In this document: in pieces, positions 1 to 64,000 of the stretch
Numbering within the stretch: the first letter of the stretch is position 1
Layout of the letters: every line of letters starts with the position of its first letter
Source: Tunturibacter gelidoferens
Lineage (GTDB): Bacteria > Acidobacteriota > Terriglobia > Terriglobales > Acidobacteriaceae
DNA: 64,000 nucleotides
NCBI RefSeq assembly: GCF_040358255.1
Contig: NZ_CP132937.1
Span: forward strand, 1 to 64,000
Reading direction: 5' to 3'
Notes under the pieces: model-generated
The model's input: only the letters and a program-made list of their open reading frames with translations
What the model was told of the DNA's origin: nothing
Database searches by the model: none
Program-made: the position numbers and the translations under genes

Positions 1-1
1 T

Positions 2-1120
2 GAATCAAGGAAGCCTGCTCCGATCGATATTCAGATCGGAGGTAATGACCTACAGCAGGCCTACGAGATTGCGCAGGCCACAGCCGCGAAACTAAAGAAA
101 CTCAACTCGGTCAACGATGTTCTTATTCCTCAAGATCTCAACTATCCGGGTTTGGAGCTGAATATCAGCCGCGTTCAGGCCGGACTTCTAGGGATTTCGC
201 CCAGAAACATTGTTGACAATGTAATCACTGCACTCACCTCGGACGGCATGATCGCCCCGAGTTTCTGGGTCGATCCAAAGACGGGTAACAGCTATATGTT
301 GACCGTGCAGTACCCCGAGTCACAGATCAAAACCATGACCGACTTCAAGCAGATCCCCCTCCGATCGCCAAATGGCTTGAATACGACGCCGCTGCAATCG
401 GGCGCCGACATCAAGCAGATCAATACACCAACAGAAGTGGACCACTATCAACTACGCCGCGAGTTCGATATCTACGTCATGCCGAAGAAGGAAGATCTCA
501 GCCGGGTGAATGAGCAGGTAGAAACCATCGTCGGGCAGATCCAAAAACCGAATGGGGTCACTGTCAAGGTACGAGGTTCTATTCGAGACATGGAACAGTC
601 TTTCCACAGCTTTGGTATCGGGCTCATCCTGGCGGTGGTCTTGGTCTACCTCATCTTAATGGCGCAGTTTGCATCTCTTTCGGATCCGTTCGTCATCCTG
701 CTGGCAGTGCCCCCTGGCCTGTCAGGAGTGCTGATCTTTCTGTTGCTCACGGGAACCACCTTGAATGTGATGTCCCTGATGGGTGTCGTCATGATGACGG
801 GTATTGCTGTCTCAGACAGCATCCTGATTGTGGAATTCGTTGGAACTCTCCGACACGAGGGAATGGCTTTGAAACAAGCTTTGACGGAAGCCTGCAAAGT
901 ACGGCTGCGGCCGATTCTGATGACCACCATGGCCACGATTCTGGGGCTTATTCCAATGGCTCTTGCGCTTGAACCCGGCAGCGAGCAGTATGCACCGCTG
1001 GCCCGCGCCATCCTTGGAGGCCTGACAGTATCGGGTCTTGTCACCGTCTTTTTAGTTCCAACAGCGTACTTGCTCATTCATCGGAAAGAAGAGCACTCAA
1101 CAGCGGAAGGTGAGGCTTAG
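2..1120 (+). CDS. RND efflux pump inner-membrane subunit, C-terminal part (HAE1/AcrB-like)
   Basis: The reading frame is already open at the left edge, so only the last ~370 residues are present; the true start lies outside the window. It is a proton-driven trimeric RND exporter that works with an adaptor and an outer-membrane channel. The visible part has the end of the second periplasmic porter loop, then a membrane block from about position 600 (LILAVVLVYLILMAQFASL), the conserved GIAVSDSILIVEF helix, the RLRPILMTT segment and the GLIPMA helix, all typical of RND transmembrane helices 8-12. The sequence resembles the hydrophobe/amphiphile group more than the CusA copper group, whose Met triad segments are absent. 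A TolC-like gene starts 2 nt after the stop, supporting one transcription unit. Substrate unknown. Confidence 0.93.
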   Translation, partial: ESRKPAPIDIQIGGNDLQQAYEIAQATAAKLKKLNSVNDVLIPQDLNYPGLELNISRVQAGLLGISPRNIVDNVITALTSDGMIAPSFWVDPKTGNSYMLTVQYPESQIKTMTDFKQIPLRSPNGLNTTPLQSGADIKQINTPTEVDHYQLRREFDIYVMPKKEDLSRVNEQVETIVGQIQKPNGVTVKVRGSIRDMEQSFHSFGIGLILAVVLVYLILMAQFASLSDPFVILLAVPPGLSGVLIFLLLTGTTLNVMSLMGVVMMTGIAVSDSILIVEFVGTLRHEGMALKQALTEACKVRLRPILMTTMATILGLIPMALALEPGSEQYAPLARAILGGLTVSGLVTVFLVPTAYLLIHRKEEHSTAEGEA

Positions 1121-1122
1121 CC

Positions 1123-2532
1123 ATGAGAGCGAATCATAAGATCAGCATTGCATTTCTTCCAATCGTTTGGATCGGTCTCCGGACGCTTGCACAGAGTCCG
1201 CCGCCCACTCTGCCAAATGCCCCAGATGCGCAATTGCTTCTCGTCGCATCCGCTCAGTCGGCACCAACCGGTGCGTCGCCGGTGGCTGCAGCGACAGAAG
1301 GAACTCCAACTCTCCTTACGCGTCCAGAAGCTGAAAAGATCGCATTGGCGAACAACCCGCGCATTCACATCAGCCAATTGATCGCCAGAGTTCAGCATCA
1401 GGCGGTTCGGGAACGTCGAGCAGATGAACTTCCCAATATGAACGGAAACCTTACCGCAGTCGAGGCGAACGATGGAAGCAGAATCTCCAGCGGTTCTCTT
1501 ACGGCCTCGCGACTTCTTGTCCATGCCGGGATGGGTGTTCAGGTCAGTCAGCTGATAACGGACTTTGGGCGCACGCCGAATCTCGTCGCTGCGGCCAAGT
1601 TACAAGAGAGGGCACGCCTAGCCGATGCCGAAGCGAGCCGAGAAGATATTGATCTTGCGACTGATCAAGTCTTCTACGCGGTCATCGAAGCTCAGGAGAC
1701 TTTGAAGGTTGCAACTCAGACCGTCTCCGCGCGGCAGACTCTTACCGATCAGGTAAGTGCTCTCACGTCATCCAAGTTGAGGTCGGATCTGGATCTGAGC
1801 TTCGCTCAGGTCAATCTGTCCCAAGCAATGCTGCTGCAGCTCAACGCACAGAACGATCTCGACTCGGCAAAGGCAGTTCTGAGCGCCGTGCTGGGCTACG
1901 ACAAACAGATGAACTTTCAGCTTGTTGATGATGCTGGCCCTCTGCCTTCCCTTCCCCCAGACCCCGATGTCCTGATCGCAGACGCGATTCAAAATCGACC
2001 CGATCTTCAATCGTTAAAGTTCAATGAACAGGCCGCACAGAAGTTCAGCAAGGCGCAGCATGAGCAGTTGCTTCCGACCATCAGTGCTCTTGGAGTCGTG
2101 GGCGGCACTCCTGCCGGCTCTTCTCAATACTTCACTACCGACTGGTATGGTGCGGTGGGCGGCAACGTAAGCATTCCAATCTTCAGTGGATTCCGGTTGA
2201 CGGCACAAGCCTCCGAAGCTGCCCTTCAGGCACAATCAGCCTCGGAACAGACGCGCGCGCTCCGAAATCAGGTTGTGAGTGATGTCCGAGCCGCATGGCT
2301 CAATGCCAATACCGCCGTGCAACGCGTGACAGTGACGACTGAACTGCTCAAGCAGGCCAACACAGCGCTAGATCTGGCAAAGACGAGGTATGACCTTGGA
2401 CTAAGCTCGATTGTCGAATTGAGCCAAGCTGAACTGCAACAGACAGAAGCGGCCATCGGCAACGCCAACGCGCGATCCCAATACAACTTCGCGATCTCAA
2501 CAATTCGCTTCCAGACGGGAGTGCAGCCATGA
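1123..2532 (+). CDS. TolC-family outer-membrane efflux channel
   Basis: A 469-residue protein with an N-terminal signal sequence (hydrophobic stretch IAFLPIVWIG, then AQSPPP) followed by a Pro/Ala-rich linker. The body is helical with heptad-like repeats, for example LRSDLDLSFAQVNLSQA and the repeat version YDLGLSSIVELSQAELQQTE, the paired barrel-plus-hairpin signature of the outer membrane efflux protein family. It starts 2 nt after the RND pump stop and probably forms the exit duct for that pump. Length fits the family. Its stop overlaps the next start as ATGA, so the operon continues into the LysR gene. Confidence 0.93.
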   Translation: MRANHKISIAFLPIVWIGLRTLAQSPPPTLPNAPDAQLLLVASAQSAPTGASPVAAATEGTPTLLTRPEAEKIALANNPRIHISQLIARVQHQAVRERRADELPNMNGNLTAVEANDGSRISSGSLTASRLLVHAGMGVQVSQLITDFGRTPNLVAAAKLQERARLADAEASREDIDLATDQVFYAVIEAQETLKVATQTVSARQTLTDQVSALTSSKLRSDLDLSFAQVNLSQAMLLQLNAQNDLDSAKAVLSAVLGYDKQMNFQLVDDAGPLPSLPPDPDVLIADAIQNRPDLQSLKFNEQAAQKFSKAQHEQLLPTISALGVVGGTPAGSSQYFTTDWYGAVGGNVSIPIFSGFRLTAQASEAALQAQSASEQTRALRNQVVSDVRAAWLNANTAVQRVTVTTELLKQANTALDLAKTRYDLGLSSIVELSQAELQQTEAAIGNANARSQYNFAISTIRFQTGVQP

Positions 2533-3476
2533 TTGAAAACTTCAAACTACATGTATTTCGCGTTGTTGCCGACACACTCAACTTCAGCAAAGCCGCCGAG
2601 GAACTGCATCTTTCTCAACCTGCTGTCACATCCCAAGTGCGGAGTCTGGAAGAAGGTCTCGGTATCGCACTCTTCGATCGAGTGGGGCGGAACGCAACAC
2701 TGACTCCCGCCGGTACGACTCTTCTCCCCTACGTGCGTCAGATTGAAACCCTGACATGCGATGCCTTAGCAGCCCTCGCTCCGTTTGGAGTGCAAGAAGG
2801 CGTTGAGTTGAATATCGGAGCTTCTCACACCATCGGTGTCTATCTTTTACCCAAGCTGCTGCCAATGCTTGTACGCGACTGGCCTAAGCTGCGCATCCAC
2901 GTCGTGAGCGGAAGCACTACCGAGATTCTAAGTGCTTTGGCGACGCATCAGGTATCAATCGGTCTGATCGAAGCTCCTGGGCATCGACCCGATCTCAAGA
3001 TTGAGGCGTTTTCGGAGGACGAACTCAGTCTGATTCTTCCTCCCTCTCATCGATGGGCAAAGAAGACGACTCTCCGTGCGGCGGAAATTGTGCAGGAGCC
3101 GATTCTTTTGCGGGAATCGGGTTCGGGAATGCGTCGATTCGTCGAAGAATACCTGGAGAAAAATGGGGTTCTCAGCCAACAACTGCACACGAATGTCGAT
3201 ATGAATTCGACGGAGGCAATTATCTCAGCGGTTGAGGCGGGTCTCGGTATCGGTTTTGTTCCTGTGATGGCGCTTGATAAGGCCAAACTGGCCGACAGCA
3301 TCAAGATCGTCTCCCTTGAAAATGGGCCAATCAGAAGGCAACTCAGCTTCGCGCTGCTCGGTGGTCCCGTCAGGGAAGGTCCGCTTCAGGACCTGATCGG
3401 GTTGCTGCGGCTCGTAAGCCCGTCAGCGAAGAACAAGACCAGAAGAGCCGCGAAGGCGGTCGGTAAGTCGACATGA
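2529..3476 (+). CDS. LysR-family transcriptional regulator
   Basis: A 315-residue protein with the classic LysR layout. A winged helix-turn-helix occupies residues ~1-60 (FSKAAEELHLSQPAVTSQVRSLEE), and an effector-binding domain with two periplasmic-binding-type lobes follows from ~85 to 295. The pattern NIGASHTIGVYLLPKLLP and the later RESGSGMR segment resemble the CysB/CbbR side of the family, but the ligand cannot be told. It overlaps the TolC gene before it and the TauE gene after it by 4 nt each (ATGA). LysR proteins usually sit divergent from their targets; here the regulator lies inside the operon, so it may regulate an operon promoter outside the window. Confidence 0.95.
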   Translation: MIENFKLHVFRVVADTLNFSKAAEELHLSQPAVTSQVRSLEEGLGIALFDRVGRNATLTPAGTTLLPYVRQIETLTCDALAALAPFGVQEGVELNIGASHTIGVYLLPKLLPMLVRDWPKLRIHVVSGSTTEILSALATHQVSIGLIEAPGHRPDLKIEAFSEDELSLILPPSHRWAKKTTLRAAEIVQEPILLRESGSGMRRFVEEYLEKNGVLSQQLHTNVDMNSTEAIISAVEAGLGIGFVPVMALDKAKLADSIKIVSLENGPIRRQLSFALLGGPVREGPLQDLIGLLRLVSPSAKNKTRRAAKAVGKST

Positions 3477-4309
3477 GTGTCCTTCTGTTCACTGCGTTGC
3501 TCTTTGGAGCTTCCCTGCTTGCAGGCCTCCTCGGTGCGCTCACTGGACTGGGTGGCGGAGTCGTCATCGTGCCCGTTTTGGTTCTCCTGTTCAAGGTTGA
3601 TCTCCGATACGCCATCGGTGCGTCGCTCATCTCGGTGATCGCCACATCCTCAGGTGCGGCGGCGGCCTATGTTAGCGAGGGATTATCGAACATACGCATC
3701 GGAATGTTCCTGGAGATAGCGACAACCCTTGGCGCTCTCCTCGGAGCGTATCTTACCGCAAGGATATCTAGTCACTCGATCGCAGTCGTCTTCGGCATTG
3801 TGCTGCTTTACTCGGCTTATGCATCTTATCGCGGCCGGTTCCAGGACGTGCAGATGACGAGAAGGGATCCCCTGGCGGTCAGACTCAAGCTCTGCGGGAC
3901 CTATTCCTCGTTGTCGAAGCCGGAGCGATACAGTGCCCGGCGCGTCCCTCTGGGCTTTGGCATCATGTTTGGCGCAGGGACACTCTCTGGTCTGCTTGGG
4001 ATAGGGTCAGGTGCGGTCAAGGTCCTGGCAATGGACCAGACGATGGGCCTTCCCTTCAAGATCTCGACCACCACGAGCAACTTCATGATCGGGGTGACGG
4101 CTGCCGCAAGCGCGGGTATCTATCTCGCCAAAGGATACATCGACGCCGGTATTGCGATGCCGGTAATGCTTGGCGTGCTTGTCGGATCGCTCCTTGGCTC
4201 AAAGCTCTTGGTCAGGGCGCACGTAGCGACCCTAAAAGTAACTTTTTGTCTCGTCATCCTCGTCTTGGGACTGGAAATGATCTTCAGCGGTGTGACAGGG
4301 AGGATATGA
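3473..4309 (+). CDS. TauE/SafE-family (DUF81) membrane exporter
   Basis: A 278-residue polytopic membrane protein of the TauE/SafE permease family, whose members export sulfite, sulfoacetate and other small organosulfur anions. The family repeat is visible at both ends: LLAGLLGALTGLGGGVVIVPVL near residue 20 and FGAGTLSGLLGIGSGAVKVLAM near residue 165. There are about eight hydrophobic helices. It overlaps the LysR gene by ATGA and is followed directly by a DUF1634 gene, a pairing I know for this exporter family. The substrate is not shown by the sequence; the LysR gene next door (CysB/CbbR-like) makes a sulfur anion reasonable but unproven. Confidence 0.9.
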   Translation: MSVLLFTALLFGASLLAGLLGALTGLGGGVVIVPVLVLLFKVDLRYAIGASLISVIATSSGAAAAYVSEGLSNIRIGMFLEIATTLGALLGAYLTARISSHSIAVVFGIVLLYSAYASYRGRFQDVQMTRRDPLAVRLKLCGTYSSLSKPERYSARRVPLGFGIMFGAGTLSGLLGIGSGAVKVLAMDQTMGLPFKISTTTSNFMIGVTAAASAGIYLAKGYIDAGIAMPVMLGVLVGSLLGSKLLVRAHVATLKVTFCLVILVLGLEMIFSGVTGRI

Positions 4310-4687
4310 ATGCAGGTATTCACGGACAAGCAAATGGACCTCGCCATCGGCAAGCTGCTTCGGTTTGGAGCCATCTTTTCGGCTGTTCTCGTATCTCTCG
4401 GTGGTGTCCTCTATCTACAACACCCCTTGAGGTCTGCGCCTAAATACAACCATTTTCTCGCGGAGAGTACTTCGCTTCAAGGTGTCGCCGGAGTGCTGCG
4501 CGGTGCAGTGCATCTTGATGCCAACAGTGTCATCCAACTCGGGCTTTTATTTCTCATTGCAACACCCGTGGCACGAGTTGCATTTTGTATCGTGGGCTTC
4601 GCGCGCCAGAAGGACCATCTCTACATCGTCATCAGTTCATCCGTACTTGTGATTTTGATCTATAGCTTGATTCAAGGAGGGCGCTAA
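4310..4687 (+). CDS. DUF1634-family small membrane protein
   Basis: A 125-residue protein with three hydrophobic segments (about residues 18-38, 63-88 and 98-120). The sequence FLIATPVARVAFCIVGFARQKDHLYIVIS is characteristic of DUF1634, a family usually found beside TauE/SafE exporters. The ATG follows the exporter stop with no gap and its own stop shares one base with the next ATG. A role as accessory subunit of the exporter is inferred from context; no biochemical activity is known to me. Confidence 0.85.
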   Translation: MQVFTDKQMDLAIGKLLRFGAIFSAVLVSLGGVLYLQHPLRSAPKYNHFLAESTSLQGVAGVLRGAVHLDANSVIQLGLLFLIATPVARVAFCIVGFARQKDHLYIVISSSVLVILIYSLIQGGR

Positions 4688-5592
4688 TGCCCACTATCGG
4701 CAAGAGTTCGGCGATCCGGCTTGACTCCATCATTTTTGCAACGGATTTCTCACCTGCATCGCAGAACGCAGGCTTGTACGCTTCAGCCGTTTCTGTCCAT
4801 TTCGGCACCGGTCTCGTGATAGCCCACGCCTTCACTCTAGTCCAAGCGGCACTCGAAGTGGAAGCCGAGAAACCGCTTGCGAGCCAACAAAGAACCACTC
4901 TTAAACATGAACTGGCACTGACGGCGGAGATACTCGATTCAGGCAAAGGAACAACGGAATATGTTCTTGTTGATGGCGATCCGCGCAAAGTAATTCCTGT
5001 ACTAGCGCAACGTAGAAGCCCTGCGCTGATCGTATTGGGCACACATGGCGGCGGATCGATCGATCGCTTCGTTCTAGGTTCGACCGCCGAAGGAATCCTG
5101 CGTCATTCCAGTGGACCGGCACTCACGGTGGGTCCGAACGTGAACATCCTTCGAGCGGGAGCTCTTAATATTCGGCGAATCCTCTATGCTACCGACTGCA
5201 CTGCCGAAGCGGCTCATGCGGCCCCGGTCGCCGTGGCGCTGGCCGACGCATTCGCCGCTGAACTCGATGTGCTGAATGTCGTCCGCTCTCGGGAGATCGA
5301 TCATCCTGAGCAACTTCGTCGGCTTCAGGAGCACTTTTACGGGGCGGTCGACGCAATCATGCCGCATAACGCGGGACAGGTTTGCGAGCCGCATACTTTC
5401 GTCAGTGTGGGACAACCGTATACCGAGATTCTGAATCACGTCAGTGAACGAGAGATCGACTTGCTGGTTCTAGGGCTCAGGAGAAACACGCATCTCGGCA
5501 TGCAAAACCGGACTTCTGGGGTATTTCCCATCATCGTTAGAGCCAAGTGCCCTGTTATAACGGTTGCTTCTGGTTCAACCTATCAACCATGA
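4687..5592 (+). CDS. Tandem universal stress protein (two UspA domains)
   Basis: A 301-residue cytoplasmic protein with two UspA folds, roughly residues 10-150 and 158-300. The first domain carries the nucleotide-binding signature GTHGGGSIDRFVLGSTAEGI, matching the G-x2-G-x9-G-S/T pattern of ATP-binding Usp proteins. The second has VLGLRRNTHLGMQ and lacks a clear copy of that motif, so it may not bind ATP. Its start shares a base with the DUF1634 stop, placing it as the last gene of the RND-TolC-LysR-TauE unit. After it comes about 230 nt without a gene. Confidence 0.93.
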   Translation: MPTIGKSSAIRLDSIIFATDFSPASQNAGLYASAVSVHFGTGLVIAHAFTLVQAALEVEAEKPLASQQRTTLKHELALTAEILDSGKGTTEYVLVDGDPRKVIPVLAQRRSPALIVLGTHGGGSIDRFVLGSTAEGILRHSSGPALTVGPNVNILRAGALNIRRILYATDCTAEAAHAAPVAVALADAFAAELDVLNVVRSREIDHPEQLRRLQEHFYGAVDAIMPHNAGQVCEPHTFVSVGQPYTEILNHVSEREIDLLVLGLRRNTHLGMQNRTSGVFPIIVRAKCPVITVASGSTYQP

Positions 5593-5825
5593 CCTGCGTC
5601 CCTCGATTGCCCCTTTGCCGCCAGTTCCCGCTTCTAAACACCGGTTAGTTTTGTACGAACCTATCCCCTTTGTCGTGGGGGTGCATATTTCTCGTTTTTT
5701 GTGATTTGCAATAACTTTCGCGGTGAGCGCATTTCGCGTCGGCTCTTCTCCTAGATGAACTAAATTGAACTGCTTAAAGCCTTCGTTTCTTTTACAATTT
5801 TTGAGTTTCGTGTGGGAGTGTTCCA

Positions 5826-6215
5826 ATGGACGCTCAGTTTAGGAAACTCGCCGGGGAATTCATTCAATGCTGGACACAACTTCCTATTGTGTTGCTTGCG
5901 TTCACGGTGGTTGCACTCGGTCTCCATGCGAAGTTATCTCTCTACGAACCTGCATCCCCCGTAGTATTGCTGGCGATGACTAAGCTGTCCGTTGGCGATA
6001 GTTCCGCTAAGGCAATCCTGCCTCAACGAAAGCGGTCGATAAGGGCGAATGCAATCGAGACGGCCGCGGCTCTACTATTTTTCTTGACGTTCCAATCTGC
6101 GTCCGCTGACTTGCGACATAACCACCAGAGAGGCTTTGCTCGGGCTGGCTTTCTGCTCCGCCATCATTACGCATTCTTGTTCTTCCGGCCGCCTCCATCC
6201 CCTTCCTTTGCTTAG
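5826..6215 (+). CDS. Hypothetical small membrane or secreted protein
   Basis: I do not recognise a characterised family. The 129-residue frame starts with ATG after GGGAG, has one hydrophobic segment near residues 20-38 (PIVLLAFTVVALGLHAKLSL) and then a basic stretch. The N-terminal two thirds looks like real protein, whereas the last ~35 residues (His/Arg/Phe/Pro-rich) look like low-quality coding sequence and may reflect a late frameshift. Codon use is less regular than in the Usp gene upstream. It could be a small envelope protein or a decaying gene. Confidence 0.45.
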   Translation: MDAQFRKLAGEFIQCWTQLPIVLLAFTVVALGLHAKLSLYEPASPVVLLAMTKLSVGDSSAKAILPQRKRSIRANAIETAAALLFFLTFQSASADLRHNHQRGFARAGFLLRHHYAFLFFRPPPSPSFA

Positions 6216-6325
6216 CCCTCTTGCCCGGTATTTGGGCATAGTTGCTGGCCAGAGCCGGACTGCTTTCCGCATCCGGTTCCGAAAGGAAATCTCGAGTTAT
6301 CTCGAGCGATCTCCGGAGAGACCCA

Positions 6326-6772
6326 ATGAACTTTCTAGGAATATTACTGACGCTCTCGATAGTCACTGCGCTCTTTGGTTCTTACTGCGCAACGAGGAAT
6401 GCCAACAACACGAAAGACACTAAGGTGGATGGCAGGGATCGCTCCAAGACCCCCCACCTTCACTTCGTGGACAGAAAGCAGTTTGCTGACTTGTATGAAT
6501 GGGATTCGCATCAGGTTCTGTTCCGACTTCAGGATTCTCAAGCAGTCAAAGAAAAGGGCGACACGTCGCCGCAACGGGTGGGCATTACGCTACGCGAGTT
6601 GGAAAAATGTATCCCTTGGGTACCGGGTGACAGCAAGATCTACATTTGCAGCCCGGACGGATTCGGACCCTCCTTGCTGAAAGAGGTAGGCGCGCTACAC
6701 ACAGACCGGGACCTTTTCCTCATAGAAGGCCTCCCTCACGATTTGAGCTCGATCAGAATGGTGGCGTCATGA
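6326..6772 (+). CDS. Membrane-anchored rhodanese-like protein (tentative)
   Basis: The ATG at 6326 is chosen because GGAGAG lies just upstream; the frame stays open further 5' but without a good ribosome site. The 148-residue product has one N-terminal transmembrane helix (LGILLTLSIVTALFGSY), then a soluble domain laid out like a rhodanese: an acidic HFVDRKQFADLYEWDS start, LRELEKCIPWVPGDSKIYICS, and a GFGPSLL segment where the catalytic loop would be. The usual CxxGxR active-site loop is absent (SPDGFGPS instead), so sulfurtransferase activity is doubtful. Its stop overlaps the next start (ATGA), so it is coupled to the broken gene that follows. Confidence 0.55.
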   Translation: MNFLGILLTLSIVTALFGSYCATRNANNTKDTKVDGRDRSKTPHLHFVDRKQFADLYEWDSHQVLFRLQDSQAVKEKGDTSPQRVGITLRELEKCIPWVPGDSKIYICSPDGFGPSLLKEVGALHTDRDLFLIEGLPHDLSSIRMVAS

Positions 6773-7226
6773 ACTCCGTGAATCCTACTAGTCCGAACAA
6801 TTCTGCCGATAAGTTCGCGCGCCTAAGGGTACTTTTGGTTGAACCAGATTCGGAGGTGCTTGCGGCTCGGTCTTTGCTGCTATTCAGATTCAACTACACC
6901 GTTGCCCAGCCAGCAGCTATCGCGAAATCTTTGGTTTGCGCAGCGAAATAGGATTCCGTCTTGCAGTTCTGAATGACAGCTTGGGAGAACTGGCTCTTCG
7001 CGCCGCCGCTGAGTTCGTCAGGAGGCAGTGGCCCTCTGCGCGCATCCTCATCTTGGGAAACGCACGGGCGGCGCTGGAAGACTATCTTTACGATGAGGCT
7101 GTGAGCCATCGGATTCAGTCAAAAGAGCTTCTCGATACGCTCGCAAGACTCAGCGAAGACTCTTGGAGTCTGAGGTCTAGACTCCTTGGGTTCCGTGCCG
7201 GAGCCTCTGTCCGAGAACAACCCTAA
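6769..7226 (+). pseudogene. Frameshifted receiver-like (response-regulator-type) gene
   Basis: The ATG at 6769 overlaps the preceding stop. The first frame reads FARLRVLLVEPDSEVLAARS, a receiver-domain opening (hydrophobic strand, then acidic residues), and terminates at 6949-6951. A second frame beginning around 6936 continues the same fold (FRLAVLNDSLGELALRAAAE, WPSARILILGNARAALEDYL, YDEAVSHRIQSKELLDTL), which matches the remaining strands and helices of a receiver. Joining the two needs one frame change near 6920-6940, around TTTGGTTTGCGC. Either the gene is broken or the base calls there are wrong. There is no DNA-binding domain, so an intact version would be a stand-alone receiver. Confidence 0.6.
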
Positions 7227-7473
7227 GAAAACAGCTCATTCCAAGTGAGTCGAAGAGGTGTGAGATATACCGCAAGAGCTAAGAATCCAAAGATGATCAT
7301 GAGAGTTTCGTCTTGATTCTATTGGCTTGCATATAGGCCGTCGAATAACTGGTCAAGACGCTCCTTATTTGAGGAGCAACGGCCAAGACTCACCTTGTTT
7401 ATGGAGGCATCGAATTGCTCGAACGCTGACAATCAATACCTGCAACTTAGTTTTCAGTTGCGGAGATATATCT

Positions 7474-8289
7474 ATGAGGAACAATGTCTCTAGAAAAGCA
7501 GTTTTAGACCCCATTCTCAGACGAGGGCTTCTGCTAACAATCCTCGTATTGTTTGGATGTGCGTCCGGGAATGCGCAACGAAGCGTTCCCCTTTTAAAGT
7601 CGGAGCCTTTGCAGCCCTTGCCGGCCGGTGTTACTTTGCCAGTGCAATTGACGAGGACGCTCCGTGCCGGCAAAGTATCAGCCGGAAGCAAGTTCGTTGC
7701 GAAGACGACGCAGCGAGTGCCCGTGGGGGAACACCTTTATCTCAAGCGGGGTGCTGCGTTGTACGGCGAGGTCGTCACATCAATTGCGGGCGATGGGACC
7801 ACCTCACAATCATCGGCACTAACCATTCAATTCACCTTGTTGCGTTACGGAAGGCAGAGCATTCCGGTGAGAACGAAGGCTGTTGCAATCGCCAACTTTA
7901 CAGATGTAGACGATACATTTCTACCTGCCACGGGCGGCCCCGACCGCGGAAACGCAAGTGAGGCAAGCTGGACTACCAGGCAGGTGGGAGGAGATGAGGT
8001 ATCCAGATCGGGTTGGGTTGGAAATGTTTGTGATGAAAGAATGCGGAAGGTCGGGTACGCGGATTACTACGGAGTGTATAGTCTGCCAGCCACGTCGACT
8101 ATCAAAGGCGAACCTTCGTTTCCTCACGCGATGGGGGTCTTCTCCACCACGGCGACGGGCCTGTATGGTTTTGATGAGGGAACTTCATTGCAGTCCGCTG
8201 GGGGGACGATTACGTTGACTCGGGCAGCGAAAAAGCTTCTAGTGCGGAACGGAGATAATTTGTTGCTTGAAGTATTGGTTTCGCGGTAG
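7474..8289 (+). CDS. Secreted or lipid-anchored hypothetical protein
   Basis: The ATG at 7474 is preferred because CGGAGA precedes it and a signal peptide follows (LRRGLLLTILVLFGCASGNAQ). The LFGC sequence could be a lipobox, or cleavage could occur after GNA. The mature ~240-residue part has a beta-rich domain (LPAGVTLPVQLTRTLRAGKV ... GAALYGEVV) resembling TrbI/YbbR-like or conserved acidobacterial envelope proteins, and I cannot name it. Just upstream, GCAACT-TAGTTTTC-AGTTGC forms a possible hairpin in the leader. No partner gene is evident. Confidence 0.6.
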   Translation: MRNNVSRKAVLDPILRRGLLLTILVLFGCASGNAQRSVPLLKSEPLQPLPAGVTLPVQLTRTLRAGKVSAGSKFVAKTTQRVPVGEHLYLKRGAALYGEVVTSIAGDGTTSQSSALTIQFTLLRYGRQSIPVRTKAVAIANFTDVDDTFLPATGGPDRGNASEASWTTRQVGGDEVSRSGWVGNVCDERMRKVGYADYYGVYSLPATSTIKGEPSFPHAMGVFSTTATGLYGFDEGTSLQSAGGTITLTRAAKKLLVRNGDNLLLEVLVSR

Positions 8290-8414
8290 ATCATCTCGCA
8301 GCACCGTTCGAATATGCGACTTATACGCTCAGTGTCTCAAAACATCGGAATCGCATCATCAAAATGGGGAGCGCATGGCGCTCTAACCGGCTTGCATGTT
8401 TCTTCCATGCTTGG

Positions 8415-8831
8415 CTATTGCTTGATTTGGTTTGCTATCGTCTGATGGTCGGACGCCAATGCATCGGCTTCCTCTGCCGCCCGTGCAAAGCTTTGAGCGA
8501 ACTCTTTGCAGTGTTGCAATAGTCCAAGTTTCGATGGTACCCAGATCGTGCCATTTGCGTAAGCGGTGGCGAGATCCTCATGCTCTGCTGCCTCTTTGCG
8601 TAGATGGGTTGCTTCTCCGCGGTAGTAGTCAGCGATCCTCAAATGATCCTCGCGCGTCTTGGCGGTTGCGATCAGACTCTTGATTTCCCTGTGTGAGAGT
8701 TTCTTGTGGATAGCAGGGGGCGTCGTGTTTGTCCCTGTCTGTCCAGATGCGAAGGTCATGAAAAGCAGACCGAAGATGATGACCGCTATAGTGCCAAAGT
8801 TCCATGCGAATCTGCGGTTGTTGGGTCTCAT
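8415..8831 (-). CDS. Small periplasmic helical protein, unknown function
   Basis: A 138-residue protein preceded by a perfect AGGAGG site 5 nt before the ATG. The N-terminus is a signal or anchor helix (FGTIAVIIFGLLFMTFASG) and the rest is predicted helical, with repeated Ala/His/Glu heptads (DHLRIADYYRGEATHLRKEAAEHEDLA). It is the last gene of the long leftward copper-region operon, 33 nt after the cytochrome c stop. I recognise it only as a type of secreted helical protein seen in acidobacterial metal clusters; the function is open. Confidence 0.75.
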   Translation of the reverse strand: MRPNNRRFAWNFGTIAVIIFGLLFMTFASGQTGTNTTPPAIHKKLSHREIKSLIATAKTREDHLRIADYYRGEATHLRKEAAEHEDLATAYANGTIWVPSKLGLLQHCKEFAQSFARAAEEADALASDHQTIANQIKQ

Positions 8832-8864
8832 TTATTCCTCCTAGATGCGTTGCTTCTCTCTTTC

Positions 8865-9650
8865 TCAATGCATCTTGAACCAGCCCACGCCCTTGATGTC
8901 GTTCCACGAGTTTGTTTGGTGACACTTAAAACATTCGCTTAGTTTGGCATCTTTCTGCCCTGTCACCCCCTGATCCATCATGGTGAAGTGACCCATAAGA
9001 TGGCTTGGCGGCGGCTTATGACACTCGTTACACAGTGTCGAACGCGGCGAAGGGTGTTGATATCCGGCTACAGTCCATTCGGTCGTGGCGTGGCACTGAA
9101 CGCAGTCAGTACCGAAGTAGGCAAAGTGAGGATCTTGGTTGGAATGACAGGAAGCGCAGTTGAGAGACGCTTCCTTCGCGCCTGCCAGGGGATAGACCGA
9201 ACTCTTATGACCGGGTTGTGTAAGCACGCCCAGCCATACTTTCAGCTTGTGTTCAGCTTCCAGATCGCCGGAGGCTCCGCGCCGCAGCTGCTTTAGGCTG
9301 ATCGTGCTGAAGGCCTCATGATCCATCGTCGCAGCCCGGGCCGCAAGCCCTTGGTGTTCGATGTGACACGAGCTGCAAGCCCCTACGTTGGCGTGAAATG
9401 CAGTGGGCTGACGTTGCAGCAACTCAGTGTCGTTAGCATGACAGAGAATGCACTTCGTCGCAGACACTCCAGACGAAGAAGTGTGACATGCAGCGCAGTT
9501 ATTCTCCAGCGAAGCATGTCCACTGGAAAGTTTTCCCGGCTCTACCCACCGCTCCCAACCCAGCTTGTTGGTTGCAGCATGTGGCCCAAACGTCACATAT
9601 AGAACCGCAACCACCGAGAGAGTGATGAGGATCGTGATGAGTTTGCTCAT
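8865..9650 (-). CDS. Seven-haem periplasmic c-type cytochrome
   Basis: A 261-residue protein with one N-terminal membrane helix (LITILITLSVVAVLYVTFG) and seven CxxCH haem-binding motifs: NCAACH, KCILCH, ACSSCH, NCASCH, DCVQCH, LCNECH and ECFKCH. Extra histidines (HIEHQG, DHEAFS, QHPSPR) can supply distal ligands. The arrangement fits the multihaem cytochrome c3/c7-like group that shuttles electrons in the periplasm. The ATG at 9650 overlaps the stop of the membrane cytochrome b gene by 4 nt, so the two should be made together; a GTG 9 nt further upstream is a weaker alternative. Its electron donor is probably that cytochrome b. Confidence 0.93.
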   Translation of the reverse strand: MSKLITILITLSVVAVLYVTFGPHAATNKLGWERWVEPGKLSSGHASLENNCAACHTSSSGVSATKCILCHANDTELLQRQPTAFHANVGACSSCHIEHQGLAARAATMDHEAFSTISLKQLRRGASGDLEAEHKLKVWLGVLTQPGHKSSVYPLAGAKEASLNCASCHSNQDPHFAYFGTDCVQCHATTEWTVAGYQHPSPRSTLCNECHKPPPSHLMGHFTMMDQGVTGQKDAKLSECFKCHQTNSWNDIKGVGWFKMH

Positions 9651-10390
9651 GCGAGCCACCGCAAGCCGAAGTGGATTCCGGAGACGATATGCAGTGCAAG
9701 CAAGAGGTAGAGCAGGACAGAGAGGACGATGTGCAGCTTCAGAGACCGGCTGAACCAGAGTTTGAATAGATCGTCCGTGCGGATTGCGTACTCCAGGTCG
9801 GCCACGCTTTCTGCAGTGCGGATTACTTCACCCGCTGGGCCGCTGAATGACAGCCTAATACCTACCGACGCGAGGCCCGCCGCCATGACCGGTTCTCTCG
9901 GAAGACCTTTCAACTCGGCTGGAGAGTTTTCGAGCACTCCCCAGGCACTATCAAGGTCACCTCTGGCCGTCTGTAGAAGAAGCAATTTGTCTTGAATATC
10001 TTGGTTGACGTAGGTGAGCAGATAACGAACCACAAACCCACTCACGACGACGAGCAGCATCACCGCCGTCAGCCAGATTCCAAGCAAACTGTCGAACTTG
10101 TGACCGGTGTGAATGATCGCCAGGACGGGACCGAAGATGCCCGAGTAAACATGGGCGGCAAGTAAGGTCTGCATTGAAACATGCTGCGTGATTCGATTAT
10201 GGATAAAAGGAATTCGCTTAACGATGGGGTATGCGAGCGGGACGAGCATGAGTACGGCACCCGCTATTCCGAAGGCAACGCCTGCTTCGCTTCCTGCGAA
10301 GCGCGGTGAGCGATGGAAGAGAAAACCGAGCCAGGTCACAAGTAAGACGCAGGCTGTTCCGCTGACGACAATACGCTCGCGCTCCTTCAT
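9647..10390 (-). CDS. Membrane cytochrome b-like electron carrier
   Basis: A 247-residue protein with about five or six transmembrane helices. Paired histidines sit where haem b ligands would be expected: HNRITQH, LLAAHVYSG, AIIHTGHKF in the middle helices and LKLHIVLS with LALHIVSGIH near the end. A soluble loop of ~80 residues separates helices 4 and 5. It starts 2 nt after the flavoprotein stop and overlaps the multihaem cytochrome start by 4 nt. The order flavo-iron-sulfur reductase, cytochrome b, multihaem cytochrome c suggests a chain carrying electrons from NAD(P)H to the periplasm. The terminal acceptor is unknown. Confidence 0.82.
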   Translation of the reverse strand: MKERERIVVSGTACVLLVTWLGFLFHRSPRFAGSEAGVAFGIAGAVLMLVPLAYPIVKRIPFIHNRITQHVSMQTLLAAHVYSGIFGPVLAIIHTGHKFDSLLGIWLTAVMLLVVVSGFVVRYLLTYVNQDIQDKLLLLQTARGDLDSAWGVLENSPAELKGLPREPVMAAGLASVGIRLSFSGPAGEVIRTAESVADLEYAIRTDDLFKLWFSRSLKLHIVLSVLLYLLLALHIVSGIHFGLRWLA

Positions 10391-10392
10391 GG

Positions 10393-12552
10393 CTAAGCCG
10401 CCACCGCGACATCGCTTTTGGGCTTTGCTTGGCAGGCGAGAATAATGTTCGTGGCTTTGTCGTTGGCATCAAGAGCGTCCTGGACTTCCATGTCGACGTC
10501 CCCTGAGGTCATCTTAACCTTGCAGATGCCGCACGTTCCGACACGGCAAGAGAATTCGATCCCGATGCCGAGTTCTTCCGAGAGTTCCAGAATGCTCTGC
10601 CTGGGTGGGCTATCGCCTACCTTGAGATCCATCCGAACTTTGGCCGACTTGCTGTTCTTCGAAAACGTGACCAAAGGGCCTGTCGCAGGAGCAGTCGGTT
10701 TGGCGGTGGTCCCCGCGATCGCCGGGATAGGCTTGACTGCACCGAATGTCTCCGTCTTCAGGTGATCCGAAGGAATCCCAAGCTCAGCAAATATGGCCTT
10801 GACCGAGTCCATCATCGCTGGCGGCCCGCACAGGTGACATCTCCGCGAGGCAAGATCGGGAACCAACTGCGTGAGCCATTCCTTCGTGATGCGGCCGCGC
10901 GCCCCCTTCCAGTCTGTCCCGTCCGGCTTGGACATTGTGACCGTGACGTGCAACTTCGGGTTGAGGCGCTGGAGCACGGGTATTTTGTCCGCGAAAATGA
11001 AATCGGCCGGGGTACGACAGCTATAAATAAAAAAGATGTCTCCAGGCCATGAGCGCTCCGTAAGGTAACGAGAGATGCTCATCATTGGCGTGATACCCAC
11101 GCCACCAGATAGAAGAACGATGCTGTCAGCTTCCTTTCCGGTAAAGGTGAACTTTCCGACAGGGCCTCCTGATTCGATCAGGTCCCCCACCTTGAGAAGG
11201 TCATCTATGTGACGGGAAACCGCGCCCCGTGGTTCGCGACGAATGGTGAGGTCGACGAATTCGCGCTCATTCGGTGAAGAAGAGATGGAGTACGAGCGGT
11301 TCATCTTCGCACCCCCGATCCAGAAGGCGACGTTGAGGAACTGACCCGGTACGAACGTAAAAGGGAGGAAGCGGTCGTCGGACGAAGGCAGCAACCGGAA
11401 GGTCTTCACGGTTGGCGTCTCCATGACAATGCTTCCTACGCGAAGCTGCCCTCGCCAGTTCGCAGTGACTGCTGATGCCAAGGTCGCTCCCAAAACGACC
11501 GGCGGTCTGGCGGTCGAGACCGGGGACTCTCCTGTCGCAGGCGGGGCTGGCAACCTATTCCCTGTACTTGGGTGTTCTCCACCCGGAATGGAACCGGGGG
11601 ATGACTTCTCGGGCGATGTAGCCGCTGCGTTAGGTGTTGAGGTCGCGGGCGTGACAGGCGAGTTCGGCTCGGCAGGCAGTGACGCAGGGGGAGCAGGCCC
11701 TTTCGGTCCAGAAGACGGCGGTGTCCCTCCGGGCGGGTTGGACGATCCGTCCGATGGCGGCCTGTTGTCAGGGTCGAACCTCCCGAAAAGTGCCGCTGCT
11801 CTGCGCATTTTATTGAAATACATCCAGATCATCGCGACCGCAAAGGCCGTCAGCGCGATCATGATGAACCAGTGGAACGGCGATAGGCCGGGCTGTAAAC
11901 CGTCTTGATCGGGCAAATTGAGTTCTCCGCGAAACCAGCGCAAGGCGACGACCTGCGGGTTCTGGTTTTCCTGCAAGGCACGTTCGGCAGCTAGGCCGCT
12001 CTGAAACGAATCCATGCCTTCTCGCATGTGAGCGGAGGCCGACTGCATCGCGGGATAGTCATTTGCAGCGGTCGAATTTGCGAGTTGATCGAGACCTTTG
12101 GCTAATATATCGGTGCCCTGCGTCATGCGGTCGCGTGCTAGCTGTTCAACCCGCGCGCGTTCGGGCGGAGACAGAGGCGGCAGCGCCATCAGTGCTGGGA
12201 ACAAGGGATTGTTAGTCGCGGCCCCACAACAGGCAGGCTGCATCATCTTGACCATCTCCGCAGGACCCATCGCCATCCCTCCTACAACTGCTGGAGGCAC
12301 AGCACTCAGCGGTGTGGTGGGGCTATTGACGACAGGAACCGAATTGTTGGGCATTGCCGATGCCGGTTGTGCGCTTTGCGCTGGATTGGCAGTCATGCCC
12401 GACGTAGGTTGCGCGTTTGGATCAGCGACCGGTGGCGCTTGATGGTGGCTTGCGTGTTCTGCCGCTGACATCTGTCCCGATGCGGGTTGGTTCGCAACGC
12501 AGAGGAATAAAAGCCCAACAAGTACGGATCGCGGAGCAATGAGCGCGGCCAT
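10393..12552 (-). CDS. Membrane-bound ferredoxin-NAD(P)H reductase fusion with 2Fe-2S domain
   Basis: A 719-residue fusion. Residues 1-26 are a signal peptide; an export-side segment follows with a Met/Cys patch (MVKMMQPACCG) and helices; one transmembrane helix lies near 230-250 (FHWFIMIALTAFAVAMIWMY); then comes a ~100-residue Pro/Gly/Ser linker. The C-terminal half holds an FAD domain (RSYSISSSP), an NAD-binding domain (LLSGGVGITPMMSISR, LCGPPAMMDSV) and a plant-type 2Fe-2S domain with CRVGTCGICKV and a late ACQ cysteine. The topology puts the redox domains inside the cell. It is the same module type as the HCP reductase/phenol hydroxylase reductase family, here with an unusual export-side domain. 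It precedes cytochrome b by 2 nt. Confidence 0.92.
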   Translation of the reverse strand: MAALIAPRSVLVGLLFLCVANQPASGQMSAAEHASHHQAPPVADPNAQPTSGMTANPAQSAQPASAMPNNSVPVVNSPTTPLSAVPPAVVGGMAMGPAEMVKMMQPACCGAATNNPLFPALMALPPLSPPERARVEQLARDRMTQGTDILAKGLDQLANSTAANDYPAMQSASAHMREGMDSFQSGLAAERALQENQNPQVVALRWFRGELNLPDQDGLQPGLSPFHWFIMIALTAFAVAMIWMYFNKMRRAAALFGRFDPDNRPPSDGSSNPPGGTPPSSGPKGPAPPASLPAEPNSPVTPATSTPNAAATSPEKSSPGSIPGGEHPSTGNRLPAPPATGESPVSTARPPVVLGATLASAVTANWRGQLRVGSIVMETPTVKTFRLLPSSDDRFLPFTFVPGQFLNVAFWIGGAKMNRSYSISSSPNEREFVDLTIRREPRGAVSRHIDDLLKVGDLIESGGPVGKFTFTGKEADSIVLLSGGVGITPMMSISRYLTERSWPGDIFFIYSCRTPADFIFADKIPVLQRLNPKLHVTVTMSKPDGTDWKGARGRITKEWLTQLVPDLASRRCHLCGPPAMMDSVKAIFAELGIPSDHLKTETFGAVKPIPAIAGTTAKPTAPATGPLVTFSKNSKSAKVRMDLKVGDSPPRQSILELSEELGIGIEFSCRVGTCGICKVKMTSGDVDMEVQDALDANDKATNIILACQAKPKSDVAVAA

Positions 12553-12611
12553 TCAACCCACCTTCCTCACATTCGGATCTGAATTGTGAGCTAAAAGAAT
12601 AGTCTCTAGCT

Positions 12612-13028
12612 TCAGTGCGAGGGGCTAGGCTGCATTCCCATGCCGTCTCCGTGGCCCGGCATGGGATGGGCTTTGTGGTTACAGCACCCAGCTGGTCCGA
12701 CCGTCATCTGGTCAACAACGCTCGATACACCGTTGACTTGGCGGGCCACCATCATAGCTTTATCTTTAGTTGCTTGAGAGTCTACAGTTCCGGTCAACGT
12801 TACAACCTTGTTTTGCGTTTGGGCGTCGAGCGCCATCGGACCGACTGTCTCGTCCGCTGCAAGCTTGGCCTTCACGTCGGAATTGACAGTGGCATCTGTT
12901 GCCGCAGAGACCGCGCCGCCCCCTGGGGTGCTCTTGGCCGACTGCGACTCCACGGGCGAACTCTTGGTATTGCAGCCAGCGAGGACGACCATCAACAAAC
13001 CCGGAAATACCAAACTAAAGATCTTCAT
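12612..13028 (-). CDS. BON-domain lipoprotein
   Basis: The ATG at 13028 is 4 nt after a perfect AGGAGG; another ATG lies only 1 nt after it and is less likely. The product has a lipoprotein signal (FPGLLMVVLAGC) and, after a Ser/Gly linker, one BON domain of about 60 residues (NSDVKAKLAADETV ... VVTLTGTVDSQATKDKAMMVARQVNGVSSVVDQM). BON domains bind membrane surfaces and are common in envelope stress proteins. The tail GCCNHKAHPMPGHGDGMGM is rich in Cys, His and Met and looks metal-binding, in keeping with the copper genes around it. Confidence 0.88.
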   Translation of the reverse strand: MKIFSLVFPGLLMVVLAGCNTKSSPVESQSAKSTPGGGAVSAATDATVNSDVKAKLAADETVGPMALDAQTQNKVVTLTGTVDSQATKDKAMMVARQVNGVSSVVDQMTVGPAGCCNHKAHPMPGHGDGMGMQPSPSH

Positions 13029-13072
13029 CATTCCTCCTAACAATTTGAAGCTGAGAAGACGAAAACCGTTTC

Positions 13073-14056
13073 TTACTCCATCTTCATCGGTGCGGTTTCA
13101 GCGGACTTTTGCATCTTGCTCTTCGGATTCATCGGCGAAGACATTGACTTGATCGCTTCGGCCTGTTGATCTGCCGTTAGCACCGCCGAACTCGCGGAGA
13201 CGGAATGAATGAACGCTATCTGTTCATCCGCATTCAGCTTTGCGATCTCCCACACCTTCCCGTCGATCTGTGCCGACACGGGCTGTTCCGCGCTAGTAAG
13301 TTGCCACAGCTCCTGCTGCGCTTGAGCGACTTGCATTTCCGTAGTTGACTGATGCTTCAGAGCGCTCGACTTAATCATTTCCAGGCTCATCTTCTGGTCG
13401 GGCGTCAAGTTGAGATGCTTGGCGTGATCGAGAAAGAAGTCTTTAGCTCCCACGTGAAGGAGAGGGGAGGCTTCTGTAGTCGTCGCTCCAGACATGTCTT
13501 TAGCGTTTTTCGATGGCATGCTGCCGCCGGACATGCCACCCATCTTGTCGCCTGCCATTCCACCTGCCTTGGGCATTGGTTTGCCCATGCTCATACCGCA
13601 GCATCCCGAGCCGCGCATAGGCTTTGCATCCCCGCTCTTCATCGCACCTCCAGTGGGCGCCATAGCGCTCATCTCTCCGCTGTCATCTTTCATGGGAGCC
13701 ATCGGCGGCGTTGCAGCACCTGAAGAGATGCCGCCCATTTCACCTGAGTCATCTCCCTTTCCCATTGCTGGGTTCGCCGAATTCATAGTGCTCTTCGACG
13801 GGTTGGTCTTCTTCACTCTGCTTTGCTGCAGCGCGACCTGAAGTTGGGCTACCTGTTGCTTTAGCTGCGTAATCTGGGCTTGCGTATCTTGGGGTTGAAC
13901 CGCCGCGTCCGCTCGTGTCTGAGCTGGAGCGGGCTGGGCGGATGGCATCGGCATTTGCCCGACAGCAGCGAGGGGGCTGAGCGCAAGTGCGGAGTAGAGT
14001 GCGAGGTTCGCGATTGCATTCGCAATGTTCTTTGCATAGTGAGTAGTAATGTACAT
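13073..14056 (-). CDS. Periplasmic Met-rich Spy/ZraP-like metal-stress protein
   Basis: The ATG at 14056 is preferred: GAGGAAAC precedes it and a signal peptide follows (NLALYSALALSPLAAVGQ). The 327-residue product has a coiled-coil stretch (AQITQLKQQVAQLQVALQQ), then a long Met/Gly-rich central part with repeated MGG/GCCGMSMGK motifs, and a C-terminal helical domain of the LTxxQ type (LNLTPDQKMSLEMIKSSALK ... AVLTADQQAEAIKS) typical of Spy/CpxP/ZraP periplasmic chaperones and metal sensors. The central part probably binds Cu(I) or Ag(I). It is in the leftward operon just upstream of the BON lipoprotein gene. Confidence 0.85.
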   Translation of the reverse strand: MYITTHYAKNIANAIANLALYSALALSPLAAVGQMPMPSAQPAPAQTRADAAVQPQDTQAQITQLKQQVAQLQVALQQSRVKKTNPSKSTMNSANPAMGKGDDSGEMGGISSGAATPPMAPMKDDSGEMSAMAPTGGAMKSGDAKPMRGSGCCGMSMGKPMPKAGGMAGDKMGGMSGGSMPSKNAKDMSGATTTEASPLLHVGAKDFFLDHAKHLNLTPDQKMSLEMIKSSALKHQSTTEMQVAQAQQELWQLTSAEQPVSAQIDGKVWEIAKLNADEQIAFIHSVSASSAVLTADQQAEAIKSMSSPMNPKSKMQKSAETAPMKME

Positions 14057-14191
14057 ATGTTTCCTCGCTTCATGACGCGGTTGGCTAAACGTTAGTGTCG
14101 CCAAGTTTAAGGGTGAAGAACGACAAAGTCTGTGACGCCCGTCACGGCAACTGCGGGCACTTCTTCCTCATCAGTCAGAGGCCTAGAGACG

Positions 14192-14632
14192 TTACGGATG
14201 AGAACTGCTTGCCGTATTAGTCATCTCGATTCTGGTGACCGTGATGGATTTCCCATCCGGTGCGAGATAGCCGGTTAGTTTCACATGATGTCCAGCATGT
14301 TCTTTGAGGTCGCTGAAGTCCTGATTGCTGATGTCCTCTACGCGTCCCTTTGTAAGCAGCACAAGCTTCTCGCCGGCCTTGACGCAGTTGAGGATGCAGT
14401 CATGTCCCATGGAACTGCGCGTTCCTTTGCACATGGCCGTTGTGATCTCTCCGGTCCATGTTTCCTGTTTCCCCTGCGCTTGCTGAGAGGCATCTCTTTG
14501 AGATGGAGACTGCGAGGAGAGGAACGGCATTTGCCCATCAGAGCGGATTGCGTTCAACGCAAGTCCGGAAAAGACGGCCAGGACAGCCATCACGCTCACG
14601 GCGTTCGAAGCGTACTTAATACGGATGGACAT
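14192..14632 (-). CDS. Small secreted Cys/His protein, paralogue of the gene after cusA
   Basis: Translation probably starts at 14632 (AGG 6 nt upstream, then a signal-like helix VSVMAVLAVFSGLALNAI); a longer frame reaching 14737 has no ribosome site. The mature part reads WTGEITTAMCKGT...HDCILNCVKAGEKLVLLTKGRV and ends with a small beta domain (GHHVKLTGYLAPDGKSITVTRI). The same pattern (TGTVSDAMCG, CTRECVKQGADFALVSGG, GKTITVDS) occurs in the protein at 30531-30857, so the two are members of one family of small export-side proteins. It is the first gene of the leftward copper operon. A metal or stress role is inferred only from context. Confidence 0.75.
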   Translation of the reverse strand: MSIRIKYASNAVSVMAVLAVFSGLALNAIRSDGQMPFLSSQSPSQRDASQQAQGKQETWTGEITTAMCKGTRSSMGHDCILNCVKAGEKLVLLTKGRVEDISNQDFSDLKEHAGHHVKLTGYLAPDGKSITVTRIEMTNTASSSHP

Positions 14633-14741
14633 GTGGAACCTCGTGTAGCGAGGCGAACGCGGGGAGACCGCCAGGCCAGCGATCATTTGACGTAGAATGT
14701 ATTTGGGCCGGAATGCCAAGCCTGAGCGAAAGAGCACAGAC

Positions 14742-14821
14742 TGTACAACGTCGGCGGAACCATTATCATCTAACGAAGGCTACTTACGGTTTGATGTGTA
14801 GTTTGGGCATACTGTTGTACA
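14742..14821. promoter_or_regulatory. Divergent copper-region control region with inverted half-sites
   Basis: The gap between the leftward operon (start 14632) and the rightward gene at 14847 contains TGTACAAC at 14742-14749 and its exact reverse complement GTTGTACA at 14814-14821. A second small dyad, AACCT-AA-AGGTT, sits at the very end of the gap just before the ATG at 14847. Such a pair flanking divergent promoters could be the binding site of a metal-responsive regulator, but 8-bp half-sites 64 nt apart can also arise by chance. Confidence 0.35.
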
Positions 14822-14846
14822 CGCTGACCATTAACCTAAAGGTTGC

Positions 14847-15311
14847 ATGAAGATTCGATCCGCGATCTCGCTTGCTTTGGTCTTGGTATTCACCGCCGTG
14901 AACGCGTTTGGTCTTGCCTGCGAAACGTCCTGTGAGTTAGGGACAGCGCCTGGATATCATCATCATCACGGTGTACATGCCGATGTGGCAGCTACGGCCG
15001 CTGCCTCTTCGATGGATCCGACGATGGATATGTCTTCAATGCCGGATCAAACTCAAGTGAGCACGCAAACCGCTCATTTATCGAGCGAAAACGGCAATTG
15101 TGTTTGCCCTCTTTCACGCTCCGAATGCAAGCTGGATCACGCCTCAGCGAACAGCCCAGCGATTCCCTATCAACTTCTCTCTCCGATTTCCGCTCTTCCC
15201 GCTCCACATCCAATGATTAGCTGCCCGATAGTAAACGCGCGCCCGCCCGATAGGGCTGCGGCAGGCGTACAGTGGCAGGTCCATCGAATGCCTACAATCC
15301 TCCGTATCTGA
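14847..15311 (+). CDS. Secreted His/Met-rich small protein ending in ILRI
   Basis: A 154-residue protein with a clear signal peptide (ISLALVLVFTAVNAFGLA). The mature part begins CETSCELGTAPGYHHHHGVH, a probable Cys/His metal site, followed by a Met-Asp segment (MDPTMDMSSMPDQ) and a CVCPLSRSECK cluster. The last residues are PTILRI. The protein at 24015-24386 has the same plan (signal, Cys/Met clusters, low-complexity Pro tail) and also ends ILRI. It precedes the multicopper oxidase gene by 128 nt. Function unknown; a periplasmic copper-handling role is inferred. Confidence 0.7.
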   Translation: MKIRSAISLALVLVFTAVNAFGLACETSCELGTAPGYHHHHGVHADVAATAAASSMDPTMDMSSMPDQTQVSTQTAHLSSENGNCVCPLSRSECKLDHASANSPAIPYQLLSPISALPAPHPMISCPIVNARPPDRAAAGVQWQVHRMPTILRI

Positions 15312-15439
15312 TTTACCTCCTCGTTTAGAACCGCCTTATCGGTGTGACCTCGGACGTCTTGGCCGTGCAATCGCGCGCGCTTTGAGACGCCCGTCACTGG
15401 TCATTCACGTTCAACTCTCCGCTTTCTACGAGGATTCCA

Positions 15440-16894
15440 ATGAGTAACAGGCGCAATTTTCTTCAAAGTGCTTTTGCCTTAGGGGCAGGGCTGACTACGG
15501 CACCAGAGTTATTTGGAGTTGACCACCGCGCGATGGCCAATTCCCACAAATCTGGAATGTCTGCGGAACATCCAGTTCGGATCAATACTCCCGACGTTGC
15601 GGATCTCCCGTACACCATGGACAACGGGGTCAAGGTATTTCGGTTGATTGCGGAACCCGTCAAGCAGGAAATCATGCCCGGCAAAGTGATTGACCTATGG
15701 GGCTATAACGGCTCCGCTCCGGGACCGACCATTCAGGCAGTCGAGGGCGACAGAGTGCGCATCCTCTTCGAAAATCATCTGCCCGAAGCAACGGCAGTCC
15801 ATTGGCATGGCTTTGAAATCTCTGAAGCGATGGACGGCGTACCTGGCATTGGACAGTTACCGGTTCAACCCGGCGGGAAGTTTACGTATGAGTTCACTCT
15901 CAATCAGAATGGAACATTTTTCTATCACTCGCACATGGCAATGCAGGAAATGATCGGCATGATCGGCGCGTTCATCCTGCATCCGAAAGAGGCTTATTCG
16001 CCGGCTGTGGCAAGCGATAGCGTCATCATTCTTCAGGAATATGCCGTATTGCCGAACAACACGGTGCCGAACAGTATGAACATGGAATACAACTGGCTGG
16101 CCTTCAATGGCAAGGTTGCACCAGCAATCACTCCGATCGTGGTCCGTCTAGGGGATCGCGTGCGGGTCCGTCTGATCAATCTTGGCATGGATCATCACCC
16201 GATCCATCTGCACGGCAATACCTTCTGGATTACCGGGCACGAAGGCGCGCGCCAGCCGGAGCATATCTGGCCGAGGCGAAACACGGTGCTGGTCGGTGTG
16301 GCACAGGCGCAGGATATCGAGTTTGACGCAAAGTATCCCGGGTCGTGGATGCTGCATTGCCATATGCCGCACCACATGATGAATCAGATGTCCTCCAACG
16401 TCGGTAAGTTGACGCGGTCACGGGGCATGCAGGCTGGCGAGGACATGGAGTCAGGAATGGGAATGCTGACAGGCTCCGGAAATGCGACTTCTGGTGATCG
16501 CGGTCCGAGTTTGGGACGTGGCATGGGAGTTGGCAATACGTCCGAAAATGCGACTCCGAACGGACCTCAGAGTCCCATGCCCGGAATGAAACAGAAGCCT
16601 GACATGGGAGGCATGCAAATGACGCCGGAAGGCTTGCCCGCGAACGCCAATAAAGTTCCTGGATTTCCGCAAGACGCCTATATGGAAGGACCGCAAATGG
16701 CGATGGACAAGATGGTTGAGAAGCCGGAGACCATCGGTCTGCCCGAAGGATGGAGCGGGTATATGGGCGGCATGATGACGCTCATTCGCGTCATGCCACC
16801 CGATCAGTACGACCGCTACTTGGATCTCAAGAAAAAGCAGACACCAGACACAATGAAAAACATGCCCGGGATGGGAGGCAAAAATGGTCTATAA
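15440..16894 (+). CDS. Multicopper oxidase with Met-rich tail
   Basis: A 484-residue periplasmic oxidase with a twin-arginine-type signal (NRRNFLQSAFALGAG). The copper ligands are all present: HWHG at ~121-124, HSH at ~163-165, HPIHLH at ~253-258 and HCHMPHH at ~306-312 with a Met a few residues on as the likely type-1 axial ligand. The cupredoxin part ends near residue 325; the remaining 150 residues are Met/Gly-rich (GMGMLTGSGN, PGMKQKPDMGGMQM), as in CopA/PcoA-type and CueO-type proteins that oxidise Cu(I). It probably converts periplasmic Cu(I) to Cu(II). Its end overlaps the next gene start by 11 nt. Confidence 0.94.
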   Translation: MSNRRNFLQSAFALGAGLTTAPELFGVDHRAMANSHKSGMSAEHPVRINTPDVADLPYTMDNGVKVFRLIAEPVKQEIMPGKVIDLWGYNGSAPGPTIQAVEGDRVRILFENHLPEATAVHWHGFEISEAMDGVPGIGQLPVQPGGKFTYEFTLNQNGTFFYHSHMAMQEMIGMIGAFILHPKEAYSPAVASDSVIILQEYAVLPNNTVPNSMNMEYNWLAFNGKVAPAITPIVVRLGDRVRVRLINLGMDHHPIHLHGNTFWITGHEGARQPEHIWPRRNTVLVGVAQAQDIEFDAKYPGSWMLHCHMPHHMMNQMSSNVGKLTRSRGMQAGEDMESGMGMLTGSGNATSGDRGPSLGRGMGVGNTSENATPNGPQSPMPGMKQKPDMGGMQMTPEGLPANANKVPGFPQDAYMEGPQMAMDKMVEKPETIGLPEGWSGYMGGMMTLIRVMPPDQYDRYLDLKKKQTPDTMKNMPGMGGKNGL

Positions 16895-18350
16895 GACACG
16901 TCAACTCTTACTGGCGAGCACGTTATTGATTCCCACACTGACGTTCGCGCAGAGTCCAGCTCCATCATCACCAGACATGCAGAATATGCCTGGAATGCAA
17001 ATGCCAGCGGACCAAAAGCCTCCCGCAACTCAACCACACGACATGCAGACTATGCCGGACATGAAGATGAACAAAGAAATGCCTGATATGCAAATGGACG
17101 ACCAGGGCATGAAGTCTCAGATGCAAGGTCCAACCCTCAAACTCAGCGACCTGGAACAGATGGCGCTCAGTCGAAATCCAACAATATCGCAAGCCAACGC
17201 TAATTTGCGGGCGGCCGAGGGAGCGAAGAGACAGGCTGGGCTATATCCAAATCCGACCGCAGGATATTACGGCGATGAAATTCGTGGTGGATCGTATCAC
17301 TCGGGAAAACAAGGCGCTTTCGTAAACCAGACCATCGTATTCGGCGGAAAACTTGGCGCTGCGCGGCGGACTGCGGAGCAGGATAGGCTTCTAGCTCTCA
17401 CCGGTATCGACTCACAACGTTATCGTGTTTTGACCGATGTGCGAACCCTTTATTACGAAGCGCTCACGGCACAACGGCTGGTTTCCCTTCGGCGGCAATT
17501 GCTGATCCTAGCCAACGATGCCGTACAGACCTCCTACCAGTTGGGCAACGTGGGACAGGCAGACCGTCCCGACGTTCTCCAGTCTGAGGTCGAAGGTGAC
17601 CAAGCGAAGCTCGACCTGGAATCCGCCCAACAAGATCAACAATCGGTGTGGCGCACCTTAGGTGCCGTGGTTGGCAATCCCGATCTTCCGATGAGTCCGC
17701 TGGAAGGAAATCTCGAAGACATTCCTCAGCTCAATGAGCAGGAGTGGATGACTAAACTCTTGAGCGAAAGCCCGCAGGTGAAATCCGCTCAGCAAGACGC
17801 CGAACGCGCGAAAGCTTCTCTTGTTGAAGCAAAGAAGGTTTCGATTCCCGACCTGCAGATCAGCGCCAACGTCTCGCAGGACAATGAACCCCTGGAGCCA
17901 ACAACACATAGGGTCGGAATTGTGAGCGGTGCTCAGATAGGGATGCAACTGCCGATCTTCAACCACAACCAGGGCAATGTTGAAAGGGCGAAGGCTGACA
18001 TCGAACGCAGTCAACAGGAAGTTCAACGGGTACAGCTTGAACTCCGCAGGCAGATGAGCACAATTTTCCGTGACTATGGTATGGCGCGAACCAGTGCTGA
18101 ACGTTATCGCACGAGCATGTTACCGCGAGCACAGAAGGCATATGACCTGTACAAGACAAGCTATGAAAATATGGCAGCGGCTTATCCCCAGGTCTTGATC
18201 TCACAGAGAACGCTCTTTCAATTGCAGGTGGACTATATCCGGGCTCTGGAAACTGTCTGGATGAACGCCACGGCTATACAGGGATACACGCTGTCCGATG
18301 GACTGTCAGCACCCAGCCCCCTCAGTGGTGGAATTCCACCACGACCATGA
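16884..18350 (+). CDS. TolC-family outer-membrane protein with Met-rich N-terminus
   Basis: A 488-residue protein whose ATG lies inside the end of the oxidase gene, with GGAGG 6 nt before it. After the signal peptide (LLLASTLLIPTLTFAQ) comes a ~70-residue Met/Asp/Pro segment (MQNMPGMQMPADQ and similar) and then the helical TolC fold (LSDLEQMALSRNPTISQANA ... YQLGNVGQADRPDVLQSEVEGDQAKLDLE). The family is CusC/CzcC-like. The Met-rich extension is unusual for a channel and probably collects Cu(I) at the periplasmic side. No RND pump gene lies beside this copy, so it may be shared with the cus pump further right or have another role. Confidence 0.9.
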   Translation: MVYKTRQLLLASTLLIPTLTFAQSPAPSSPDMQNMPGMQMPADQKPPATQPHDMQTMPDMKMNKEMPDMQMDDQGMKSQMQGPTLKLSDLEQMALSRNPTISQANANLRAAEGAKRQAGLYPNPTAGYYGDEIRGGSYHSGKQGAFVNQTIVFGGKLGAARRTAEQDRLLALTGIDSQRYRVLTDVRTLYYEALTAQRLVSLRRQLLILANDAVQTSYQLGNVGQADRPDVLQSEVEGDQAKLDLESAQQDQQSVWRTLGAVVGNPDLPMSPLEGNLEDIPQLNEQEWMTKLLSESPQVKSAQQDAERAKASLVEAKKVSIPDLQISANVSQDNEPLEPTTHRVGIVSGAQIGMQLPIFNHNQGNVERAKADIERSQQEVQRVQLELRRQMSTIFRDYGMARTSAERYRTSMLPRAQKAYDLYKTSYENMAAAYPQVLISQRTLFQLQVDYIRALETVWMNATAIQGYTLSDGLSAPSPLSGGIPPRP

Positions 18351-18409
18351 ACAACCCCACTCCATCCCTACCGACCCAAAGCCCTAACGCTACAGCGAGG
18401 TAATAATCA

Positions 18410-19018
18410 ATGGCGAAGAAACTAACCCTGATCGCTCTCCTCGTTGGGCTGGTCGTAGTCTGCATTTACGCTTCCGTTACGGTCCGTCGTGGCTTTTCAA
18501 CTCGCGACAGCCCTTCAACAGTCGAGGCTTTCGTGGCGCAGAGAACTCGCGATATGGCGATTCCCGCGAAAGCACGCCGGATGAACAATCCAGTGAGCGC
18601 CTCGCCGGAAGTATATGCCGATGCACGCGCCCACTTTGCGGATCATTGCGCGCAATGCCACGCAAATAACGGCGGCGGTGACACCCCGATCGGACGGAAC
18701 CTCTATCCAAAGCCGCCTGATATGCGACTCGCCCAAACGCAGAATATGAGTGACGGTGAGTTGTACTACACGATTCAATACGGGATTCGTATGTCGGGTA
18801 TGCCAGCCTTCGGCGAACCTGTCGACAATGACCAAGACACATGGAAACTTGTCACGTTTATCCGTCACTTACCGAAGCTTTCAGAACAGGAAGAGACAGA
18901 AATGCAGCACCTCAATCCAAAGACTCCCGATGAGATACAGGAGGAGAAAGACGAAGAGAACTTTTTGAAGGGCGATGCTAATTCAGCTACGCCGGCAACC
19001 ACAATGCACCATCACTAA
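18410..19018 (+). CDS. Membrane-anchored mono-haem cytochrome c
   Basis: A 202-residue protein with an N-terminal membrane helix (LIALLVGLVVVCIYASV) and a single cytochrome c domain: CAQCH haem site near residue 80, NLYPKPPDM, and the distal Met in SGMPAF. The C-terminal tail is acidic and ends HHH. Class I cytochrome c proteins with this PPDM...SGMPAF pattern are common next to copper oxidases. It follows the Met-rich TolC gene by 60 nt and may receive electrons from the multicopper oxidase system; this is inference from position. Confidence 0.9.
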   Translation: MAKKLTLIALLVGLVVVCIYASVTVRRGFSTRDSPSTVEAFVAQRTRDMAIPAKARRMNNPVSASPEVYADARAHFADHCAQCHANNGGGDTPIGRNLYPKPPDMRLAQTQNMSDGELYYTIQYGIRMSGMPAFGEPVDNDQDTWKLVTFIRHLPKLSEQEETEMQHLNPKTPDEIQEEKDEENFLKGDANSATPATTMHHH

Positions 19019-19034
19019 TACACGGAGAAGACAC

Positions 19035-19403
19035 ATGAAAAAGGTACTCGCAACTCTCTTCACGATCGTGCTCATGGTAAGCAGCGCCTACGCGCACAAT
19101 GGCATGGAACATGTCATGGGAACCGTTGCAAGCGTCACTGACAACTCAATCACGGTGACCACTAAGGACGGAAAGTCGCAGACCATAGCTACGACAGCCG
19201 ATACAAAGTACACCAGGATGGACAAGGTGATCGCCATGAAAGACATCAAAGCTGGCGACCAAATCGTCATTCACGCCACGAAGAAGGGGGATCAACTCAC
19301 CGCCGCTGAAGTAAAGGTGGGAGCAATGAAGATGAACGGCATGTCGGGTGATATGGGCGGCATGAAGATGGATCACGACAACGGAACGACTCCTCCGAAA
19401 TAA
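19035..19403 (+). CDS. Small secreted DUF5666-like metal-region protein
   Basis: The ATG at 19035 follows GGAGAAG and opens a signal peptide (VLATLFTIVLMVSSAYA). The 122-residue product has one OB-like beta domain (HVMGTVASVTDNSITVTTKDGKSQTI ... ADTKYTRMDK ... IKAGDQIVIHATKKGDQLTA) and a Met/Asp/His tail (MNGMSGDMGGMKM). The beta domain is of the DUF5666 kind. It probably binds metal in the periplasm. It lies 16 nt after the cytochrome c gene in the same direction and probably ends that transcription unit. Confidence 0.82.
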   Translation: MKKVLATLFTIVLMVSSAYAHNGMEHVMGTVASVTDNSITVTTKDGKSQTIATTADTKYTRMDKVIAMKDIKAGDQIVIHATKKGDQLTAAEVKVGAMKMNGMSGDMGGMKMDHDNGTTPPK

Positions 19404-19416
19404 GCGATTGCTCGGT

Positions 19417-19456
19417 GGCCTGTGGCTAAACTCTTATAGGGCTAATGACACAGGCC
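19417..19456 (+). promoter_or_regulatory. Long inverted repeat before the CorE-like sigma gene
   Basis: GGCCTGTG at 19417-19424 is mirrored by CACAGGCC at 19449-19456 with 24 nt between. It could be the terminator stem of the preceding unit (no U-run follows) or an operator/promoter dyad for the sigma factor gene, whose ATG is 95 nt downstream. Confidence 0.35.
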
Positions 19457-19550
19457 TGCCGAGATCGAGACCAATTGCCGCATCAAAGCAATACAGATGT
19501 TCTTCGAGAGCGTCTCTGACGGTTGGTTTCCGACGCAGGAAGGAGTCAAT

Positions 19551-20123
19551 ATGACTACCGATGAAGTGAAAGGAATGCCGGAACAATCAACCGATTCGTT
19601 GGAGCGCATTACAACGCAACACGCAAAGTTTCTAGGCTTCCTATCTGCGCGCGTAGAAGATAAGGCGGCTGCTGAAGACATCCTGCAGTCGGCGTACCTG
19701 AAGGCCATGGAACATAGCTCCGAAATCCGCGAAGCTGAGAGCTCAGTCGCGTGGTTCTATCGCATTCTTCGCAATGCGATCACAGATCACTACCGGAGAG
19801 GCGGGGCACGTTCCAGAGCTTATGAAGCTTTCACCGTGGAAGCGCCTATGAGTTATGAGCCGGAGCTTACAAATACGGTTTGTGCCTGTATAGGAGATGT
19901 GATTCACGATCTCAAAAACGAATACCGCACCGCGATTGAACAAGTTGACCTCCGTGGTGTCACCGTACAGGCCTTTGCACAGTCTCAGCAGGTTTCTGCC
20001 AACAATGCTTCGGTACGCCTGCACCGAGCGAGGAAAGCCGTCGCAAAGATGCTGACAACGGTGTGCGGTGCCTGTGCCGAGCACAAATGTCTCGATTGCA
20101 CTTGTCGTCGAAGCCAACTGTAA
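19551..20123 (+). CDS. CorE-like ECF sigma factor with Cys-rich C-terminus
   Basis: The ATG at 19551 is chosen because AGGAGT precedes it. The 190-residue protein has sigma region 2 (AAAEDILQSAYLKAMEHSSEI, AWFYRILRNAITDHYRR) and region 4 (TAIEQVDLRGVTVQAFAQ, NNASVRLHRARKAV). Two features go beyond an ordinary ECF factor: a CAC motif in the linker (C111, C113) and a C-terminal cluster at C172, C175, C180, C183 and C185. That plan is known from CorE of Myxococcus (ECF44 group), where copper redox state acts directly on the sigma factor and no anti-sigma is needed. No anti-sigma gene is present here, and the next genes are a YHS protein and a Cu-ATPase, which fits. Confidence 0.87.
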   Translation: MTTDEVKGMPEQSTDSLERITTQHAKFLGFLSARVEDKAAAEDILQSAYLKAMEHSSEIREAESSVAWFYRILRNAITDHYRRGGARSRAYEAFTVEAPMSYEPELTNTVCACIGDVIHDLKNEYRTAIEQVDLRGVTVQAFAQSQQVSANNASVRLHRARKAVAKMLTTVCGACAEHKCLDCTCRRSQL

Positions 20124-20172
20124 GACTGTGCCTGCTCCTGCGTCAGCAGCAGTACAGGAACGAGGAGGCGAT

Positions 20173-20415
20173 ATGTGCTGCTGCTCTAAACAGAACAAAG
20201 ATATGAAAGATCCAGCTAGTGGGATGACAATTGAGCCGTCGAAGCGGCTCGCAACTGATCCGGTCTGCGGCATGGAGGTTGATCCTGCCAGCGCAGCAAC
20301 CGCGGAGCACAAGGGAACGAAGTTTTATTTCTGCTGCCAAGGCTGCGCGATGAAGTTTCGAGCTGAACCAGACAACTTCCACAGCAGGCAGGAGGCCCCC
20401 CTATGCAAGTGCTAG
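20173..20415 (+). CDS. YHS-domain small protein
   Basis: The start at 20173 follows GAGGAGG. The 80-residue protein begins MCCCSKQ and then holds one YHS domain ([12 protein letters not shown] ... [16 protein letters not shown]), which binds heavy metal through its paired cysteines. The end overlaps the CopA-type ATPase start by 13 nt, so the two are co-translated, and this protein may deliver copper to the pump. Many related ATPases carry a YHS domain fused at their N-terminus; here it is a separate protein. Confidence 0.88.
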
Positions 20416-22652
20416 AGAAAGAAGAGCAAAGAACGGCCTACACCTGTCCAATGCACCCCGACGTGCAGCGACCCGGTCCGGGCAATTGCCCGAAGTGTGG
20501 CATGGCCCTCGAACCTGCAACGGCGACCGCTCCAGCCCCGCGCACAGAATATACCTGTCCCATGCACCCGCAAATTGTTCGAGATCGGCCGGGCAACTGC
20601 CCCATTTGTGGAATGGCCCTCGAACCCCGCGACGTAGTGGCCAATGAGACCAACCCCGAACTGGTCGATATGACCAGACGCTTCTGGATAAGCGTCGCCC
20701 TTACACTGCCGCTGCTCGCCGTCATGGTTTCAGATATCTTGCCCGGTCATCCGCTTCAGCATCTTCTGGCCGGGCGCCTGCTGGGATGGCTTGAGTTCGC
20801 GATTGCGACCCCAGTGGTCCTATGGGCAGGCTGGCCATTCTTCGAGCGAGGCTGGGAGTCCGTCGTTCACCGAAGCCCGAATATGTTTACGTTGATCGCG
20901 ATTGGCGCTGGTTCGGCCTACCTCTACAGTGTCGTCGCTGTCGTTGCGCCCGGCATCTTCCCTGCCACCTTCCGCGATATGTCCGGCAACCTCGGACTGT
21001 ACTTTGAAGCGGCGGCGGTCATCACCGTGCTTGTTCTGCTCGGTCAAGTATTGGAGTTGAAAGCCCGCAGCCAGACAAGCAGTGCCATCAAGGCCCTCCT
21101 CGGACTTGCTCCGAAGACAGCGCGCCGGATCTCGGCAGATGGAAAAGAAGCCGATGTCGCTTTGAGTGAGATTCAGGTTGGAGACCTCATCCGGGTTCGC
21201 CCTGGCGAAAAGGTGCCGACAGACGGTTCTGTGACAGAAGGACGCAGTTCCGTCGACGAGTCGATGGTAAGCGGCGAACCAATCCCAGTCGAGAAAATTG
21301 TCGATGCAAAGGTGGTCGGCGGAACCATCAACGCGACCGGCAGCTTCGTAATGAAAGCAGAGCGAGTCGGAGCCGATACGCTTCTGGCGCAGATCGTAAA
21401 AATGGTGAGCGAAGCGCAGAGGACGCGAGCACCGATTCAGCGACTTGCGGATACTGTCGCTTCTTATTTCGTTCCCGCAGTTCTGGTCTCTTCGGCGATC
21501 ACGTTTGCGGTGTGGGCTATCTTTGGCCCTCAACCACACTACGCGCATGCCATCGTGAATGCGGTCGCTGTGCTTATCATCGCCTGTCCATGCGCCCTAG
21601 GACTCGCAACGCCGATGTCCATCATGGTCGGCACGGGCCGTGGTGCGGGGGAGGGCATTCTCATCCGCAACGCGGAGGCTCTTGAGATTTTTGAAAAGGT
21701 AGACACCCTCGTCGTCGACAAGACCGGCACTCTGACCGAAGGCAAGCCGCGCCTCACAGCGGTCATTCCGTCCGAAGGGTTCGACGAGAATCAACTTCTG
21801 CAGTCGGTAGCCAGCCTAGAGAAAGCAAGCGAACATCCACTTGCGGCTGCCATCATCGCCGGAGCCAAAGAAAAGAACATCGAATTGATCGCGGTCGCAG
21901 ACTTTCAATCGATTACGGGTAAGGGCGTCAATGGAACCTTGCTGGGTAAGCGCCTCAGTATAGGCAATGCTTCTCTCATGCAGGACCTCGGCGCGAAGGT
22001 GGAATCTTTGAAGGAACGGGCAGAGGGCCTCCAAAAGGAAGGCCAGACGGTCATGTTTATCGCATCCGACGGACACTTTGCCGGACTTGTCGCGGTCGCT
22101 GACCCTATCAAAGACTCTGCGCGAGATGCGATCAGGGAACTCAAAGAGTCTGGTATTAAGGTCATCATGGTTACAGGTGACAACCACACGACTGCTGCCG
22201 CCGTCGCCCAAAAGTTGGGGATCGACTTTGAGGCTGATGTCCTGCCTGATAAGAAGGCCGAGGTGGTGAAGAAGCTCCAGTCCCAAGGGGCTACTGTGGC
22301 GATGGCTGGAGACGGAGTGAATGATGCCCCGGCGCTGGCACAGGCCCAGGTAGGAATTGCCATGGGGACGGGAACAGATGTGGCGATGGAAACCGGCGGA
22401 ATCACACTGGTCAAGGGCGACCTGCGCGGAATCGTCAAGGCACGTCGGTTGAGCCAGCGCACCATGAGCAACATCCGCCAGAATCTGTTTTTTGCCTTCA
22501 TCTACAACGCACTCGGGGTGCCGCTCGCAGCTGGAGTTTTGTATCCGGTGTTTCACTTGCTGCTGAACCCGATGATCGCGGCGGCGGCGATGAGCTTCAG
22601 CTCGGTTTCCGTAATCGCCAATGCACTCAGACTACGAAGCATCAAACTATGA
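20403..22652 (+). CDS. copA: Copper-translocating P-type ATPase (P1B, CopA/CopB-like)
   Basis: A 749-residue ATP-driven Cu(I)/Ag(I) exporter of the inner membrane. The N-terminus has two copies of a heavy-metal-binding domain ([10 protein letters not shown]...[11 protein letters not shown] at ~13-38 and [10 protein letters not shown]...[11 protein letters not shown] at ~50-75) in place of HMA domains. Core motifs are in order: actuator GEKVPTDG...[10 protein letters not shown], the intramembrane CPC (C395, P396, C397), phosphorylation loop [10 protein letters not shown] with D439, the SEHPLA nucleotide-site motif, MVTGDN and [11 protein letters not shown]. Eight membrane helices fit the length. 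It follows the CorE-like sigma and YHS genes, so copper control by that sigma is likely. Confidence 0.96.
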
Positions 22653-22706
22653 CCGTCCCGAAGGGACTTACTCACTCATTCATTCTTGAAGCATGAAGCG
22701 ACCTCG

Positions 22707-23084
22707 ATGGGATCCGATAGTTTTGTTGATAACAAACTTCTTTGCGGCGTCACGCACGATCTAAAGGAAGAGCTCTTCCATTTCTCGCACTACAAGCCTT
22801 GGCAGTCGGGCTTATATTCCAAGCTCCTCGTCAAAGCAGACGATCTTCGCGTCCTTCTTATCGCTCTGAACACCAGGACGGAGATGAAGGCACATCACAC
22901 GGATGGGACGACCACAATCCATGTTCTGCAGGGTGTTCTGAGCTTGCGCGTACACGACAAACAGCAGCAGCTGCTCGTTGGACAAATACTTACGCTCGCA
23001 CCTGGGATCTCGCACGACATCGAAGCCCGCGAAGACTCCGCTTTGCTGTTGACGATCTCGTGGCCAAGCAGCGAAACACTATGA
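22707..23084 (+). CDS. Small cupin-domain protein
   Basis: A ~125-residue single-domain cupin. The two conserved cupin motifs are visible: EMKAHHTDGTTTIHVLQGVL (motif 1, with three His) and LAPGISHDIEAREDSALLLTI (motif 2, with His). The start is uncertain: an in-frame TTG at 22686 gives a product 7 residues longer, and neither has a strong ribosome site. It could bind a metal ion through its His residues. It follows the Cu-ATPase by 54 nt in the same direction. Confidence 0.8.
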   Translation: MGSDSFVDNKLLCGVTHDLKEELFHFSHYKPWQSGLYSKLLVKADDLRVLLIALNTRTEMKAHHTDGTTTIHVLQGVLSLRVHDKQQQLLVGQILTLAPGISHDIEAREDSALLLTISWPSSETL

Positions 23085-23110
23085 TCGTTGGCCCATAGAG
23101 GCTACGGCTC

Positions 23111-23280
23111 GTGAGAATCTCATCTTTCGCGTTCTTCTACAACGCTCTTGGAGTGCCGCTTGGGGTGAGTGCTCTGTATCCTTTTTTGGATTGCCACTGA
23201 ATCCCATGATTACGGCGGCAGCCATGAGCTTCAGTTCAGTCTCAGTCATCGGGAACCTCGCTAAGGCTGTGGGCAGCTAA
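23111..23280 (+). pseudogene. Remnant of a copper P-type ATPase C-terminus
   Basis: This short stretch reads [20 protein letters not shown] in one frame and, after one frame change in the run of six Ts near 23183-23188, [20 protein letters not shown] followed by GNLAKAVGS and a stop. The intact ATPase 500 nt upstream ends with the parallel segments [19 protein letters not shown] and [20 protein letters not shown], so this is the last transmembrane hairpin of a second, divergent copper ATPase. No other part of it is visible. It marks a deletion or recombination between two ATPase genes. Confidence 0.8.
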
Positions 23281-23289
23281 ACTTTGATC

Positions 23290-23949
23290 ATGTCTAGAGC
23301 TACTTATTGGATGCGGCGATCCAAGCGCCATGTGATTCTCGCTTCCGGAGCAATAGCGCTCACCTGCGTGGCGTATGCTGCGACGCCTCCGCCAGACGTT
23401 CGCCATCGCTTGAGCATGGCCAGTGCCTATGCTGGTCTGATCTTTCTTGCAGTATCGCTATGGATTGGGCCGTGGAATGTCCTGCGACGACGGCCTAACC
23501 CCGTCAGCTTCGATCTGCGCCGGGATATAGGTATTTGGACGGGCATCCTCGCCATCCTGCACACAATAATTGGCTTGACTGTCCATCTTCGGGGACGAAT
23601 GTGGATGTACTTTTTCAAGAGCCTACATCCATTGAAACTGCAAAATACGCAATTCGGCTTCGCCAACCTTGTCGGACTGGGTGCTGCACTGCTCTTCTTG
23701 ATGCTCTTGCTGATCTCCAATGATATTTCACTTCGCGCACTGGGGACTCGTCGCTGGAAGTCGCTCCAGAGATGGACCTACGCAGCTTTGGCGCTAACAG
23801 CGGCTCACGGTATCGCTTATCAACCGGTCGAAAAGCGCCGCCTTCCCTGGGTTTTTGTCTTCACAGCGGTCATAATCGCAGTATCCGCTACTCAGGTAGT
23901 TGGTTTTACCCAGGTTCAAAGGCGAATGGGTCACGGTCAGGGAGATTAG
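23290..23949 (+). CDS. Ferric-reductase-like membrane haem protein (MsrQ/YedZ type)
   Basis: A ~219-residue protein with about six transmembrane helices. The sequence pattern fits the ferric-reductase-like domain: GIWTGILAILHTIIGLTVHLRG with two spaced His on one helix, then RRWKSLQRWTYAALALTAAHGI with a His on the following one, able to hold haem b. Proteins of this family (MsrQ, YedZ) feed electrons to periplasmic reductases. The ATG at 23290 is used; a TTG two codons upstream is possible. It lies between the ATPase remnant and the second ILRI-type secreted protein. No MsrP-type partner gene is visible in the window. Confidence 0.8.
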   Translation: MSRATYWMRRSKRHVILASGAIALTCVAYAATPPPDVRHRLSMASAYAGLIFLAVSLWIGPWNVLRRRPNPVSFDLRRDIGIWTGILAILHTIIGLTVHLRGRMWMYFFKSLHPLKLQNTQFGFANLVGLGAALLFLMLLLISNDISLRALGTRRWKSLQRWTYAALALTAAHGIAYQPVEKRRLPWVFVFTAVIIAVSATQVVGFTQVQRRMGHGQGD

Positions 23950-24014
23950 AGACTGGCGTACTCACCGAATCACTGTTGCTCCGTTCGTCAGGGAGACGTA
24001 GTCTAATAACTGAA

Positions 24015-24386
24015 ATGCGTGCTTTTCGCCAATTCGGTGTACTAGTCCTGCTATTGGTAACCTGCCTGGCGCCAGCAATGGCCTGCATGATTCCCGACGC
24101 GCAAATGAGCACTCAAGAGCGTGCCTGCTGCCGCATGATGAAGAACCAATGTGGGCAGATGGAGATGCCGGCATCGCATGGCTGCTGCCAAAAGACTCCG
24201 CCGAGCGTGCACGATAACGCGCTGGATACAAAAGTAGTAGCGTTTCATCCAGTGGTAGTTCCTATTATCTGGTTGGCTGCCTCCGAGCTGGTGAATCCCA
24301 CCTCTGGTGTCACCGGATGGGTTGAACACCCCGACTACTCACCTCCCACGTCCCCACCTGCGACAATTTCCATCCTAAGAATCTAG
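24015..24386 (+). CDS. Secreted Cys/Met-rich small protein ending in ILRI
   Basis: A 123-residue protein with a signal peptide (FGVLVLLLVTCLAPAMA). The mature part has CMIPDAQMS, ACCRMMKNQCGQMEM and SHGCCQKTP, three Cys/Met clusters that look like soft-metal sites, then a Val/Pro-rich part and the end SPPATISILRI. The protein at 14847-15311 has the same order and ending. It stands about 100 nt before the cusC-type gene, so it probably belongs to the copper export operon. The frame is open further 5' but has no signal peptide there. Confidence 0.72.
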   Translation: MRAFRQFGVLVLLLVTCLAPAMACMIPDAQMSTQERACCRMMKNQCGQMEMPASHGCCQKTPPSVHDNALDTKVVAFHPVVVPIIWLAASELVNPTSGVTGWVEHPDYSPPTSPPATISILRI

Positions 24387-24485
24387 TTAGCTCCACTCTC
24401 GCACTCTACTTTTGCCGAGCGCGCGCACGTTTGTCTGCGTGTCTTGGCGAATGCTTTGAACTGCATTTGAGATTGGAGCTTCCGT

Positions 24486-25748
24486 ATGAACGTGGTCTCT
24501 TTGTTGACCTCCACGCTTGTGCTGGCCACTGCATTGTCTGCCCCTGGGCAGACGCCGGTGGTAAGCGCGCCCACGCCCCTGTCCCAGCTTCTCGCTGAGG
24601 CTAAGGCAAACAACCCACAAATCTCCGCAGCCGATCACGGCGTACGAGCGGCCCGGCAAATGGCACCGCAGGTGACTACATTGCCGGACCCGAAATTTAC
24701 CTACCAGCAGTTGAGTGTGGGAAGTCCGAAGCCGTTCGCGGGATACACCAACAGCGACTTTGCTTATATCGGCGTTGGAGCATCACAGGAATTGCCCTAT
24801 CCAGGAAAGTTGCAGGCGCGCGGGGCGGTAGCCGAGCGCAGCGCCGACACGAAGCAAGCCGAGGTTGAAGTCACGAAAACCAGCATCGCCGATGCGGTAA
24901 AGGCCGACTATCTCCAACTGGCCTATCTGCAACAGACTCTCGGAATCCTGCGGCAAAATGAGGCCGTGCTTGACCAGCTCATTCAGGATGCAACGGCGCA
25001 CTATCAGGTCGGACAGGGGATGCAGCAGGATGTCCTGCAGGCCCAGGTGAATCGAACCAAGATCGTGAAAGAGATCACGATGAACCATCAACAGATGGAG
25101 CAGATGCAGGCACACCTCAAAGGTTTGCTCAGTCGGGACCAAGCGTCGCCGGACATTGTTACGGAAGATTTGATCGAAAGCCCGCTGAAGCGCTCCTCCG
25201 CCGAACTTCTTGCAATGGTCCGGCAAAGCAACCCTCAGATCCAGGTCGATGCGAGTTCCGTTCGCAAGCAGGATGCGCAATTAGCGTCTGCGAAACGCGA
25301 AGGGAAACCGGACTTTGAACTTGGTTATATGTACCAGAACACCGATCGCAAGTATCGGGACTACTACGTGTTCACCTTCGATGTGCGCTTTCCTCGCAAG
25401 ACGCGGGTGAATGCGGAGATCGCAGAGGCCACGGAGAGGCGCTCCGAATCACAACAGACCCTCAATGCGCATCTGCAACAGCAACTCGCCGAGGTGCAGG
25501 AAGGGTATGTAAAAGCAACCAGCGATGAAGAGTTGTTGAAGGAATATCGGGAAGGGCTGGTCCCACAATCGGATGCAGCGTATCGGGCGACACTGAACGC
25601 CTATGCCTCCAATCGTGAGCAGTTCATTCATGTCCTCTCATACTTCACCGACCTTTTGAGTCTGAAACTCGAATATGCGCAGACCCTCGTGGATCACGAA
25701 GCTGCTTTGGCCCATCTCGAAACTCTGACTGGAGCGACCCTGCGATGA
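24486..25748 (+). CDS. cusC: CusC/CzcC-like outer-membrane factor of the Cu/Ag RND pump
   Basis: A 420-residue TolC-family protein with a signal peptide (LTSTLVLATALSAPGQ). Helical hairpin segments are seen, such as LPDPKFTYQQLSVGSP, HYQVGQGMQQDVLQAQVNRTKI and NAYASNREQFIHVLSYFTDLL. It overlaps the adaptor gene by 4 nt (ATGA), making it the first gene of a complete outer-membrane/adaptor/pump operon. It forms the exit channel for Cu(I)/Ag(I). The symbol is given by position and pump type; the channel alone could also be called czcC-like. Confidence 0.9.
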   Translation: MNVVSLLTSTLVLATALSAPGQTPVVSAPTPLSQLLAEAKANNPQISAADHGVRAARQMAPQVTTLPDPKFTYQQLSVGSPKPFAGYTNSDFAYIGVGASQELPYPGKLQARGAVAERSADTKQAEVEVTKTSIADAVKADYLQLAYLQQTLGILRQNEAVLDQLIQDATAHYQVGQGMQQDVLQAQVNRTKIVKEITMNHQQMEQMQAHLKGLLSRDQASPDIVTEDLIESPLKRSSAELLAMVRQSNPQIQVDASSVRKQDAQLASAKREGKPDFELGYMYQNTDRKYRDYYVFTFDVRFPRKTRVNAEIAEATERRSESQQTLNAHLQQQLAEVQEGYVKATSDEELLKEYREGLVPQSDAAYRATLNAYASNREQFIHVLSYFTDLLSLKLEYAQTLVDHEAALAHLETLTGATLR

Positions 25749-27334
25749 ACAAATATATCTGGAGGACTTCACTCGTTTGGATCATCGTCCTGGCAGCGAT
25801 CGCAGGGATATGGGCCTACCGCACTCACGCCATCAAGCTGCCAACGGCAACGAAGACGCCGATGTCAGGGGAAATGCAGCCTGTAGCCTCTGGTCCTCCT
25901 GCTGGTGCGAATGAGCCAAAACCATCGATGCCAGATACGAAGATGGATGCTCAGCTCGTTCCGATACAACTCACACCCGAGAGAATGCAGAGCATCGGTG
26001 TGCAGACTGGCACAGTTGAATACAAACAACTGAGCGATGACATACGCGCGACTGGCACGGTTGACATCAACGAACGTCTTCTTTCTTACGTGCAGGTGCG
26101 CTTTGCGGGCTATATCCGCAAAGTCTTTGCCAATGCCACGTATCAATATGTGAGAAAAGGCGAGCCACTCTTCACCATCTACAGCCCTGACCTCGTGGCG
26201 ACACAACAAGAGTATCTGCTCGCGCGGCAGAACCAGAAGACCATGAGCGGAAGCACAATCGATGGGGTTGCCGATGGTGCGGCCACTCTTTCGACCGCAG
26301 CGGAACAGCGATTAAAGCAGTGGGATATACCTGACAGTGAAATCGCAAAGCTGAAGGAAACTGGCAAACCGGTTACCGACCTTACCATCAACTCACCGGT
26401 TGAGGGATACATTACGGAGCGAAGTGCTCTGCCCAATATGTATGCCGAACCTTCGACCAAGCTCTATACCGTTGCGGATCTGTCGCGTGTGTGGGTGTAT
26501 GCCCAAGTTTTCCAGGACGATGTGGGCCGAATCAAACCTGGCGATACGGCGCAGATTACCGTCGACTCTTATCCGGGCCGCACGTTCTCCGGTCAAATCG
26601 AAGACATTCTGCCTCAAGTAGATATGGCGACGCGCACAGTTCGTGTGCGTCTGGTGATGGCGAATCCTGGACTCAAACTGAAACCGGGTATGTTTGTGAA
26701 CGTCGACCTCAAAACCAGTCTGGGGCGTCAGCTCGTTGTGCCGGCTTCGGCGGTCTTCCAATCCGGCACACGGCAATTGGTGTTCCTCGATCACGGCAAC
26801 GGCAGTCTTGAGCCAAAAGAGATCACTGTTGGTCCCCGCGTCGGCGATGATTTCGTCGTTCTGAAGGGGTTGAAAGCACACGAATCCATCGTGACATCAG
26901 CCAGCTTCCTCATTGATTCAGAAAGCCAGTTGCAGGCTGCGGCAGGTTCCTTCGTACCACCTCCACCGGGTGCCGGGGGCAACGCTCCATCAGCGAATGC
27001 GCCCTCTGCGGCACAGGCGAATCTCGATTTCACTACTGATCCCAATCCGCCGCAAAAGGGCAGCAATGTCTTTCGGGTGAAGCTCACCAGTGCAGATGGA
27101 ACTCCTACAACCGCGGCTGATGTTACGGTCACGTTTTATATGGCTGGTATGCCGGCGATGGGGATGGCGGCAATGACCACGAAGACCAAGCTTAACGACA
27201 AAGGCAATGGCATGTATGAAGGAAGCGGTTCGCTAGGCTCCGGGGGCACATATCAAGTCACCATCTCCGCTCAGAAGAACGGTCAAGTGATCGCTACGAA
27301 GCAGTTACGCGTGAACGCAACAGGAGGCATGTAA
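25745..27334 (+). CDS. cusB: CusB-type periplasmic adaptor with a C-terminal YtkA-like domain
   Basis: A 529-residue membrane-fusion protein. An N-terminal helix (TSLVWIIVLAAIAGIWAY) anchors it; Met residues follow (MSGEMQP, MPDTKMDAQ) where CusB binds Cu(I). The adaptor core runs about 80-410 (TGTVDINERLLSYVQVRFAG, LTINSPVEGYITERSAL, VWVYAQVFQDDVGRIKPGD, LKPGMFVNVDL). Past residue ~425 there is an extra beta domain (KGSNVFRVKLTSADGTPTTA ... VTVTFYMAGMPAMGMAAM) of the YtkA/FixH kind with a Met cluster, not present in E. coli CusB, which is ~407 residues long. It overlaps the pump gene by one base. Confidence 0.93.
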   Translation: MNKYIWRTSLVWIIVLAAIAGIWAYRTHAIKLPTATKTPMSGEMQPVASGPPAGANEPKPSMPDTKMDAQLVPIQLTPERMQSIGVQTGTVEYKQLSDDIRATGTVDINERLLSYVQVRFAGYIRKVFANATYQYVRKGEPLFTIYSPDLVATQQEYLLARQNQKTMSGSTIDGVADGAATLSTAAEQRLKQWDIPDSEIAKLKETGKPVTDLTINSPVEGYITERSALPNMYAEPSTKLYTVADLSRVWVYAQVFQDDVGRIKPGDTAQITVDSYPGRTFSGQIEDILPQVDMATRTVRVRLVMANPGLKLKPGMFVNVDLKTSLGRQLVVPASAVFQSGTRQLVFLDHGNGSLEPKEITVGPRVGDDFVVLKGLKAHESIVTSASFLIDSESQLQAAAGSFVPPPPGAGGNAPSANAPSAAQANLDFTTDPNPPQKGSNVFRVKLTSADGTPTTAADVTVTFYMAGMPAMGMAAMTTKTKLNDKGNGMYEGSGSLGSGGTYQVTISAQKNGQVIATKQLRVNATGGM

Positions 27335-30300
27335 TGCTTTCCAGAATAATTGACGTTTGCGCACGCAATCGCTTCCTGGTCTTCACCGCAGTCTTGCTGC
27401 TCACACTTGCTGGCATCTGGTCGTTGCAGCATGTACCGCTGGACGCACTGCCGGACATCTCGGACGTGCAGGTGATCGTTCATACGGGCTGGGCGGGCGA
27501 GCCCCCCGATGTCATCGAAGACCAGGTGACTTACCCCATCGTCACAAGCCTGTTGGCTGCCCCGCATGTCAAGGCTGTCCGCGCGCAGACCATGTTAGGG
27601 GACTCTTACGTTTATGTAGTGTTTGAGGACGGCACGGACCTCTACTGGGCGCGTTCGCGGGTCATCGAATATCTGCAACAGATCAGCGGGCGTCTCCCGG
27701 AGAACGTGCATCCTTCGATTGGCCCCGATGCGACGGGCGCAGGTTGGGTGTATGAGTACGCCATCGTCGACAAGAGCGGCAAACACAGTCTTGCCGACTT
27801 GCGCAGCTTGCAGGACTGGCATCTGCGCTATGCGCTGGAGACCGTGCCGGGAGTTGCTGAGGTCGCTAGCATTGGTGGCTTCGTCCGGCAGTATCAGGTG
27901 CAGCTCGATCCCAACAAGTTACGCGCCTATGGCATTCCGCTGTCTACCGTCATCGACAAAGTAAAGATGAGCACGAATGAAGTTGGCGGTCGCGTTCTTA
28001 ACTTGAGCGGCGCGGACTACATGATCCGCGGTCTGGGCTATCTGCGCTCCCTGGATGATCTCGCTTCGGTTGCCGTCGGCAGCAAGAATGGAACCCCTGT
28101 CCTGATGCGCGATTTGGGAACGGTGACCTTCGGCCCTGATATCCGCGAAGGAGTTGCCGAGTGGAATGGAGACGGAGAAACGGTCGGCGGGATCATTGTC
28201 ATGCGCCAAGGCATGAATGCGTTGAACGTCATCAACGGAGTGAAGCAGAAGCTGCGTGAGATTGCGCCCTCGCTGCCACCCGGCGTCCAGATCATGACGG
28301 GATACGATCGTTCCGATTTGATCGATGCGTCGATCAAAACCCTCCAGCGCGATCTGCTCGAAGAAGCCATTATCGTCAGCCTGGTAATTATTGTCTTCCT
28401 GTTTCATTTCCGCTCTGCGCTCATTGCAATTCTTGCCTTGCCTATCGCGGTGTTGATGTCTTTCATCCCGATGTACTGGCTGGGAGTGAGTTCAAACATC
28501 ATGTCTCTGGGCGGCATCGCCTTAGCGGTTGGCGTGCTCGTCGATGCCTCGATTGTGATGGTCGAAAATGGCTATCGCCATCTATCGGAGCGGCAGGAAA
28601 ACGATGCCAGCCCAGTATCGGAACCCGAGCGGCACACCATTCTTATCAACGCAGCCAAGCAGGTTGGCCCAGCGCTCTTTTTTTCACTGATTATCATCGT
28701 CGTATCGTTTATGCCGGTCTTCCTGCTCGAAGCGCAGGAAGGACGCATGTTTCGCCCACTGGCATGGACCAAGACCCTTGCAGTCGGCTCTTCCTCCATC
28801 CTTGCCATCACACTCGTGCCGGTACTGATGGTGATGCTGATTCGGGGCCGTTTGCGGCCAGAACGTGCCAATCCAATTTCGCGTGTCACGCAGGCGATTT
28901 ACCTGCCAATCCTGAAATTCTGCCTGCGACATCGCTGGCTCACCATTGTGGTCAATCTGATCTTCCTGCTGGTCACCTTTCCACTTGCATCCCGTTTGGG
29001 CAGCCAGTTCATGCCGGCTCTCTTTGAAGGCTCCGCCCTCTATATGCCGACTGCTCTTCCCGGCATCTCCATTGAACAGGCGAAGGGTCTCCTGCAGCAG
29101 CAGGACCGGATTCTTCGCAGCTTCCCGGAAGTGGCCAGTGTGTTTGGTGCGGTCGGTAGATCAGACAGCGCAACCGATAATGCACCACTGGATATGTATG
29201 ACACCACACTGATGCTCAAGCCGCGGGAGGAATGGCCCGCTGGGATGACCTACGAAAAGCTTATTCAGCAGATGGATGAGAAGCTTCAGTTTCCGGGGCT
29301 CTCGAATACCTGGACAAGTCCGGTCGAAAACCGTCTGGACATGGAGCTAACCGGCATCAAGACACCGTTGGGCATGAAGGTGCAGGGGCCAAATGTGGAT
29401 GGCATTCAGCAGTTGGCTTCGCAACTTCAGACTGTTCTCTCAGGACTGCCGCAGGTGCGATCTGTCTTCGCTGAAAAGGTCGCGCAAGGTTTCTACGTTA
29501 ATGTCGAGGTCAAACGAGAGGAGGCGGCCCGCTACGGTCTCACGATCGCGGATGTACAGACAGCGGTTTCATCCGGCATCGGTGGACAGAATATTGCAGA
29601 AAATATCGAAGGGCGCGAGCGTTATCCGATCAATGTTCGCTACCAGAGAGACTTCCGCGACAATGTTGAAAAGATGCGTGGGGTGCTGATCGGGACGCCG
29701 TCCGGCGCGCAGATCCCGTTAGGTCAGGTAGCGAAGATCTCCTTCACGCACGGCCCGGCCATGATCCGGGACGAAGACGGTGCGCTGACGGGATACATCT
29801 ACATTGATCTCAAGAACTCCGACTACGGTGGCTTCGTTGCACAGGCAAACAAACTCATTCACAGTAAACTCGCGTTGCCAGCAAACTACACCTTTCAGTG
29901 GTCTGGAGAATATGAACTCGAACTCCGCGCCAAACAACGTCTGCAACTGATTCTTCCGGTAGTCTTTTTTGTGATTTTCATGCTGCTGTACCTGGTCTTT
30001 CACTCAGTCGCTGAAGCCCTTGTTCTTATCTTTCCAACCATCTATGCGATGAGTGGAGGGTTACTCCTGCAATGGTTTCTCCACTACAACTTCAGCGTCG
30101 CAGTGGCGGTCGGTTACATTGCCCTCTTTGGCATCGCAGTGGAGACCGGCGTCGTCATGGTGGTTTATCTCCATGAAGCGCTCGAACATAAGCTGCAATC
30201 CGGGAAGACGTTGACGAATGCCGATATCGAGGAGGCGGCCATTGAAGGCGCTGTTCATCGTTTGAGGCCAAAGCTCATGACAGTCTGCGCCGTTCTCGCC

Positions 30301-30531
30301 AGCCTGGTTCCGATCCTCTGGGAATCCGGCATTGGCTCCGATGTGATGAAGCCGATTGCAGCACCTATCGTCGGCGGCATGATTACTTCCACCATCCACG
30401 TCCTGATTTTGGTTCCCGTCTTCTTCGTCATGATGAAGGAACGAGCATTACGGAAAGGACGCCTCCACGCGAAGAACCAAATCACCGATCAAACTCAACC
30501 CCTTCAACCAGTAATTCAAGGAGAACTCTAA
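27334..30531 (+). CDS. cusA: CusA-type heavy-metal RND pump
   Basis: A 1065-residue inner-membrane pump of the heavy-metal (HME) RND group. It opens with RNRFLVFTAVLLLTLAGIW and DALPDISDVQVIVHTGWAGE, the group's hallmark; the proton-relay helix is GGIALAVGVLVDASIVMVEN. The Cu(I)/Ag(I) Met sites of E. coli CusA have counterparts: YMPTALPGIS, PLDMYDTTLMLKP and RLDMELTGIKTPLGMKV. Twelve helices and two large periplasmic loops fit the length. It is the third gene of a fully coupled cusCBA operon and its stop overlaps the next start by one base. Confidence 0.96.
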   Translation: MLSRIIDVCARNRFLVFTAVLLLTLAGIWSLQHVPLDALPDISDVQVIVHTGWAGEPPDVIEDQVTYPIVTSLLAAPHVKAVRAQTMLGDSYVYVVFEDGTDLYWARSRVIEYLQQISGRLPENVHPSIGPDATGAGWVYEYAIVDKSGKHSLADLRSLQDWHLRYALETVPGVAEVASIGGFVRQYQVQLDPNKLRAYGIPLSTVIDKVKMSTNEVGGRVLNLSGADYMIRGLGYLRSLDDLASVAVGSKNGTPVLMRDLGTVTFGPDIREGVAEWNGDGETVGGIIVMRQGMNALNVINGVKQKLREIAPSLPPGVQIMTGYDRSDLIDASIKTLQRDLLEEAIIVSLVIIVFLFHFRSALIAILALPIAVLMSFIPMYWLGVSSNIMSLGGIALAVGVLVDASIVMVENGYRHLSERQENDASPVSEPERHTILINAAKQVGPALFFSLIIIVVSFMPVFLLEAQEGRMFRPLAWTKTLAVGSSSILAITLVPVLMVMLIRGRLRPERANPISRVTQAIYLPILKFCLRHRWLTIVVNLIFLLVTFPLASRLGSQFMPALFEGSALYMPTALPGISIEQAKGLLQQQDRILRSFPEVASVFGAVGRSDSATDNAPLDMYDTTLMLKPREEWPAGMTYEKLIQQMDEKLQFPGLSNTWTSPVENRLDMELTGIKTPLGMKVQGPNVDGIQQLASQLQTVLSGLPQVRSVFAEKVAQGFYVNVEVKREEAARYGLTIADVQTAVSSGIGGQNIAENIEGRERYPINVRYQRDFRDNVEKMRGVLIGTPSGAQIPLGQVAKISFTHGPAMIRDEDGALTGYIYIDLKNSDYGGFVAQANKLIHSKLALPANYTFQWSGEYELELRAKQRLQLILPVVFFVIFMLLYLVFHSVAEALVLIFPTIYAMSGGLLLQWFLHYNFSVAVAVGYIALFGIAVETGVVMVVYLHEALEHKLQSGKTLTNADIEEAAIEGAVHRLRPKLMTVCAVLASLVPILWESGIGSDVMKPIAAPIVGGMITSTIHVLILVPVFFVMMKERALRKGRLHAKNQITDQTQPLQPVIQGEL

Positions 30532-30857
30532 TGCGTTTACGAATCTCGGCTCTATTCCTTTCCCTTGCTCTATCTACTGTTGCCGCTTCCGCTCAATCGA
30601 ACCAGACCTTCACCGGTACGGTGAGCGATGCGATGTGTGGTGCACACCACATGATGCAGGGAAAGACTCCTGCACAATGCACCCGCGAGTGCGTCAAGCA
30701 AGGGGCGGACTTTGCCCTTGTCAGCGGCGGCCAGGTGTATACGCTGAAGGGCGACAAGAGCCAGTTCGATAAGCTGGCCGGACAGAACGTGACCATCAAA
30801 GGAAAGGTAGATGGAAAGACAATCACGGTGGACTCGATAGCGGCTGCCAAATCTTAG
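30531..30857 (+). CDS. Small secreted Cys protein of the cus operon
   Basis: A 108-residue protein with a signal peptide (ALFLSLALSTVAASAQS) followed by a single small beta domain (FTGTVSDAMCGAHHMMQGKT ... CTRECVKQGADFALVSGGQVYTL ... GKTITVDSIAA). Cys, His and Met at MCGAHHMM and CTREC could bind Cu(I). It takes the place CusF has in E. coli, but it is not a CusF homologue by eye. It shares its family with the protein at 14192-14632. The start overlaps the cusA stop by one base, so it is translationally coupled. Confidence 0.8.
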   Translation: MRLRISALFLSLALSTVAASAQSNQTFTGTVSDAMCGAHHMMQGKTPAQCTRECVKQGADFALVSGGQVYTLKGDKSQFDKLAGQNVTIKGKVDGKTITVDSIAAAKS

Positions 30858-30882
30858 AGTCGGTCCCACCACCGCGGATTCA

Positions 30883-31521
30883 TCAGCAACCACAACTCTC
30901 ACCGCGTAAAGCCCGCCGTCCCTCGATGACCAGGATGGGCAACGCAAGGAGCGCCGCGGCTGAATCCACCCAATGTATGTGCCAAATGGCATTGATGGCT
31001 AGTCCCGCCAAAGTCACAGCGGCCAGGTAGGCACAGGTCGCTGACTGCACCGCATCCGCAGCCAAGGCTCGGTTGTTTGTAAGCCGCGCCGTTTTACGCT
31101 TTGCCCAGGCCAGGACGGGCATCACGACAAGGGCAGCAAGTGTGATGACTATGCCACTGCAGCTCGTCTTTGGAGTGACACCAGACACGAACGCAAGGAA
31201 CGTCACGAGCGCCACTGCTCCTGCAAGGACAAAAAGCAGGATTCCAGTCAGCCGTGCGGCACGGTCTCTTGTGAGCGGAAACGACGGAACAATCGCTAGC
31301 AGAACCACGGTTGCAGACAGCAATTCTACAAAGCTATCTGCGCCGAATGCCAGCAACGCGGAGCTATGCGCTGAGATGGCTCCATAGACAGACACCCCGC
31401 ACTCAATCAACATCCATGCCAGCGTGACGACCTGCAGCCAGGCTACTTGGCGTGCCGTGTTCGTAGGCGGGGAACAGGCTAAGTTCACACTGCTGGAATG
31501 AGTTTGGACTGTATGAGCCAC
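30883..31521 (-). CDS. Cation-efflux (CDF-like) membrane protein
   Basis: A 212-residue protein starting with GTG. It has about six hydrophobic helices and the CDF-type signature: GADSFVELLSATVVLLAI in the second helix and NRALAADAVQSATCAYLAAV in the fifth, where Asp and Ser/Gln line the metal path. The soluble C-terminal CDF domain is missing, and the end is short (RALRGESCGC), so it is a half-size relative of the CDF family. It lies between the cus operon and the arsenic genes, pointing leftwards. The metal substrate is unknown. Confidence 0.75.
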   Translation of the reverse strand: MAHTVQTHSSSVNLACSPPTNTARQVAWLQVVTLAWMLIECGVSVYGAISAHSSALLAFGADSFVELLSATVVLLAIVPSFPLTRDRAARLTGILLFVLAGAVALVTFLAFVSGVTPKTSCSGIVITLAALVVMPVLAWAKRKTARLTNNRALAADAVQSATCAYLAAVTLAGLAINAIWHIHWVDSAAALLALPILVIEGRRALRGESCGC

Positions 31522-31609
31522 AGAAGAATGTACCGAACTAAATTTCCCGATTCCCGCTCACGATGCTGATCCACCGATTATATGAGAGCGTCCCCGCCGC
31601 AGCATATTG

Positions 31610-32731
31610 CTACGGGGTATCCTCGACCGGATAAGCATGGAACTCCTTCATCTCTGAGCTGAAATACCGCCGCCTCATCCAGAACGCCACATTGACGAGC
31701 CCAATGAGTGCTGGAACTTCGATTAGCGGCCCAACGACGCCGACGAAGGCCTCGCCCGATTTCAATCCGAAGACGGCCACGGCTACCGCTATCGCCAACT
31801 CGAAATTGTTGCCCGCAGCTGTGAAGGATAGCGTTGCGGATTGCGCGTAGTCCGCGCCCAGCTTCTTGCCCATCCAAAAGCTGACCAGGAACATGATGAG
31901 GAAGTAGATGACGAGCGGGATCGCTATCTTGACCACATCGAGCGGCAATCGCACGATCAGGTCGCCCTTGAGGGAAAACATGACGAGAATCGTGAACAGC
32001 AGCGCGACAAGGGTCAGTGGACTGATGCGCGGAATAAAGCGGGTCCGGTACCACTCCTCGCCCTTTGCGCGGATCAGCAGGTAACGAGTGATGAAACCAG
32101 CGACAAATGGCACCCCCAGATAAAGTCCTACACTCTTCGCAATCTGGCCGATGCCGATAGGAACAATGCTTCCCTCAAGCCCGAACCATTTCGGCAGGAA
32201 CGTCAGGAAGACCCAGGCATAGAGGCTGTAGAAGAGCACCTGAAAGACGCTGTTGATGGCAACGAGCCCAGCAACGTAATCCGCGTCGCCTTCCGCAAGT
32301 TCATTCCAGACCAGGACCATTGCGATGCAGCGGGCTATGCCGATCAGGATCAGCCCGCGCATATAGGCAGGCTCGCCCCGTAGAAAAACTATGGCCAGGA
32401 GGAACATCAGCACCGGGCCAATAAGCCAGTTCTGCACGAGCGACAGCCCGAGAACTCGCTTGTTGCGGAAGACCTCTCCCAGCTTTTCGTATCGCACCTT
32501 CGCCAGAGGCGGAAACATCATAATGATTAGGCCGATGGCGATAGGGATGTTTGTTGTCCCCGTCTGAAAGTGGTTGACGAAGCTGGCAGACGATGGAATG
32601 AAGTGGCCGATGGCAACGCCTATCGCCATAGCAAGAAAGATCCAGAGCGTCAGGAATCTGTCGAGAAATGAGAGCTTCTTTCGAGCGGCAGGGGTACAGA
32701 CGCGGCCTTGAGTGAGTTGAGCTGCAGACAT
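31610..32731 (-). CDS. acr3: Arsenite exporter ACR3
   Basis: A 373-residue membrane protein of the bile/arsenite/riboflavin transporter (BART) superfamily that pumps As(III) out. Ten helices are seen. The conserved reactive Cys sits in [15 protein letters not shown] (C135 from the chosen start), as in characterised ACR3 proteins, and the [15 protein letters not shown] motif is typical. The ATG shares one base with the arsR stop, giving a coupled arsR-acr3 pair; a longer frame reading into arsR is rejected. It is transcribed away from arsM. Confidence 0.95.
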
Positions 32732-33144
32732 TAGCAGGCCTCGCAGGATGTTTCTTGGATCGTTGTGGGCAATGGTGCGCCCTCGAGCAGGGCGTACTTC
32801 GCCGGGGAACAACACGCCTTTGTCAGCCGCGCCCTGTCAGCCTGCATTGTCTTTTCTTCTTTCAGCCAGCCGAGCGTCTGTCGCAGGATCTGTGCCGCTC
32901 CGATATGCGAAGGCATCACGATCCGATAATGCATCCACTTCCCCTCCCGTCGCCCCGCGACGATACCGGCGCTGCGGAGGTAAGCCAGGTGACGCGAGAT
33001 CTTCGGTTGAGGGCCGCCCAGGATCTCAACAAAATAGCAAACACAAATCTCCTGGTCGCCAATGAGATTCAGTATCCGGAGCCGGGTGTTATCCCCGAGA
33101 GCCTGAAAGAACCGTTCCACGTTGAAGGTCTGTTTCGCTGCCAT
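32731..33144 (-). CDS. arsR: ArsR-family arsenic-responsive repressor
   Basis: A 137-residue winged-helix repressor. The metal-binding site is seen as ICVCYF (C34, C36), the classic ELCVCDL-type alpha-3 helix of arsenic sensors; the recognition helix is [17 protein letters not shown]-terminal cysteines at C111, C112, C134 and C137 are extra, and the CC motif recalls As(III)-sensing variants. The start at MAAKQTF is preferred to a longer frame because it opens at the family's usual position. The gene is divergent from arsM, and a palindrome lies in the gap between them. Confidence 0.93.
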
Positions 33145-33152
33145 ATATTTCT

Positions 33153-33172
33153 GTATACGCCTTGACGTATGC
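33153..33172. promoter_or_regulatory. Probable ArsR operator between arsR and arsM
   Basis: The gap contains GTATACGCC-TT-GACGTATGC, with the exact arms ATACG and CGTAT around a short spacer at 33155-33170. Location 9 nt before the arsR start and about 45 nt before arsM suits a site that represses both directions. ArsR operators are imperfect dyads of this kind, but the binding consensus for this subfamily is not known to me. Confidence 0.55.
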
Positions 33173-33216
33173 GAAAGCAAGACATATAGTCGCCTAAGCG
33201 AATGTTTGGAGGCAAT

Positions 33217-34152
33217 ATGTCAGAGCAGCTATTGGATTCGGTGAAGTCGAAGTACGGCGCGGTAGCGGAGAGCACATTATCAAACGACCACGCGGGTGTG
33301 AAGGCGGTTGCGGAAGCCTTTGGCTACAGCGCCGAAGAGCTCACTTCAATTCCGGCAGGGGCTAATATGGGTCTCTCCTGCGGCAATCCCACAGCTACAG
33401 CCCACCTGAGAGCCGGGGAAGTTGTGGTCGATCTTGGCTCAGGCGGCGGTCTTGACGTTTTTCTAGCGTCGAAGATGGTTGGGCCAGAGGGCCGCGCGAT
33501 CGGCATCGATATGACCACCGCTATGATCGAGCGCTCGCGTGAGAACGCGCAGCAGGGCGGCTACAGCAATGTGGAGTTTTACCAGTCCACCATCGACCAG
33601 ATTCCGCTTCCGGATGCATCAGTCGATTGCGTCATTTCGAACTGCGTGGTGAATCTGGCGCCGGACAAGCCTGCTGTCTTCCGCGAGATCGCGCGCGTCT
33701 TGAAGCCAGGTGGCCGAGTCGCCCTCAGTGATATTGCACTGAAGCACGAGTTGCCGGAAGCCGTTGCTCAAAGCATGGCGGCGTATGTCGGCTGCATCGC
33801 AGGAGCCATCCTCATAGACGACTACCGCGCAGGGTTGCTCGCAGCAGGATTTCAGCACGTCGAGATCGTGGATAGCGGGGCGGACTTAAGCGCATACGCC
33901 AAGGTAGAAAATCAGGCGGCTTGCTGCTCTCCCAGCATGGAAGCTGGCAGTCCGTTCCAAGTGATCGAGGCGGCTTGCTGCACCCCGGCAGCCAGCGAGC
34001 CATCGTTGCACGAAGAGTTGACGACGCTTCTCTCGCAATATGACGTGAACGACGCGGCAGCCAGCGTCAAGGTATATGCCGTAAAGCCAGTCGAGACTGC
34101 TCAAAGGGCTTGCTGTGGCCCGACTTGCTGCGCTCCAACGGCGGCACGGTGA
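33217..34152 (+). CDS. arsM: Arsenite S-adenosylmethionine methyltransferase ArsM
   Basis: The ATG at 33217 follows GGAGGC. The 311-residue enzyme methylates As(III) to methylated species with SAM. The SAM site is [16 protein letters not shown] with IGIDMT, and the three arsenic-binding cysteines are at C55 (LSCGNP), C143 (ISNCVVNL) and C193 (GCIAGA). The C-terminal part carries three CC pairs ([21 protein letters not shown]), found in many ArsM proteins and thought to gather As. Its end overlaps the next gene by GTGA. It begins the rightward arsenic operon. Confidence 0.96.
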
Positions 34153-34907
34153 CCATCGCCCTTCAAACCGACGCCGGATTGCAGGCTCAGTTGGAACTGG
34201 CCCGGCAGGTTCAGCTGCGCTTACTTCCGGACCGGCGCTGCTGCTTTAGCGACTGGGAGGTAGCGTTTTCCTACGAATCTGCTGGATATGTAAGCGGGGA
34301 CTATGTCGATTTGATCCCCGCGGGAGCCGACGTGTTCTATTTTGCTCTAGGCGATGTGTCGGGCAAAGGAGTGGCAGCGTCGATGCTGATGTCTCATTTG
34401 CATGCCACGCTGCGGACATTGCTGCCTTCAAACAGGACGATCGAGGAAGTAGTGACCACCGCGAGCGGCACCTTCTGTCAGAGCGCACTTCCTGCTCAAT
34501 TTGCGACATTAGTGCTGGGCAAAGCAGATCGCAGCGGGAATGTAGAGTTGGTTAACGCAGGTCACAACCCAGTCCTACTTGTCGAAGGCGCTGAAGTTGA
34601 GATTATTGCGGCTGCGAGTCTTCCTCTCGGAATGTTTTGCTCGACTGATTTCACGAGCGTAAGACGAAGTGTAAGCCCAGAGAGCACGCTGTTCCTGTAT
34701 TCGGACGGGATTACAGAATCAACCGATGGAACCGGAGACGAGTTTGACCAGAACCGCCTTGCCGAAACACTTCTTCAATCGAGAAACCTGCTTCCATCTG
34801 AGCTGTTGGAAACAATCCAACGCACCCTCATTGGCTTCACCAATGATGCGAAACCAAGCGATGATCGCACAATGCTTGCGCTCCGCTGGTCACCGAAAGG
34901 AATTTGA
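34149..34907 (+). CDS. SpoIIE/RsbU-type PP2C phosphatase in the ars operon
   Basis: A 252-residue protein; the GTG at 34149 overlaps the arsM stop by 4 nt. It has the SpoIIE/PP2C fold: an N-terminal helix ([18 protein letters not shown]) typical of RsbU-type phosphatases, then GDYVDLIP...[51 protein letters not shown] and [10 protein letters not shown], where the aspartates hold Mn/Mg. It would dephosphorylate a serine on an anti-anti-sigma protein, but no such partner is in the window. A phosphatase of this type in an arsenic operon is unexpected. Confidence 0.88.
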
Positions 34908-34910
34908 ACA

Positions 34911-35399
34911 ATGCCACATTACAACGTCTTGTTCCTCTGCACAGGAAATTCCGCTCGTTCGATCATGGCCGAGGCAATCATGAACCGGAAGGGGATGCCG
35001 ATCTTCACCGCCTACAGTGCCGGAAGTCACCCTTCCGGTTCGGTGCGCCCCGAGGCCCTCAGTCAGATCGAGAACGCGGGTTTGAGCACTGAGAACTTCC
35101 GGAGCAAGTCCTGGGAGGAGTTCTCTCAGCCGGATTCTCCCTCGCTTGATTTCGTCTTCACGGTCTGCGATAACGCAGCGAACGAGGTCTGCCCTTTGTG
35201 GCCGGGTCAGCCCATGACGGCGCATTGGGGTATCCCCGACCCCGCTGCCGTTCAGGGAATGCCAGAAGAGATCGAGCATGCTTTTAGTCAGACTTTCAGT
35301 ATGCTCGACCGACGCATCAGCCTGTTTCTTTGTCTTCCACTCGCGACGCTCGATACGTTCTCCCTGCAGAAGGAAATCGACAATATTGGGAAGCGGTAG
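34911..35399 (+). CDS. arsC: Arsenate reductase, LMW-PTP fold (thioredoxin-coupled type)
   Basis: A 162-residue arsenate reductase. The P-loop is LCTGNSARS (C10, CX5R) and the second pair of cysteines is in CDNAANEVC (C86, C94), matching the catalytic triad of the S. aureus pI258 type, which uses thioredoxin. It is fused to nothing else; AAAGGAA precedes the ATG and the phosphatase stop is 3 nt upstream. It converts As(V) to As(III) for export or methylation. A second, more distant arsC copy follows. Confidence 0.95.
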   Translation: MPHYNVLFLCTGNSARSIMAEAIMNRKGMPIFTAYSAGSHPSGSVRPEALSQIENAGLSTENFRSKSWEEFSQPDSPSLDFVFTVCDNAANEVCPLWPGQPMTAHWGIPDPAAVQGMPEEIEHAFSQTFSMLDRRISLFLCLPLATLDTFSLQKEIDNIGKR

Positions 35400-35442
35400 A
35401 CGTTCGGCGATGCGATTCCACGATTAAGCCCTTGGAGACACG

Positions 35443-35853
35443 ATGCTAAAGGTAATTTTCGCCTGCGTGCATAATGCCGGCCGCTCACAGATGGCCGCTG
35501 CATTCTTCAACCAGCTTGCCGACAGAACCAAAGCGGAAGCTGTATCGGCCGGCACCGAGCCAGGATTGCGAGTGCATCCAGAGGTTCTTGCCGTCATGCA
35601 GGAGATTGGCATTGATCTCAGCGCCGCCACACCACAAAAGCTGACCCAGGAGCTTGCAAATGACGCCGGCCTGCTCATCACCATGGGGTGCGGCGACAAA
35701 TGCCCCTATGTTCCGGGCCTTCGCCGAGATGACTGGCCATTGCCCGATCCGAAAGGCCGTCCCATGGATGAGGTTCGTGCGGTGCGCGACAATATCAAGG
35801 TTCGTGTTGCAGACCTCATTCAGGCCGAGGGATTGGAAAAGGAGGCAGCGTGA
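35443..35853 (+). CDS. arsC2: Second arsenate reductase, LMW-PTP fold
   Basis: A 136-residue enzyme with P-loop ACVHNAGRS (C8, CX5R) and a close cysteine pair in GCGDKCPY (C83, C87). The cysteine spacing and P-loop differ from the upstream copy, so it is a separate subfamily (the CVHNAGRS type found with thioredoxin or mycothiol relatives), not a recent duplicate. It begins 43 nt after the first arsC stop and is the last gene of the rightward arsenic operon. The next gene converges, 12 nt away. Confidence 0.93.
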   Translation: MLKVIFACVHNAGRSQMAAAFFNQLADRTKAEAVSAGTEPGLRVHPEVLAVMQEIGIDLSAATPQKLTQELANDAGLLITMGCGDKCPYVPGLRRDDWPLPDPKGRPMDEVRAVRDNIKVRVADLIQAEGLEKEAA

Positions 35854-35865
35854 CTGTTCGCCAAG

Positions 35866-36345
35866 CTATGACGAGACGGTTTCGCGTGGAGCGATTTCTC
35901 TGAATAGAGGCGCGCTCTTAGCTGCTGGGAAATTTGCCTTGAAGTCTAATGCGGTTTGCTCATGGCCGAGCGGGTGTTGTTCGCGCCACAATTCGAGCAG
36001 AAGCTGTGGCATCTGTGAAAGAACGACTTTTGTGCGACCCACTTTCGCATGACACCCAGGGCAAAGCGAAATCATAAGATGGAGTACGGATTGTCCTGGT
36101 ACGCGATGATGAACAACGATGGAACGTTTGCGTCGCCCTGAAGCTCCGCAAACACGGCAGCAATAGCCATCCCGCTCCAGGACCTGCTCTCGCAACCCAC
36201 CAAAGTATTCGTCATCTTGCCGTTTCAAGGTGTAGCAGGTGGCACAAAGACCGAGCGCAAGGATCTTCTCGCGTCCGCATCGGCAATGCAGCGCCCGCTG
36301 TACTCCGGTCTTCGAAGGCTTAGTCTTCAAAGCCTGCCAGCCCAA
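35866..36345 (-). CDS. HNH endonuclease-like protein
   Basis: A protein of about 159 residues with two cysteine pairs and an HNH core: CRCGREKI...LCATC in the N-terminal part, then YCCRVCGASG, IVVHHRV and LCPGCHAK, the beta-beta-alpha-metal site with flanking zinc-binding CxxC pairs. The start is unclear; a TTG at 36345 that overlaps the upstream gene's end by 26 nt is the best guess and no canonical ribosome site is seen. A role in mobile DNA or defence is usual for HNH genes, but nothing more can be said. Confidence 0.72.
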   Translation of the reverse strand: MGWQALKTKPSKTGVQRALHCRCGREKILALGLCATCYTLKRQDDEYFGGLREQVLERDGYCCRVCGASGRRKRSIVVHHRVPGQSVLHLMISLCPGCHAKVGRTKVVLSQMPQLLLELWREQHPLGHEQTALDFKANFPAAKSAPLFREIAPRETVSS

Positions 36346-36664
36346 CGTTGATGTCCGCGGCGATCCAGCCTTCTTTCCAGGGTTGCGTACGCCCCTCATC
36401 GAACGGAACTCCATTCGCCCGGGCATCGCCGCCGGCATCGAACAGCGGGCCCCCTGTCTCTGCGTAATCATCTTCCCCGCCATCGGCCAGGACACGTTTG
36501 TGCCGATCCAATTCAAGAGCTTCCGTATCAGCGTCTTCCCAGCCACAACGCCAACAGTGATGTGCGATCTCCGAATCCGGTATCGCAGCCAAACGTGCCC
36601 GATAGCCTGCTGCGTATTCGATGGTGTCCCATTTTTCTAAAGCCGCGAGTCCCGGATGAATCAT
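36320..36664 (-). CDS. Hypothetical acidic protein upstream of the HNH gene
   Basis: A 114-residue protein with no recognised domain. It has a C-x2-C (HHCWRCGWED) and many Asp/Gly residues (GGPLFDAGGD), with a repeated-looking end (GRTQPWKEGWIAADINVG). It may bind zinc. The reading overlaps the HNH gene, suggesting joint expression. Coding quality is good, though the function is unknown. Confidence 0.55.
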   Translation of the reverse strand: MIHPGLAALEKWDTIEYAAGYRARLAAIPDSEIAHHCWRCGWEDADTEALELDRHKRVLADGGEDDYAETGGPLFDAGGDARANGVPFDEGRTQPWKEGWIAADINVGLAGFED

Positions 36665-36737
36665 GCACCATCTCCACTTGCTCTAGTTTTATAAAGATAA
36701 ACCCTTGCAGCGGCTTCTATACTTCCACCAAATCCAG

Positions 36738-37037
36738 TTATTCGACATCGCGCCCGTTCATCAACCACTCGCTTTTAGGTTTGCCCAATGCGTTGGCAGC
36801 GGCCCATTGAGCAAGATCCATCAGTTTGTCGAAGCTGCGCTTTTTGCCAACGGGACCAGTGACCACAAATGAGCGGTCTCTCTCGCTTTCCGGCAAATTA
36901 TGTTTCGTCGCGAGCATCACCGCCCAGATGCAAAGACATCGCGAGTTGCACAGGTACATGTCTCCTTCCGCGTCCGTAACCGTGTAGGAGCCCGAAGGAA
37001 CAGCGACCATATCGTAGGAGCAGATCTGTCTCTTCAT
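36738..37037 (-). CDS. Small Cys-containing hypothetical protein
   Basis: A 99-residue protein starting ATG. Its N-terminal half holds ICSYDMV and MYLCNSRCLCIWAVML, a Cys cluster suited to a zinc or iron-sulfur site; the C-terminal half (SFDKLMDLAQWAAANALGKP) is helical. Direction and spacing resemble the HNH pair to its right-hand side, but linkage is unclear. No family recognised. Confidence 0.55.
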   Translation of the reverse strand: MKRQICSYDMVAVPSGSYTVTDAEGDMYLCNSRCLCIWAVMLATKHNLPESERDRSFVVTGPVGKKRSFDKLMDLAQWAAANALGKPKSEWLMNGRDVE

Positions 37038-37069
37038 AGAGAACCTGATGATTGAGCCTAAAACTCATA

Positions 37070-37297
37070 CTATCGAACAACCTGGTGCATCGCGGGAGTA
37101 GGAGCGAAAGCAGGTGCTGTTGGATCGATCTCGCGTTTCTTTTGATTGTTTAGCGCCCTTGTGACCCTACCGAGACCTTGCCCATAGCTCATCAGTCGCT
37201 GGCACCGATTCAACTCCAACCGCTGCCGATGATCGAGCGATTCGGATAATTCCTGTTTTCCGGCCCAGTTCTCCCACAAGCGCGAAGGCGTTCGCAA
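37070..37297 (-). CDS. Possible small or truncated protein
   Basis: A 75-residue frame starting at TTG, without a clear ribosome site. The part from ELNRCQRLMSYGQGLGRVTR to the end looks like real protein (regular helical pattern, TAPAFAPTPA tail), so it may be the end of an older gene whose 5' part was lost; the N-terminal residues look like non-coding sequence. Apart from this, nothing is seen in 37038-37420. Confidence 0.3.
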   Translation of the reverse strand: MRTPSRLWENWAGKQELSESLDHRQRLELNRCQRLMSYGQGLGRVTRALNNQKKREIDPTAPAFAPTPAMHQVVR

Positions 37298-37420
37298 TGT
37301 TCGAGGTGCTTGCCGCCGTGTGTGGCCGGATCACGAAAGAAGCATCTCGCATCAGGATCGTGCGGTTGATTTCCGTTTGCCCGTGTTCTGGGAGCAATTC
37401 AGCAACGCTGGATACGCCCA

Positions 37421-38221
37421 TCATTCACTAACTTGTCCCGATGCATTGCAGCCCGCTCGATATCCAAGCAGGTCAAAGAGGAGAACCTTCAGTCCAAGTA
37501 GCGAAACCGCAGTATAGAAGATGCGCCTGAGCCACTCGTTTCCTACCCTGGTTGCGAGCCGGGCACCGACCAGGGCACCCACGAACGCCGTGACGCCGAG
37601 AATCAGACCGAGTCGGTAGTCAACGAGTCCGTGCCACATAAAGACGCCCGTTGCAATTGCAGATGAGAAGACATTTATCAGCTTTGTCGTTGCTATCGCT
37701 TCTAGGAATGACGAGCGAAAGAACGCCACGTAAACCGCAGTCAGAATCGTGATGTACCCGCCGCTGAAGAACCCTCCATATATCCCTAGGAGGAATGTAA
37801 AGACGTATCCAACTAGTTCGGCCCCAGCAGACGGTTGTATTGTGGATCGCTCCACACCCGATTTTCGGTAAATCAGAGCGAATATTGCAACCGCCATGAC
37901 CGACACCGATACCACAATAGGCACCGAGCGAGAAGGGATCAGAAGCAGCAGGAACGCACCTATGAGGGATCCGAGTAGTGTCAGCGAGATTAGCGCAGGC
38001 AGACGCTTGCGATTGACGCTCCGCCCTTTCAGGAATGGGAGCGTGCCGCCTATGCTCATGAACGTCAGAGCAAACATATTCGTAGCTACTGCCGTTCTAG
38101 GGTCGATATGAAATTGAAACATCGCAGGAACAGTGACAAGCGATGTACTGCCGGTAACAACACTAATCGAGCTGGTCGCAAAGAAAATGACCATCAGCCA
38201 CAGTGTTTGAACTCCTGACAT
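37421..38221 (-). CDS. TauE/SafE-family membrane exporter (second copy)
   Basis: A 266-residue polytopic protein of the TauE/SafE (DUF81) permease family. Two related halves are visible: SSISVVTGSTSLVTVPAMF near residue 20 and LLGIYGGFFSGGYITILTAV near residue 145, both family signatures. There are seven or eight helices. It differs clearly from the copy at 3473-4309. Its transported anion is unknown; sulfite or thiosulfate is common in the family. It is followed by the small HNH-side genes in the same direction. Confidence 0.88.
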   Translation of the reverse strand: MSGVQTLWLMVIFFATSSISVVTGSTSLVTVPAMFQFHIDPRTAVATNMFALTFMSIGGTLPFLKGRSVNRKRLPALISLTLLGSLIGAFLLLLIPSRSVPIVVSVSVMAVAIFALIYRKSGVERSTIQPSAGAELVGYVFTFLLGIYGGFFSGGYITILTAVYVAFFRSSFLEAIATTKLINVFSSAIATGVFMWHGLVDYRLGLILGVTAFVGALVGARLATRVGNEWLRRIFYTAVSLLGLKVLLFDLLGYRAGCNASGQVSE

Positions 38222-38255
38222 GATTAGATATTACGACCTAACCAACAGTGCCTCT

Positions 38256-38777
38256 TCAGGCTGGCGGTTTCACGGTGTTTGGATCACTGGTTCTATGGTC
38301 ATCAATCTGGAATGTTAGGAACTGATGCACTGCATTCAAGGCGTCTGGGTCAGATGTGGTGATCCGTACTCTGCCGCCGGTGGACGTGCTCTCGAACGTG
38401 TAAGTGATCGCGGTGCGTTTCGACTTCATCACAGGGACGCCGGGCGGGACTGTGTCATGAATGAACATCGGAAGCTGAAAGTCCCCCTCAGTAAACATTT
38501 GAGCAACATGGGACAAATGGCCTCTTATCTCATCAAGAGTAGCCGTGTCTGTCTTGTCATTCGCGCCCACTTCGATGATGCCGCCATTAGTCAGTAGCTC
38601 GAAGTGGTGAGCTGATTTCTCATGCGAGAAACCCATTGCCTTATCTCCCCGTGTATCCACGTCGGCGGCATGATGAGAAGAGCCCTCGTGCTGTTCATGC
38701 ATGGGGCATGACATTGTGGCCTGCCCGTGTGCGACAGCTGGAACTATCACCGCGAGTATGACTGATAGAGCTTTCAT
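38256..38777 (-). CDS. Secreted His/Met-rich protein coupled to MerR
   Basis: A 173-residue protein with a signal peptide (VILAVIVPAVAHGQA), then MSCPMHEQHEGSSHHAADVD, a metal-binding-looking Cys/Met/His run. The following ~110 residues form a beta-rich domain (HFELLTNGGIIEVGANDKTD ... RVRITTSDPDALNAVHQFL). I have seen this type only in metal-resistance settings and cannot name it. Its ATG overlaps the end of the merR gene by 4 nt (ATGA), so MerR and this protein are produced together. Confidence 0.75.
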   Translation of the reverse strand: MKALSVILAVIVPAVAHGQATMSCPMHEQHEGSSHHAADVDTRGDKAMGFSHEKSAHHFELLTNGGIIEVGANDKTDTATLDEIRGHLSHVAQMFTEGDFQLPMFIHDTVPPGVPVMKSKRTAITYTFESTSTGGRVRITTSDPDALNAVHQFLTFQIDDHRTSDPNTVKPPA

Positions 38778-39244
38778 GGCGTTCTCCTTTTCTTTTCGGT
38801 CGTCCTATGATCTTTGCGTTGAGGCAGGGATTCCAATAGCCCCGCGCGGTTGCCAGCGGGCGTATTCTTCAAGCGTCGCTCCCACTGCTTCACAGTCACC
38901 TTCAGCGAATCCCTGAGCTGAATTAGTTGCTCGATTTGCAAATCGAGGGCACTAACCTTCTCCAGCGCCATTTCAGCCACCTCCTTGCAAGGCGCTTGGC
39001 CCGAATCACGTAACCGCAGAATGCGAGTCAGTTCATCCAACGAAAACCCGACAGCAAGCGCATTTCGGATCAGCAGTACACGGCTGAGGGCATCGGGTGG
39101 ATACAAACGATAACCGGCCTCTGTTCGCGGAGGCTCTTTGAGGACGCCCAGACGTTCGTAGTGTCTTAGCGTGTCGGGGCTCACACCCGCCGATCGAGCG
39201 AGTTCGCCCGATTGAAGGCCCCGTTCTGAGTCTTTAGCCGACAT
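38774..39244 (-). CDS. MerR-family regulator
   Basis: A ~156-residue protein; a start at 39244 (MSAKDS) is preferred over a longer frame. The MerR DNA-binding part is GELARSAGVSPDTLRHYERLGVLK followed by GYRLYPPDALSRVLLI and a dimerisation helix with a single Cys (GQAPCKEVAEMALEKV). Only one of the three cysteines of mercury-type MerR is present, so the ligand is not Hg; the Cys may bind copper or another metal, or the protein may sense something else. It is divergent from the haemoglobin gene and coupled to a secreted protein gene. Confidence 0.9.
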   Translation of the reverse strand: MSAKDSERGLQSGELARSAGVSPDTLRHYERLGVLKEPPRTEAGYRLYPPDALSRVLLIRNALAVGFSLDELTRILRLRDSGQAPCKEVAEMALEKVSALDLQIEQLIQLRDSLKVTVKQWERRLKNTPAGNRAGLLESLPQRKDHRTTEKKRRTP

Positions 39245-39251
39245 CCCAAAC

Positions 39252-39283
39252 AGTATCCACCTCCGAATGGGTTCCGGGGTCAA
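39252..39283 (-). promoter_or_regulatory. MerR-type promoter reading into merR
   Basis: On the minus strand TTGACC (39283-39278) and GATACT (39257-39252) are separated by 20 bp, the over-long spacing typical of MerR-controlled promoters. Within it lies an imperfect dyad (ACC-C-CG-GAA / TTC-GG-A-GGT, seven of nine pairs). The predicted transcript start would fall at the merR ATG itself, giving a leaderless message. Confidence 0.5.
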
Positions 39284-39315
39284 GCACTTTCTCTATACGT
39301 ACTAAAATCCGAATC

Positions 39316-39801
39316 ATGGCTAAGAACATTCCGTCGCTTTACGAGTGGATTGGGGGCGCAGAACCCCTCAAACAACTGATTGGCCGCTTTTATCAGAAAG
39401 TTCCCGCCGACCCGATCCTTGCTCCCGTCTTCGCTCACATGTCACCCGAACATTTTCAACACGTGGCGCAGTTTATTGCCGAGGTGTTGGGCGGCCCTTC
39501 CGACTACTCCACTCATCACGGCGGACACGCTGAGATGATTCGCCATCACCTAAACCGACACATTACCGATCAGCAGCGCCAGCGTTGGATGAACCTGCTA
39601 CTCGAAACAGCCGATGAACTCCTGCTCCCGTCCGACCCCGAGTTTCGTTCAGCTCTCGTTGCCTATCTGGAGTGGGGTTCTCGTCTGGCCGTTATCAATT
39701 CCGCCCTCCCTGCCGAGACTCCTGTTATCGACTCTCCTATGCCTGCTTGGAGTTGGGGTGTCCCCGGCGGCCCTTACCAGCCCATATCGGACGAGGAATA
39801 G
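39316..39801 (+). CDS. Truncated haemoglobin (group II-like)
   Basis: A 161-residue globin. It has the 2-over-2 pattern: LYEWIGGAEPLKQLIGRFYQ at the start, DPILAPVFAHM, then HHGGHAEMIRHHLNRHI with the proximal haem His in the HH pair (H77/H78), and a Trp in QRQRWMNLL, features of group II trHb. The C-terminal Pro/Ser-rich extension of ~30 residues is unusual. Oxygen or nitric oxide chemistry is expected. It is divergent from merR, so it may be controlled from the same gap. Confidence 0.88.
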   Translation: MAKNIPSLYEWIGGAEPLKQLIGRFYQKVPADPILAPVFAHMSPEHFQHVAQFIAEVLGGPSDYSTHHGGHAEMIRHHLNRHITDQQRQRWMNLLLETADELLLPSDPEFRSALVAYLEWGSRLAVINSALPAETPVIDSPMPAWSWGVPGGPYQPISDEE

Positions 39802-40247
39802 TCTGACCCCTCGGTCATTTTTTTGGATCTTGCGAACATGCGAGGTTCGCCGTGGACGCATGTATGAATAGACTCTTTGACCTTCGTCCCGACCTGTACG
39901 ATAACCCCGAAAGAGACTCTACTACGACATGATTTCGCCGGACGTCGGACGTCGGGTTGGGCTATACCCCACCCCGACATCAATCCCCAGCTGCCACTTC
40001 GCTCAATGGATCACTTCCCGATGAATCACTTCACGTTGCCGTCGATCCACTCGGAAAGAGCGCCATTCCGGCAATCTGACTTCCAAAGCTTAATCGGTCT
40101 ACGTTGAGCCGTCAGAGAGAACTCAGTGCGAGAATCTGATTATGTGCCGGCCTCGGTAAGGCCAGCTCCTCGCAACAGGCCTTGACGTCAACGCTCTTCA
40201 CCTGCCGCCTGCCCGGATTTACTCACACAGAAACGCGACCCAAAGGC
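39802..40247. other. Gap without a gene; weak terminator and short tandem repeat
   Basis: Just after the haemoglobin stop, GACC-CCTC-GGTC followed by a T run (39818-39824) is a weak terminator. Near 39938-39955 CGGACGT is repeated twice in tandem. The remaining sequence shows no credible protein or RNA gene on either strand. Confidence 0.4.
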
Positions 40248-40847
40248 TCATTTCTTCCCCTGCGGGTAGATCGTCTCGCCGCGCTTGAGCATCTCGATGA
40301 AGGTCTCGATCTTCTTCTTCCTCCCGGCTTCGGTCTTCATGTTGTGGATGCGGAAGGCCAGCGCGAAGCGATTCTGCGCGCTGAGTTTCTCCAGCATTCC
40401 CTTGGCCTTGGGCTCGGCGTCGATGGCGGCCTGAAGATCGTCGGGGATTTTCATGTCCTTGCCACCCTTGTAGGCGCGGTCCCAGCGCCCATCGGACTTT
40501 GCCGCCTCGACCTCCTCGATCCCGTGCTCGGTCATCCGGCTTTCCTTGATCAGCCGGGCGACGTTGTCGACATTGATCTGGCTCCAGGTGCTTTTCTTGC
40601 CGCGCGGCGTGTAGCGCTGCAGATAGCTCTTGTCGTCGAACGGCTTGCGTACCGCGTCGATCCAGCCCCAGCAGAGCGCGACGTCGATGGCCTCCTTGGG
40701 GGTGATCGATTTGAGGCCCGAATCCACCTTGTGGATCTTGATCCAGAGCTCATTTTCCTTGTCGTAATGTTTGCCGAGCCACTTGTAAAAACTCTGGACG
40801 TCCTTGAATTCGCGAACTTTGTCGAGGTCGACCTTGACCGGAGCCAT
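40248..40847 (-). CDS. YdeI/OmpD-associated-family protein
   Basis: A 199-residue cytoplasmic protein. The pattern SFYKWLGKHYDKENELWIKI, EAIDVALCWGWIDAVRKPFD, SYLQRYTPRGKKSTWSQIN and the later LSAQNRFALAFRIHNMKTEA...KKKIETFIEML is that of the YdeI/OmpD-associated family, described in bacteriocin or peptide tolerance. The ATG at 40847 is used; a TTG codon one residue upstream is equally possible. Codon bias is stronger (GC-rich third positions) than in the flanking genes, so it may have come from another source. Confidence 0.9.
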   Translation of the reverse strand: MAPVKVDLDKVREFKDVQSFYKWLGKHYDKENELWIKIHKVDSGLKSITPKEAIDVALCWGWIDAVRKPFDDKSYLQRYTPRGKKSTWSQINVDNVARLIKESRMTEHGIEEVEAAKSDGRWDRAYKGGKDMKIPDDLQAAIDAEPKAKGMLEKLSAQNRFALAFRIHNMKTEAGRKKKIETFIEMLKRGETIYPQGKK

Positions 40848-41224
40848 CAACTTGATCCTACCATCGGCTTGTTATGCTGCGGCTCGAGTTTCTCTTGCAG
40901 ATGCCGAACACCTCGCGAGCAAGCCGCCGAACTCGAGATGATGGGGAACAAAGGGTTTCGGCCAACAACTCCGAATCCGAGGTTACGCACTGAATAGGTT
41001 TGGTGATCGGGACGGATGCTTTTTAGATAGGCGAGTTTTGATTCAGATCGCGGGCACTGGCCTGATAACGCATCTTACGTATAGCTTTTGGGATGTCGTC
41101 GGCGCACAATTGAGCAGCAAGATCAGCCCGAATGGGAGCGAGCCCGCGCTGACGGCCGCAATCGCCACCAGCATGGACCGCTTCTCACAGAGCGATTTCT
41201 GCGCAGGTCTGCCGATTCTGTCTT
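40848..41224. other. Gap without a supported gene
   Basis: About 380 nt between two leftward genes. Short frames exist on both strands but have no ribosome site or protein-like composition. No repeat or hairpin stands out. Confidence 0.5.
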
Positions 41225-42265
41225 TTAAGCAGGGCGAGAACTGTTTTGAAGCTGGTCACTCAGGGACTTCAACTGTCCCATCTGATCTGAGAGCCCTTTG
41301 CTGTAGGTAACAAGAAGGCTGTAAGTGTACCGCTCTTTCGCAAGGATCTTCCGAAGCCCGTCGCGTGTGATTTGGTGTTTGGCAGGATCGAAAAATGCCC
41401 GAAGCTCCCCAAGGTACTCCACATAATGTTGCGTTAGGACATCGTAGTTGGCCCGCAGCAGTACAAGGTTGCCATAACTCGTTTGGTAGGGACTAAGATC
41501 CGCGACCACTACCTTCTCGATTTTCGCTCGCTCGGTATCCCATACATTCTCAGAAAAAACATAGCGTTGCCTGCTTGGGTCTCGCAGCGATTCAATCGTA
41601 GAGAGGGTTGTGTCGATTGTCTGCGCGATTGCAGTCGCCGCTGCGGTTACCTTCTGTACTTCAAGCTGGTTGGAGAGCAGCCCTGAATCGCGTAATCTAT
41701 CCATCGCATCGTCAGCAAAAGCTGTAGCGTTGCTGTCAGGAATTTTTATGTCCAGATTCTTCTCTGGAAACAGAATGGGAAGGATCTTGATCCCGGGCGT
41801 CCGCACTACCTGCGATAGGGAGTTAAACTCTCCAAGCATAACGATCGTATTTTTGCGGAGCTGATCCGCAACCGCGAGATTTCGCTTCAACTCAACATTG
41901 AGGCGCGCCACTTGAGCTCTTTGTTCTTCAATGTCCCGCTGCTGAGCCAGTTGTTCCTGCTTAAGCCGGTCGGCTATGTCAGCGTCGTCCTTTCGCTTTC
42001 TTTCAGCCGCATCGACGGCCTTCGCGTGCGCTTCGGCCTGGATCTGCTGGTACTTCAGGGCAAATCCCAAGGCGGAAAGCAGCAGACCGATGATGAAACC
42101 ATAAAGAAGGATCGTGCGAAGGATTCTGAAACCTAGGGTAGCGGGCAGCGTAGGGATGATGCCTTGCTTGATGACGTAGCGGCAAAAGAGAAAACCCAAG
42201 AACAAGAAGAAGCCGATAAGAACGAGCGGATCTTTGAGATAGGGCGCGATTTTTTCAAATTGCAT
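41225..42265 (-). CDS. Membrane-anchored coiled-coil protein, unknown function
   Basis: A 346-residue protein with two transmembrane helices near residues 14-32 and 48-70 (DPLVLIGFFLFLGFLFCRYV, ILLYGFIIGLLLSALGFAL), then a long charged coiled coil (about 70-145; AEAHAKAVDAAERKRKDDAD...QRDIEEQRAQVARLN) and a soluble helical C-terminal domain. No family recognised. It could be a scaffold or sensor at the inner membrane. It is divergent from the small gene at 42410. Confidence 0.8.
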   Translation of the reverse strand: MQFEKIAPYLKDPLVLIGFFLFLGFLFCRYVIKQGIIPTLPATLGFRILRTILLYGFIIGLLLSALGFALKYQQIQAEAHAKAVDAAERKRKDDADIADRLKQEQLAQQRDIEEQRAQVARLNVELKRNLAVADQLRKNTIVMLGEFNSLSQVVRTPGIKILPILFPEKNLDIKIPDSNATAFADDAMDRLRDSGLLSNQLEVQKVTAAATAIAQTIDTTLSTIESLRDPSRQRYVFSENVWDTERAKIEKVVVADLSPYQTSYGNLVLLRANYDVLTQHYVEYLGELRAFFDPAKHQITRDGLRKILAKERYTYSLLVTYSKGLSDQMGQLKSLSDQLQNSSRPA

Positions 42266-42409
42266 GGGAGACTCTCACTGGTGGGGTAAATGTAAAGTAG
42301 ACTACACCTCTTGTGTAAGGTGCTCAGGGACGGAATTCTGGAACAGGCTCCTTGCCACTGATTCCACTTTGTTGTACTGTTTTCGACTAAGCCTTAAAGG
42401 AGGCCACTC

Positions 42410-42583
42410 ATGCCAGAGAAAGGATCTACGGGAGTAGCTAAAACTGTAGACATACAAAGCATATCGAAGGACGTCGCTGAACTCGTAAAGCAACTTGACA
42501 AAAAGGTCGAGGGACCTATCGACGTGCGCATCTTGAAAAGCATGCAGGTAAAAATACAGAAACTCCTGACCCCGGCACCCTAG
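42410..42583 (+). CDS. 57-residue microprotein with strong ribosome site
   Basis: ATG 42410 is preceded by AAAGGAGG at good distance and the frame runs to TAG at 42581-42583. The product (MPEKGSTGVAKTVDIQSISK..., then DVAELVKQLDKKVEGPIDVRILKSMQ) is Lys/Asp/Glu-rich with two amphipathic helices and no membrane segment. It looks like a genuine small protein, possibly a coupled regulator of the oxygenase gene 62 nt downstream. Family unknown. Confidence 0.72.
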   Translation: MPEKGSTGVAKTVDIQSISKDVAELVKQLDKKVEGPIDVRILKSMQVKIQKLLTPAP

Positions 42584-42644
42584 CCCCTGCCCTAGATTGT
42601 GCCTATCGGGCGGAAAGAAACCACCCGTGAGGGAGATTCTGTGC

Positions 42645-43229
42645 ATGTCCGGCACTCCTCGATCAAGTGACGAATTGCAGGCAGCCAGGCTCATCGCATA
42701 CCCCTGGCCACATCTGATCGTTGACAACTTTCTCACAAGGTCGGTGTTGGCGAAGTCTCTTACCGAGATCAATTCTGATACGTACAGCTTTGATATAGAA
42801 AAAAGGGGCAGTGGTCGGATCGAGTACTCACTGCTTAAGAGCAGGACTCTGTGGACAGCTCTTTATTCTAGGCGAACGATCCATTTGTTATCTGCGGCGT
42901 TCGAAGTTCCAGTGGCGCTAAGCCGGGACAATTGGATCCAGCTCAGACGAATGAACGCGGACACACCCGAGTTCCCTCTGCATAACGACTTCGTATCGAC
43001 CGAAGATTCGATTGCGTCTTTCTTGTATCTAAGTAGCGGCTGGGTGCAGGAATACGGCGGCCGATTGCACTTGTTCATGTCAGAAGATGACAGTACGCCC
43101 TCTACATCTATCGCTCCTCATCAAAATCGTTTCGTCGCATTTCAGACCAAAGCCTGTCACTGGCATTCAGTTGAGAGGGTGTACGGGTGGGAAAGGCTCA
43201 GTGCCCTAGCCCTGTGGAACGTTGATTAG
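42645..43229 (+). CDS. 2-oxoglutarate-Fe(II) dioxygenase-like protein
   Basis: A 194-residue protein starting at 42645 after GGGAG. The Fe-binding facial triad can be placed: H113 and D115 in LHNDFV, H174 in CHWHSV, and a 2-oxoglutarate-binding Arg at R184 (WERLSAL). The jelly-roll context fits (FLYLSSGWVQEYGGRLHLF, then APHQNRFVAF), like prolyl-hydroxylase-type 2OG oxygenases of the Ofd1/P4H group. The substrate is unknown; proteins of this kind hydroxylate protein or small-molecule side chains. It follows the microprotein gene. Confidence 0.78.
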   Translation: MSGTPRSSDELQAARLIAYPWPHLIVDNFLTRSVLAKSLTEINSDTYSFDIEKRGSGRIEYSLLKSRTLWTALYSRRTIHLLSAAFEVPVALSRDNWIQLRRMNADTPEFPLHNDFVSTEDSIASFLYLSSGWVQEYGGRLHLFMSEDDSTPSTSIAPHQNRFVAFQTKACHWHSVERVYGWERLSALALWNVD

Positions 43230-43494
43230 AGTCTAGTGCTTTCGTTCGGCGACCTACGCGATTGCTGTACTCCCGCACCCATCTCTTCTCCCTAAAGGAC
43301 GTCCAGACACGTGAGTTCGGACATCCTGTTGTCGTCTGGCGAGTTGTACACAAGGCTGAAGACGGTCTCCTGTCACCCATTGCAGGACTATCGGTGATCT
43401 AGCCGGCACTTCATATCTCGGATACGCGCCGCAAGTTGTCGAGAGCGCATCCAAACTTCTTTCCATGGTTCAGCACTGTCCTCATCAGACGGTA

Positions 43495-44295
43495 TCATCG
43501 ACCACCCTGGCGGTTCTGCCGCGCCTTCATCCCCTGCTGGAGCTTCTCCCTTGCTTCGGCCATCAACCAAGGCTCAGCGATCGTCGTCTGCACGACTGGA
43601 TTTCCAGCTCCTCGCAAGATGCAATATTGCCGGAGGCGTTCCGGGATTTTACGTCCAACGCTCAACATGAAAACAAAGCCTGGTATCGTGAATCGGTACA
43701 TTGTAATGCCGAAGCGAGAGAGCCCGCTCGGGGCATACGTGAGCTGACTGATTTCTTCACCGTCTCTCACGATGACCCATAGACTCGCTGACCTCGGAAA
43801 AGGAAGGTCTCCCATAAGGAACCGGCGGAACTGCTCTTTGTAGGAATACAAATTCACCGGCACGGAGCCGTCGTCGTTCCAGCCATGGATAGAACCACGC
43901 CAGAACACCGAAGCAGCGAAGTACAAAAGTGCATCGCGGTTCACCTCCGGAATGAGAGCGGTCTCGTAAAGCTTGGTCGGATTGCCAAGCTCGTAGACTG
44001 AAGGGGTGGCCTTGCTCAGAATGGATTCCAAAGCAAAAGCCCCCGTAGGCTGTTTCGCGTGCGCTAGCACCCAGTTTTCACCTTGCTTGCACAGCCGCTG
44101 TTCGCAATCGTTGCAGAGCAAGAATTCGCGCTGCTGCTTCGAGGTCTGAACCGAGCCTCTTCCAGTCAACTGATAGGGGTTGGGATTCGAAAGGCCCGTG
44201 GTGTCACGCAAGAGTCGGTAAACTCCCGCAGGAAGATAGTGACTTCGCTTCAATATCACCCCGTCCTGCAAACAAAGCCTGCACTTGCCGACCAT
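43495..44295 (-). CDS. Zinc-ribbon/HNH-like protein of the defence island
   Basis: The ATG at 44295 has GAGGG 6 nt upstream; a start at 44313 is also possible. The 266-residue product begins MVGKCRLCLQDG, then RSHYLPAGVYRLLRD and LLCNDCEQRLCKQ, so two CxxC pairs 55 residues apart could hold zinc as in HNH or zinc-ribbon nucleases. The rest has beta-strands and aromatic residues and ends with a basic tail. No exact family is known to me. It is divergent from the DUF2971 gene, a common setting for defence genes. Confidence 0.7.
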   Translation of the reverse strand: MVGKCRLCLQDGVILKRSHYLPAGVYRLLRDTTGLSNPNPYQLTGRGSVQTSKQQREFLLCNDCEQRLCKQGENWVLAHAKQPTGAFALESILSKATPSVYELGNPTKLYETALIPEVNRDALLYFAASVFWRGSIHGWNDDGSVPVNLYSYKEQFRRFLMGDLPFPRSASLWVIVRDGEEISQLTYAPSGLSRFGITMYRFTIPGFVFMLSVGRKIPERLRQYCILRGAGNPVVQTTIAEPWLMAEAREKLQQGMKARQNRQGGR

Positions 44296-44412
44296 GGCGC
44301 CCTCACACTTCATTGTACGAATCCGACCTTCCAGGTCGTATTGCAAGAATGGCTCTCCACTCGCTCAGATAGAAGCGCCGGTAGAGGAGGAACTACTTCA
44401 CAGACCGAAGAG

Positions 44413-45414
44413 ATGGCCTACTCTCGTTCTATGGGGAAAGTGGTCGATGAATTCCTAAGTACACCGATTCCGGCCGAGGTGTGGCATTACACCAACGTTG
44501 CCGGTTTTGAAGGCATCCTCGCATCCGGTCGAGTGTGGGCTACGGAAGCCCACTTCACGACGGACGAAACTGAGTTCGTCCACGCACGTGAAGTTGCGCG
44601 GCAGTTTCTGGAGAAGTTTGAGCCTCAAGACGACAACACCGCCCGCGCCAAGCAGGCCGCCCTGGATACGTTAGCTCACGCCTTCGACCGGGGCCCCCTC
44701 TCCCAGTCGAAGACAGAAATCTTCGTTGCCTCATTCTGCGCCACGGAAGACCTCAAAAGCCAATGGATGGAGTATGCCGATGCGGGACGTGGCGTCAGCA
44801 TGGCCTTCGACCTTCGCCATGTTCGTCCCCCAAAAGAGATGGCCTCCGCCGTAACCTTCGCACCTTGCCTCTATCGAACCGCCGACAAGGAACAGATGCT
44901 CGACGACGCCATGTCGGACTGGCGGAACACCGTGGCCGATCTTCACCACAAGACGCAAAGCAAGCAGTGGGCCGGAGAACAGCTAGCAAATTGGACGTTG
45001 GTGGATCGCATCTATTGCATTCCCTTCGATCAACAAGCCCTTCTCAAGAGCAACAACGAGCAGTTCCATGAGCAATTGCACGCCGCCTTGACTCGCACAT
45101 CCTTCGACCTGTTGCGCATAGCGAGCCACTGCAAAGATCACGCCTTCCACCAAGAGGCGGAATGGCGTCTATCTCTGCCCCATACCAAAGGAGCTCCAAT
45201 GAAGCATGTGGAGATTCTTCATCGCGGACCGAACAATGCGATCCCTTATATCGCGCACAACCTCTTCAGCGAGAAGCTGCCCATCACTCGTGTCAAAGTC
45301 GGACCTTTGGTAGAAAGCACCGAACCGATCGAAATCCTCCTGAAACAATACGGATACGACGTACCCATCACGAAATCGACCGTTCCCCTTCGCACCGCGG
45401 CGTCGATCAAGTAG
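44413..45414 (+). CDS. DUF2971-family protein
   Basis: A ~333-residue protein; start 44413 or 44431 (both ATG; the frame is open further left without a ribosome site). The core WHYTNVAGFEGILASGRVWATEAHFTTDETEF with CFCATEDLKSQWMEYADAGRGVSMAF-like segments is typical of DUF2971, which is often found in defence regions and may act on small nucleotides or proteins through a fold related to ADP-ribosyl transferases. That link is uncertain. It is divergent from the zinc-ribbon gene and 122 nt upstream of the methylase fusion. Confidence 0.82.
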   Translation: MAYSRSMGKVVDEFLSTPIPAEVWHYTNVAGFEGILASGRVWATEAHFTTDETEFVHAREVARQFLEKFEPQDDNTARAKQAALDTLAHAFDRGPLSQSKTEIFVASFCATEDLKSQWMEYADAGRGVSMAFDLRHVRPPKEMASAVTFAPCLYRTADKEQMLDDAMSDWRNTVADLHHKTQSKQWAGEQLANWTLVDRIYCIPFDQQALLKSNNEQFHEQLHAALTRTSFDLLRIASHCKDHAFHQEAEWRLSLPHTKGAPMKHVEILHRGPNNAIPYIAHNLFSEKLPITRVKVGPLVESTEPIEILLKQYGYDVPITKSTVPLRTAASIK

Positions 45415-45536
45415 ATTTTGGCTACAAGCGCGTTTTTCAGGAGTTACCAGTACAGCACATAGTCATAATCAGCTGCGATAGGTAAGGGAAAGAAGCGCAC
45501 GATGGATAGTAGATCCTTGTCTTTTTATGAAAAGAT

Positions 45537-48500
45537 TTGAAAGTGACCTTATCGATTTCGAGTTTCATCGAGCGCTGGCAGCAGTCTGCCGCGGCTGAAC
45601 GAGCCAACTTTCAGCTCTTCCTTTCCGAGCTCTGCGACTTCCTCGACGTCCCGCGCCCTGATCCCACCCGCCCTGAAGACCACCTCAACACCTACGTCTT
45701 CGAAAAACCCGTCACTTTCTACAATCTCGACGACACAACCTCTCAAGGCCGCATCGACCTCTACCGTCGAGGCTATTTCGTACTCGAGGCCAAACAGGGC
45801 AGCAACCCGCCGGAGCTGCAAACCAATCACGAGACTGGTGATCTTCTCCTTACTCCTCCTCCGCCGCGACCGGCCCGCCAGCGCCGCGGCACCGCCGTGC
45901 GCGGTACGCACGGCTGGGATGAAGCCATGCTCAATGCCTACAACCAGGCTGAGCGTTACGCTAAAGCCCTTCCCGCTATCGAAGGCTGGCCACCGTTTCT
46001 CGTCACAGTCGATGTAGGCCATTCCATCGAGCTCTTCGCCGACTTTTCAGTCACCGGCAAAGCCTATCTGCCTTTCCCTGACGCGCGCAGTTATCGCATC
46101 CTACTCAGCGACCTCTCCAACCCGGATATCCGCGAACGTCTTCGCTGCGTCTGGTTGGACCCGCACGCGCTTAACCCTGCTCGTCATGCCGCCAAAGTCA
46201 CACGTGAAGTTGCCGCCAAGCTCGCCGTCCTCGCCCGCACCCTCGAGCAGAGCTACTCGCCCAAGCAGGTCGCCGAGTTCCTCACCCGCTGCATCTTCAC
46301 CTCCTTCGCAGAAGATGTAAAGCTCCTTCCCGAAAAAAGCTGGTTCAAGCTTCTCTGCGATCTTCGTGATTCGGACAATGTAGCCGTTTTCCCCGAGATG
46401 GCCAGTTCCCTCTGGGACACTATGAACGCTGGCGGCTTCTCCCCAATCCTCATGGCCCATATTCTCAAGTTCAACGGCGGCCTCTTCGAATCCACCGAAG
46501 CTTTGCCCCTCACCAACGATCAGCTCGGCTTGCTGATCGATGCCGCCGACTCCAACTGGAGAGATGTCGAGCCCGCGATCTTCGGCACACTTCTTGAGCG
46601 TGCTCTCGATGCGGAAGAGCGCCATCAACTCGGCGCTCACTATACCCCGCGCGCTTACGTCGAGCGACTCGTCATCCCAACCATCGTCGAGCCTCTCCGC
46701 GCCGACTGGGCCGACGTCATCGCGGCCGTCTCCGAGCTCGTCGCCTCAGGTCATGCTGCCGACGCCATCGAGATCCTTCGCGACTTCCACCGCCGCCTCT
46801 GCAACACTCGTGTGCTCGATCCCGCCTGTGGATCGGGCAACTTCCTATACGTCGCGCTCGAACACCTCAAGCGCCTCGAAGGGGAAATCCTCGAATCTCT
46901 CGCTACGCTTGGCGAAACCCAACAGGCTCTCGAACACACCGGGCTCACCGTCAACCCACATCAGCTTCTCGGCATCGACATCAACCCGCGCGCCACCGCC
47001 GTCGCCGATCTCGTCCTTTGGATCGGCTACCTCCAGTGGCACTTCCGCACCCGCGGTGAGTCCAACCCGCCCATCCCGGTGATTAGCAACTTCCACAACA
47101 TCGAATGTCGCGACGCCCTCATGACCTGGAGCAGTCGAGTTCTGGCAACAGACCGAGCGGGGAGTCCAAGAGTCCAGTGGGACGGTAAGAGTTGGATCAC
47201 AGATTCCCTAACCGGAAGAAGAATCAAGGACCCAAGCGCAACAAAGCCTGTTTATCGATATCTCAATCCTCAGGAAGCAACTTGGCCAGAGGCGGAGTTC
47301 ATCATTGGGAATCCCCCGTACATCGGCAAGGGTGAGCGGATGCGTAACGATCTCGGTGACGGTTATGTCGAGGCCCTACAGCAGGTGTTCGACGGCCGAG
47401 TTTCAATTGGTAGTGACTTGGTCATGTTCTGGTGGTGGAAGGCAGCCGCGTTCATCCGAACAGGTCGGTGCCGCTCGATGGGCTTAATCACAACCAAGAG
47501 TCTTAGCCAGACGATGAATCGTCGAGTAGTTGCGCCATTTCTGGAGAGCTGCTCATTTTCTTTCGCGATCCCGAATCATCCATGGATAGATGCGACAAGC
47601 GGCGCTCAAGTCAGAGTGGCACTAACTGCGCTCACAAAAGGCAAAGGCGACGGAACTCTCACCCTCGTGTTGGAGGAAACACCTCTAGAAGAAGGTGAAT
47701 TCGAAGTCACCTTCGATATCAAACGCGGGAAGATTCACGATGACCTTCGGATAGGACCGAACGTATCCTCGGCGACATCGCTTGAAGCAAATGAAAATCT
47801 CTCGAGCATGGGTCTTATTCTTGGCAGCCAGGGATTTGTACTTGATTCGGAGAAAGCCGACAGATTGACGCATCTCAGTCCAGAGTCGGGCCTGATCTTC
47901 CCATTGGTGAACGGGCAAAATGTCAACGCTAATTTCAGAGACAGATTCGTAATCGATACAGTCGGCTGGACGCAACACGATCTGCGGGCTCAGGCACCTG
48001 AAATTTATCAGCATCTACTTGAAACTGTAGCGATTGACCGTCAGACTAATCGGTCCGCAACTCTACGAGAGCATTGGTGGCTGCCCAGGAGATCTAACGA
48101 ACAGCTTCGTAACTCGATCCGCGGACTCGCGCGCTACATCGTCACAGTTGAAACAAGCAAGTTTCGAATCTTTAGCTTTTTGGGCGCAGACACCCGCCCG
48201 GAACACAAGCTGGTGATCTTCGGATCGGACGACGCTTATGTATTGGGTGTCCTTTCCAGCATCGTACACACCCAATGGGCCTCTGCTGCGGGCGGACGAA
48301 ATGGTGTCGGCGACGATCTCGTTTATTCAAAAACGACTTGCTTCGAGCCCTTTCCATTTCCTGCTGCGACCGAAGCCCAGCAGCAAGCGATCCGCGACGA
48401 AGCCGAGCGCCTCGATGCCCACCGCAAGTGCCAGCAGCAACTCCATCCCAACCTCACCCTGACGGACATGTACAACATCCTCGAAAAGCTCCGCGCCAAC

Positions 48501-48989
48501 GAGGAGCTTACTCCGCAGGAACACGCCCTCTACGACGTTGGCCTCATTGGCATTCTCCGAGAGCTGCACGATGAGCTCGATCGCGCTGTCTTCGACGCCT
48601 ACGGCTGGCCCCACGAACTCACTACTGACGGAATCCTCGCCCGCGTCGTCGCCCTCAATGCCGAGCGCCACGCAGAGGAGACCTCCGGCCTCATCCGATG
48701 GCTCCGCCCCGAATTCCAGACCCCAACTACCATTCCCGTCGCGCGCACCCTCGAAGGTTTTGTCGAGGAATCTCCGGCCGCTGCCGCCCGCCGCAAACAG
48801 CCCTGGCCCGGTACCCTCCCCGAGCAGGTCCGCGCCATCAAGGAGGTTCTACGCGGCGCACCCGCACAGACTCCGCAGCAGATTGCCTCAGCATTCCGCC
48901 CAGCCAGCCGTACCCGCATAAGCGAAATACTCACTACACTCGTTGCACTGGGACAAGCGCGGACCACTGGCGGAGGTTACTCGCTTTGA
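45537..48989 (+). CDS. Type IIG-like restriction nuclease-methylase fusion
   Basis: A 1150-residue protein. Residues ~70-90 (GRIDLYRRGYFVLEAKQGS) fit a PD-(D/E)xK nuclease site with D74, E84 and K86. The methylase part has motif I LDPACGSGNFLYVAL (D428) and motif IV NPPYIG (N592), an adenine-specific gamma/MmeI-like arrangement. A GAHYTPRAYVERL helix precedes motif I. The C-terminal ~300 residues probably hold the target-recognition domain, and the last 40 look like a winged helix. Start TTG at 45537 or GTG at 45543. It would cut and modify the same site; it lacks a separate methylase partner. Confidence 0.9.
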   Translation: MKVTLSISSFIERWQQSAAAERANFQLFLSELCDFLDVPRPDPTRPEDHLNTYVFEKPVTFYNLDDTTSQGRIDLYRRGYFVLEAKQGSNPPELQTNHETGDLLLTPPPPRPARQRRGTAVRGTHGWDEAMLNAYNQAERYAKALPAIEGWPPFLVTVDVGHSIELFADFSVTGKAYLPFPDARSYRILLSDLSNPDIRERLRCVWLDPHALNPARHAAKVTREVAAKLAVLARTLEQSYSPKQVAEFLTRCIFTSFAEDVKLLPEKSWFKLLCDLRDSDNVAVFPEMASSLWDTMNAGGFSPILMAHILKFNGGLFESTEALPLTNDQLGLLIDAADSNWRDVEPAIFGTLLERALDAEERHQLGAHYTPRAYVERLVIPTIVEPLRADWADVIAAVSELVASGHAADAIEILRDFHRRLCNTRVLDPACGSGNFLYVALEHLKRLEGEILESLATLGETQQALEHTGLTVNPHQLLGIDINPRATAVADLVLWIGYLQWHFRTRGESNPPIPVISNFHNIECRDALMTWSSRVLATDRAGSPRVQWDGKSWITDSLTGRRIKDPSATKPVYRYLNPQEATWPEAEFIIGNPPYIGKGERMRNDLGDGYVEALQQVFDGRVSIGSDLVMFWWWKAAAFIRTGRCRSMGLITTKSLSQTMNRRVVAPFLESCSFSFAIPNHPWIDATSGAQVRVALTALTKGKGDGTLTLVLEETPLEEGEFEVTFDIKRGKIHDDLRIGPNVSSATSLEANENLSSMGLILGSQGFVLDSEKADRLTHLSPESGLIFPLVNGQNVNANFRDRFVIDTVGWTQHDLRAQAPEIYQHLLETVAIDRQTNRSATLREHWWLPRRSNEQLRNSIRGLARYIVTVETSKFRIFSFLGADTRPEHKLVIFGSDDAYVLGVLSSIVHTQWASAAGGRNGVGDDLVYSKTTCFEPFPFPAATEAQQQAIRDEAERLDAHRKCQQQLHPNLTLTDMYNILEKLRANEELTPQEHALYDVGLIGILRELHDELDRAVFDAYGWPHELTTDGILARVVALNAERHAEETSGLIRWLRPEFQTPTTIPVARTLEGFVEESPAAAARRKQPWPGTLPEQVRAIKEVLRGAPAQTPQQIASAFRPASRTRISEILTTLVALGQARTTGGGYSL

Positions 48990-49688
48990 GGGCGGAGCGG
49001 TTACAAGACTCGCGGCATTCGAAGGAAGTTCAAAAAACGCATCTTATATTTTGGGTTTTGAAAGGTTTTCTAGGTTAGAGACCGTGACATAGCAAGCTGG
49101 ATAATACCGTCTATGCAGTGGAAGATTAGCCGTGCAAAGTCGGCATAGCGGAACCGATCCGCGGTTCGGATTACGGCGTTTCCTCTCGATTTTCTGCGAC
49201 CCTACATGCTGAAGCGATGACAGCAACCTGTGCTGACCCGGGACCGTCGTCCCTGTGAGAGAAGCAACCCTCTTCGATAGCTCTAAACAACTGTAAGCAC
49301 AAACTACGAACCAACCGATGAGGGAGAAGGTCTCCCCCCTGCTGCAGCCGGCGAAGAACTGCCGTCTTCCGTTACCCACCGGAGCGATGAGGTCCACCCT
49401 CCCGCACGCCCCTCCGCCAAGAGCAAAAACAACGGCAAACGCAATGTCCTGCGCTCCGCGCCCTGCAAGGAAACCAAACCTTCCTGAGGAGCGCTGCTCC
49501 TGGCGCGCGCAAGGTGATGGAAAAAGCTCCGTGCAGCTCCAGGTATTCGCTTCCTCCGGCCTGTGGCTGGCCTGTCGGCCACTTTTCCCACACCCTGCAC
49601 TTGCCGCCCTCGCTGGCGTGGGCCAGGGCCAAGGCGTGTTTGTCAGCAAACACAGCCAGGCCATTCAAAAACGGAGGATTCACCCCCA
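48990..49688 (+). other. Long structured leader region before the ardC-like gene
   Basis: Seven hundred nt without a supported protein gene. The last 370 nt hold several clean stems: AGGAGC-GCT-GCTCCT at 49487-49501, TGGCC-TGTC-GGCCA at 49568-49581, and GTGTTTG-TCAG-CAAACAC at 49636-49653, the last just before the ribosome site (GGAGG, 49673). Long open frames cross it on the minus strand but are rich in Cys, Arg and Gly without protein pattern. The region looks like an untranslated leader or small RNA gene that controls the downstream antirestriction gene. Confidence 0.5.
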
Positions 49689-50618
49689 ATGAGCAGCAAC
49701 GCCACCACGAACGAAACCAGCAACGTTACTTCCCTTCCCTCGACCTCCAAAGCGCAGACGGCCAAAGAAGTTATTGCCGCCAATGTAAAGCTCCTCATCG
49801 AACAGCTTGAGGCAGGCCACAGCGAAGGACTCACTGCCTACCTCACCGCAATGGGCCGTTTCCATAACTACAGCTTCGGGAACATTCTCGAAATCGCACG
49901 ACAGAAGCCGGACGCAACCCGCGTTGCCGGGATGTATGCGTGGAACCAGCTAGGCCGCAAAGTCATCAAGGGGCAGAAGGGCATCCGCATTCTCGCTCCG
50001 ATGATCGGAATTCGCCGCAAGAAGGACAAGGAAGCCGAGAAAGACATTACCAAGCAGAACCAGCCCGTCCTCGTCGGCTTTCGTTCGGCCTACGTTTTCG
50101 ATGTGAGCCAGACCGAGGGCGCACCGCTCCCCGATCTCTCAGAGCGGGTGAAGGGCGAAGTAGGCGAGTACCGCGAACGCCTTATCGACTTTCTGATGGC
50201 GCAGGGTATCGAGCTTGAATTCAAGGAAAGCATCGCCCCGGCGCTTGGCATGAGCTACGGAGGCCGCATCGCTATCCTTCCCGGACAGGCCGCAGCCGAG
50301 GAGTTCAGCACCCTTGTCCATGAACTCGCGCACGAAATGCTCCACAAAGCAGAGCGGAGAACAGTTACAACCAAAACCGTCCGCGAAACGGAGGCCGAGG
50401 CTATCGCCTTCGTTGTTTCGCAGACCATCGGCCTTGATGCTGGCCGCGCCTCCGCCGACTACATCCACCTGTATCACGGCGACGCCGCACTTCTGGCCGA
50501 GAGCCTGGAAGTCATTCAGCGCACGTCAGCCTTGATTCTTTCCGCCATCGAGACACCCGCCGCCACAGCGGAGCAGAGCGAGGCCGAAGCCGAACCCGCA
50601 CTGGCGCAAGCCAGCTAA
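49689..50618 (+). CDS. ArdC-like antirestriction protein (ssDNA-binding plus zinc peptidase domain)
   Basis: A 309-residue protein. The N-terminal ~150 residues (LTAYLTAMGRFHNYSFGNIL, ATRVAGMYAWNQLGRKVIKG, GIRILAP) form the ArdC ssDNA-binding domain; the C-terminal part has the zincin site HELAHEMLH with a downstream Glu (ETEAEAIAFVV), as in ArdC/ImmA-type metallopeptidases. ArdC proteins protect incoming plasmid DNA from restriction. The start at 49689 is used because GGAGG precedes it. Ala/Glu-rich tail. This and the next genes are typical of a plasmid or integrative element backbone. Confidence 0.92.
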   Translation: MSSNATTNETSNVTSLPSTSKAQTAKEVIAANVKLLIEQLEAGHSEGLTAYLTAMGRFHNYSFGNILEIARQKPDATRVAGMYAWNQLGRKVIKGQKGIRILAPMIGIRRKKDKEAEKDITKQNQPVLVGFRSAYVFDVSQTEGAPLPDLSERVKGEVGEYRERLIDFLMAQGIELEFKESIAPALGMSYGGRIAILPGQAAAEEFSTLVHELAHEMLHKAERRTVTTKTVRETEAEAIAFVVSQTIGLDAGRASADYIHLYHGDAALLAESLEVIQRTSALILSAIETPAATAEQSEAEAEPALAQAS

Positions 50619-50702
50619 CGAATTTTCTCCCACGAGGGCGGACGGCTCAGGTCGTCCCGCTCCAACCACCCCGCACGTCCCAACCCGCCCAAGGAGGCAG
50701 TC

Positions 50703-52394
50703 ATGCAGAATAGCAGCGCATTCCAGTACCTCGCCCTCGACACCATCCATGAGTCCACCACGAACCCACGTCGCACTTTTGACGAAGGCAAGCTGCTGGA
50801 GCTTGCCGAGAGCATCAAGCATCACGGCCTCATTCAGCCCGTCACTGTACGCCCTAACTCGGAAGGCTTCGAGTTGATCGCAGGAGCGCGACGTTACCGT
50901 GCGGCGCAACTGGCTGAGCTGTTTTCCATCCCCGCCCGCATTGTCGAAATCGACGATACACAGGCTCTCGAATGGCAATTAGTCGAAAACGCACAACGCG
51001 CCGATATCCATCCTTACGAGGAGGCTCAGGGGTTCCAACGCTTGCTTGACCTGCCTGGCTACGACGTTGCAACGTTGGTCGAGAAGTCAGGCAAGAGTGC
51101 AAGCCACATCTACGCTCGGTTGTCTCTTCTGCAACTCATCGCTGAAGTGGCCGAGGCATTCACTCAAGAGCGCATCACCGCGAGCCACGCCAACCTCATC
51201 GCCCGTTTGCCGCAGGAGTCACAGGCCGAGGCCTTCGAGCAGTGCTGGCGTGAGGATTGGCAGGATTCGGAGCCGCACCTGCTACCCGCCAAGCACGTAT
51301 CCGCTTGGATTCAGAACAACCTCTATCTCGCGCTTGCGGATGCACCGTTCGACCGCGAAAACCCCAACCTCAACCCCGCAGCCGGAGCTTGCGTCACTTG
51401 CCCACGTCGCAGCGGATACAACACTTCCCTCTTTTCGGACGTAACGGACGGCGACCAGTGTCTCTCAGGACCCTGCTATCAAATCAAGCTCACCGCACAT
51501 ATCGACCGTGAGATTGCAGCGCATCCCGAGCTTATCCAGATCGAGAACGGCTGGCGGAACGCACGAGAGCAGAAGCCCGGAGCCGTCCAACGCGGGCGCT
51601 TCCGCGAGATCGAAACGGTAGTCGAGAACCTGGACGCCGAGCCAGTCGCGCCGTGTGCAGCCGCTAAACCCGCAATTATCGTCTATGGCAAGCGCGTAGG
51701 AACCACTCTCACCGTATGCACAGACGACGATTGCCCCGTACACGACCCACGAGCAGCAGAAGAACAAGCCGCCAATCCCGCCCCGACAATGGCGCCTGCG
51801 GCAGAAGCCGAGACACAGGAAGAGGCCGAGGAACGCCAGCGCAACTACGACCAACAACGAAAGGAGTACGAGCAGGAGCAGGAGCGGAAAGCCGAAGAGC
51901 GTAAACAGCAGTTCGAGCGGGAACAGAAGGAGCATGAAGCCGAACGCGCTCGCAGAGAGAAGTTGCATAAGGCGCGTATATCCAAGTTCGACCGGATTCT
52001 CGACAAAGCCCCGGCCATGTTCAGCGCAGCGCAATTGAGAGTGTTTCTCCGCGCCCTCGCCGCTATCGACCCTTACGCGTTTGATGACGTAGCGGAGCAA
52101 CTTGCCGCTAACGACGAGAACAACCAGCAGACCTCAGAGGAGATTCTGCTTTCGACCATCGACGGACTACCGGATGACAAGCTCACCAGGTTTGCCCTCC
52201 GTCTCGTCCTCACCGCACATATACCCATTCCGCGCGAAAGCGAAATCGACTTTTTAACCGAGGCCGAAACCGCTTTTGCTCCCCCACAACCCAAGAAGAC
52301 AGCCACCAAGAAAGCGAAGACACCCACGTCGATCAAAGCCGCTCAGAAGGCCGCAGCGAAGAAGAAGACGACTAAGAAGCAAGTTGCAGCCTAA
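50703..52394 (+). CDS. parB: ParB/Spo0J-family protein
   Basis: A 563-residue protein preceded by AAGGAGG. The ParB N domain is clear (LALDTIHESTTNPRRTF, IKHHGLIQPVTVRPN, ELIAGARRYRAAQLA, ENAQRADIHPYEEAQGF), followed by a helix-turn-helix (VATLVEKSGKSASHIYARLS). A Cys-rich part (CVTCPRRSG...DQCLSGPC) and another (CTDDDCPVH) may bind zinc. The rest has a highly charged coiled coil (~360-430) and a Lys-rich end (KKTATKKAKTPTS...). No parA gene is nearby, so this may be a regulator or partition factor acting with a distant ParA. A terminator follows. Confidence 0.93.
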   Translation: MQNSSAFQYLALDTIHESTTNPRRTFDEGKLLELAESIKHHGLIQPVTVRPNSEGFELIAGARRYRAAQLAELFSIPARIVEIDDTQALEWQLVENAQRADIHPYEEAQGFQRLLDLPGYDVATLVEKSGKSASHIYARLSLLQLIAEVAEAFTQERITASHANLIARLPQESQAEAFEQCWREDWQDSEPHLLPAKHVSAWIQNNLYLALADAPFDRENPNLNPAAGACVTCPRRSGYNTSLFSDVTDGDQCLSGPCYQIKLTAHIDREIAAHPELIQIENGWRNAREQKPGAVQRGRFREIETVVENLDAEPVAPCAAAKPAIIVYGKRVGTTLTVCTDDDCPVHDPRAAEEQAANPAPTMAPAAEAETQEEAEERQRNYDQQRKEYEQEQERKAEERKQQFEREQKEHEAERARREKLHKARISKFDRILDKAPAMFSAAQLRVFLRALAAIDPYAFDDVAEQLAANDENNQQTSEEILLSTIDGLPDDKLTRFALRLVLTAHIPIPRESEIDFLTEAETAFAPPQPKKTATKKAKTPTSIKAAQKAAAKKKTTKKQVAA

Positions 52395-52399
52395 CCCGC

Positions 52400-52433
52400 A
52401 GCGGGAGTCGGCTAATCGGCTCCCGCTCTTTTT
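52400..52433 (+). terminator. Rho-independent terminator after parB
   Basis: AGCGGGAG pairs exactly with CTCCCGCT (8 bp) with further wobble pairs inside, followed by CTTTTT at 52428-52433. It lies 6 nt after the parB stop and 17 nt before the next start, so the next gene may depend on readthrough or a promoter in this gap. Confidence 0.88.
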
Positions 52434-52449
52434 CCAAAAGGAGGAGATC

Positions 52450-52731
52450 ATGTTTCAGTTCAACTACAAACTCAGGGTCGCCGAGCGAGTGAAGGCGAAG
52501 TGCGAACGGCATCCACGTTACAACCCGGAGCGGGACGGACGCGGCGGAATCAAGGGTGGATGCTCTACTTGCTTCTCTCTCTTTGATCTACATCAGGCGA
52601 GGCTATCGCTTGATGCCGCACATCTGGAGTTTTTGCGAAGAGCGACACCGTGGTCTCACGTACGTCAGCCACGCAGCAGAACGAACGCACCTGGACAGAA
52701 AGAACCTCCGTTTGGAAGCCAACCTCTCTAA
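52450..52731 (+). CDS. Small basic Cys-containing protein of the mobile backbone
   Basis: The ATG at 52450 follows AAAGGAGGAG. The 93-residue product begins FQFNYKLRVAERVKAKCERH and has GGCSTCFSLFDLHQARLSLD, so two short Cys/His sites may hold one zinc. The tail is Arg/Pro-rich. It is conserved in kind with small proteins between parB and replication genes of integrative elements, but the role is unknown. Confidence 0.6.
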   Translation: MFQFNYKLRVAERVKAKCERHPRYNPERDGRGGIKGGCSTCFSLFDLHQARLSLDAAHLEFLRRATPWSHVRQPRSRTNAPGQKEPPFGSQPL

Positions 52732-52898
52732 TCCGCGCTAACAGCCCTTCTCTTCGCAAAAAACAATGCGCAGTGGTGTCACAAAGTGCCCCTCTCATCT
52801 CGCTTAAAGGGTAGATGGTATGAACTTCGCCCACCAGAGGCGGGCGGCGGGGCCTTTCCCTCCCCTCCACGGTGAAACAAATCTCAAGGATGACGTCG

Positions 52899-53753
52899 AT
52901 GGATAGAACAGAATCCACAGTTCGCAATTTGCTCACGGCGATTGAGGCACCACTCTACGATGTCGGTGTCCTGAGTGAGCGTGGAATGCTTCCGAGACTC
53001 GACCGCATCTCGGCCGCGGCGGTCCTCGACAGGCTTTCTCTGCTCAAGTACCGCAATGCCCACGGCTCGCACATCTACATTCGTCCATCGGGTGAGCATC
53101 GCTTCACCGCGCTCGACGATCTTAACGAGACCTCGCTCGCCAGGCTCTCGGCAGACGGCTTCAATCCGTGTGCCCTGATCGAGACCAGCGCCGGCAATTT
53201 CCAGGCGTGGCTCAAGCACTCACGGGTATTCCCGAAAGTCCTCGGAAGCTTCGCGGCGCAGACATTGGCGGGGCGATATGATGCCGATCCCAGCGCGGCT
53301 GACTGGAGGCGGTTCGGGCGGCTTCCCGGCTTTACGAATTGCAAGTCCAAATACCGCAAGCCTGACGGACTCTTCCCTTTCGTTCATCTGCACAGCTACA
53401 CCGGACAGCAATACCCGATGGCGCAGGCCTTCGAGCAAGAGATAACGAAGTTATACGAGGCCCAAGAGCAGGAACGCGAGGCGAAACGGCTGCAAAGTTC
53501 TCTTTCTCCGCATAGGGGGCCGAGGTTATCGAGTCTGTCCCTTGAACGATTCCGAACTTCGATCAAGTACCAGGACCGTCCCGCCGCCGCTGACATCGCT
53601 TTCTGTGTCGCCGCTTATGCCAATGGCATGAGTGAGGAACGGATTGAACGTGCCCTTGAAGACGACTATCTCTCCCGCGATCCCAGCCCTACAAAACGAG
53701 CTGCCTACATTCGCAGGACGATGGAGAAGGCGAGGAGATGGACCGGACGATGA
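52899..53753 (+). CDS. RepB-like DNA primase domain protein
   Basis: A 284-residue protein. The ATG at 52899 has AAGGA at 8 nt; ATG 52890 and GTG 52872 are alternatives. It shows the archaeo-eukaryotic primase-like motifs of RepB/RSF1010-type primases: GSHIYIRPSGEHRF, FNPCALIETSAGNFQAWLKH, and WRRFGRLPGFTNCKSKY. The C-terminal part is helical and binds no recognised partner. The gene suggests that the element makes its own primers and so replicates on its own at some stage. Confidence 0.82.
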   Translation: MDRTESTVRNLLTAIEAPLYDVGVLSERGMLPRLDRISAAAVLDRLSLLKYRNAHGSHIYIRPSGEHRFTALDDLNETSLARLSADGFNPCALIETSAGNFQAWLKHSRVFPKVLGSFAAQTLAGRYDADPSAADWRRFGRLPGFTNCKSKYRKPDGLFPFVHLHSYTGQQYPMAQAFEQEITKLYEAQEQEREAKRLQSSLSPHRGPRLSSLSLERFRTSIKYQDRPAAADIAFCVAAYANGMSEERIERALEDDYLSRDPSPTKRAAYIRRTMEKARRWTGR

Positions 53754-54121
53754 GCATCGGTGCTGCGTTTGCCCTTTTCGTTCTTCCTCCCGCGCGTGGG
53801 ATGACTCTTCTAGTTTCTGAGCTGGCTTTTGCAACTCGCGCCATGAGAGAGGCCGTTGAACAGGCGGCTCCCTTCCGGTTTGCCTTTCTATCTGCGTTCA
53901 GCGTGCCGCGCTCAAGACACCCCCGCCCTTCGGACGCACGCTCTCCTTCCCAAAATCCGCTACGCGCCTCTCAAGAGGTGCGGACTCCTTGCCCCAGGCA
54001 AGCTGGGGTCCCTTTCCGTAGATTCCATCCAGTCGCCTTGGGAGTGGGTCGCACGGCACACCCTCCGGGCAAGCATGTACCGCAGACAGCGGACAAACCA
54101 AAAGAAACGGAGCTAAACACC
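53754..54121 (+). other. Leader region before ssb with hairpins
   Basis: Three hundred and sixty nt without a supported gene. It contains CCTCT-CA-AGAGG at 53967-53978 and CCCCAG-GCAAG-CTGGGG at 53992-54008, each followed by non-paired spacers. The downstream ssb gene has no strong promoter signal nearby, so this may be a long untranslated leader. A frame passes through it from the preceding gene's end but has no protein pattern. Confidence 0.4.
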
Positions 54122-54493
54122 ATGTTCAACAAAGTCATCCTCATCGGCCGCCTCGGGCAGAACGCAGAAGCCAAAACCGCTCAGAACAACAAAGAGTACG
54201 TCGTCCTCAACATCGCAACCCAGGAAAGCTGGAAGAACGATAAAGGCGAATACGAAACCCGCACCGAATGGCACCGCGTCTTCGCCTGGAGGAACCTCTC
54301 GAAGTTCGCCAAGACGCTCCAGAAGGGGCAGCTCATCACTCTTGAAGGCACATTGCGGTATCGCGAGGTCGAAGACGAGGTCGAAGGCACTACGTTCAAA
54401 CACCGCATAGCCGAGGTCCATGCCGACAGCATGAAGCGGCTCTCAAAGATCGAGGCCGCTGATGATCCTTCGGACGGTGCCGGCGACGAGTAA
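54122..54493 (+). CDS. ssb: Single-stranded DNA-binding protein
   Basis: A 123-residue SSB with the OB-fold pattern MFNKVILIGRLGQNAEAK, EYVVLNIATQESWKN, TRTEWHRVFAWRNLSKFAKT and GQLITLEGTLRYREVEDE. The C-terminus lacks the usual acidic Asp-Asp-Ile-Pro-Phe tip, ending DDPSDGAGDE, so it would interact differently with partner proteins; short, plasmid-type SSB proteins often do so. It coats ssDNA during replication or transfer of the element. Confidence 0.92.
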   Translation: MFNKVILIGRLGQNAEAKTAQNNKEYVVLNIATQESWKNDKGEYETRTEWHRVFAWRNLSKFAKTLQKGQLITLEGTLRYREVEDEVEGTTFKHRIAEVHADSMKRLSKIEAADDPSDGAGDE

Positions 54494-54504
54494 TCGTCGG
54501 CTCC

Positions 54505-54535
54505 GTGGGTGAGGCGAGAACATCGCCTCATCCAC
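54505..54535 (+). terminator. Strong hairpin after ssb, possible terminator
   Basis: A 12-bp stem, GTGGGTGAGGCG against CGCCTCATCCAC (one G-T pair) with a 7-nt loop AGAACAT, follows the ssb stop by 11 nt. There is no U-run, so termination would need a different signal; it might instead protect the 3' end or attenuate. Confidence 0.5.
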
Positions 54536-54588
54536 CAATCTCTAATACTCCTGGTGAGCAATCGCCTATCATCGCTATAGAGGCAAAT

Positions 54589-55338
54589 ATGCACGAACTC
54601 CCAGGCGCGATTCCGGATCTACAGGTTCTCCTTAGTCTGCGGGCAGAGGAGCTCGGCGGCAAGATGATCTTCCTCATGCGCAAACGCTGTGAGAATCGTG
54701 GGATTGACGGTTTTATATTCTCGAATCTCATTGATGAGCTCTGGCCTCAAAATTATCTGCCGAACTATCGGCCGCCATACGATGAGCAATTTAGGAATCA
54801 GATCAACCTTGCAATCGCAGAAGCATGGGCCTGGCTGATTGCGCAGGCTCTCCTTGTGCCCGCGCCGAATGCAGGGGGAGGTTCTGATACTCGCGTTCTC
54901 AGTCGCCGGGCTCTTCAATTCCAGAACGAGACGGACTTTGCGAGCTTTGCCGTCAGCCGGATGCTTCCAAAGGAGTGCTTACATCCCCGGCTTGCCGATA
55001 AAGTGTGGTCTGCATTTATGCGGAGCGAATTCGACGTAGCGGCGTTTCAGGCAATGAAGGCGGTGGAAGTTGCAGTACGCGATGCGTCCGGTCTTCCAAA
55101 TGACCTTCTCGGAACAAAACTTATGCGCAAGGCGTTCGATCCGGGCAACGGACCGCTGACTGACCCATTGGCGGAAGATGGAGAGAAGGAGGCGCGTTCG
55201 GCGTTGTTCGCAGGAGCCATAGGTTCCTATAAGAACCCGCATTCCCACCGCGACGTGAACCTGGCCGACCCTGCTGAAGCAGTGGAAATCATCATGCTTG
55301 CCAACCATTTGCTCCGGATTGTCGACGCAAGAAAATAG
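54589..55338 (+). CDS. TIGR02391-family defence-associated protein
   Basis: A 249-residue protein starting at 54589 after AGAGGCAAAT. The C-terminal half has the TIGR02391 pattern: FDVAAFQAMKAVEVAVRDASG, LMRKAFDPGNGPLTDP, then ALFAGAIGSYKNPHSHRDV and EIIMLANHLLRIVD, where the NPHSHR segment is conserved. The N-terminal half is helical (VLLSLRAEELGGKMIFLMRK). The family is often found in phage-defence settings, but its activity is not established to my knowledge. It ends 31 nt before a convergent gene. Confidence 0.8.
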   Translation: MHELPGAIPDLQVLLSLRAEELGGKMIFLMRKRCENRGIDGFIFSNLIDELWPQNYLPNYRPPYDEQFRNQINLAIAEAWAWLIAQALLVPAPNAGGGSDTRVLSRRALQFQNETDFASFAVSRMLPKECLHPRLADKVWSAFMRSEFDVAAFQAMKAVEVAVRDASGLPNDLLGTKLMRKAFDPGNGPLTDPLAEDGEKEARSALFAGAIGSYKNPHSHRDVNLADPAEAVEIIMLANHLLRIVDARK

Positions 55339-55369
55339 CCTACGCCTTGAGCGTCAAGTCAGGGCGCGC

Positions 55370-58021
55370 CTATGGAATATAGGTTCTCACAAACGATGGA
55401 CTGTACCCGTGCTCGCGCTCGAAGTCCCACAGCTTGAGCGAGGCGTCATTGATCTCGGTGATGACAACCAAGTGATCCCCGAGGCCTGGAAGCCATGCGA
55501 GATCACCTTCAGCGAGCTTTCGTTTCGAGGTCAGCAGTGCTCTTGATGGTGCTGTGAGCACGTCGAGTAGCTTTTCACCGTGTCGCGCATTTCGGTTCAG
55601 CCATGCTTGTGCCTCGGCCTTTGCGATCGCCGACCTCGAGATTGAGTTCTCAATCCCTGCCCAAAGTTGATCGACACTTTCTGATTCGACGACGAGCGGC
55701 ATCAGCCGGGTCAGGTATCCATTTCCGTGCAACTGGAACGTGTGTTCCTCGGCGCCAAGATCCCAGCGCGGCCGAACCGGAGCCCGGAAATCAAACCCAC
55801 AAACCCAGGCCAGCCACGTCAGCAGGACATAGAGATCATCGAGCTCAGCGTAGGATTCGATTCCGGATTGTGCTCGCATGGCTAGACCCTTGTCTTTCGC
55901 AAAGAGGTATGGCATCGACGCTTCAAAAAGCCGTGTGAGCCATGTTTTATCGAGGAGCTTTAGCCCCCTGGCGGACCACCTGGCACTGTTCTCGATCCGG
56001 CGGAGTTCGCGAAGAAGGGCTATGACGGCCGTCAGCTGCATGATGACGGTCTTTGCAGCGGCAGAAACGCTGGACTCCGAGGAAGCATCTTTCTTTGCTG
56101 CCTCGACAGATACCGCCTTCTGGCGGTTGATCATGCGGTTCATGAGTGTCTTTGCCTTGGATGTGACTGCCGCTGCGATCACCTTATCGGATAATTCTTG
56201 CCGGGGTTCATTTGGTTCAACGGGGTTCCCTTCGGCTCCATTTCCGTTTCCGTCTTCGGGCCCTCCTGTGCCGTCAGCCTTCTGCTCTACAGAGACCAGT
56301 GGCGCGACGTAAAGTTTGTGAATGAGCGCGTCGATGAGCTCCACCAGGTCGCCATGCGACAACATCCGCGCCTTCTTCCGCTTCTCACGCGAGGCAGGAA
56401 AAGCCATTTCCAAAGATTCCGGTCGAGAAATCTCCCGCTCCTTGCCGTCATTCTTATGGGCGCGTGAATGCCCTTGCCCGTCAGTACCGCTCAGGAGCTT
56501 TTCGGTACTCTCCGAAAAAATCACCTTGCTGACTATGGCAATCAAACTTGAGAGATCCGCGGAACCGCTATCGAGCGCCCCGATGGCATCACGGACTTGC
56601 CGTTGCGTCGATGAACTCGACTGCTTCTTTACGATTGCCGGGTGGTGAACCAGAACTCGGGCAACAAATCCTCCATTGCGATAAAGTTCAAGAGAACGGA
56701 CCGTCCGCGGCGTAGTAGAGAAATGAAGGATGAGACGTTGGTCTTCACGGACAGTCGACAGGAGCCCAACGGGAACGAGATCCTTCAACGGCTCTTCAAT
56801 CTGCACTGACCAGGAGTCGGAGTCAGTCAACTCTTGAACGGAGTTCGCCTTGGCGAACGAGAGGTCAATGATGATCTCTGGCTCCGCTTCAGAAGCGATT
56901 CCAACCAGTAATATTTCGTGTTGATCCCCTTCTACCTGATGTTTCTCCGCCGTACGCGAAACGACGATCTCCAATGCCTCTCGTGAAAGCTCGTGAAGAT
57001 CAAACAGTTTGAGAAAACCCATTTCTGTCGCGGTGCCGCGAGCCAGCGCCCCGCGGACAAGCACAACTGCTTCCACATTGGGTGCGCGAAGTCCCCATCC
57101 CGGCGCACTGGGATTGGCGCTGCCACTGAGCCATGCTGCATCTTCTGCCCGCTCGCCTTCGAAGTAGAGAGCCTTTGCGTGAAGATAATGATGGGGTGAG
57201 GAATTCAGAACCTGCGACGCGTCCACAAAGGCAACTTTGGGGTCTTGGGTTAAGTTCGGCAGGTAGACGGTCGATGGATCGACGCCTACTTTTATGTCGG
57301 CGAGGGGCCAGACGCTGCGTAGACGTATGAGAAACTCAAGTTCGCTGTCGAAGAAGGCTCCTACAACTGTAATGCGGTGTGGTACAAAGCGAATCGAGTT
57401 CCGCAGAGCGCTAAACAAAGAACTCTGCTGGTCCGACTGGGCGAGGAATCGAGGCGCAGTTTCTTCGTTTATCGCCATGGCGCTTTCCGGAATGAAGCGG
57501 CTCAGCTCGAGGGCGAAGTCGATCAGCTCACGAGGCGTATGGGCGCCTTCGTTCTGTATCCAACGCGAGAGCTCAATCCACGCGGCTCGAATGAACTGCG
57601 CATCCTTCGGGTCAGCATTTGAGAATTCGACGAGGCCTGTGACCTCCCGATTGATGCCGAACCCGGAAAGGGTAAGATTGTGGCTGCCGACAGAAATAGC
57701 AGCTTTTTTAGGCCCCAGGAGAAACACAATCTTCGGATGGAACGCTCCCTTCGTGTGCATCGGAATCAGCGTGTATTCGAATCCGGCATGGCGAGGTCGG
57801 CTGGCTTCTGAATGCCAGGCAGAAGCACATTGGGCAGCGTCCATTAGGACAAAGTTTCGCCGGCAGTTCTTCGCCTGCAGACGGCGGAGCACAAACTCTT
57901 CATAGAATGGCAAGTTTGCATTGAATGTGGTGATGAGCGAGGCTTCGAACCCTCCTCGATCGATCAGCTCGCTGAGAGACACCTGTGCCTGTATGGGCGA
58001 ATGAGAGGGGGGCTCAGGCAT
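55370..58021 (-). CDS. Large phospholipase-D-fold protein of a two-gene defence module
   Basis: An 883-residue protein; the ATG at 58021 lies inside the end of the upstream gene, an 8-nt overlap. Residues ~15-130 hold one PLD-like half with HPK at 95-97 and GSHN at 112-115 (FHPKIVFLLG, ISVGSHNLTLSGFG); a second half has HAK at 281-283 and SGSANPS at 299-305 (LHAKALYFEG, WLSGSANPSAPGW). Two H-x-K...S/N-type sites form the active site of PLD-family nucleases and lipases. The middle ~350-560 has beta segments and a basic Ser-rich part; the end is helical with aromatic motifs. It could be a nuclease. A named system could not be recognised. Confidence 0.85.
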   Translation of the reverse strand: MPEPPSHSPIQAQVSLSELIDRGGFEASLITTFNANLPFYEEFVLRRLQAKNCRRNFVLMDAAQCASAWHSEASRPRHAGFEYTLIPMHTKGAFHPKIVFLLGPKKAAISVGSHNLTLSGFGINREVTGLVEFSNADPKDAQFIRAAWIELSRWIQNEGAHTPRELIDFALELSRFIPESAMAINEETAPRFLAQSDQQSSLFSALRNSIRFVPHRITVVGAFFDSELEFLIRLRSVWPLADIKVGVDPSTVYLPNLTQDPKVAFVDASQVLNSSPHHYLHAKALYFEGERAEDAAWLSGSANPSAPGWGLRAPNVEAVVLVRGALARGTATEMGFLKLFDLHELSREALEIVVSRTAEKHQVEGDQHEILLVGIASEAEPEIIIDLSFAKANSVQELTDSDSWSVQIEEPLKDLVPVGLLSTVREDQRLILHFSTTPRTVRSLELYRNGGFVARVLVHHPAIVKKQSSSSTQRQVRDAIGALDSGSADLSSLIAIVSKVIFSESTEKLLSGTDGQGHSRAHKNDGKEREISRPESLEMAFPASREKRKKARMLSHGDLVELIDALIHKLYVAPLVSVEQKADGTGGPEDGNGNGAEGNPVEPNEPRQELSDKVIAAAVTSKAKTLMNRMINRQKAVSVEAAKKDASSESSVSAAAKTVIMQLTAVIALLRELRRIENSARWSARGLKLLDKTWLTRLFEASMPYLFAKDKGLAMRAQSGIESYAELDDLYVLLTWLAWVCGFDFRAPVRPRWDLGAEEHTFQLHGNGYLTRLMPLVVESESVDQLWAGIENSISRSAIAKAEAQAWLNRNARHGEKLLDVLTAPSRALLTSKRKLAEGDLAWLPGLGDHLVVITEINDASLKLWDFEREHGYSPSFVRTYIP

Positions 58022-59720
58022 CAGTACCCTCCAGGATCGAACGGCCGAAAGGAGTGATCTCAAGTCCGTGAGATGCGTCGGTAACCGAGGATCCAGAGGG
58101 CGCCAATGCGCCGAGATCAGTGAGTATCTGTAGCGCCTGCCAGATTCGCGGCAAGGTGGACACCGGATGCGGGATTGTTCCGAGCGTCTCCAGACCCGAC
58201 TCGGAGGGTTGCAGATGGAAGCTGCACTGTCGTGTTTGACGTAGCTTTCGAAGAGCTACAGAAAGATGTGTGTTCAGACACCAGACAATCAAATCCTCAA
58301 TTACTTCAGTCAAGGAAAGACTGCGCCAGTGTTCGACGCGTTTTACAAAGGAAACGAGATGGATCGGATAGTTTTCAAGATCGGAAGTCCTTAACAGCAA
58401 GTCGCCATAACCGGCCGGAAACGAGGACTCGTGGCTTACCAAAAGAGCAAGCACCCTGAGCGCAGAGACTAGCGTTTGAGGATACGTCTCGGCCGTCGGA
58501 GGATCCGAGACCAGGCCCGCTGCCAGATTGATCTCATGGTTTTCGTCTTGCCAGCGCTCAACGGGAGGATGTGTCTTCCGCACGTATTCGACAAGGTCGG
58601 AAAACGTGGCGCCAGGTCCTAATGCCGGGCCGCTTCCCAAGCTCAACAAGTCGGTGAGGCTCTCTGATAGGGCCGGTTGACGCGACAAGTAAGCCGCGAA
58701 CTTCTCGACTGTGCGAAAGGTCTGTCCGAGCCTCGCTTCGACCTCAAGAGCCTGGAGAGCAGATGAAAACACGCACAGGCAAGCCATCGAGAGTTGATCA
58801 TTTCGTTCGTAGATGGACCAAAGGGTGCGCGTCTTTACGAGATCAGCCGGGAGTTGCCATGGTCGATCTTCGAATAGAGTTCCGCTGTACACGGCAGCGC
58901 GGAAGCTATCCTCGCTAATTCGAATTGGACTCTCTTTTGAAAGGGCGCCCGCGAGGTGCAAGAGCAGGCGCAGCGAATCGCGGCGAAAGACTGGATCATA
59001 ATCTCCAAGTGCTGTTCGCTCTGCATAGAACGGCGTTCTTACGAAGAAGAGATCCATCAACTGTCTGTGCTCTTTTTCATGGTGGGAAGCTCCGCATATA
59101 CAGAACTGCACCAAGTCATCGAGATCCTGCAGGGTAACGAGATCCTCGACAACGGTCTGCCAGAACTGATCGGCGCCCTGTAACTCGTCCAAGGTCTTTG
59201 CCAGTGGTGTTCCGCCATTGGGCGTGTATGTCACCCATGGACCACGCGATGTATCCAGGATGCGAAGCTCTGCTAATTGGCCCATATAATACTGACCAAG
59301 TCCTCCGAGCCGATTCTGAAAGTATCTGTCATTCGAGTCATCCGAGCGGGTAGCGTAGGTTGAGAGTCGAAGCGGCTCGCCGCCCTCAAGCCTCGTTAAT
59401 GCGGGCACCAGTCGGAGCCGGCCGATCATCGACTGACCGTGATGCTCATCTTTAAGCTGGCGTGCATGCCGCTCGGAGATCAAGGTGAGCAGACAATCCG
59501 CGCGGCGATAAAGATCGACGTACAGGTCAAGAGAGTCACCCTTATAGCGCAGATCGAGCGAACGGACTATCCATGGGTAGAGTGAATAATAACGGGCTCG
59601 ATCCGTAACATTCGTGATGCCAGGCAGTAACTGCGCATAGATCAATGTGCATGGTGATTGTGTCCCGAGATGATCGAGGCCGGAAATCGGCGTTGGTGGT
59701 TTAACCCAACCTATCTGCAT
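58014..59720 (-). CDS. Partner protein of the phospholipase-D-fold gene, unknown family
   Basis: A 568-residue soluble protein. It opens with QIGWVKPPTPISGLDHLGTQ and later has ARYYSLYPWIVRSLDLRY, an aromatic-rich N-terminal region that must be conserved to be so regular; the rest is helical, with LSACLC..SSALQALEVEA-like amphipathic segments and a winged-helix-like end (LQILTDLGALAPSG, GLEITPFGRSIL). No membrane segment or known catalytic motif is seen. Its end overlaps the PLD gene by 8 nt, so the two are translated together in this order. A sensor or recognition role for the pair is a reasonable inference. Confidence 0.8.
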   Translation of the reverse strand: MQIGWVKPPTPISGLDHLGTQSPCTLIYAQLLPGITNVTDRARYYSLYPWIVRSLDLRYKGDSLDLYVDLYRRADCLLTLISERHARQLKDEHHGQSMIGRLRLVPALTRLEGGEPLRLSTYATRSDDSNDRYFQNRLGGLGQYYMGQLAELRILDTSRGPWVTYTPNGGTPLAKTLDELQGADQFWQTVVEDLVTLQDLDDLVQFCICGASHHEKEHRQLMDLFFVRTPFYAERTALGDYDPVFRRDSLRLLLHLAGALSKESPIRISEDSFRAAVYSGTLFEDRPWQLPADLVKTRTLWSIYERNDQLSMACLCVFSSALQALEVEARLGQTFRTVEKFAAYLSRQPALSESLTDLLSLGSGPALGPGATFSDLVEYVRKTHPPVERWQDENHEINLAAGLVSDPPTAETYPQTLVSALRVLALLVSHESSFPAGYGDLLLRTSDLENYPIHLVSFVKRVEHWRSLSLTEVIEDLIVWCLNTHLSVALRKLRQTRQCSFHLQPSESGLETLGTIPHPVSTLPRIWQALQILTDLGALAPSGSSVTDASHGLEITPFGRSILEGTDA

Positions 59721-60060
59721 TCGTGTTGTTCTCAGGAGCTATTACGGATCATAGAGTACATCAGCGCTGGCGAAGTAACGATTAAACCCCCGGCTCAGAT
59801 TCATGGGCCCGCATATTTGTGCGCACTATGCCTTTGATGTACCAGATCGAAGCAGCTTGGCAACGTCCCGCAATGACTGAGCTGTTGAATCCTAGACGAT
59901 TTCAGCACCTGGCCTGAAGCGACGTTGCAGCTCATGCGTCCCGGCTCAGAGAAGATCGACATATCGCGGTAATTTTCCCTTGCATTTTACTTTGTCGCTA
60001 AATGTTTGATTCTACTGGTAATATTCAATTTGATCGTCTCACAAGGCAAGGCCAGAGACC
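59721..60060. other. Divergent gap between two defence modules
   Basis: A 340-nt gap between the leftward PLD module and the rightward SIR2 operon. It is more AT-rich towards the right end, as expected for promoters. No clear palindrome or coding frame was found; a short frame from 60002 overlaps the SIR2 start in another phase and is not considered real. Confidence 0.5.
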
Positions 60061-61731
60061 GTGGCTCTTCGATTCACTGAACAACTCGACAGCGCGGACA
60101 GAGCTCTTGAAGGCACGGGGCGACTGGCCCTCTGTTTGGGTTCGGGTATCTCAAGAAGAAAACTTCCCCTACTTGCTCAACTGATTGCATCCGCGTTTCG
60201 CAACCTGCCCCATACTGCGCAAGCAGACCAATTGTTTTTGGCGGTCAGCCGTGGACAGGTATTTCATCTCCGACTCGCTGATATGGGAATCACCACCGCA
60301 CAACCTTGCACACTAGATGAATTTCGCGGACTGGCCGACGCTGTACAAGCAGATATTTGCAACGAATTAATCAACACCTATGGCGATGTATTCAGAGACG
60401 TAGAGAGTGTATATGGTTCAAAGCGAGAGTTATTGGAGGCTATCGACATTGAACAGTTTGAACGTGCAGTCCCGGATGTTTCTCATTTTTACATCGCCTA
60501 TCTCTTAATTGAGGGTAATATTTCGCGGGTCTTAACTACGAATTGGGATCGCTTGATCGAAAAGGCGGTCGCGGTTTCCACTTCAAAACCGACTAATGAT
60601 TTCCTCACGGTCGCAAAGGATGACGCAACATGGTTACAGAGGGGTGAGCGAAACACGGCAGTTTTAGCCAAAGTGCATGGTTGCGCGACTCAATACCCGA
60701 CTCAATGTGAACAGATTGTGATCACGACGCCCGAATTGCAGGTCGCGGCTGCAAACGGATGGCGACAAGACGCAGTGACCGAGTTTTTGAGCGGACCGAC
60801 TTTGTTTTCGGGTTATTCCGGTTCTGACTACACGCTCATGGTCCCGACAAAAGTGATCGATGTTCTTAGAAAAGCAAATGCACTCCCTGCAGCTCGGTAT
60901 TTTGTTGCAGAGGATAAAGACCTTACCGCTGGAGCACTACAACTGAGCGGAGATCGACCCGATCATCATCTGCGAATGTACGCAAATGACACTTTTACAT
61001 CGCTTTATTTCGCAGCCTTGCGAACTCGCTTCAAGCAAGCCGTTGAGCTAGCCGGGCAACAAACTCGACCCGAGCGGGCTTTTACGCGATGGAGTGATGC
61101 CGAATGGGATGAACTGGTGCGGAGGCTTCACCATCTGTTGGAAGTCGATCTTCCGTCACTTCTAGACGACGCAATTGGTCTTCCTGGTCTACGTACCTAC
61201 GACGAAAGTGTTGGCACGATACCAGTCCGACTGTCGGAACTTAGGGAAATGTTCATTGAGGGTCGAGTTCAGCACCCGAATTTGTACCGTCCCTTCAGAT
61301 TCGACCGTATTAAGGATCTGGTGTTGTTGACTTTGATAGCCGCCTTTGTCGAGCTTAAGGCAGGTAGGGCTTTATCGCTGTCGCTCAATAACGAGATTGC
61401 TGGGCTAAACTTCATAGAGAGTACCGGTGCGGTACGAACGGTATGTTTTGTCTATGGAACATACGCTCCGGCTGTTGTTCCAATGGTGACAAGCTATCTA
61501 AACGACCTTGAGGCGTCGCTTGGTCCGCTTCCTTCTTTTGAAGTTTTGATCATCCCGTGTTCGGAGTACAAAGTGGGCACTATCCCATCATTCGCGCCGA
61601 GGCCGGTCTTAGCAAAGCACCTCCCGGGAATCGCAACTGCAATACGAACTTTCGTAAATCCCGATGTAATATTCGGCGCGAGCGATTTTGCCGACCTAAT
61701 TTCGCGGTTGCGCTCAGAGCTGGGGGTCTAA
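60061..61731 (+). CDS. SIR2-domain protein, effector of a Lamassu-like system
   Basis: A 556-residue protein starting with GTG (an in-frame stop lies 28 nt upstream, so it cannot begin further left). SIR2 motifs: LCLGSGIS at 26-31, TTNWDRLIE at 159-167 (matching TTN-Y/F-D), KVHG at 204-207 and GYSGSD at 251-256. These bind NAD; SIR2 effectors in phage defence deplete it. The C-terminal ~250 residues are helical with beta segments and probably contact the other subunits. One base separates its stop from the next ATG. The operon order SIR2 - small protein - SMC-like ATPase fits Lamassu (LmuA-LmuC-LmuB). Confidence 0.88.
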   Translation: MALRFTEQLDSADRALEGTGRLALCLGSGISRRKLPLLAQLIASAFRNLPHTAQADQLFLAVSRGQVFHLRLADMGITTAQPCTLDEFRGLADAVQADICNELINTYGDVFRDVESVYGSKRELLEAIDIEQFERAVPDVSHFYIAYLLIEGNISRVLTTNWDRLIEKAVAVSTSKPTNDFLTVAKDDATWLQRGERNTAVLAKVHGCATQYPTQCEQIVITTPELQVAAANGWRQDAVTEFLSGPTLFSGYSGSDYTLMVPTKVIDVLRKANALPAARYFVAEDKDLTAGALQLSGDRPDHHLRMYANDTFTSLYFAALRTRFKQAVELAGQQTRPERAFTRWSDAEWDELVRRLHHLLEVDLPSLLDDAIGLPGLRTYDESVGTIPVRLSELREMFIEGRVQHPNLYRPFRFDRIKDLVLLTLIAAFVELKAGRALSLSLNNEIAGLNFIESTGAVRTVCFVYGTYAPAVVPMVTSYLNDLEASLGPLPSFEVLIIPCSEYKVGTIPSFAPRPVLAKHLPGIATAIRTFVNPDVIFGASDFADLISRLRSELGV

Positions 61732-61732
61732 A

Positions 61733-62323
61733 ATGGAGCAGTTCGGGAGGACCGTCCCAGAGATAATCAATTTCCTCGAAAGTCGGTGTGGTCTTAAGCA
61801 ATTTTCTCTTGATAGTCGGATGTTTACGGTGGAATTCGACGCGATTTTAGTGGGTTCAGATCCTCTATCAGTCGTCGCTGTCGAGCGTCGGACCACGACG
61901 ACTGCTAAAGGTCTTCGCGTGAGTATTCGAAAAGCTCAGAGTTTCGTCTGGTCCTTGCATTCGCATAACAAACTTGCTCTTCTAAGTTTGGTCCTTCTTG
62001 TCCCCGAAATCATTTCAGCTGAAGTCCTGAGCTCGATTGAAAATGAACTGAGTGGAACGGCTCGCCTGTTTGTCATTGCTGAAACCATGCAAATGACGGA
62101 AGTCGAGAAACATCTGTCACTTCTTAGTAATCCCACACTCATCCGAAGCAAAGACCAAGCATCTGCAACAGGTGATCTTGCAACAATACTTCAAGGCTAC
62201 GACGCTGGCTCACTAATTTCGATGACCGAAAAGTCTAGCTCTCCGGAAGATTTGGTTAGCAGGCTTTTGGACGAAATGCAGAGGTTTGTTGCGGAGGTAG
62301 ATCATGCGATTGACAAAACTTAA
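61733..62323 (+). CDS. Middle component of a SIR2/SMC defence operon (LmuC-like)
   Basis: A 196-residue protein. It begins VPEIINFLESRCGLKQFSLD, has strand segments (VSIRKAQSFVWSLHSHN, LLSLVLLVPEIIS) and a helical end (SSPEDLVSRLLDEMQRFVAEV). I do not recognise a named domain. Its size and position between a SIR2 effector and an SMC-like ATPase match the middle subunit (LmuC) of Lamassu / ABC three-component systems. It overlaps the ATPase gene by 20 nt, and its own ATG follows the SIR2 stop by one base, so all three genes are coupled. Confidence 0.72.
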   Translation: MEQFGRTVPEIINFLESRCGLKQFSLDSRMFTVEFDAILVGSDPLSVVAVERRTTTTAKGLRVSIRKAQSFVWSLHSHNKLALLSLVLLVPEIISAEVLSSIENELSGTARLFVIAETMQMTEVEKHLSLLSNPTLIRSKDQASATGDLATILQGYDAGSLISMTEKSSSPEDLVSRLLDEMQRFVAEVDHAIDKT

Positions 62324-64000
62324 CCTCGATAACTTCCGGGGGTTCGTAAATGAGGTGCAGCCGATGGACCTCGACCACGACGTCATCCTATTCTATGGTC
62401 GCAATGCATCGGGAAAAACTAGTATCTATGACGCGATTGAACTCTTATTGACAGGTTCGATCCGTCGTATTCAGCATGTCCCGGACCTAGCATCTGTTTT
62501 AGTCAACGCAAGGAATTCAATACTACCAGCGCGGATAAATCTCGAATTTAGATCGGGGTCGCGTCCGCGATTCGCAGAGGCGATTTTAGAAAGTCATAAA
62601 GTCGCTACAATAAATAGAGGCCTGACTCGCTCCGAAACCGATCTATTTCAGCACGCCACATACCTGCAGCAATCAGACATTAGAAGGTTGGTCACTAGCG
62701 ATTCAGCTGGATTAGGCGAGGTCATTCGTTCGCTCGCATTGGATGAGAATGTGTTTAGGCTGGAGCAGGCCTTGGGGCAGGCTGCGATTTCTCGGTCTTC
62801 TCGGGAATATTCCCTCGTGACACGCCGTGTCGAAATGCTGGAGGAAGAGGATCGGCAGCTTAAAGGAACAATCGAATCTCTACAATCACAAATCAACGCT
62901 ATAGACTCGACAGCACCCGACTTCGCAGAGTGGAACATAGTACTGACGAAGGTTGCAGCCAAGCTGGAAGTTCCGATCGATCTACAAAATGAGCAAGCTA
63001 TCCAAAAGCTTGACGTGGAACTTCAGCAGAAACTTAAGGCTGCATTCACAGATAAACAAGACGCCGAAGATATGGCTACGCGATGTGCTCGATTCGTCGC
63101 TCGAAAAAGCTCCATTGACAGTTCAGCAGCGTTGCAAAGCGATCTTGAGTCCCAAAAGATCGCTGCTGAGAAGCAGAACGTAGATTCTGATCTCGCAATC
63201 TCCGCATTGAGAGAGAGATTGAACGACCCAAACTTTGCAAGTACAAAGTCTGATGCTCGATTGGGATTGATAACAGCGTTAGAACATCTCCAGAGAGTCG
63301 AGGATCTCAATGTTTGTCCGGTCTGCGACCAATCATTTGTGAACCTGAATAATCACATTTCAGATAAGATTGCCTCGCTTCGGGCGGAACAATCGTCAGT
63401 GCAGGAAGCGGCGCGTGGCCTCCAAAAAGAATTGGAGCTGCGAGTGTCAGAAAAACGTTCTCGCGTTCGAGCACTTGAAGAATTGAACTCAAAACTTGAA
63501 AGTCGAAAGACAGAAGTTCTCCAGTTCGAGACAGAACTAGCTTCGTTCATCGAACCATTCAAGGGCAAGGTCACTGACACTGATTCACTCAATGCAATTG
63601 CCCAAATTACTAGCGACCGTGAGCGTTCTGCAGCGAATGAAATCGAAGGGCTAAAAGTGCTGTCGGATGCCTTCGGCGAAGTCCGGGCCTCCATATCTGC
63701 AAGTCAAATCAGATCTGTTAATTTACGTACACAATTGAAGACAGCGCAAGAGCGCGTCGCCGTTATAACTGGGAGATTAGGAGCTGCGCAGAACGCTCAC
63801 CAACGCCTGAATTTGTTCATTGAGACGACACAAGAGGTTCGCAGGAGGCTCAGTTCAGGAATAGACGATATCATAAAAACTTTTGTTCTTGGCAGGGCCA
63901 AGGACACTTTTGAAGAATTGTTTAGACGCCTAGCGAAAAACCCATTTTTCGATGTCACGGTCTCAGACGTTAGGATGAAACGTCACAAGCCAGAAGTAGA
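62304..64000 (+). CDS. Rad50/SMC-like ATPase with zinc hook, partial (LmuB-like)
   Basis: The ATG at 62304 follows GCGGAGG and the frame stays open to the right edge (565 codons seen), so the C-terminal ATPase half is missing. It starts MRLTKLNLDNFRGFV and has a Walker A loop GRNASGKT at residues 32-39, the Q-loop-like TYLQQSDIRRL near 120, then long coiled coils. The zinc hook CPVC lies at 338-341 inside the coil, as in Rad50 and SbcC. Such proteins hold DNA ends; in Lamassu, LmuB detects phage or plasmid DNA. The preceding two genes make this the likely sensor of the operon. Confidence 0.88.
   Translation, partial: MRLTKLNLDNFRGFVNEVQPMDLDHDVILFYGRNASGKTSIYDAIELLLTGSIRRIQHVPDLASVLVNARNSILPARINLEFRSGSRPRFAEAILESHKVATINRGLTRSETDLFQHATYLQQSDIRRLVTSDSAGLGEVIRSLALDENVFRLEQALGQAAISRSSREYSLVTRRVEMLEEEDRQLKGTIESLQSQINAIDSTAPDFAEWNIVLTKVAAKLEVPIDLQNEQAIQKLDVELQQKLKAAFTDKQDAEDMATRCARFVARKSSIDSSAALQSDLESQKIAAEKQNVDSDLAISALRERLNDPNFASTKSDARLGLITALEHLQRVEDLNVCPVCDQSFVNLNNHISDKIASLRAEQSSVQEAARGLQKELELRVSEKRSRVRALEELNSKLESRKTEVLQFETELASFIEPFKGKVTDTDSLNAIAQITSDRERSAANEIEGLKVLSDAFGEVRASISASQIRSVNLRTQLKTAQERVAVITGRLGAAQNAHQRLNLFIETTQEVRRRLSSGIDDIIKTFVLGRAKDTFEELFRRLAKNPFFDVTVSDVRMKRHKPEV

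Follow-up and report, generated by a model that had tools for sequence, protein, structure and literature searches.

PLD-superfamily nucleases of defence systems are usually paired with a helicase or an ATPase that finds the target, and PLD enzymes act through a covalent phospho-histidine intermediate. The closest described relatives of the gene pair presented here are found in Azaca, which was reportedly set out by Millman et al. in 2022 as ZacA-ZacB-ZacC and is represented in PADLOC by families PDLC03828-30. Azaca contains a PLD-like domain (PMC10952713), its ZacC component is an SF1/SF2 helicase (PMC12278908) and its mechanism has been given as unknown (PMC12926258). In the reference Azaca loci that we compared (L045-L050), ZacA has about 400-440 aa and ZacB about 600-690 aa, with a ZacC helicase of 1050-1175 aa located downstream. 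Single-chain endonucleases in which a PLD domain is fused to a winged helix (PLD-wH) appear to sense N6-methyladenine and show Dam-dependent toxicity (PMC11037411), so that a winged helix may serve a PLD nuclease as a reader.

The window, i.e., the whole stretch of 64,000 nucleotides analyzed here, lies on a 128,565-base contig of a two-contig genome of 5.58 Mb and is most likely part of a plasmid, in agreement with the two-contig layout and with the ParB, ssb and ArdC-like genes. An initial annotation had described in it an 883-residue protein with two PLD half-sites (here B) and a co-oriented partner of 568 residues (here A) that overlaps it by 8 nt, the two being placed between a TIGR02391 gene and a SIR2/SMC operon. 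Both reading frames and both neighbours were found as described (Table 1). Gene B starts with the ATG at 58021, the raw reading frame reaching back to a TTG at 58063 (897 aa). Both flanking units are on the (+) strand and the pair is on the (-) strand, therefore A-B forms a separate transcription unit outside either operon. Membership of B in the TIGR02391 or the SIR2 operon was ruled out by the opposite strands.

Table 1. Features of the A-B gene pair and of its flanking genes, in window coordinates.
Feature	Position	Strand	Basis or remark
TIGR02391/Hypoth_ymh gene	54505-55338	(+)	first cargo gene past ssb
Gene B, 883-aa ZacB-like PLD-superfamily protein	55370..58021	(-)	ORF, PADLOC ZacB
B residues 612-823, C-terminal helical region past the end of the shorter Azaca ZacB	55553..56188	(-)	AF2, ZacB lengths
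B residues 504-607, low-confidence, probably disordered linker	56201..56512	(-)	AF2 pLDDT mostly <50
B residues 7-363, predicted single-chain two-half-site PLD core	56933..58003	(-)	AF2, Foldseek, VIA
B half-site 2, H281-A-K283 ... G300-S-A-N303, then N315, E317	57113..57181	(-)	conservation, 81 homologues
B half-site 1, H95-P-K97 ... G112-S-H-N115, then E126	57677..57739	(-)	conservation, 81 homologues
Overlap of 8 nt, A stop / B start (ATGCCTGA)	58014..58021	(-)	ORF ends
GGAGGG, probable ribosome-binding site of B, 5 nt before ATG	58027..58032	(-)	sequence reading
Gene A, 568-aa ZacA-like partner, predicted all-helical with C-terminal winged helix	58014..59720	(-)	ORF, PADLOC, AF2
A residues 470-566, long helix and predicted winged-helix domain	58023..58313	(-)	AF2 secondary structure, weak HA2_N
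A residues 14-50, signature GLDHLG...LLPGITNVTDRARYY..YPW, stretch common to ZacA	59571..59681	(-)	conservation, hhalign
Operon of SIR2-domain protein (556 aa), 196-aa protein and SMC-like ATPase (699 aa)	60061-64403	(+)	

Both half-sites of B are complete and under strong constraint, and the conservation of their motifs goes well past chance. Among 81 homologues, H95, N115, E126, H281, K283, G300, S301, N315 and E317 are invariant and K97, S113 and N303 each vary once, in line with the two PLD half-sites originally read in this protein. The HKD motif lacks its Asp (0/81 homologues have it at site 1 and 5/81 have an Asp at site 2). The motif is thus HKN-like, as in Tdp1, and B stands outside the HKD subgroup with respect to the Asp of HxK(x)4D. 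Pfam PLDc_2 matches the first half of B only, slightly below cut-off, and neither A nor B has a match in NCBIfam.

The AlphaFold2 model of B, built with 60 homologues, has a confident core at residues ~11-390 and a mean pLDDT of 81 overall. The top Foldseek matches of the model are to Tdp1 (E 1e-8), and VIA-align scores two-motif PLD enzymes at Z 20-21.5 over residues 7-363, for example phospholipase D 7e0m (Z 21.5, rmsd 3.9, 303 residues) and Tdp1 1mu7 (Z 20.1, rmsd 3.8, 326 residues), with PLD3/PLD4 at Z of about 18-20. The model thereby agrees with the PLD dimer-like active site for which the initial annotation had suggested checking structure models. Judged from the model, B would be a member of the PLD superfamily whose two HxK...GSxN half-sites build a single active site, and the fold match together with the conserved catalytic residues predicts that one chain of B forms a pseudo-dimer whose active site is intact. 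The matches include lipid-acting, nucleic-acid-acting and polyphosphate kinase folds, therefore the PLD fold alone leaves the substrate unfixed.

Protein A carries an N-terminal signature, GLDhLGxQ...LLPGITNVTxRARYY..YpW, which is near-invariant in 63 A homologues, and further invariant residues (H485, K492, T522, P524 and R525) are positioned close to the winged helix. Its AlphaFold2 model (pLDDT 92, pTM 0.92) has an almost all-helical body and a winged-helix-like C-terminal part, a region with a weak match to HA2_N and, in one homologue, to HTH_45 (8.6e-6). We did not find any relative of A in the PDB by sequence, either with the single protein or with a profile, and comparison of the whole-protein model with the PDB and BFVD by Foldseek and VIA-align returned unspecific helical matches only, mostly transporters, with a best Z of 4.7. 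This means that a fold match was not found and is not proof of a new fold; with no convincing match, a sensor role for A is a guess from the winged helix and the linkage to B. The candidate roles of type I specificity subunit and methyltransferase were dropped as such matches were absent.

The initial annotation had left the partner unplaced, and profile comparison now points to ZacA. ZacA was the sole PADLOC family matched by A (E 0.0086, 13.7 bits, N-terminal) and is matched by 12/19 A members, with a family best of 1.2e-6. The hhalign comparison of A with ZacA gave E 5e-7 (92.5%) / 3e-5 at the N-terminal signature, and the homology is clear only across the N-terminal ~80 residues. For B, PADLOC ranks ZacB nearest (E 1.6e-11), with matches to ZacB in 21/21 diverse B members and hhalign values of 2e-15 / 1e-10, while the hhalign controls (reversed sequence, mismatched families) reached 0.1-0.4% probability. 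By these profile comparisons B is remotely related to ZacB and A, at the level of the family, to ZacA, which makes B a predicted ZacB-type PLD protein.

No ZacC helicase adjoins B. We did not observe a ZacC match in the pair's own genome, while the control was matched in 6 genomes; the A-B unit has no helicase, and the ZacC-like helicases found beside family pairs are few and mostly those of other systems (e.g. DISARM). As the defining helicase of Azaca is absent, the pair was not filed as Azaca. When a tree is built on the PLD core, a long, fully supported branch parts the B proteins of the pair from Azaca ZacB. The idea of an undescribed module therefore survives in part: its homologues do lie in a named system, Azaca, which goes halfway against it, while the pair's B forms a separate clade without ZacC. 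Azaca itself is known, and the helicase-less ZacAB-type pair is a variant for which no description was found in the open-licence literature. A three-gene locus was also observed (L020:2281-8586), in which a DrmD/ZacC-like SF2 helicase of 837 aa comes directly after divergent A and B proteins of 630 and 708 aa, respectively, and this locus is a possible intermediate.

A is an obligate genomic partner of B, overlapping and co-evolving with it. B is located immediately downstream of 90/91 intact A genes, with overlaps of -4, -8 or -11 nt in 76/89 family members, and the pairwise distances of A and B over 81 loci give a Mantel r of 0.95, the best of 1000 permutations being 0.12. A search based on B in 200 genomes of the class found seven genomes with B, and A adjoins it in all seven. 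In one divergent member (L178:3578-7501) the order is reversed to B then A, 3 nt apart, which indicates that the association outlived a rearrangement. The co-occurrence called for in the initial annotation, and with it the proposal of a dedicated partner for the PLD protein, is thus borne out by linkage, overlap and co-evolution.

Members of the family were found in Halobacteria and in five or more bacterial phyla. Its distribution is patchy, with 7/299 class genomes carrying it and one genome of the same species lacking it, and the phyla are intermixed in the tree of B, as expected of mobile defence genes. With a six-row alignment of A as the query, 80 of 116 genome loci were kept, along with one viral contig (L056). 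The single A protein found nothing in viral contigs, and A homologues were absent from 50,697 phage records. A genes are truncated or interrupted in five loci (L086, L098, L108, L110 and L134), which suggests that the module often decays or is lost. In the L118 genome (G660:C15) another A homologue, which looks degraded, lies about 23 kb away from the first one.

The family resides in defence islands and is exchanged between phyla. The comparison of neighbourhoods used 120 proteins within three genes of the pair at 59 loci and, as controls, 120 proteins encoded far away on 20 of these contigs. PADLOC families matched at E 1e-15 numbered 292 among the neighbours and 4 among the controls. These counts are redundant, as many models match one protein, and they exaggerate how many independent proteins are involved, but the contrast is large. 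The defence-island enrichment that the initial annotation had named as support is therefore present. The neighbour matches include type I restriction subunits, Mokosh MkoA and MADS, and the Pfam families HSDR_N (5), N6_Mtase (4), Methylase_S (4), AbiEi (3), AbiEii (2) and MmeI (2). Among the plasmid copies, the pair lies inside a type I RM operon in Myroides and adjoins type I RM genes in Roseovarius and Prevotella, Qat-like genes in Roseomonas, Zorya in Polaromonas, and NACHT and CHAT genes in Streptomyces. At L118 a full DISARM DrmD helicase directly follows B.

In the plasmid studied here, DNA similarity to related plasmid backbones ends at 54501-54519, just past ssb (seven relative loci), and beyond ssb each related plasmid holds different genes, which places A-B in a variable cargo zone 3' of ssb. 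The TIGR02391 protein shows weak matches to Argonaute-associated HEPN and PD-Lambda-3_B profiles. On the other side of the pair, the SMC-like ATPase has LmuB as its best PADLOC match (1e-20), and its operon, which diverges from A-B, resembles a Lamassu-type system whose effector would be the SIR2 protein. The same plasmid encodes an MmeI-like type IIG restriction-modification fusion with four MmeI Pfam domains (45537-48989, (+)), as well as metal-resistance cargo (20403-30531, (+)) in which a heavy-metal P-type ATPase precedes an outer-membrane efflux protein and an RND pump.

We consider the A-B pair, with a probability of about 60%, to be a compact defence module of two genes that acts against phages or other mobile DNA and is kin to Azaca ZacA-ZacB, distinct from it and without ZacC. 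A and B would form a complex in which A, with its helical body, its GLDPLG..PGITNVT.RARYY signature and its winged helix, would bind DNA or a phage-derived trigger and would hold or position B. B in turn would break DNA phosphodiester bonds in a metal-free reaction, via a covalent phospho-histidine intermediate. A bolder version is offered tentatively: the pair might act as an immune complex that is self-sufficient and independent of ATP, with an undescribed sensor fold in A directly gating a one-chain PLD nuclease, and might be the widespread minimal core that gave rise to the helicase-armed Azaca-type systems or that remained after their reduction.

The strict pairing and the A-first overlapping order resemble antitoxin-toxin operons, and A has a possible DNA-binding domain, so that the pair could be an abortive-infection or toxin-antitoxin-like unit in which a toxic nuclease B is restrained by A and freed on infection. 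We regard this as doubtful, given that A is far bigger than the usual antitoxins, that A and B are both longer than their Azaca counterparts and that the reversed order at L178 speaks against an autoregulatory arrangement. The predicted winged helix at the end of A invites another reading by analogy with the single-chain PLD-wH fusions with Dam-dependent toxicity (PMC11037411), namely a modification-dependent, type IV-like restriction in which the winged helix would read modified bases, e.g. N6-methyladenine, and B would cut nearby. No methyltransferase is consistently paired with A-B, as expected of type IV; however, the larger part of A consists of an unrelated helical body, and pairs occur within type I RM operons, which themselves often methylate adenine at N6, making this reading unlikely.

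Another possibility is that B strips proteins covalently bound to DNA ends, such as relaxase, topoisomerase or terminal-protein adducts, in the manner of Tdp1, with A targeting it. The top Foldseek matches and the HKN-type motif of B agree with this, and the B profile matches Tdp1 chains weakly (E 0.006), but VIA ranks other two-motif PLD enzymes level with Tdp1, repair enzymes are unexpected among restriction genes and the related ZacB is part of a defence system; we therefore find such a role improbable. That the pair is simply Azaca with its helicase supplied elsewhere in the genome is a very unlikely explanation. It draws on the homology to ZacA and ZacB and on the helicase directly downstream in the distant member L020, and it is at odds with the lack of a ZacC match in the pair's own genome, with the rarity of ZacC-like helicases near the pair, mostly those of other systems such as DISARM, and with the fully supported branch that splits the two groups of B.

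A helicase-less defence module of this kind would permit a direct test of what the helicase contributes, as a large motor-less family combines the same type of nuclease with a dedicated partner, and it also opens a test of how a ZacA-type partner recognises invaders. The family would count for more if A proves to be a new kind of sensor. As A scores very low against the sole related profile and the Azaca helicase gene is absent, current tools would probably miss these pairs.

The PADLOC candidate PDC-M27 (A-B-C) resembles the pair in weak PDC-M27B matches at the PLD motifs of B in 18/21 members. It appears to differ in that A does not match PDC-M27A, the M27C helicase is absent and a full M27B match was not found; PDC-M27A had no match in the pair's own genome, where the control also matched nowhere, and a search of the phylum for PDC-M27 as a comparison did not find it. 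DISARM DrmC and Dpd DpdK share the PLD superfamily motif and weak profile matches to B (DrmC 2.6e-4), whereas B has two half-sites within one large chain and the A-B unit lacks DrmA/DrmB/DUF1998, a methyltransferase and a helicase. DISARM would bring DrmA, DrmB and DrmC together with a methyltransferase, and the flanks in the window are TIGR02391 and SIR2 genes.

BfiI, NgoAVII and the PLD-wH type IV candidates likewise combine a metal-independent PLD nuclease with a DNA-recognition module, here predicted as separate proteins, and differ from A-B in that the pair has no paired methyltransferase. BfiI and NgoAVII have one half-site per chain and dimerise, and the Foldseek matches of their solved structures to B (E 2e-3 to 3e-3) are far weaker than those of Tdp1. 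Tdp1 in turn is the top Foldseek match of B and has the same architecture of one chain with two half-sites and an HKN-type motif without the HKD Asp, but B is at 10-15% identity to it, has other appended domains and has a strict partner protein. Azaca shares with the pair the gene order of A then B, homology of B to ZacB across the PLD core, the N-terminal PG.T....R.(R/K)Y...PW in both A and ZacA, and the defence-island setting. The differences are that the pair has no ZacC helicase, that A is longer (495-570 aa vs 400-440 for ZacA), that B at 780-900 aa (vs 600-690 for ZacB) adds a long linker and a helical C-terminus, and that the pair's B forms a clade of its own in the tree.
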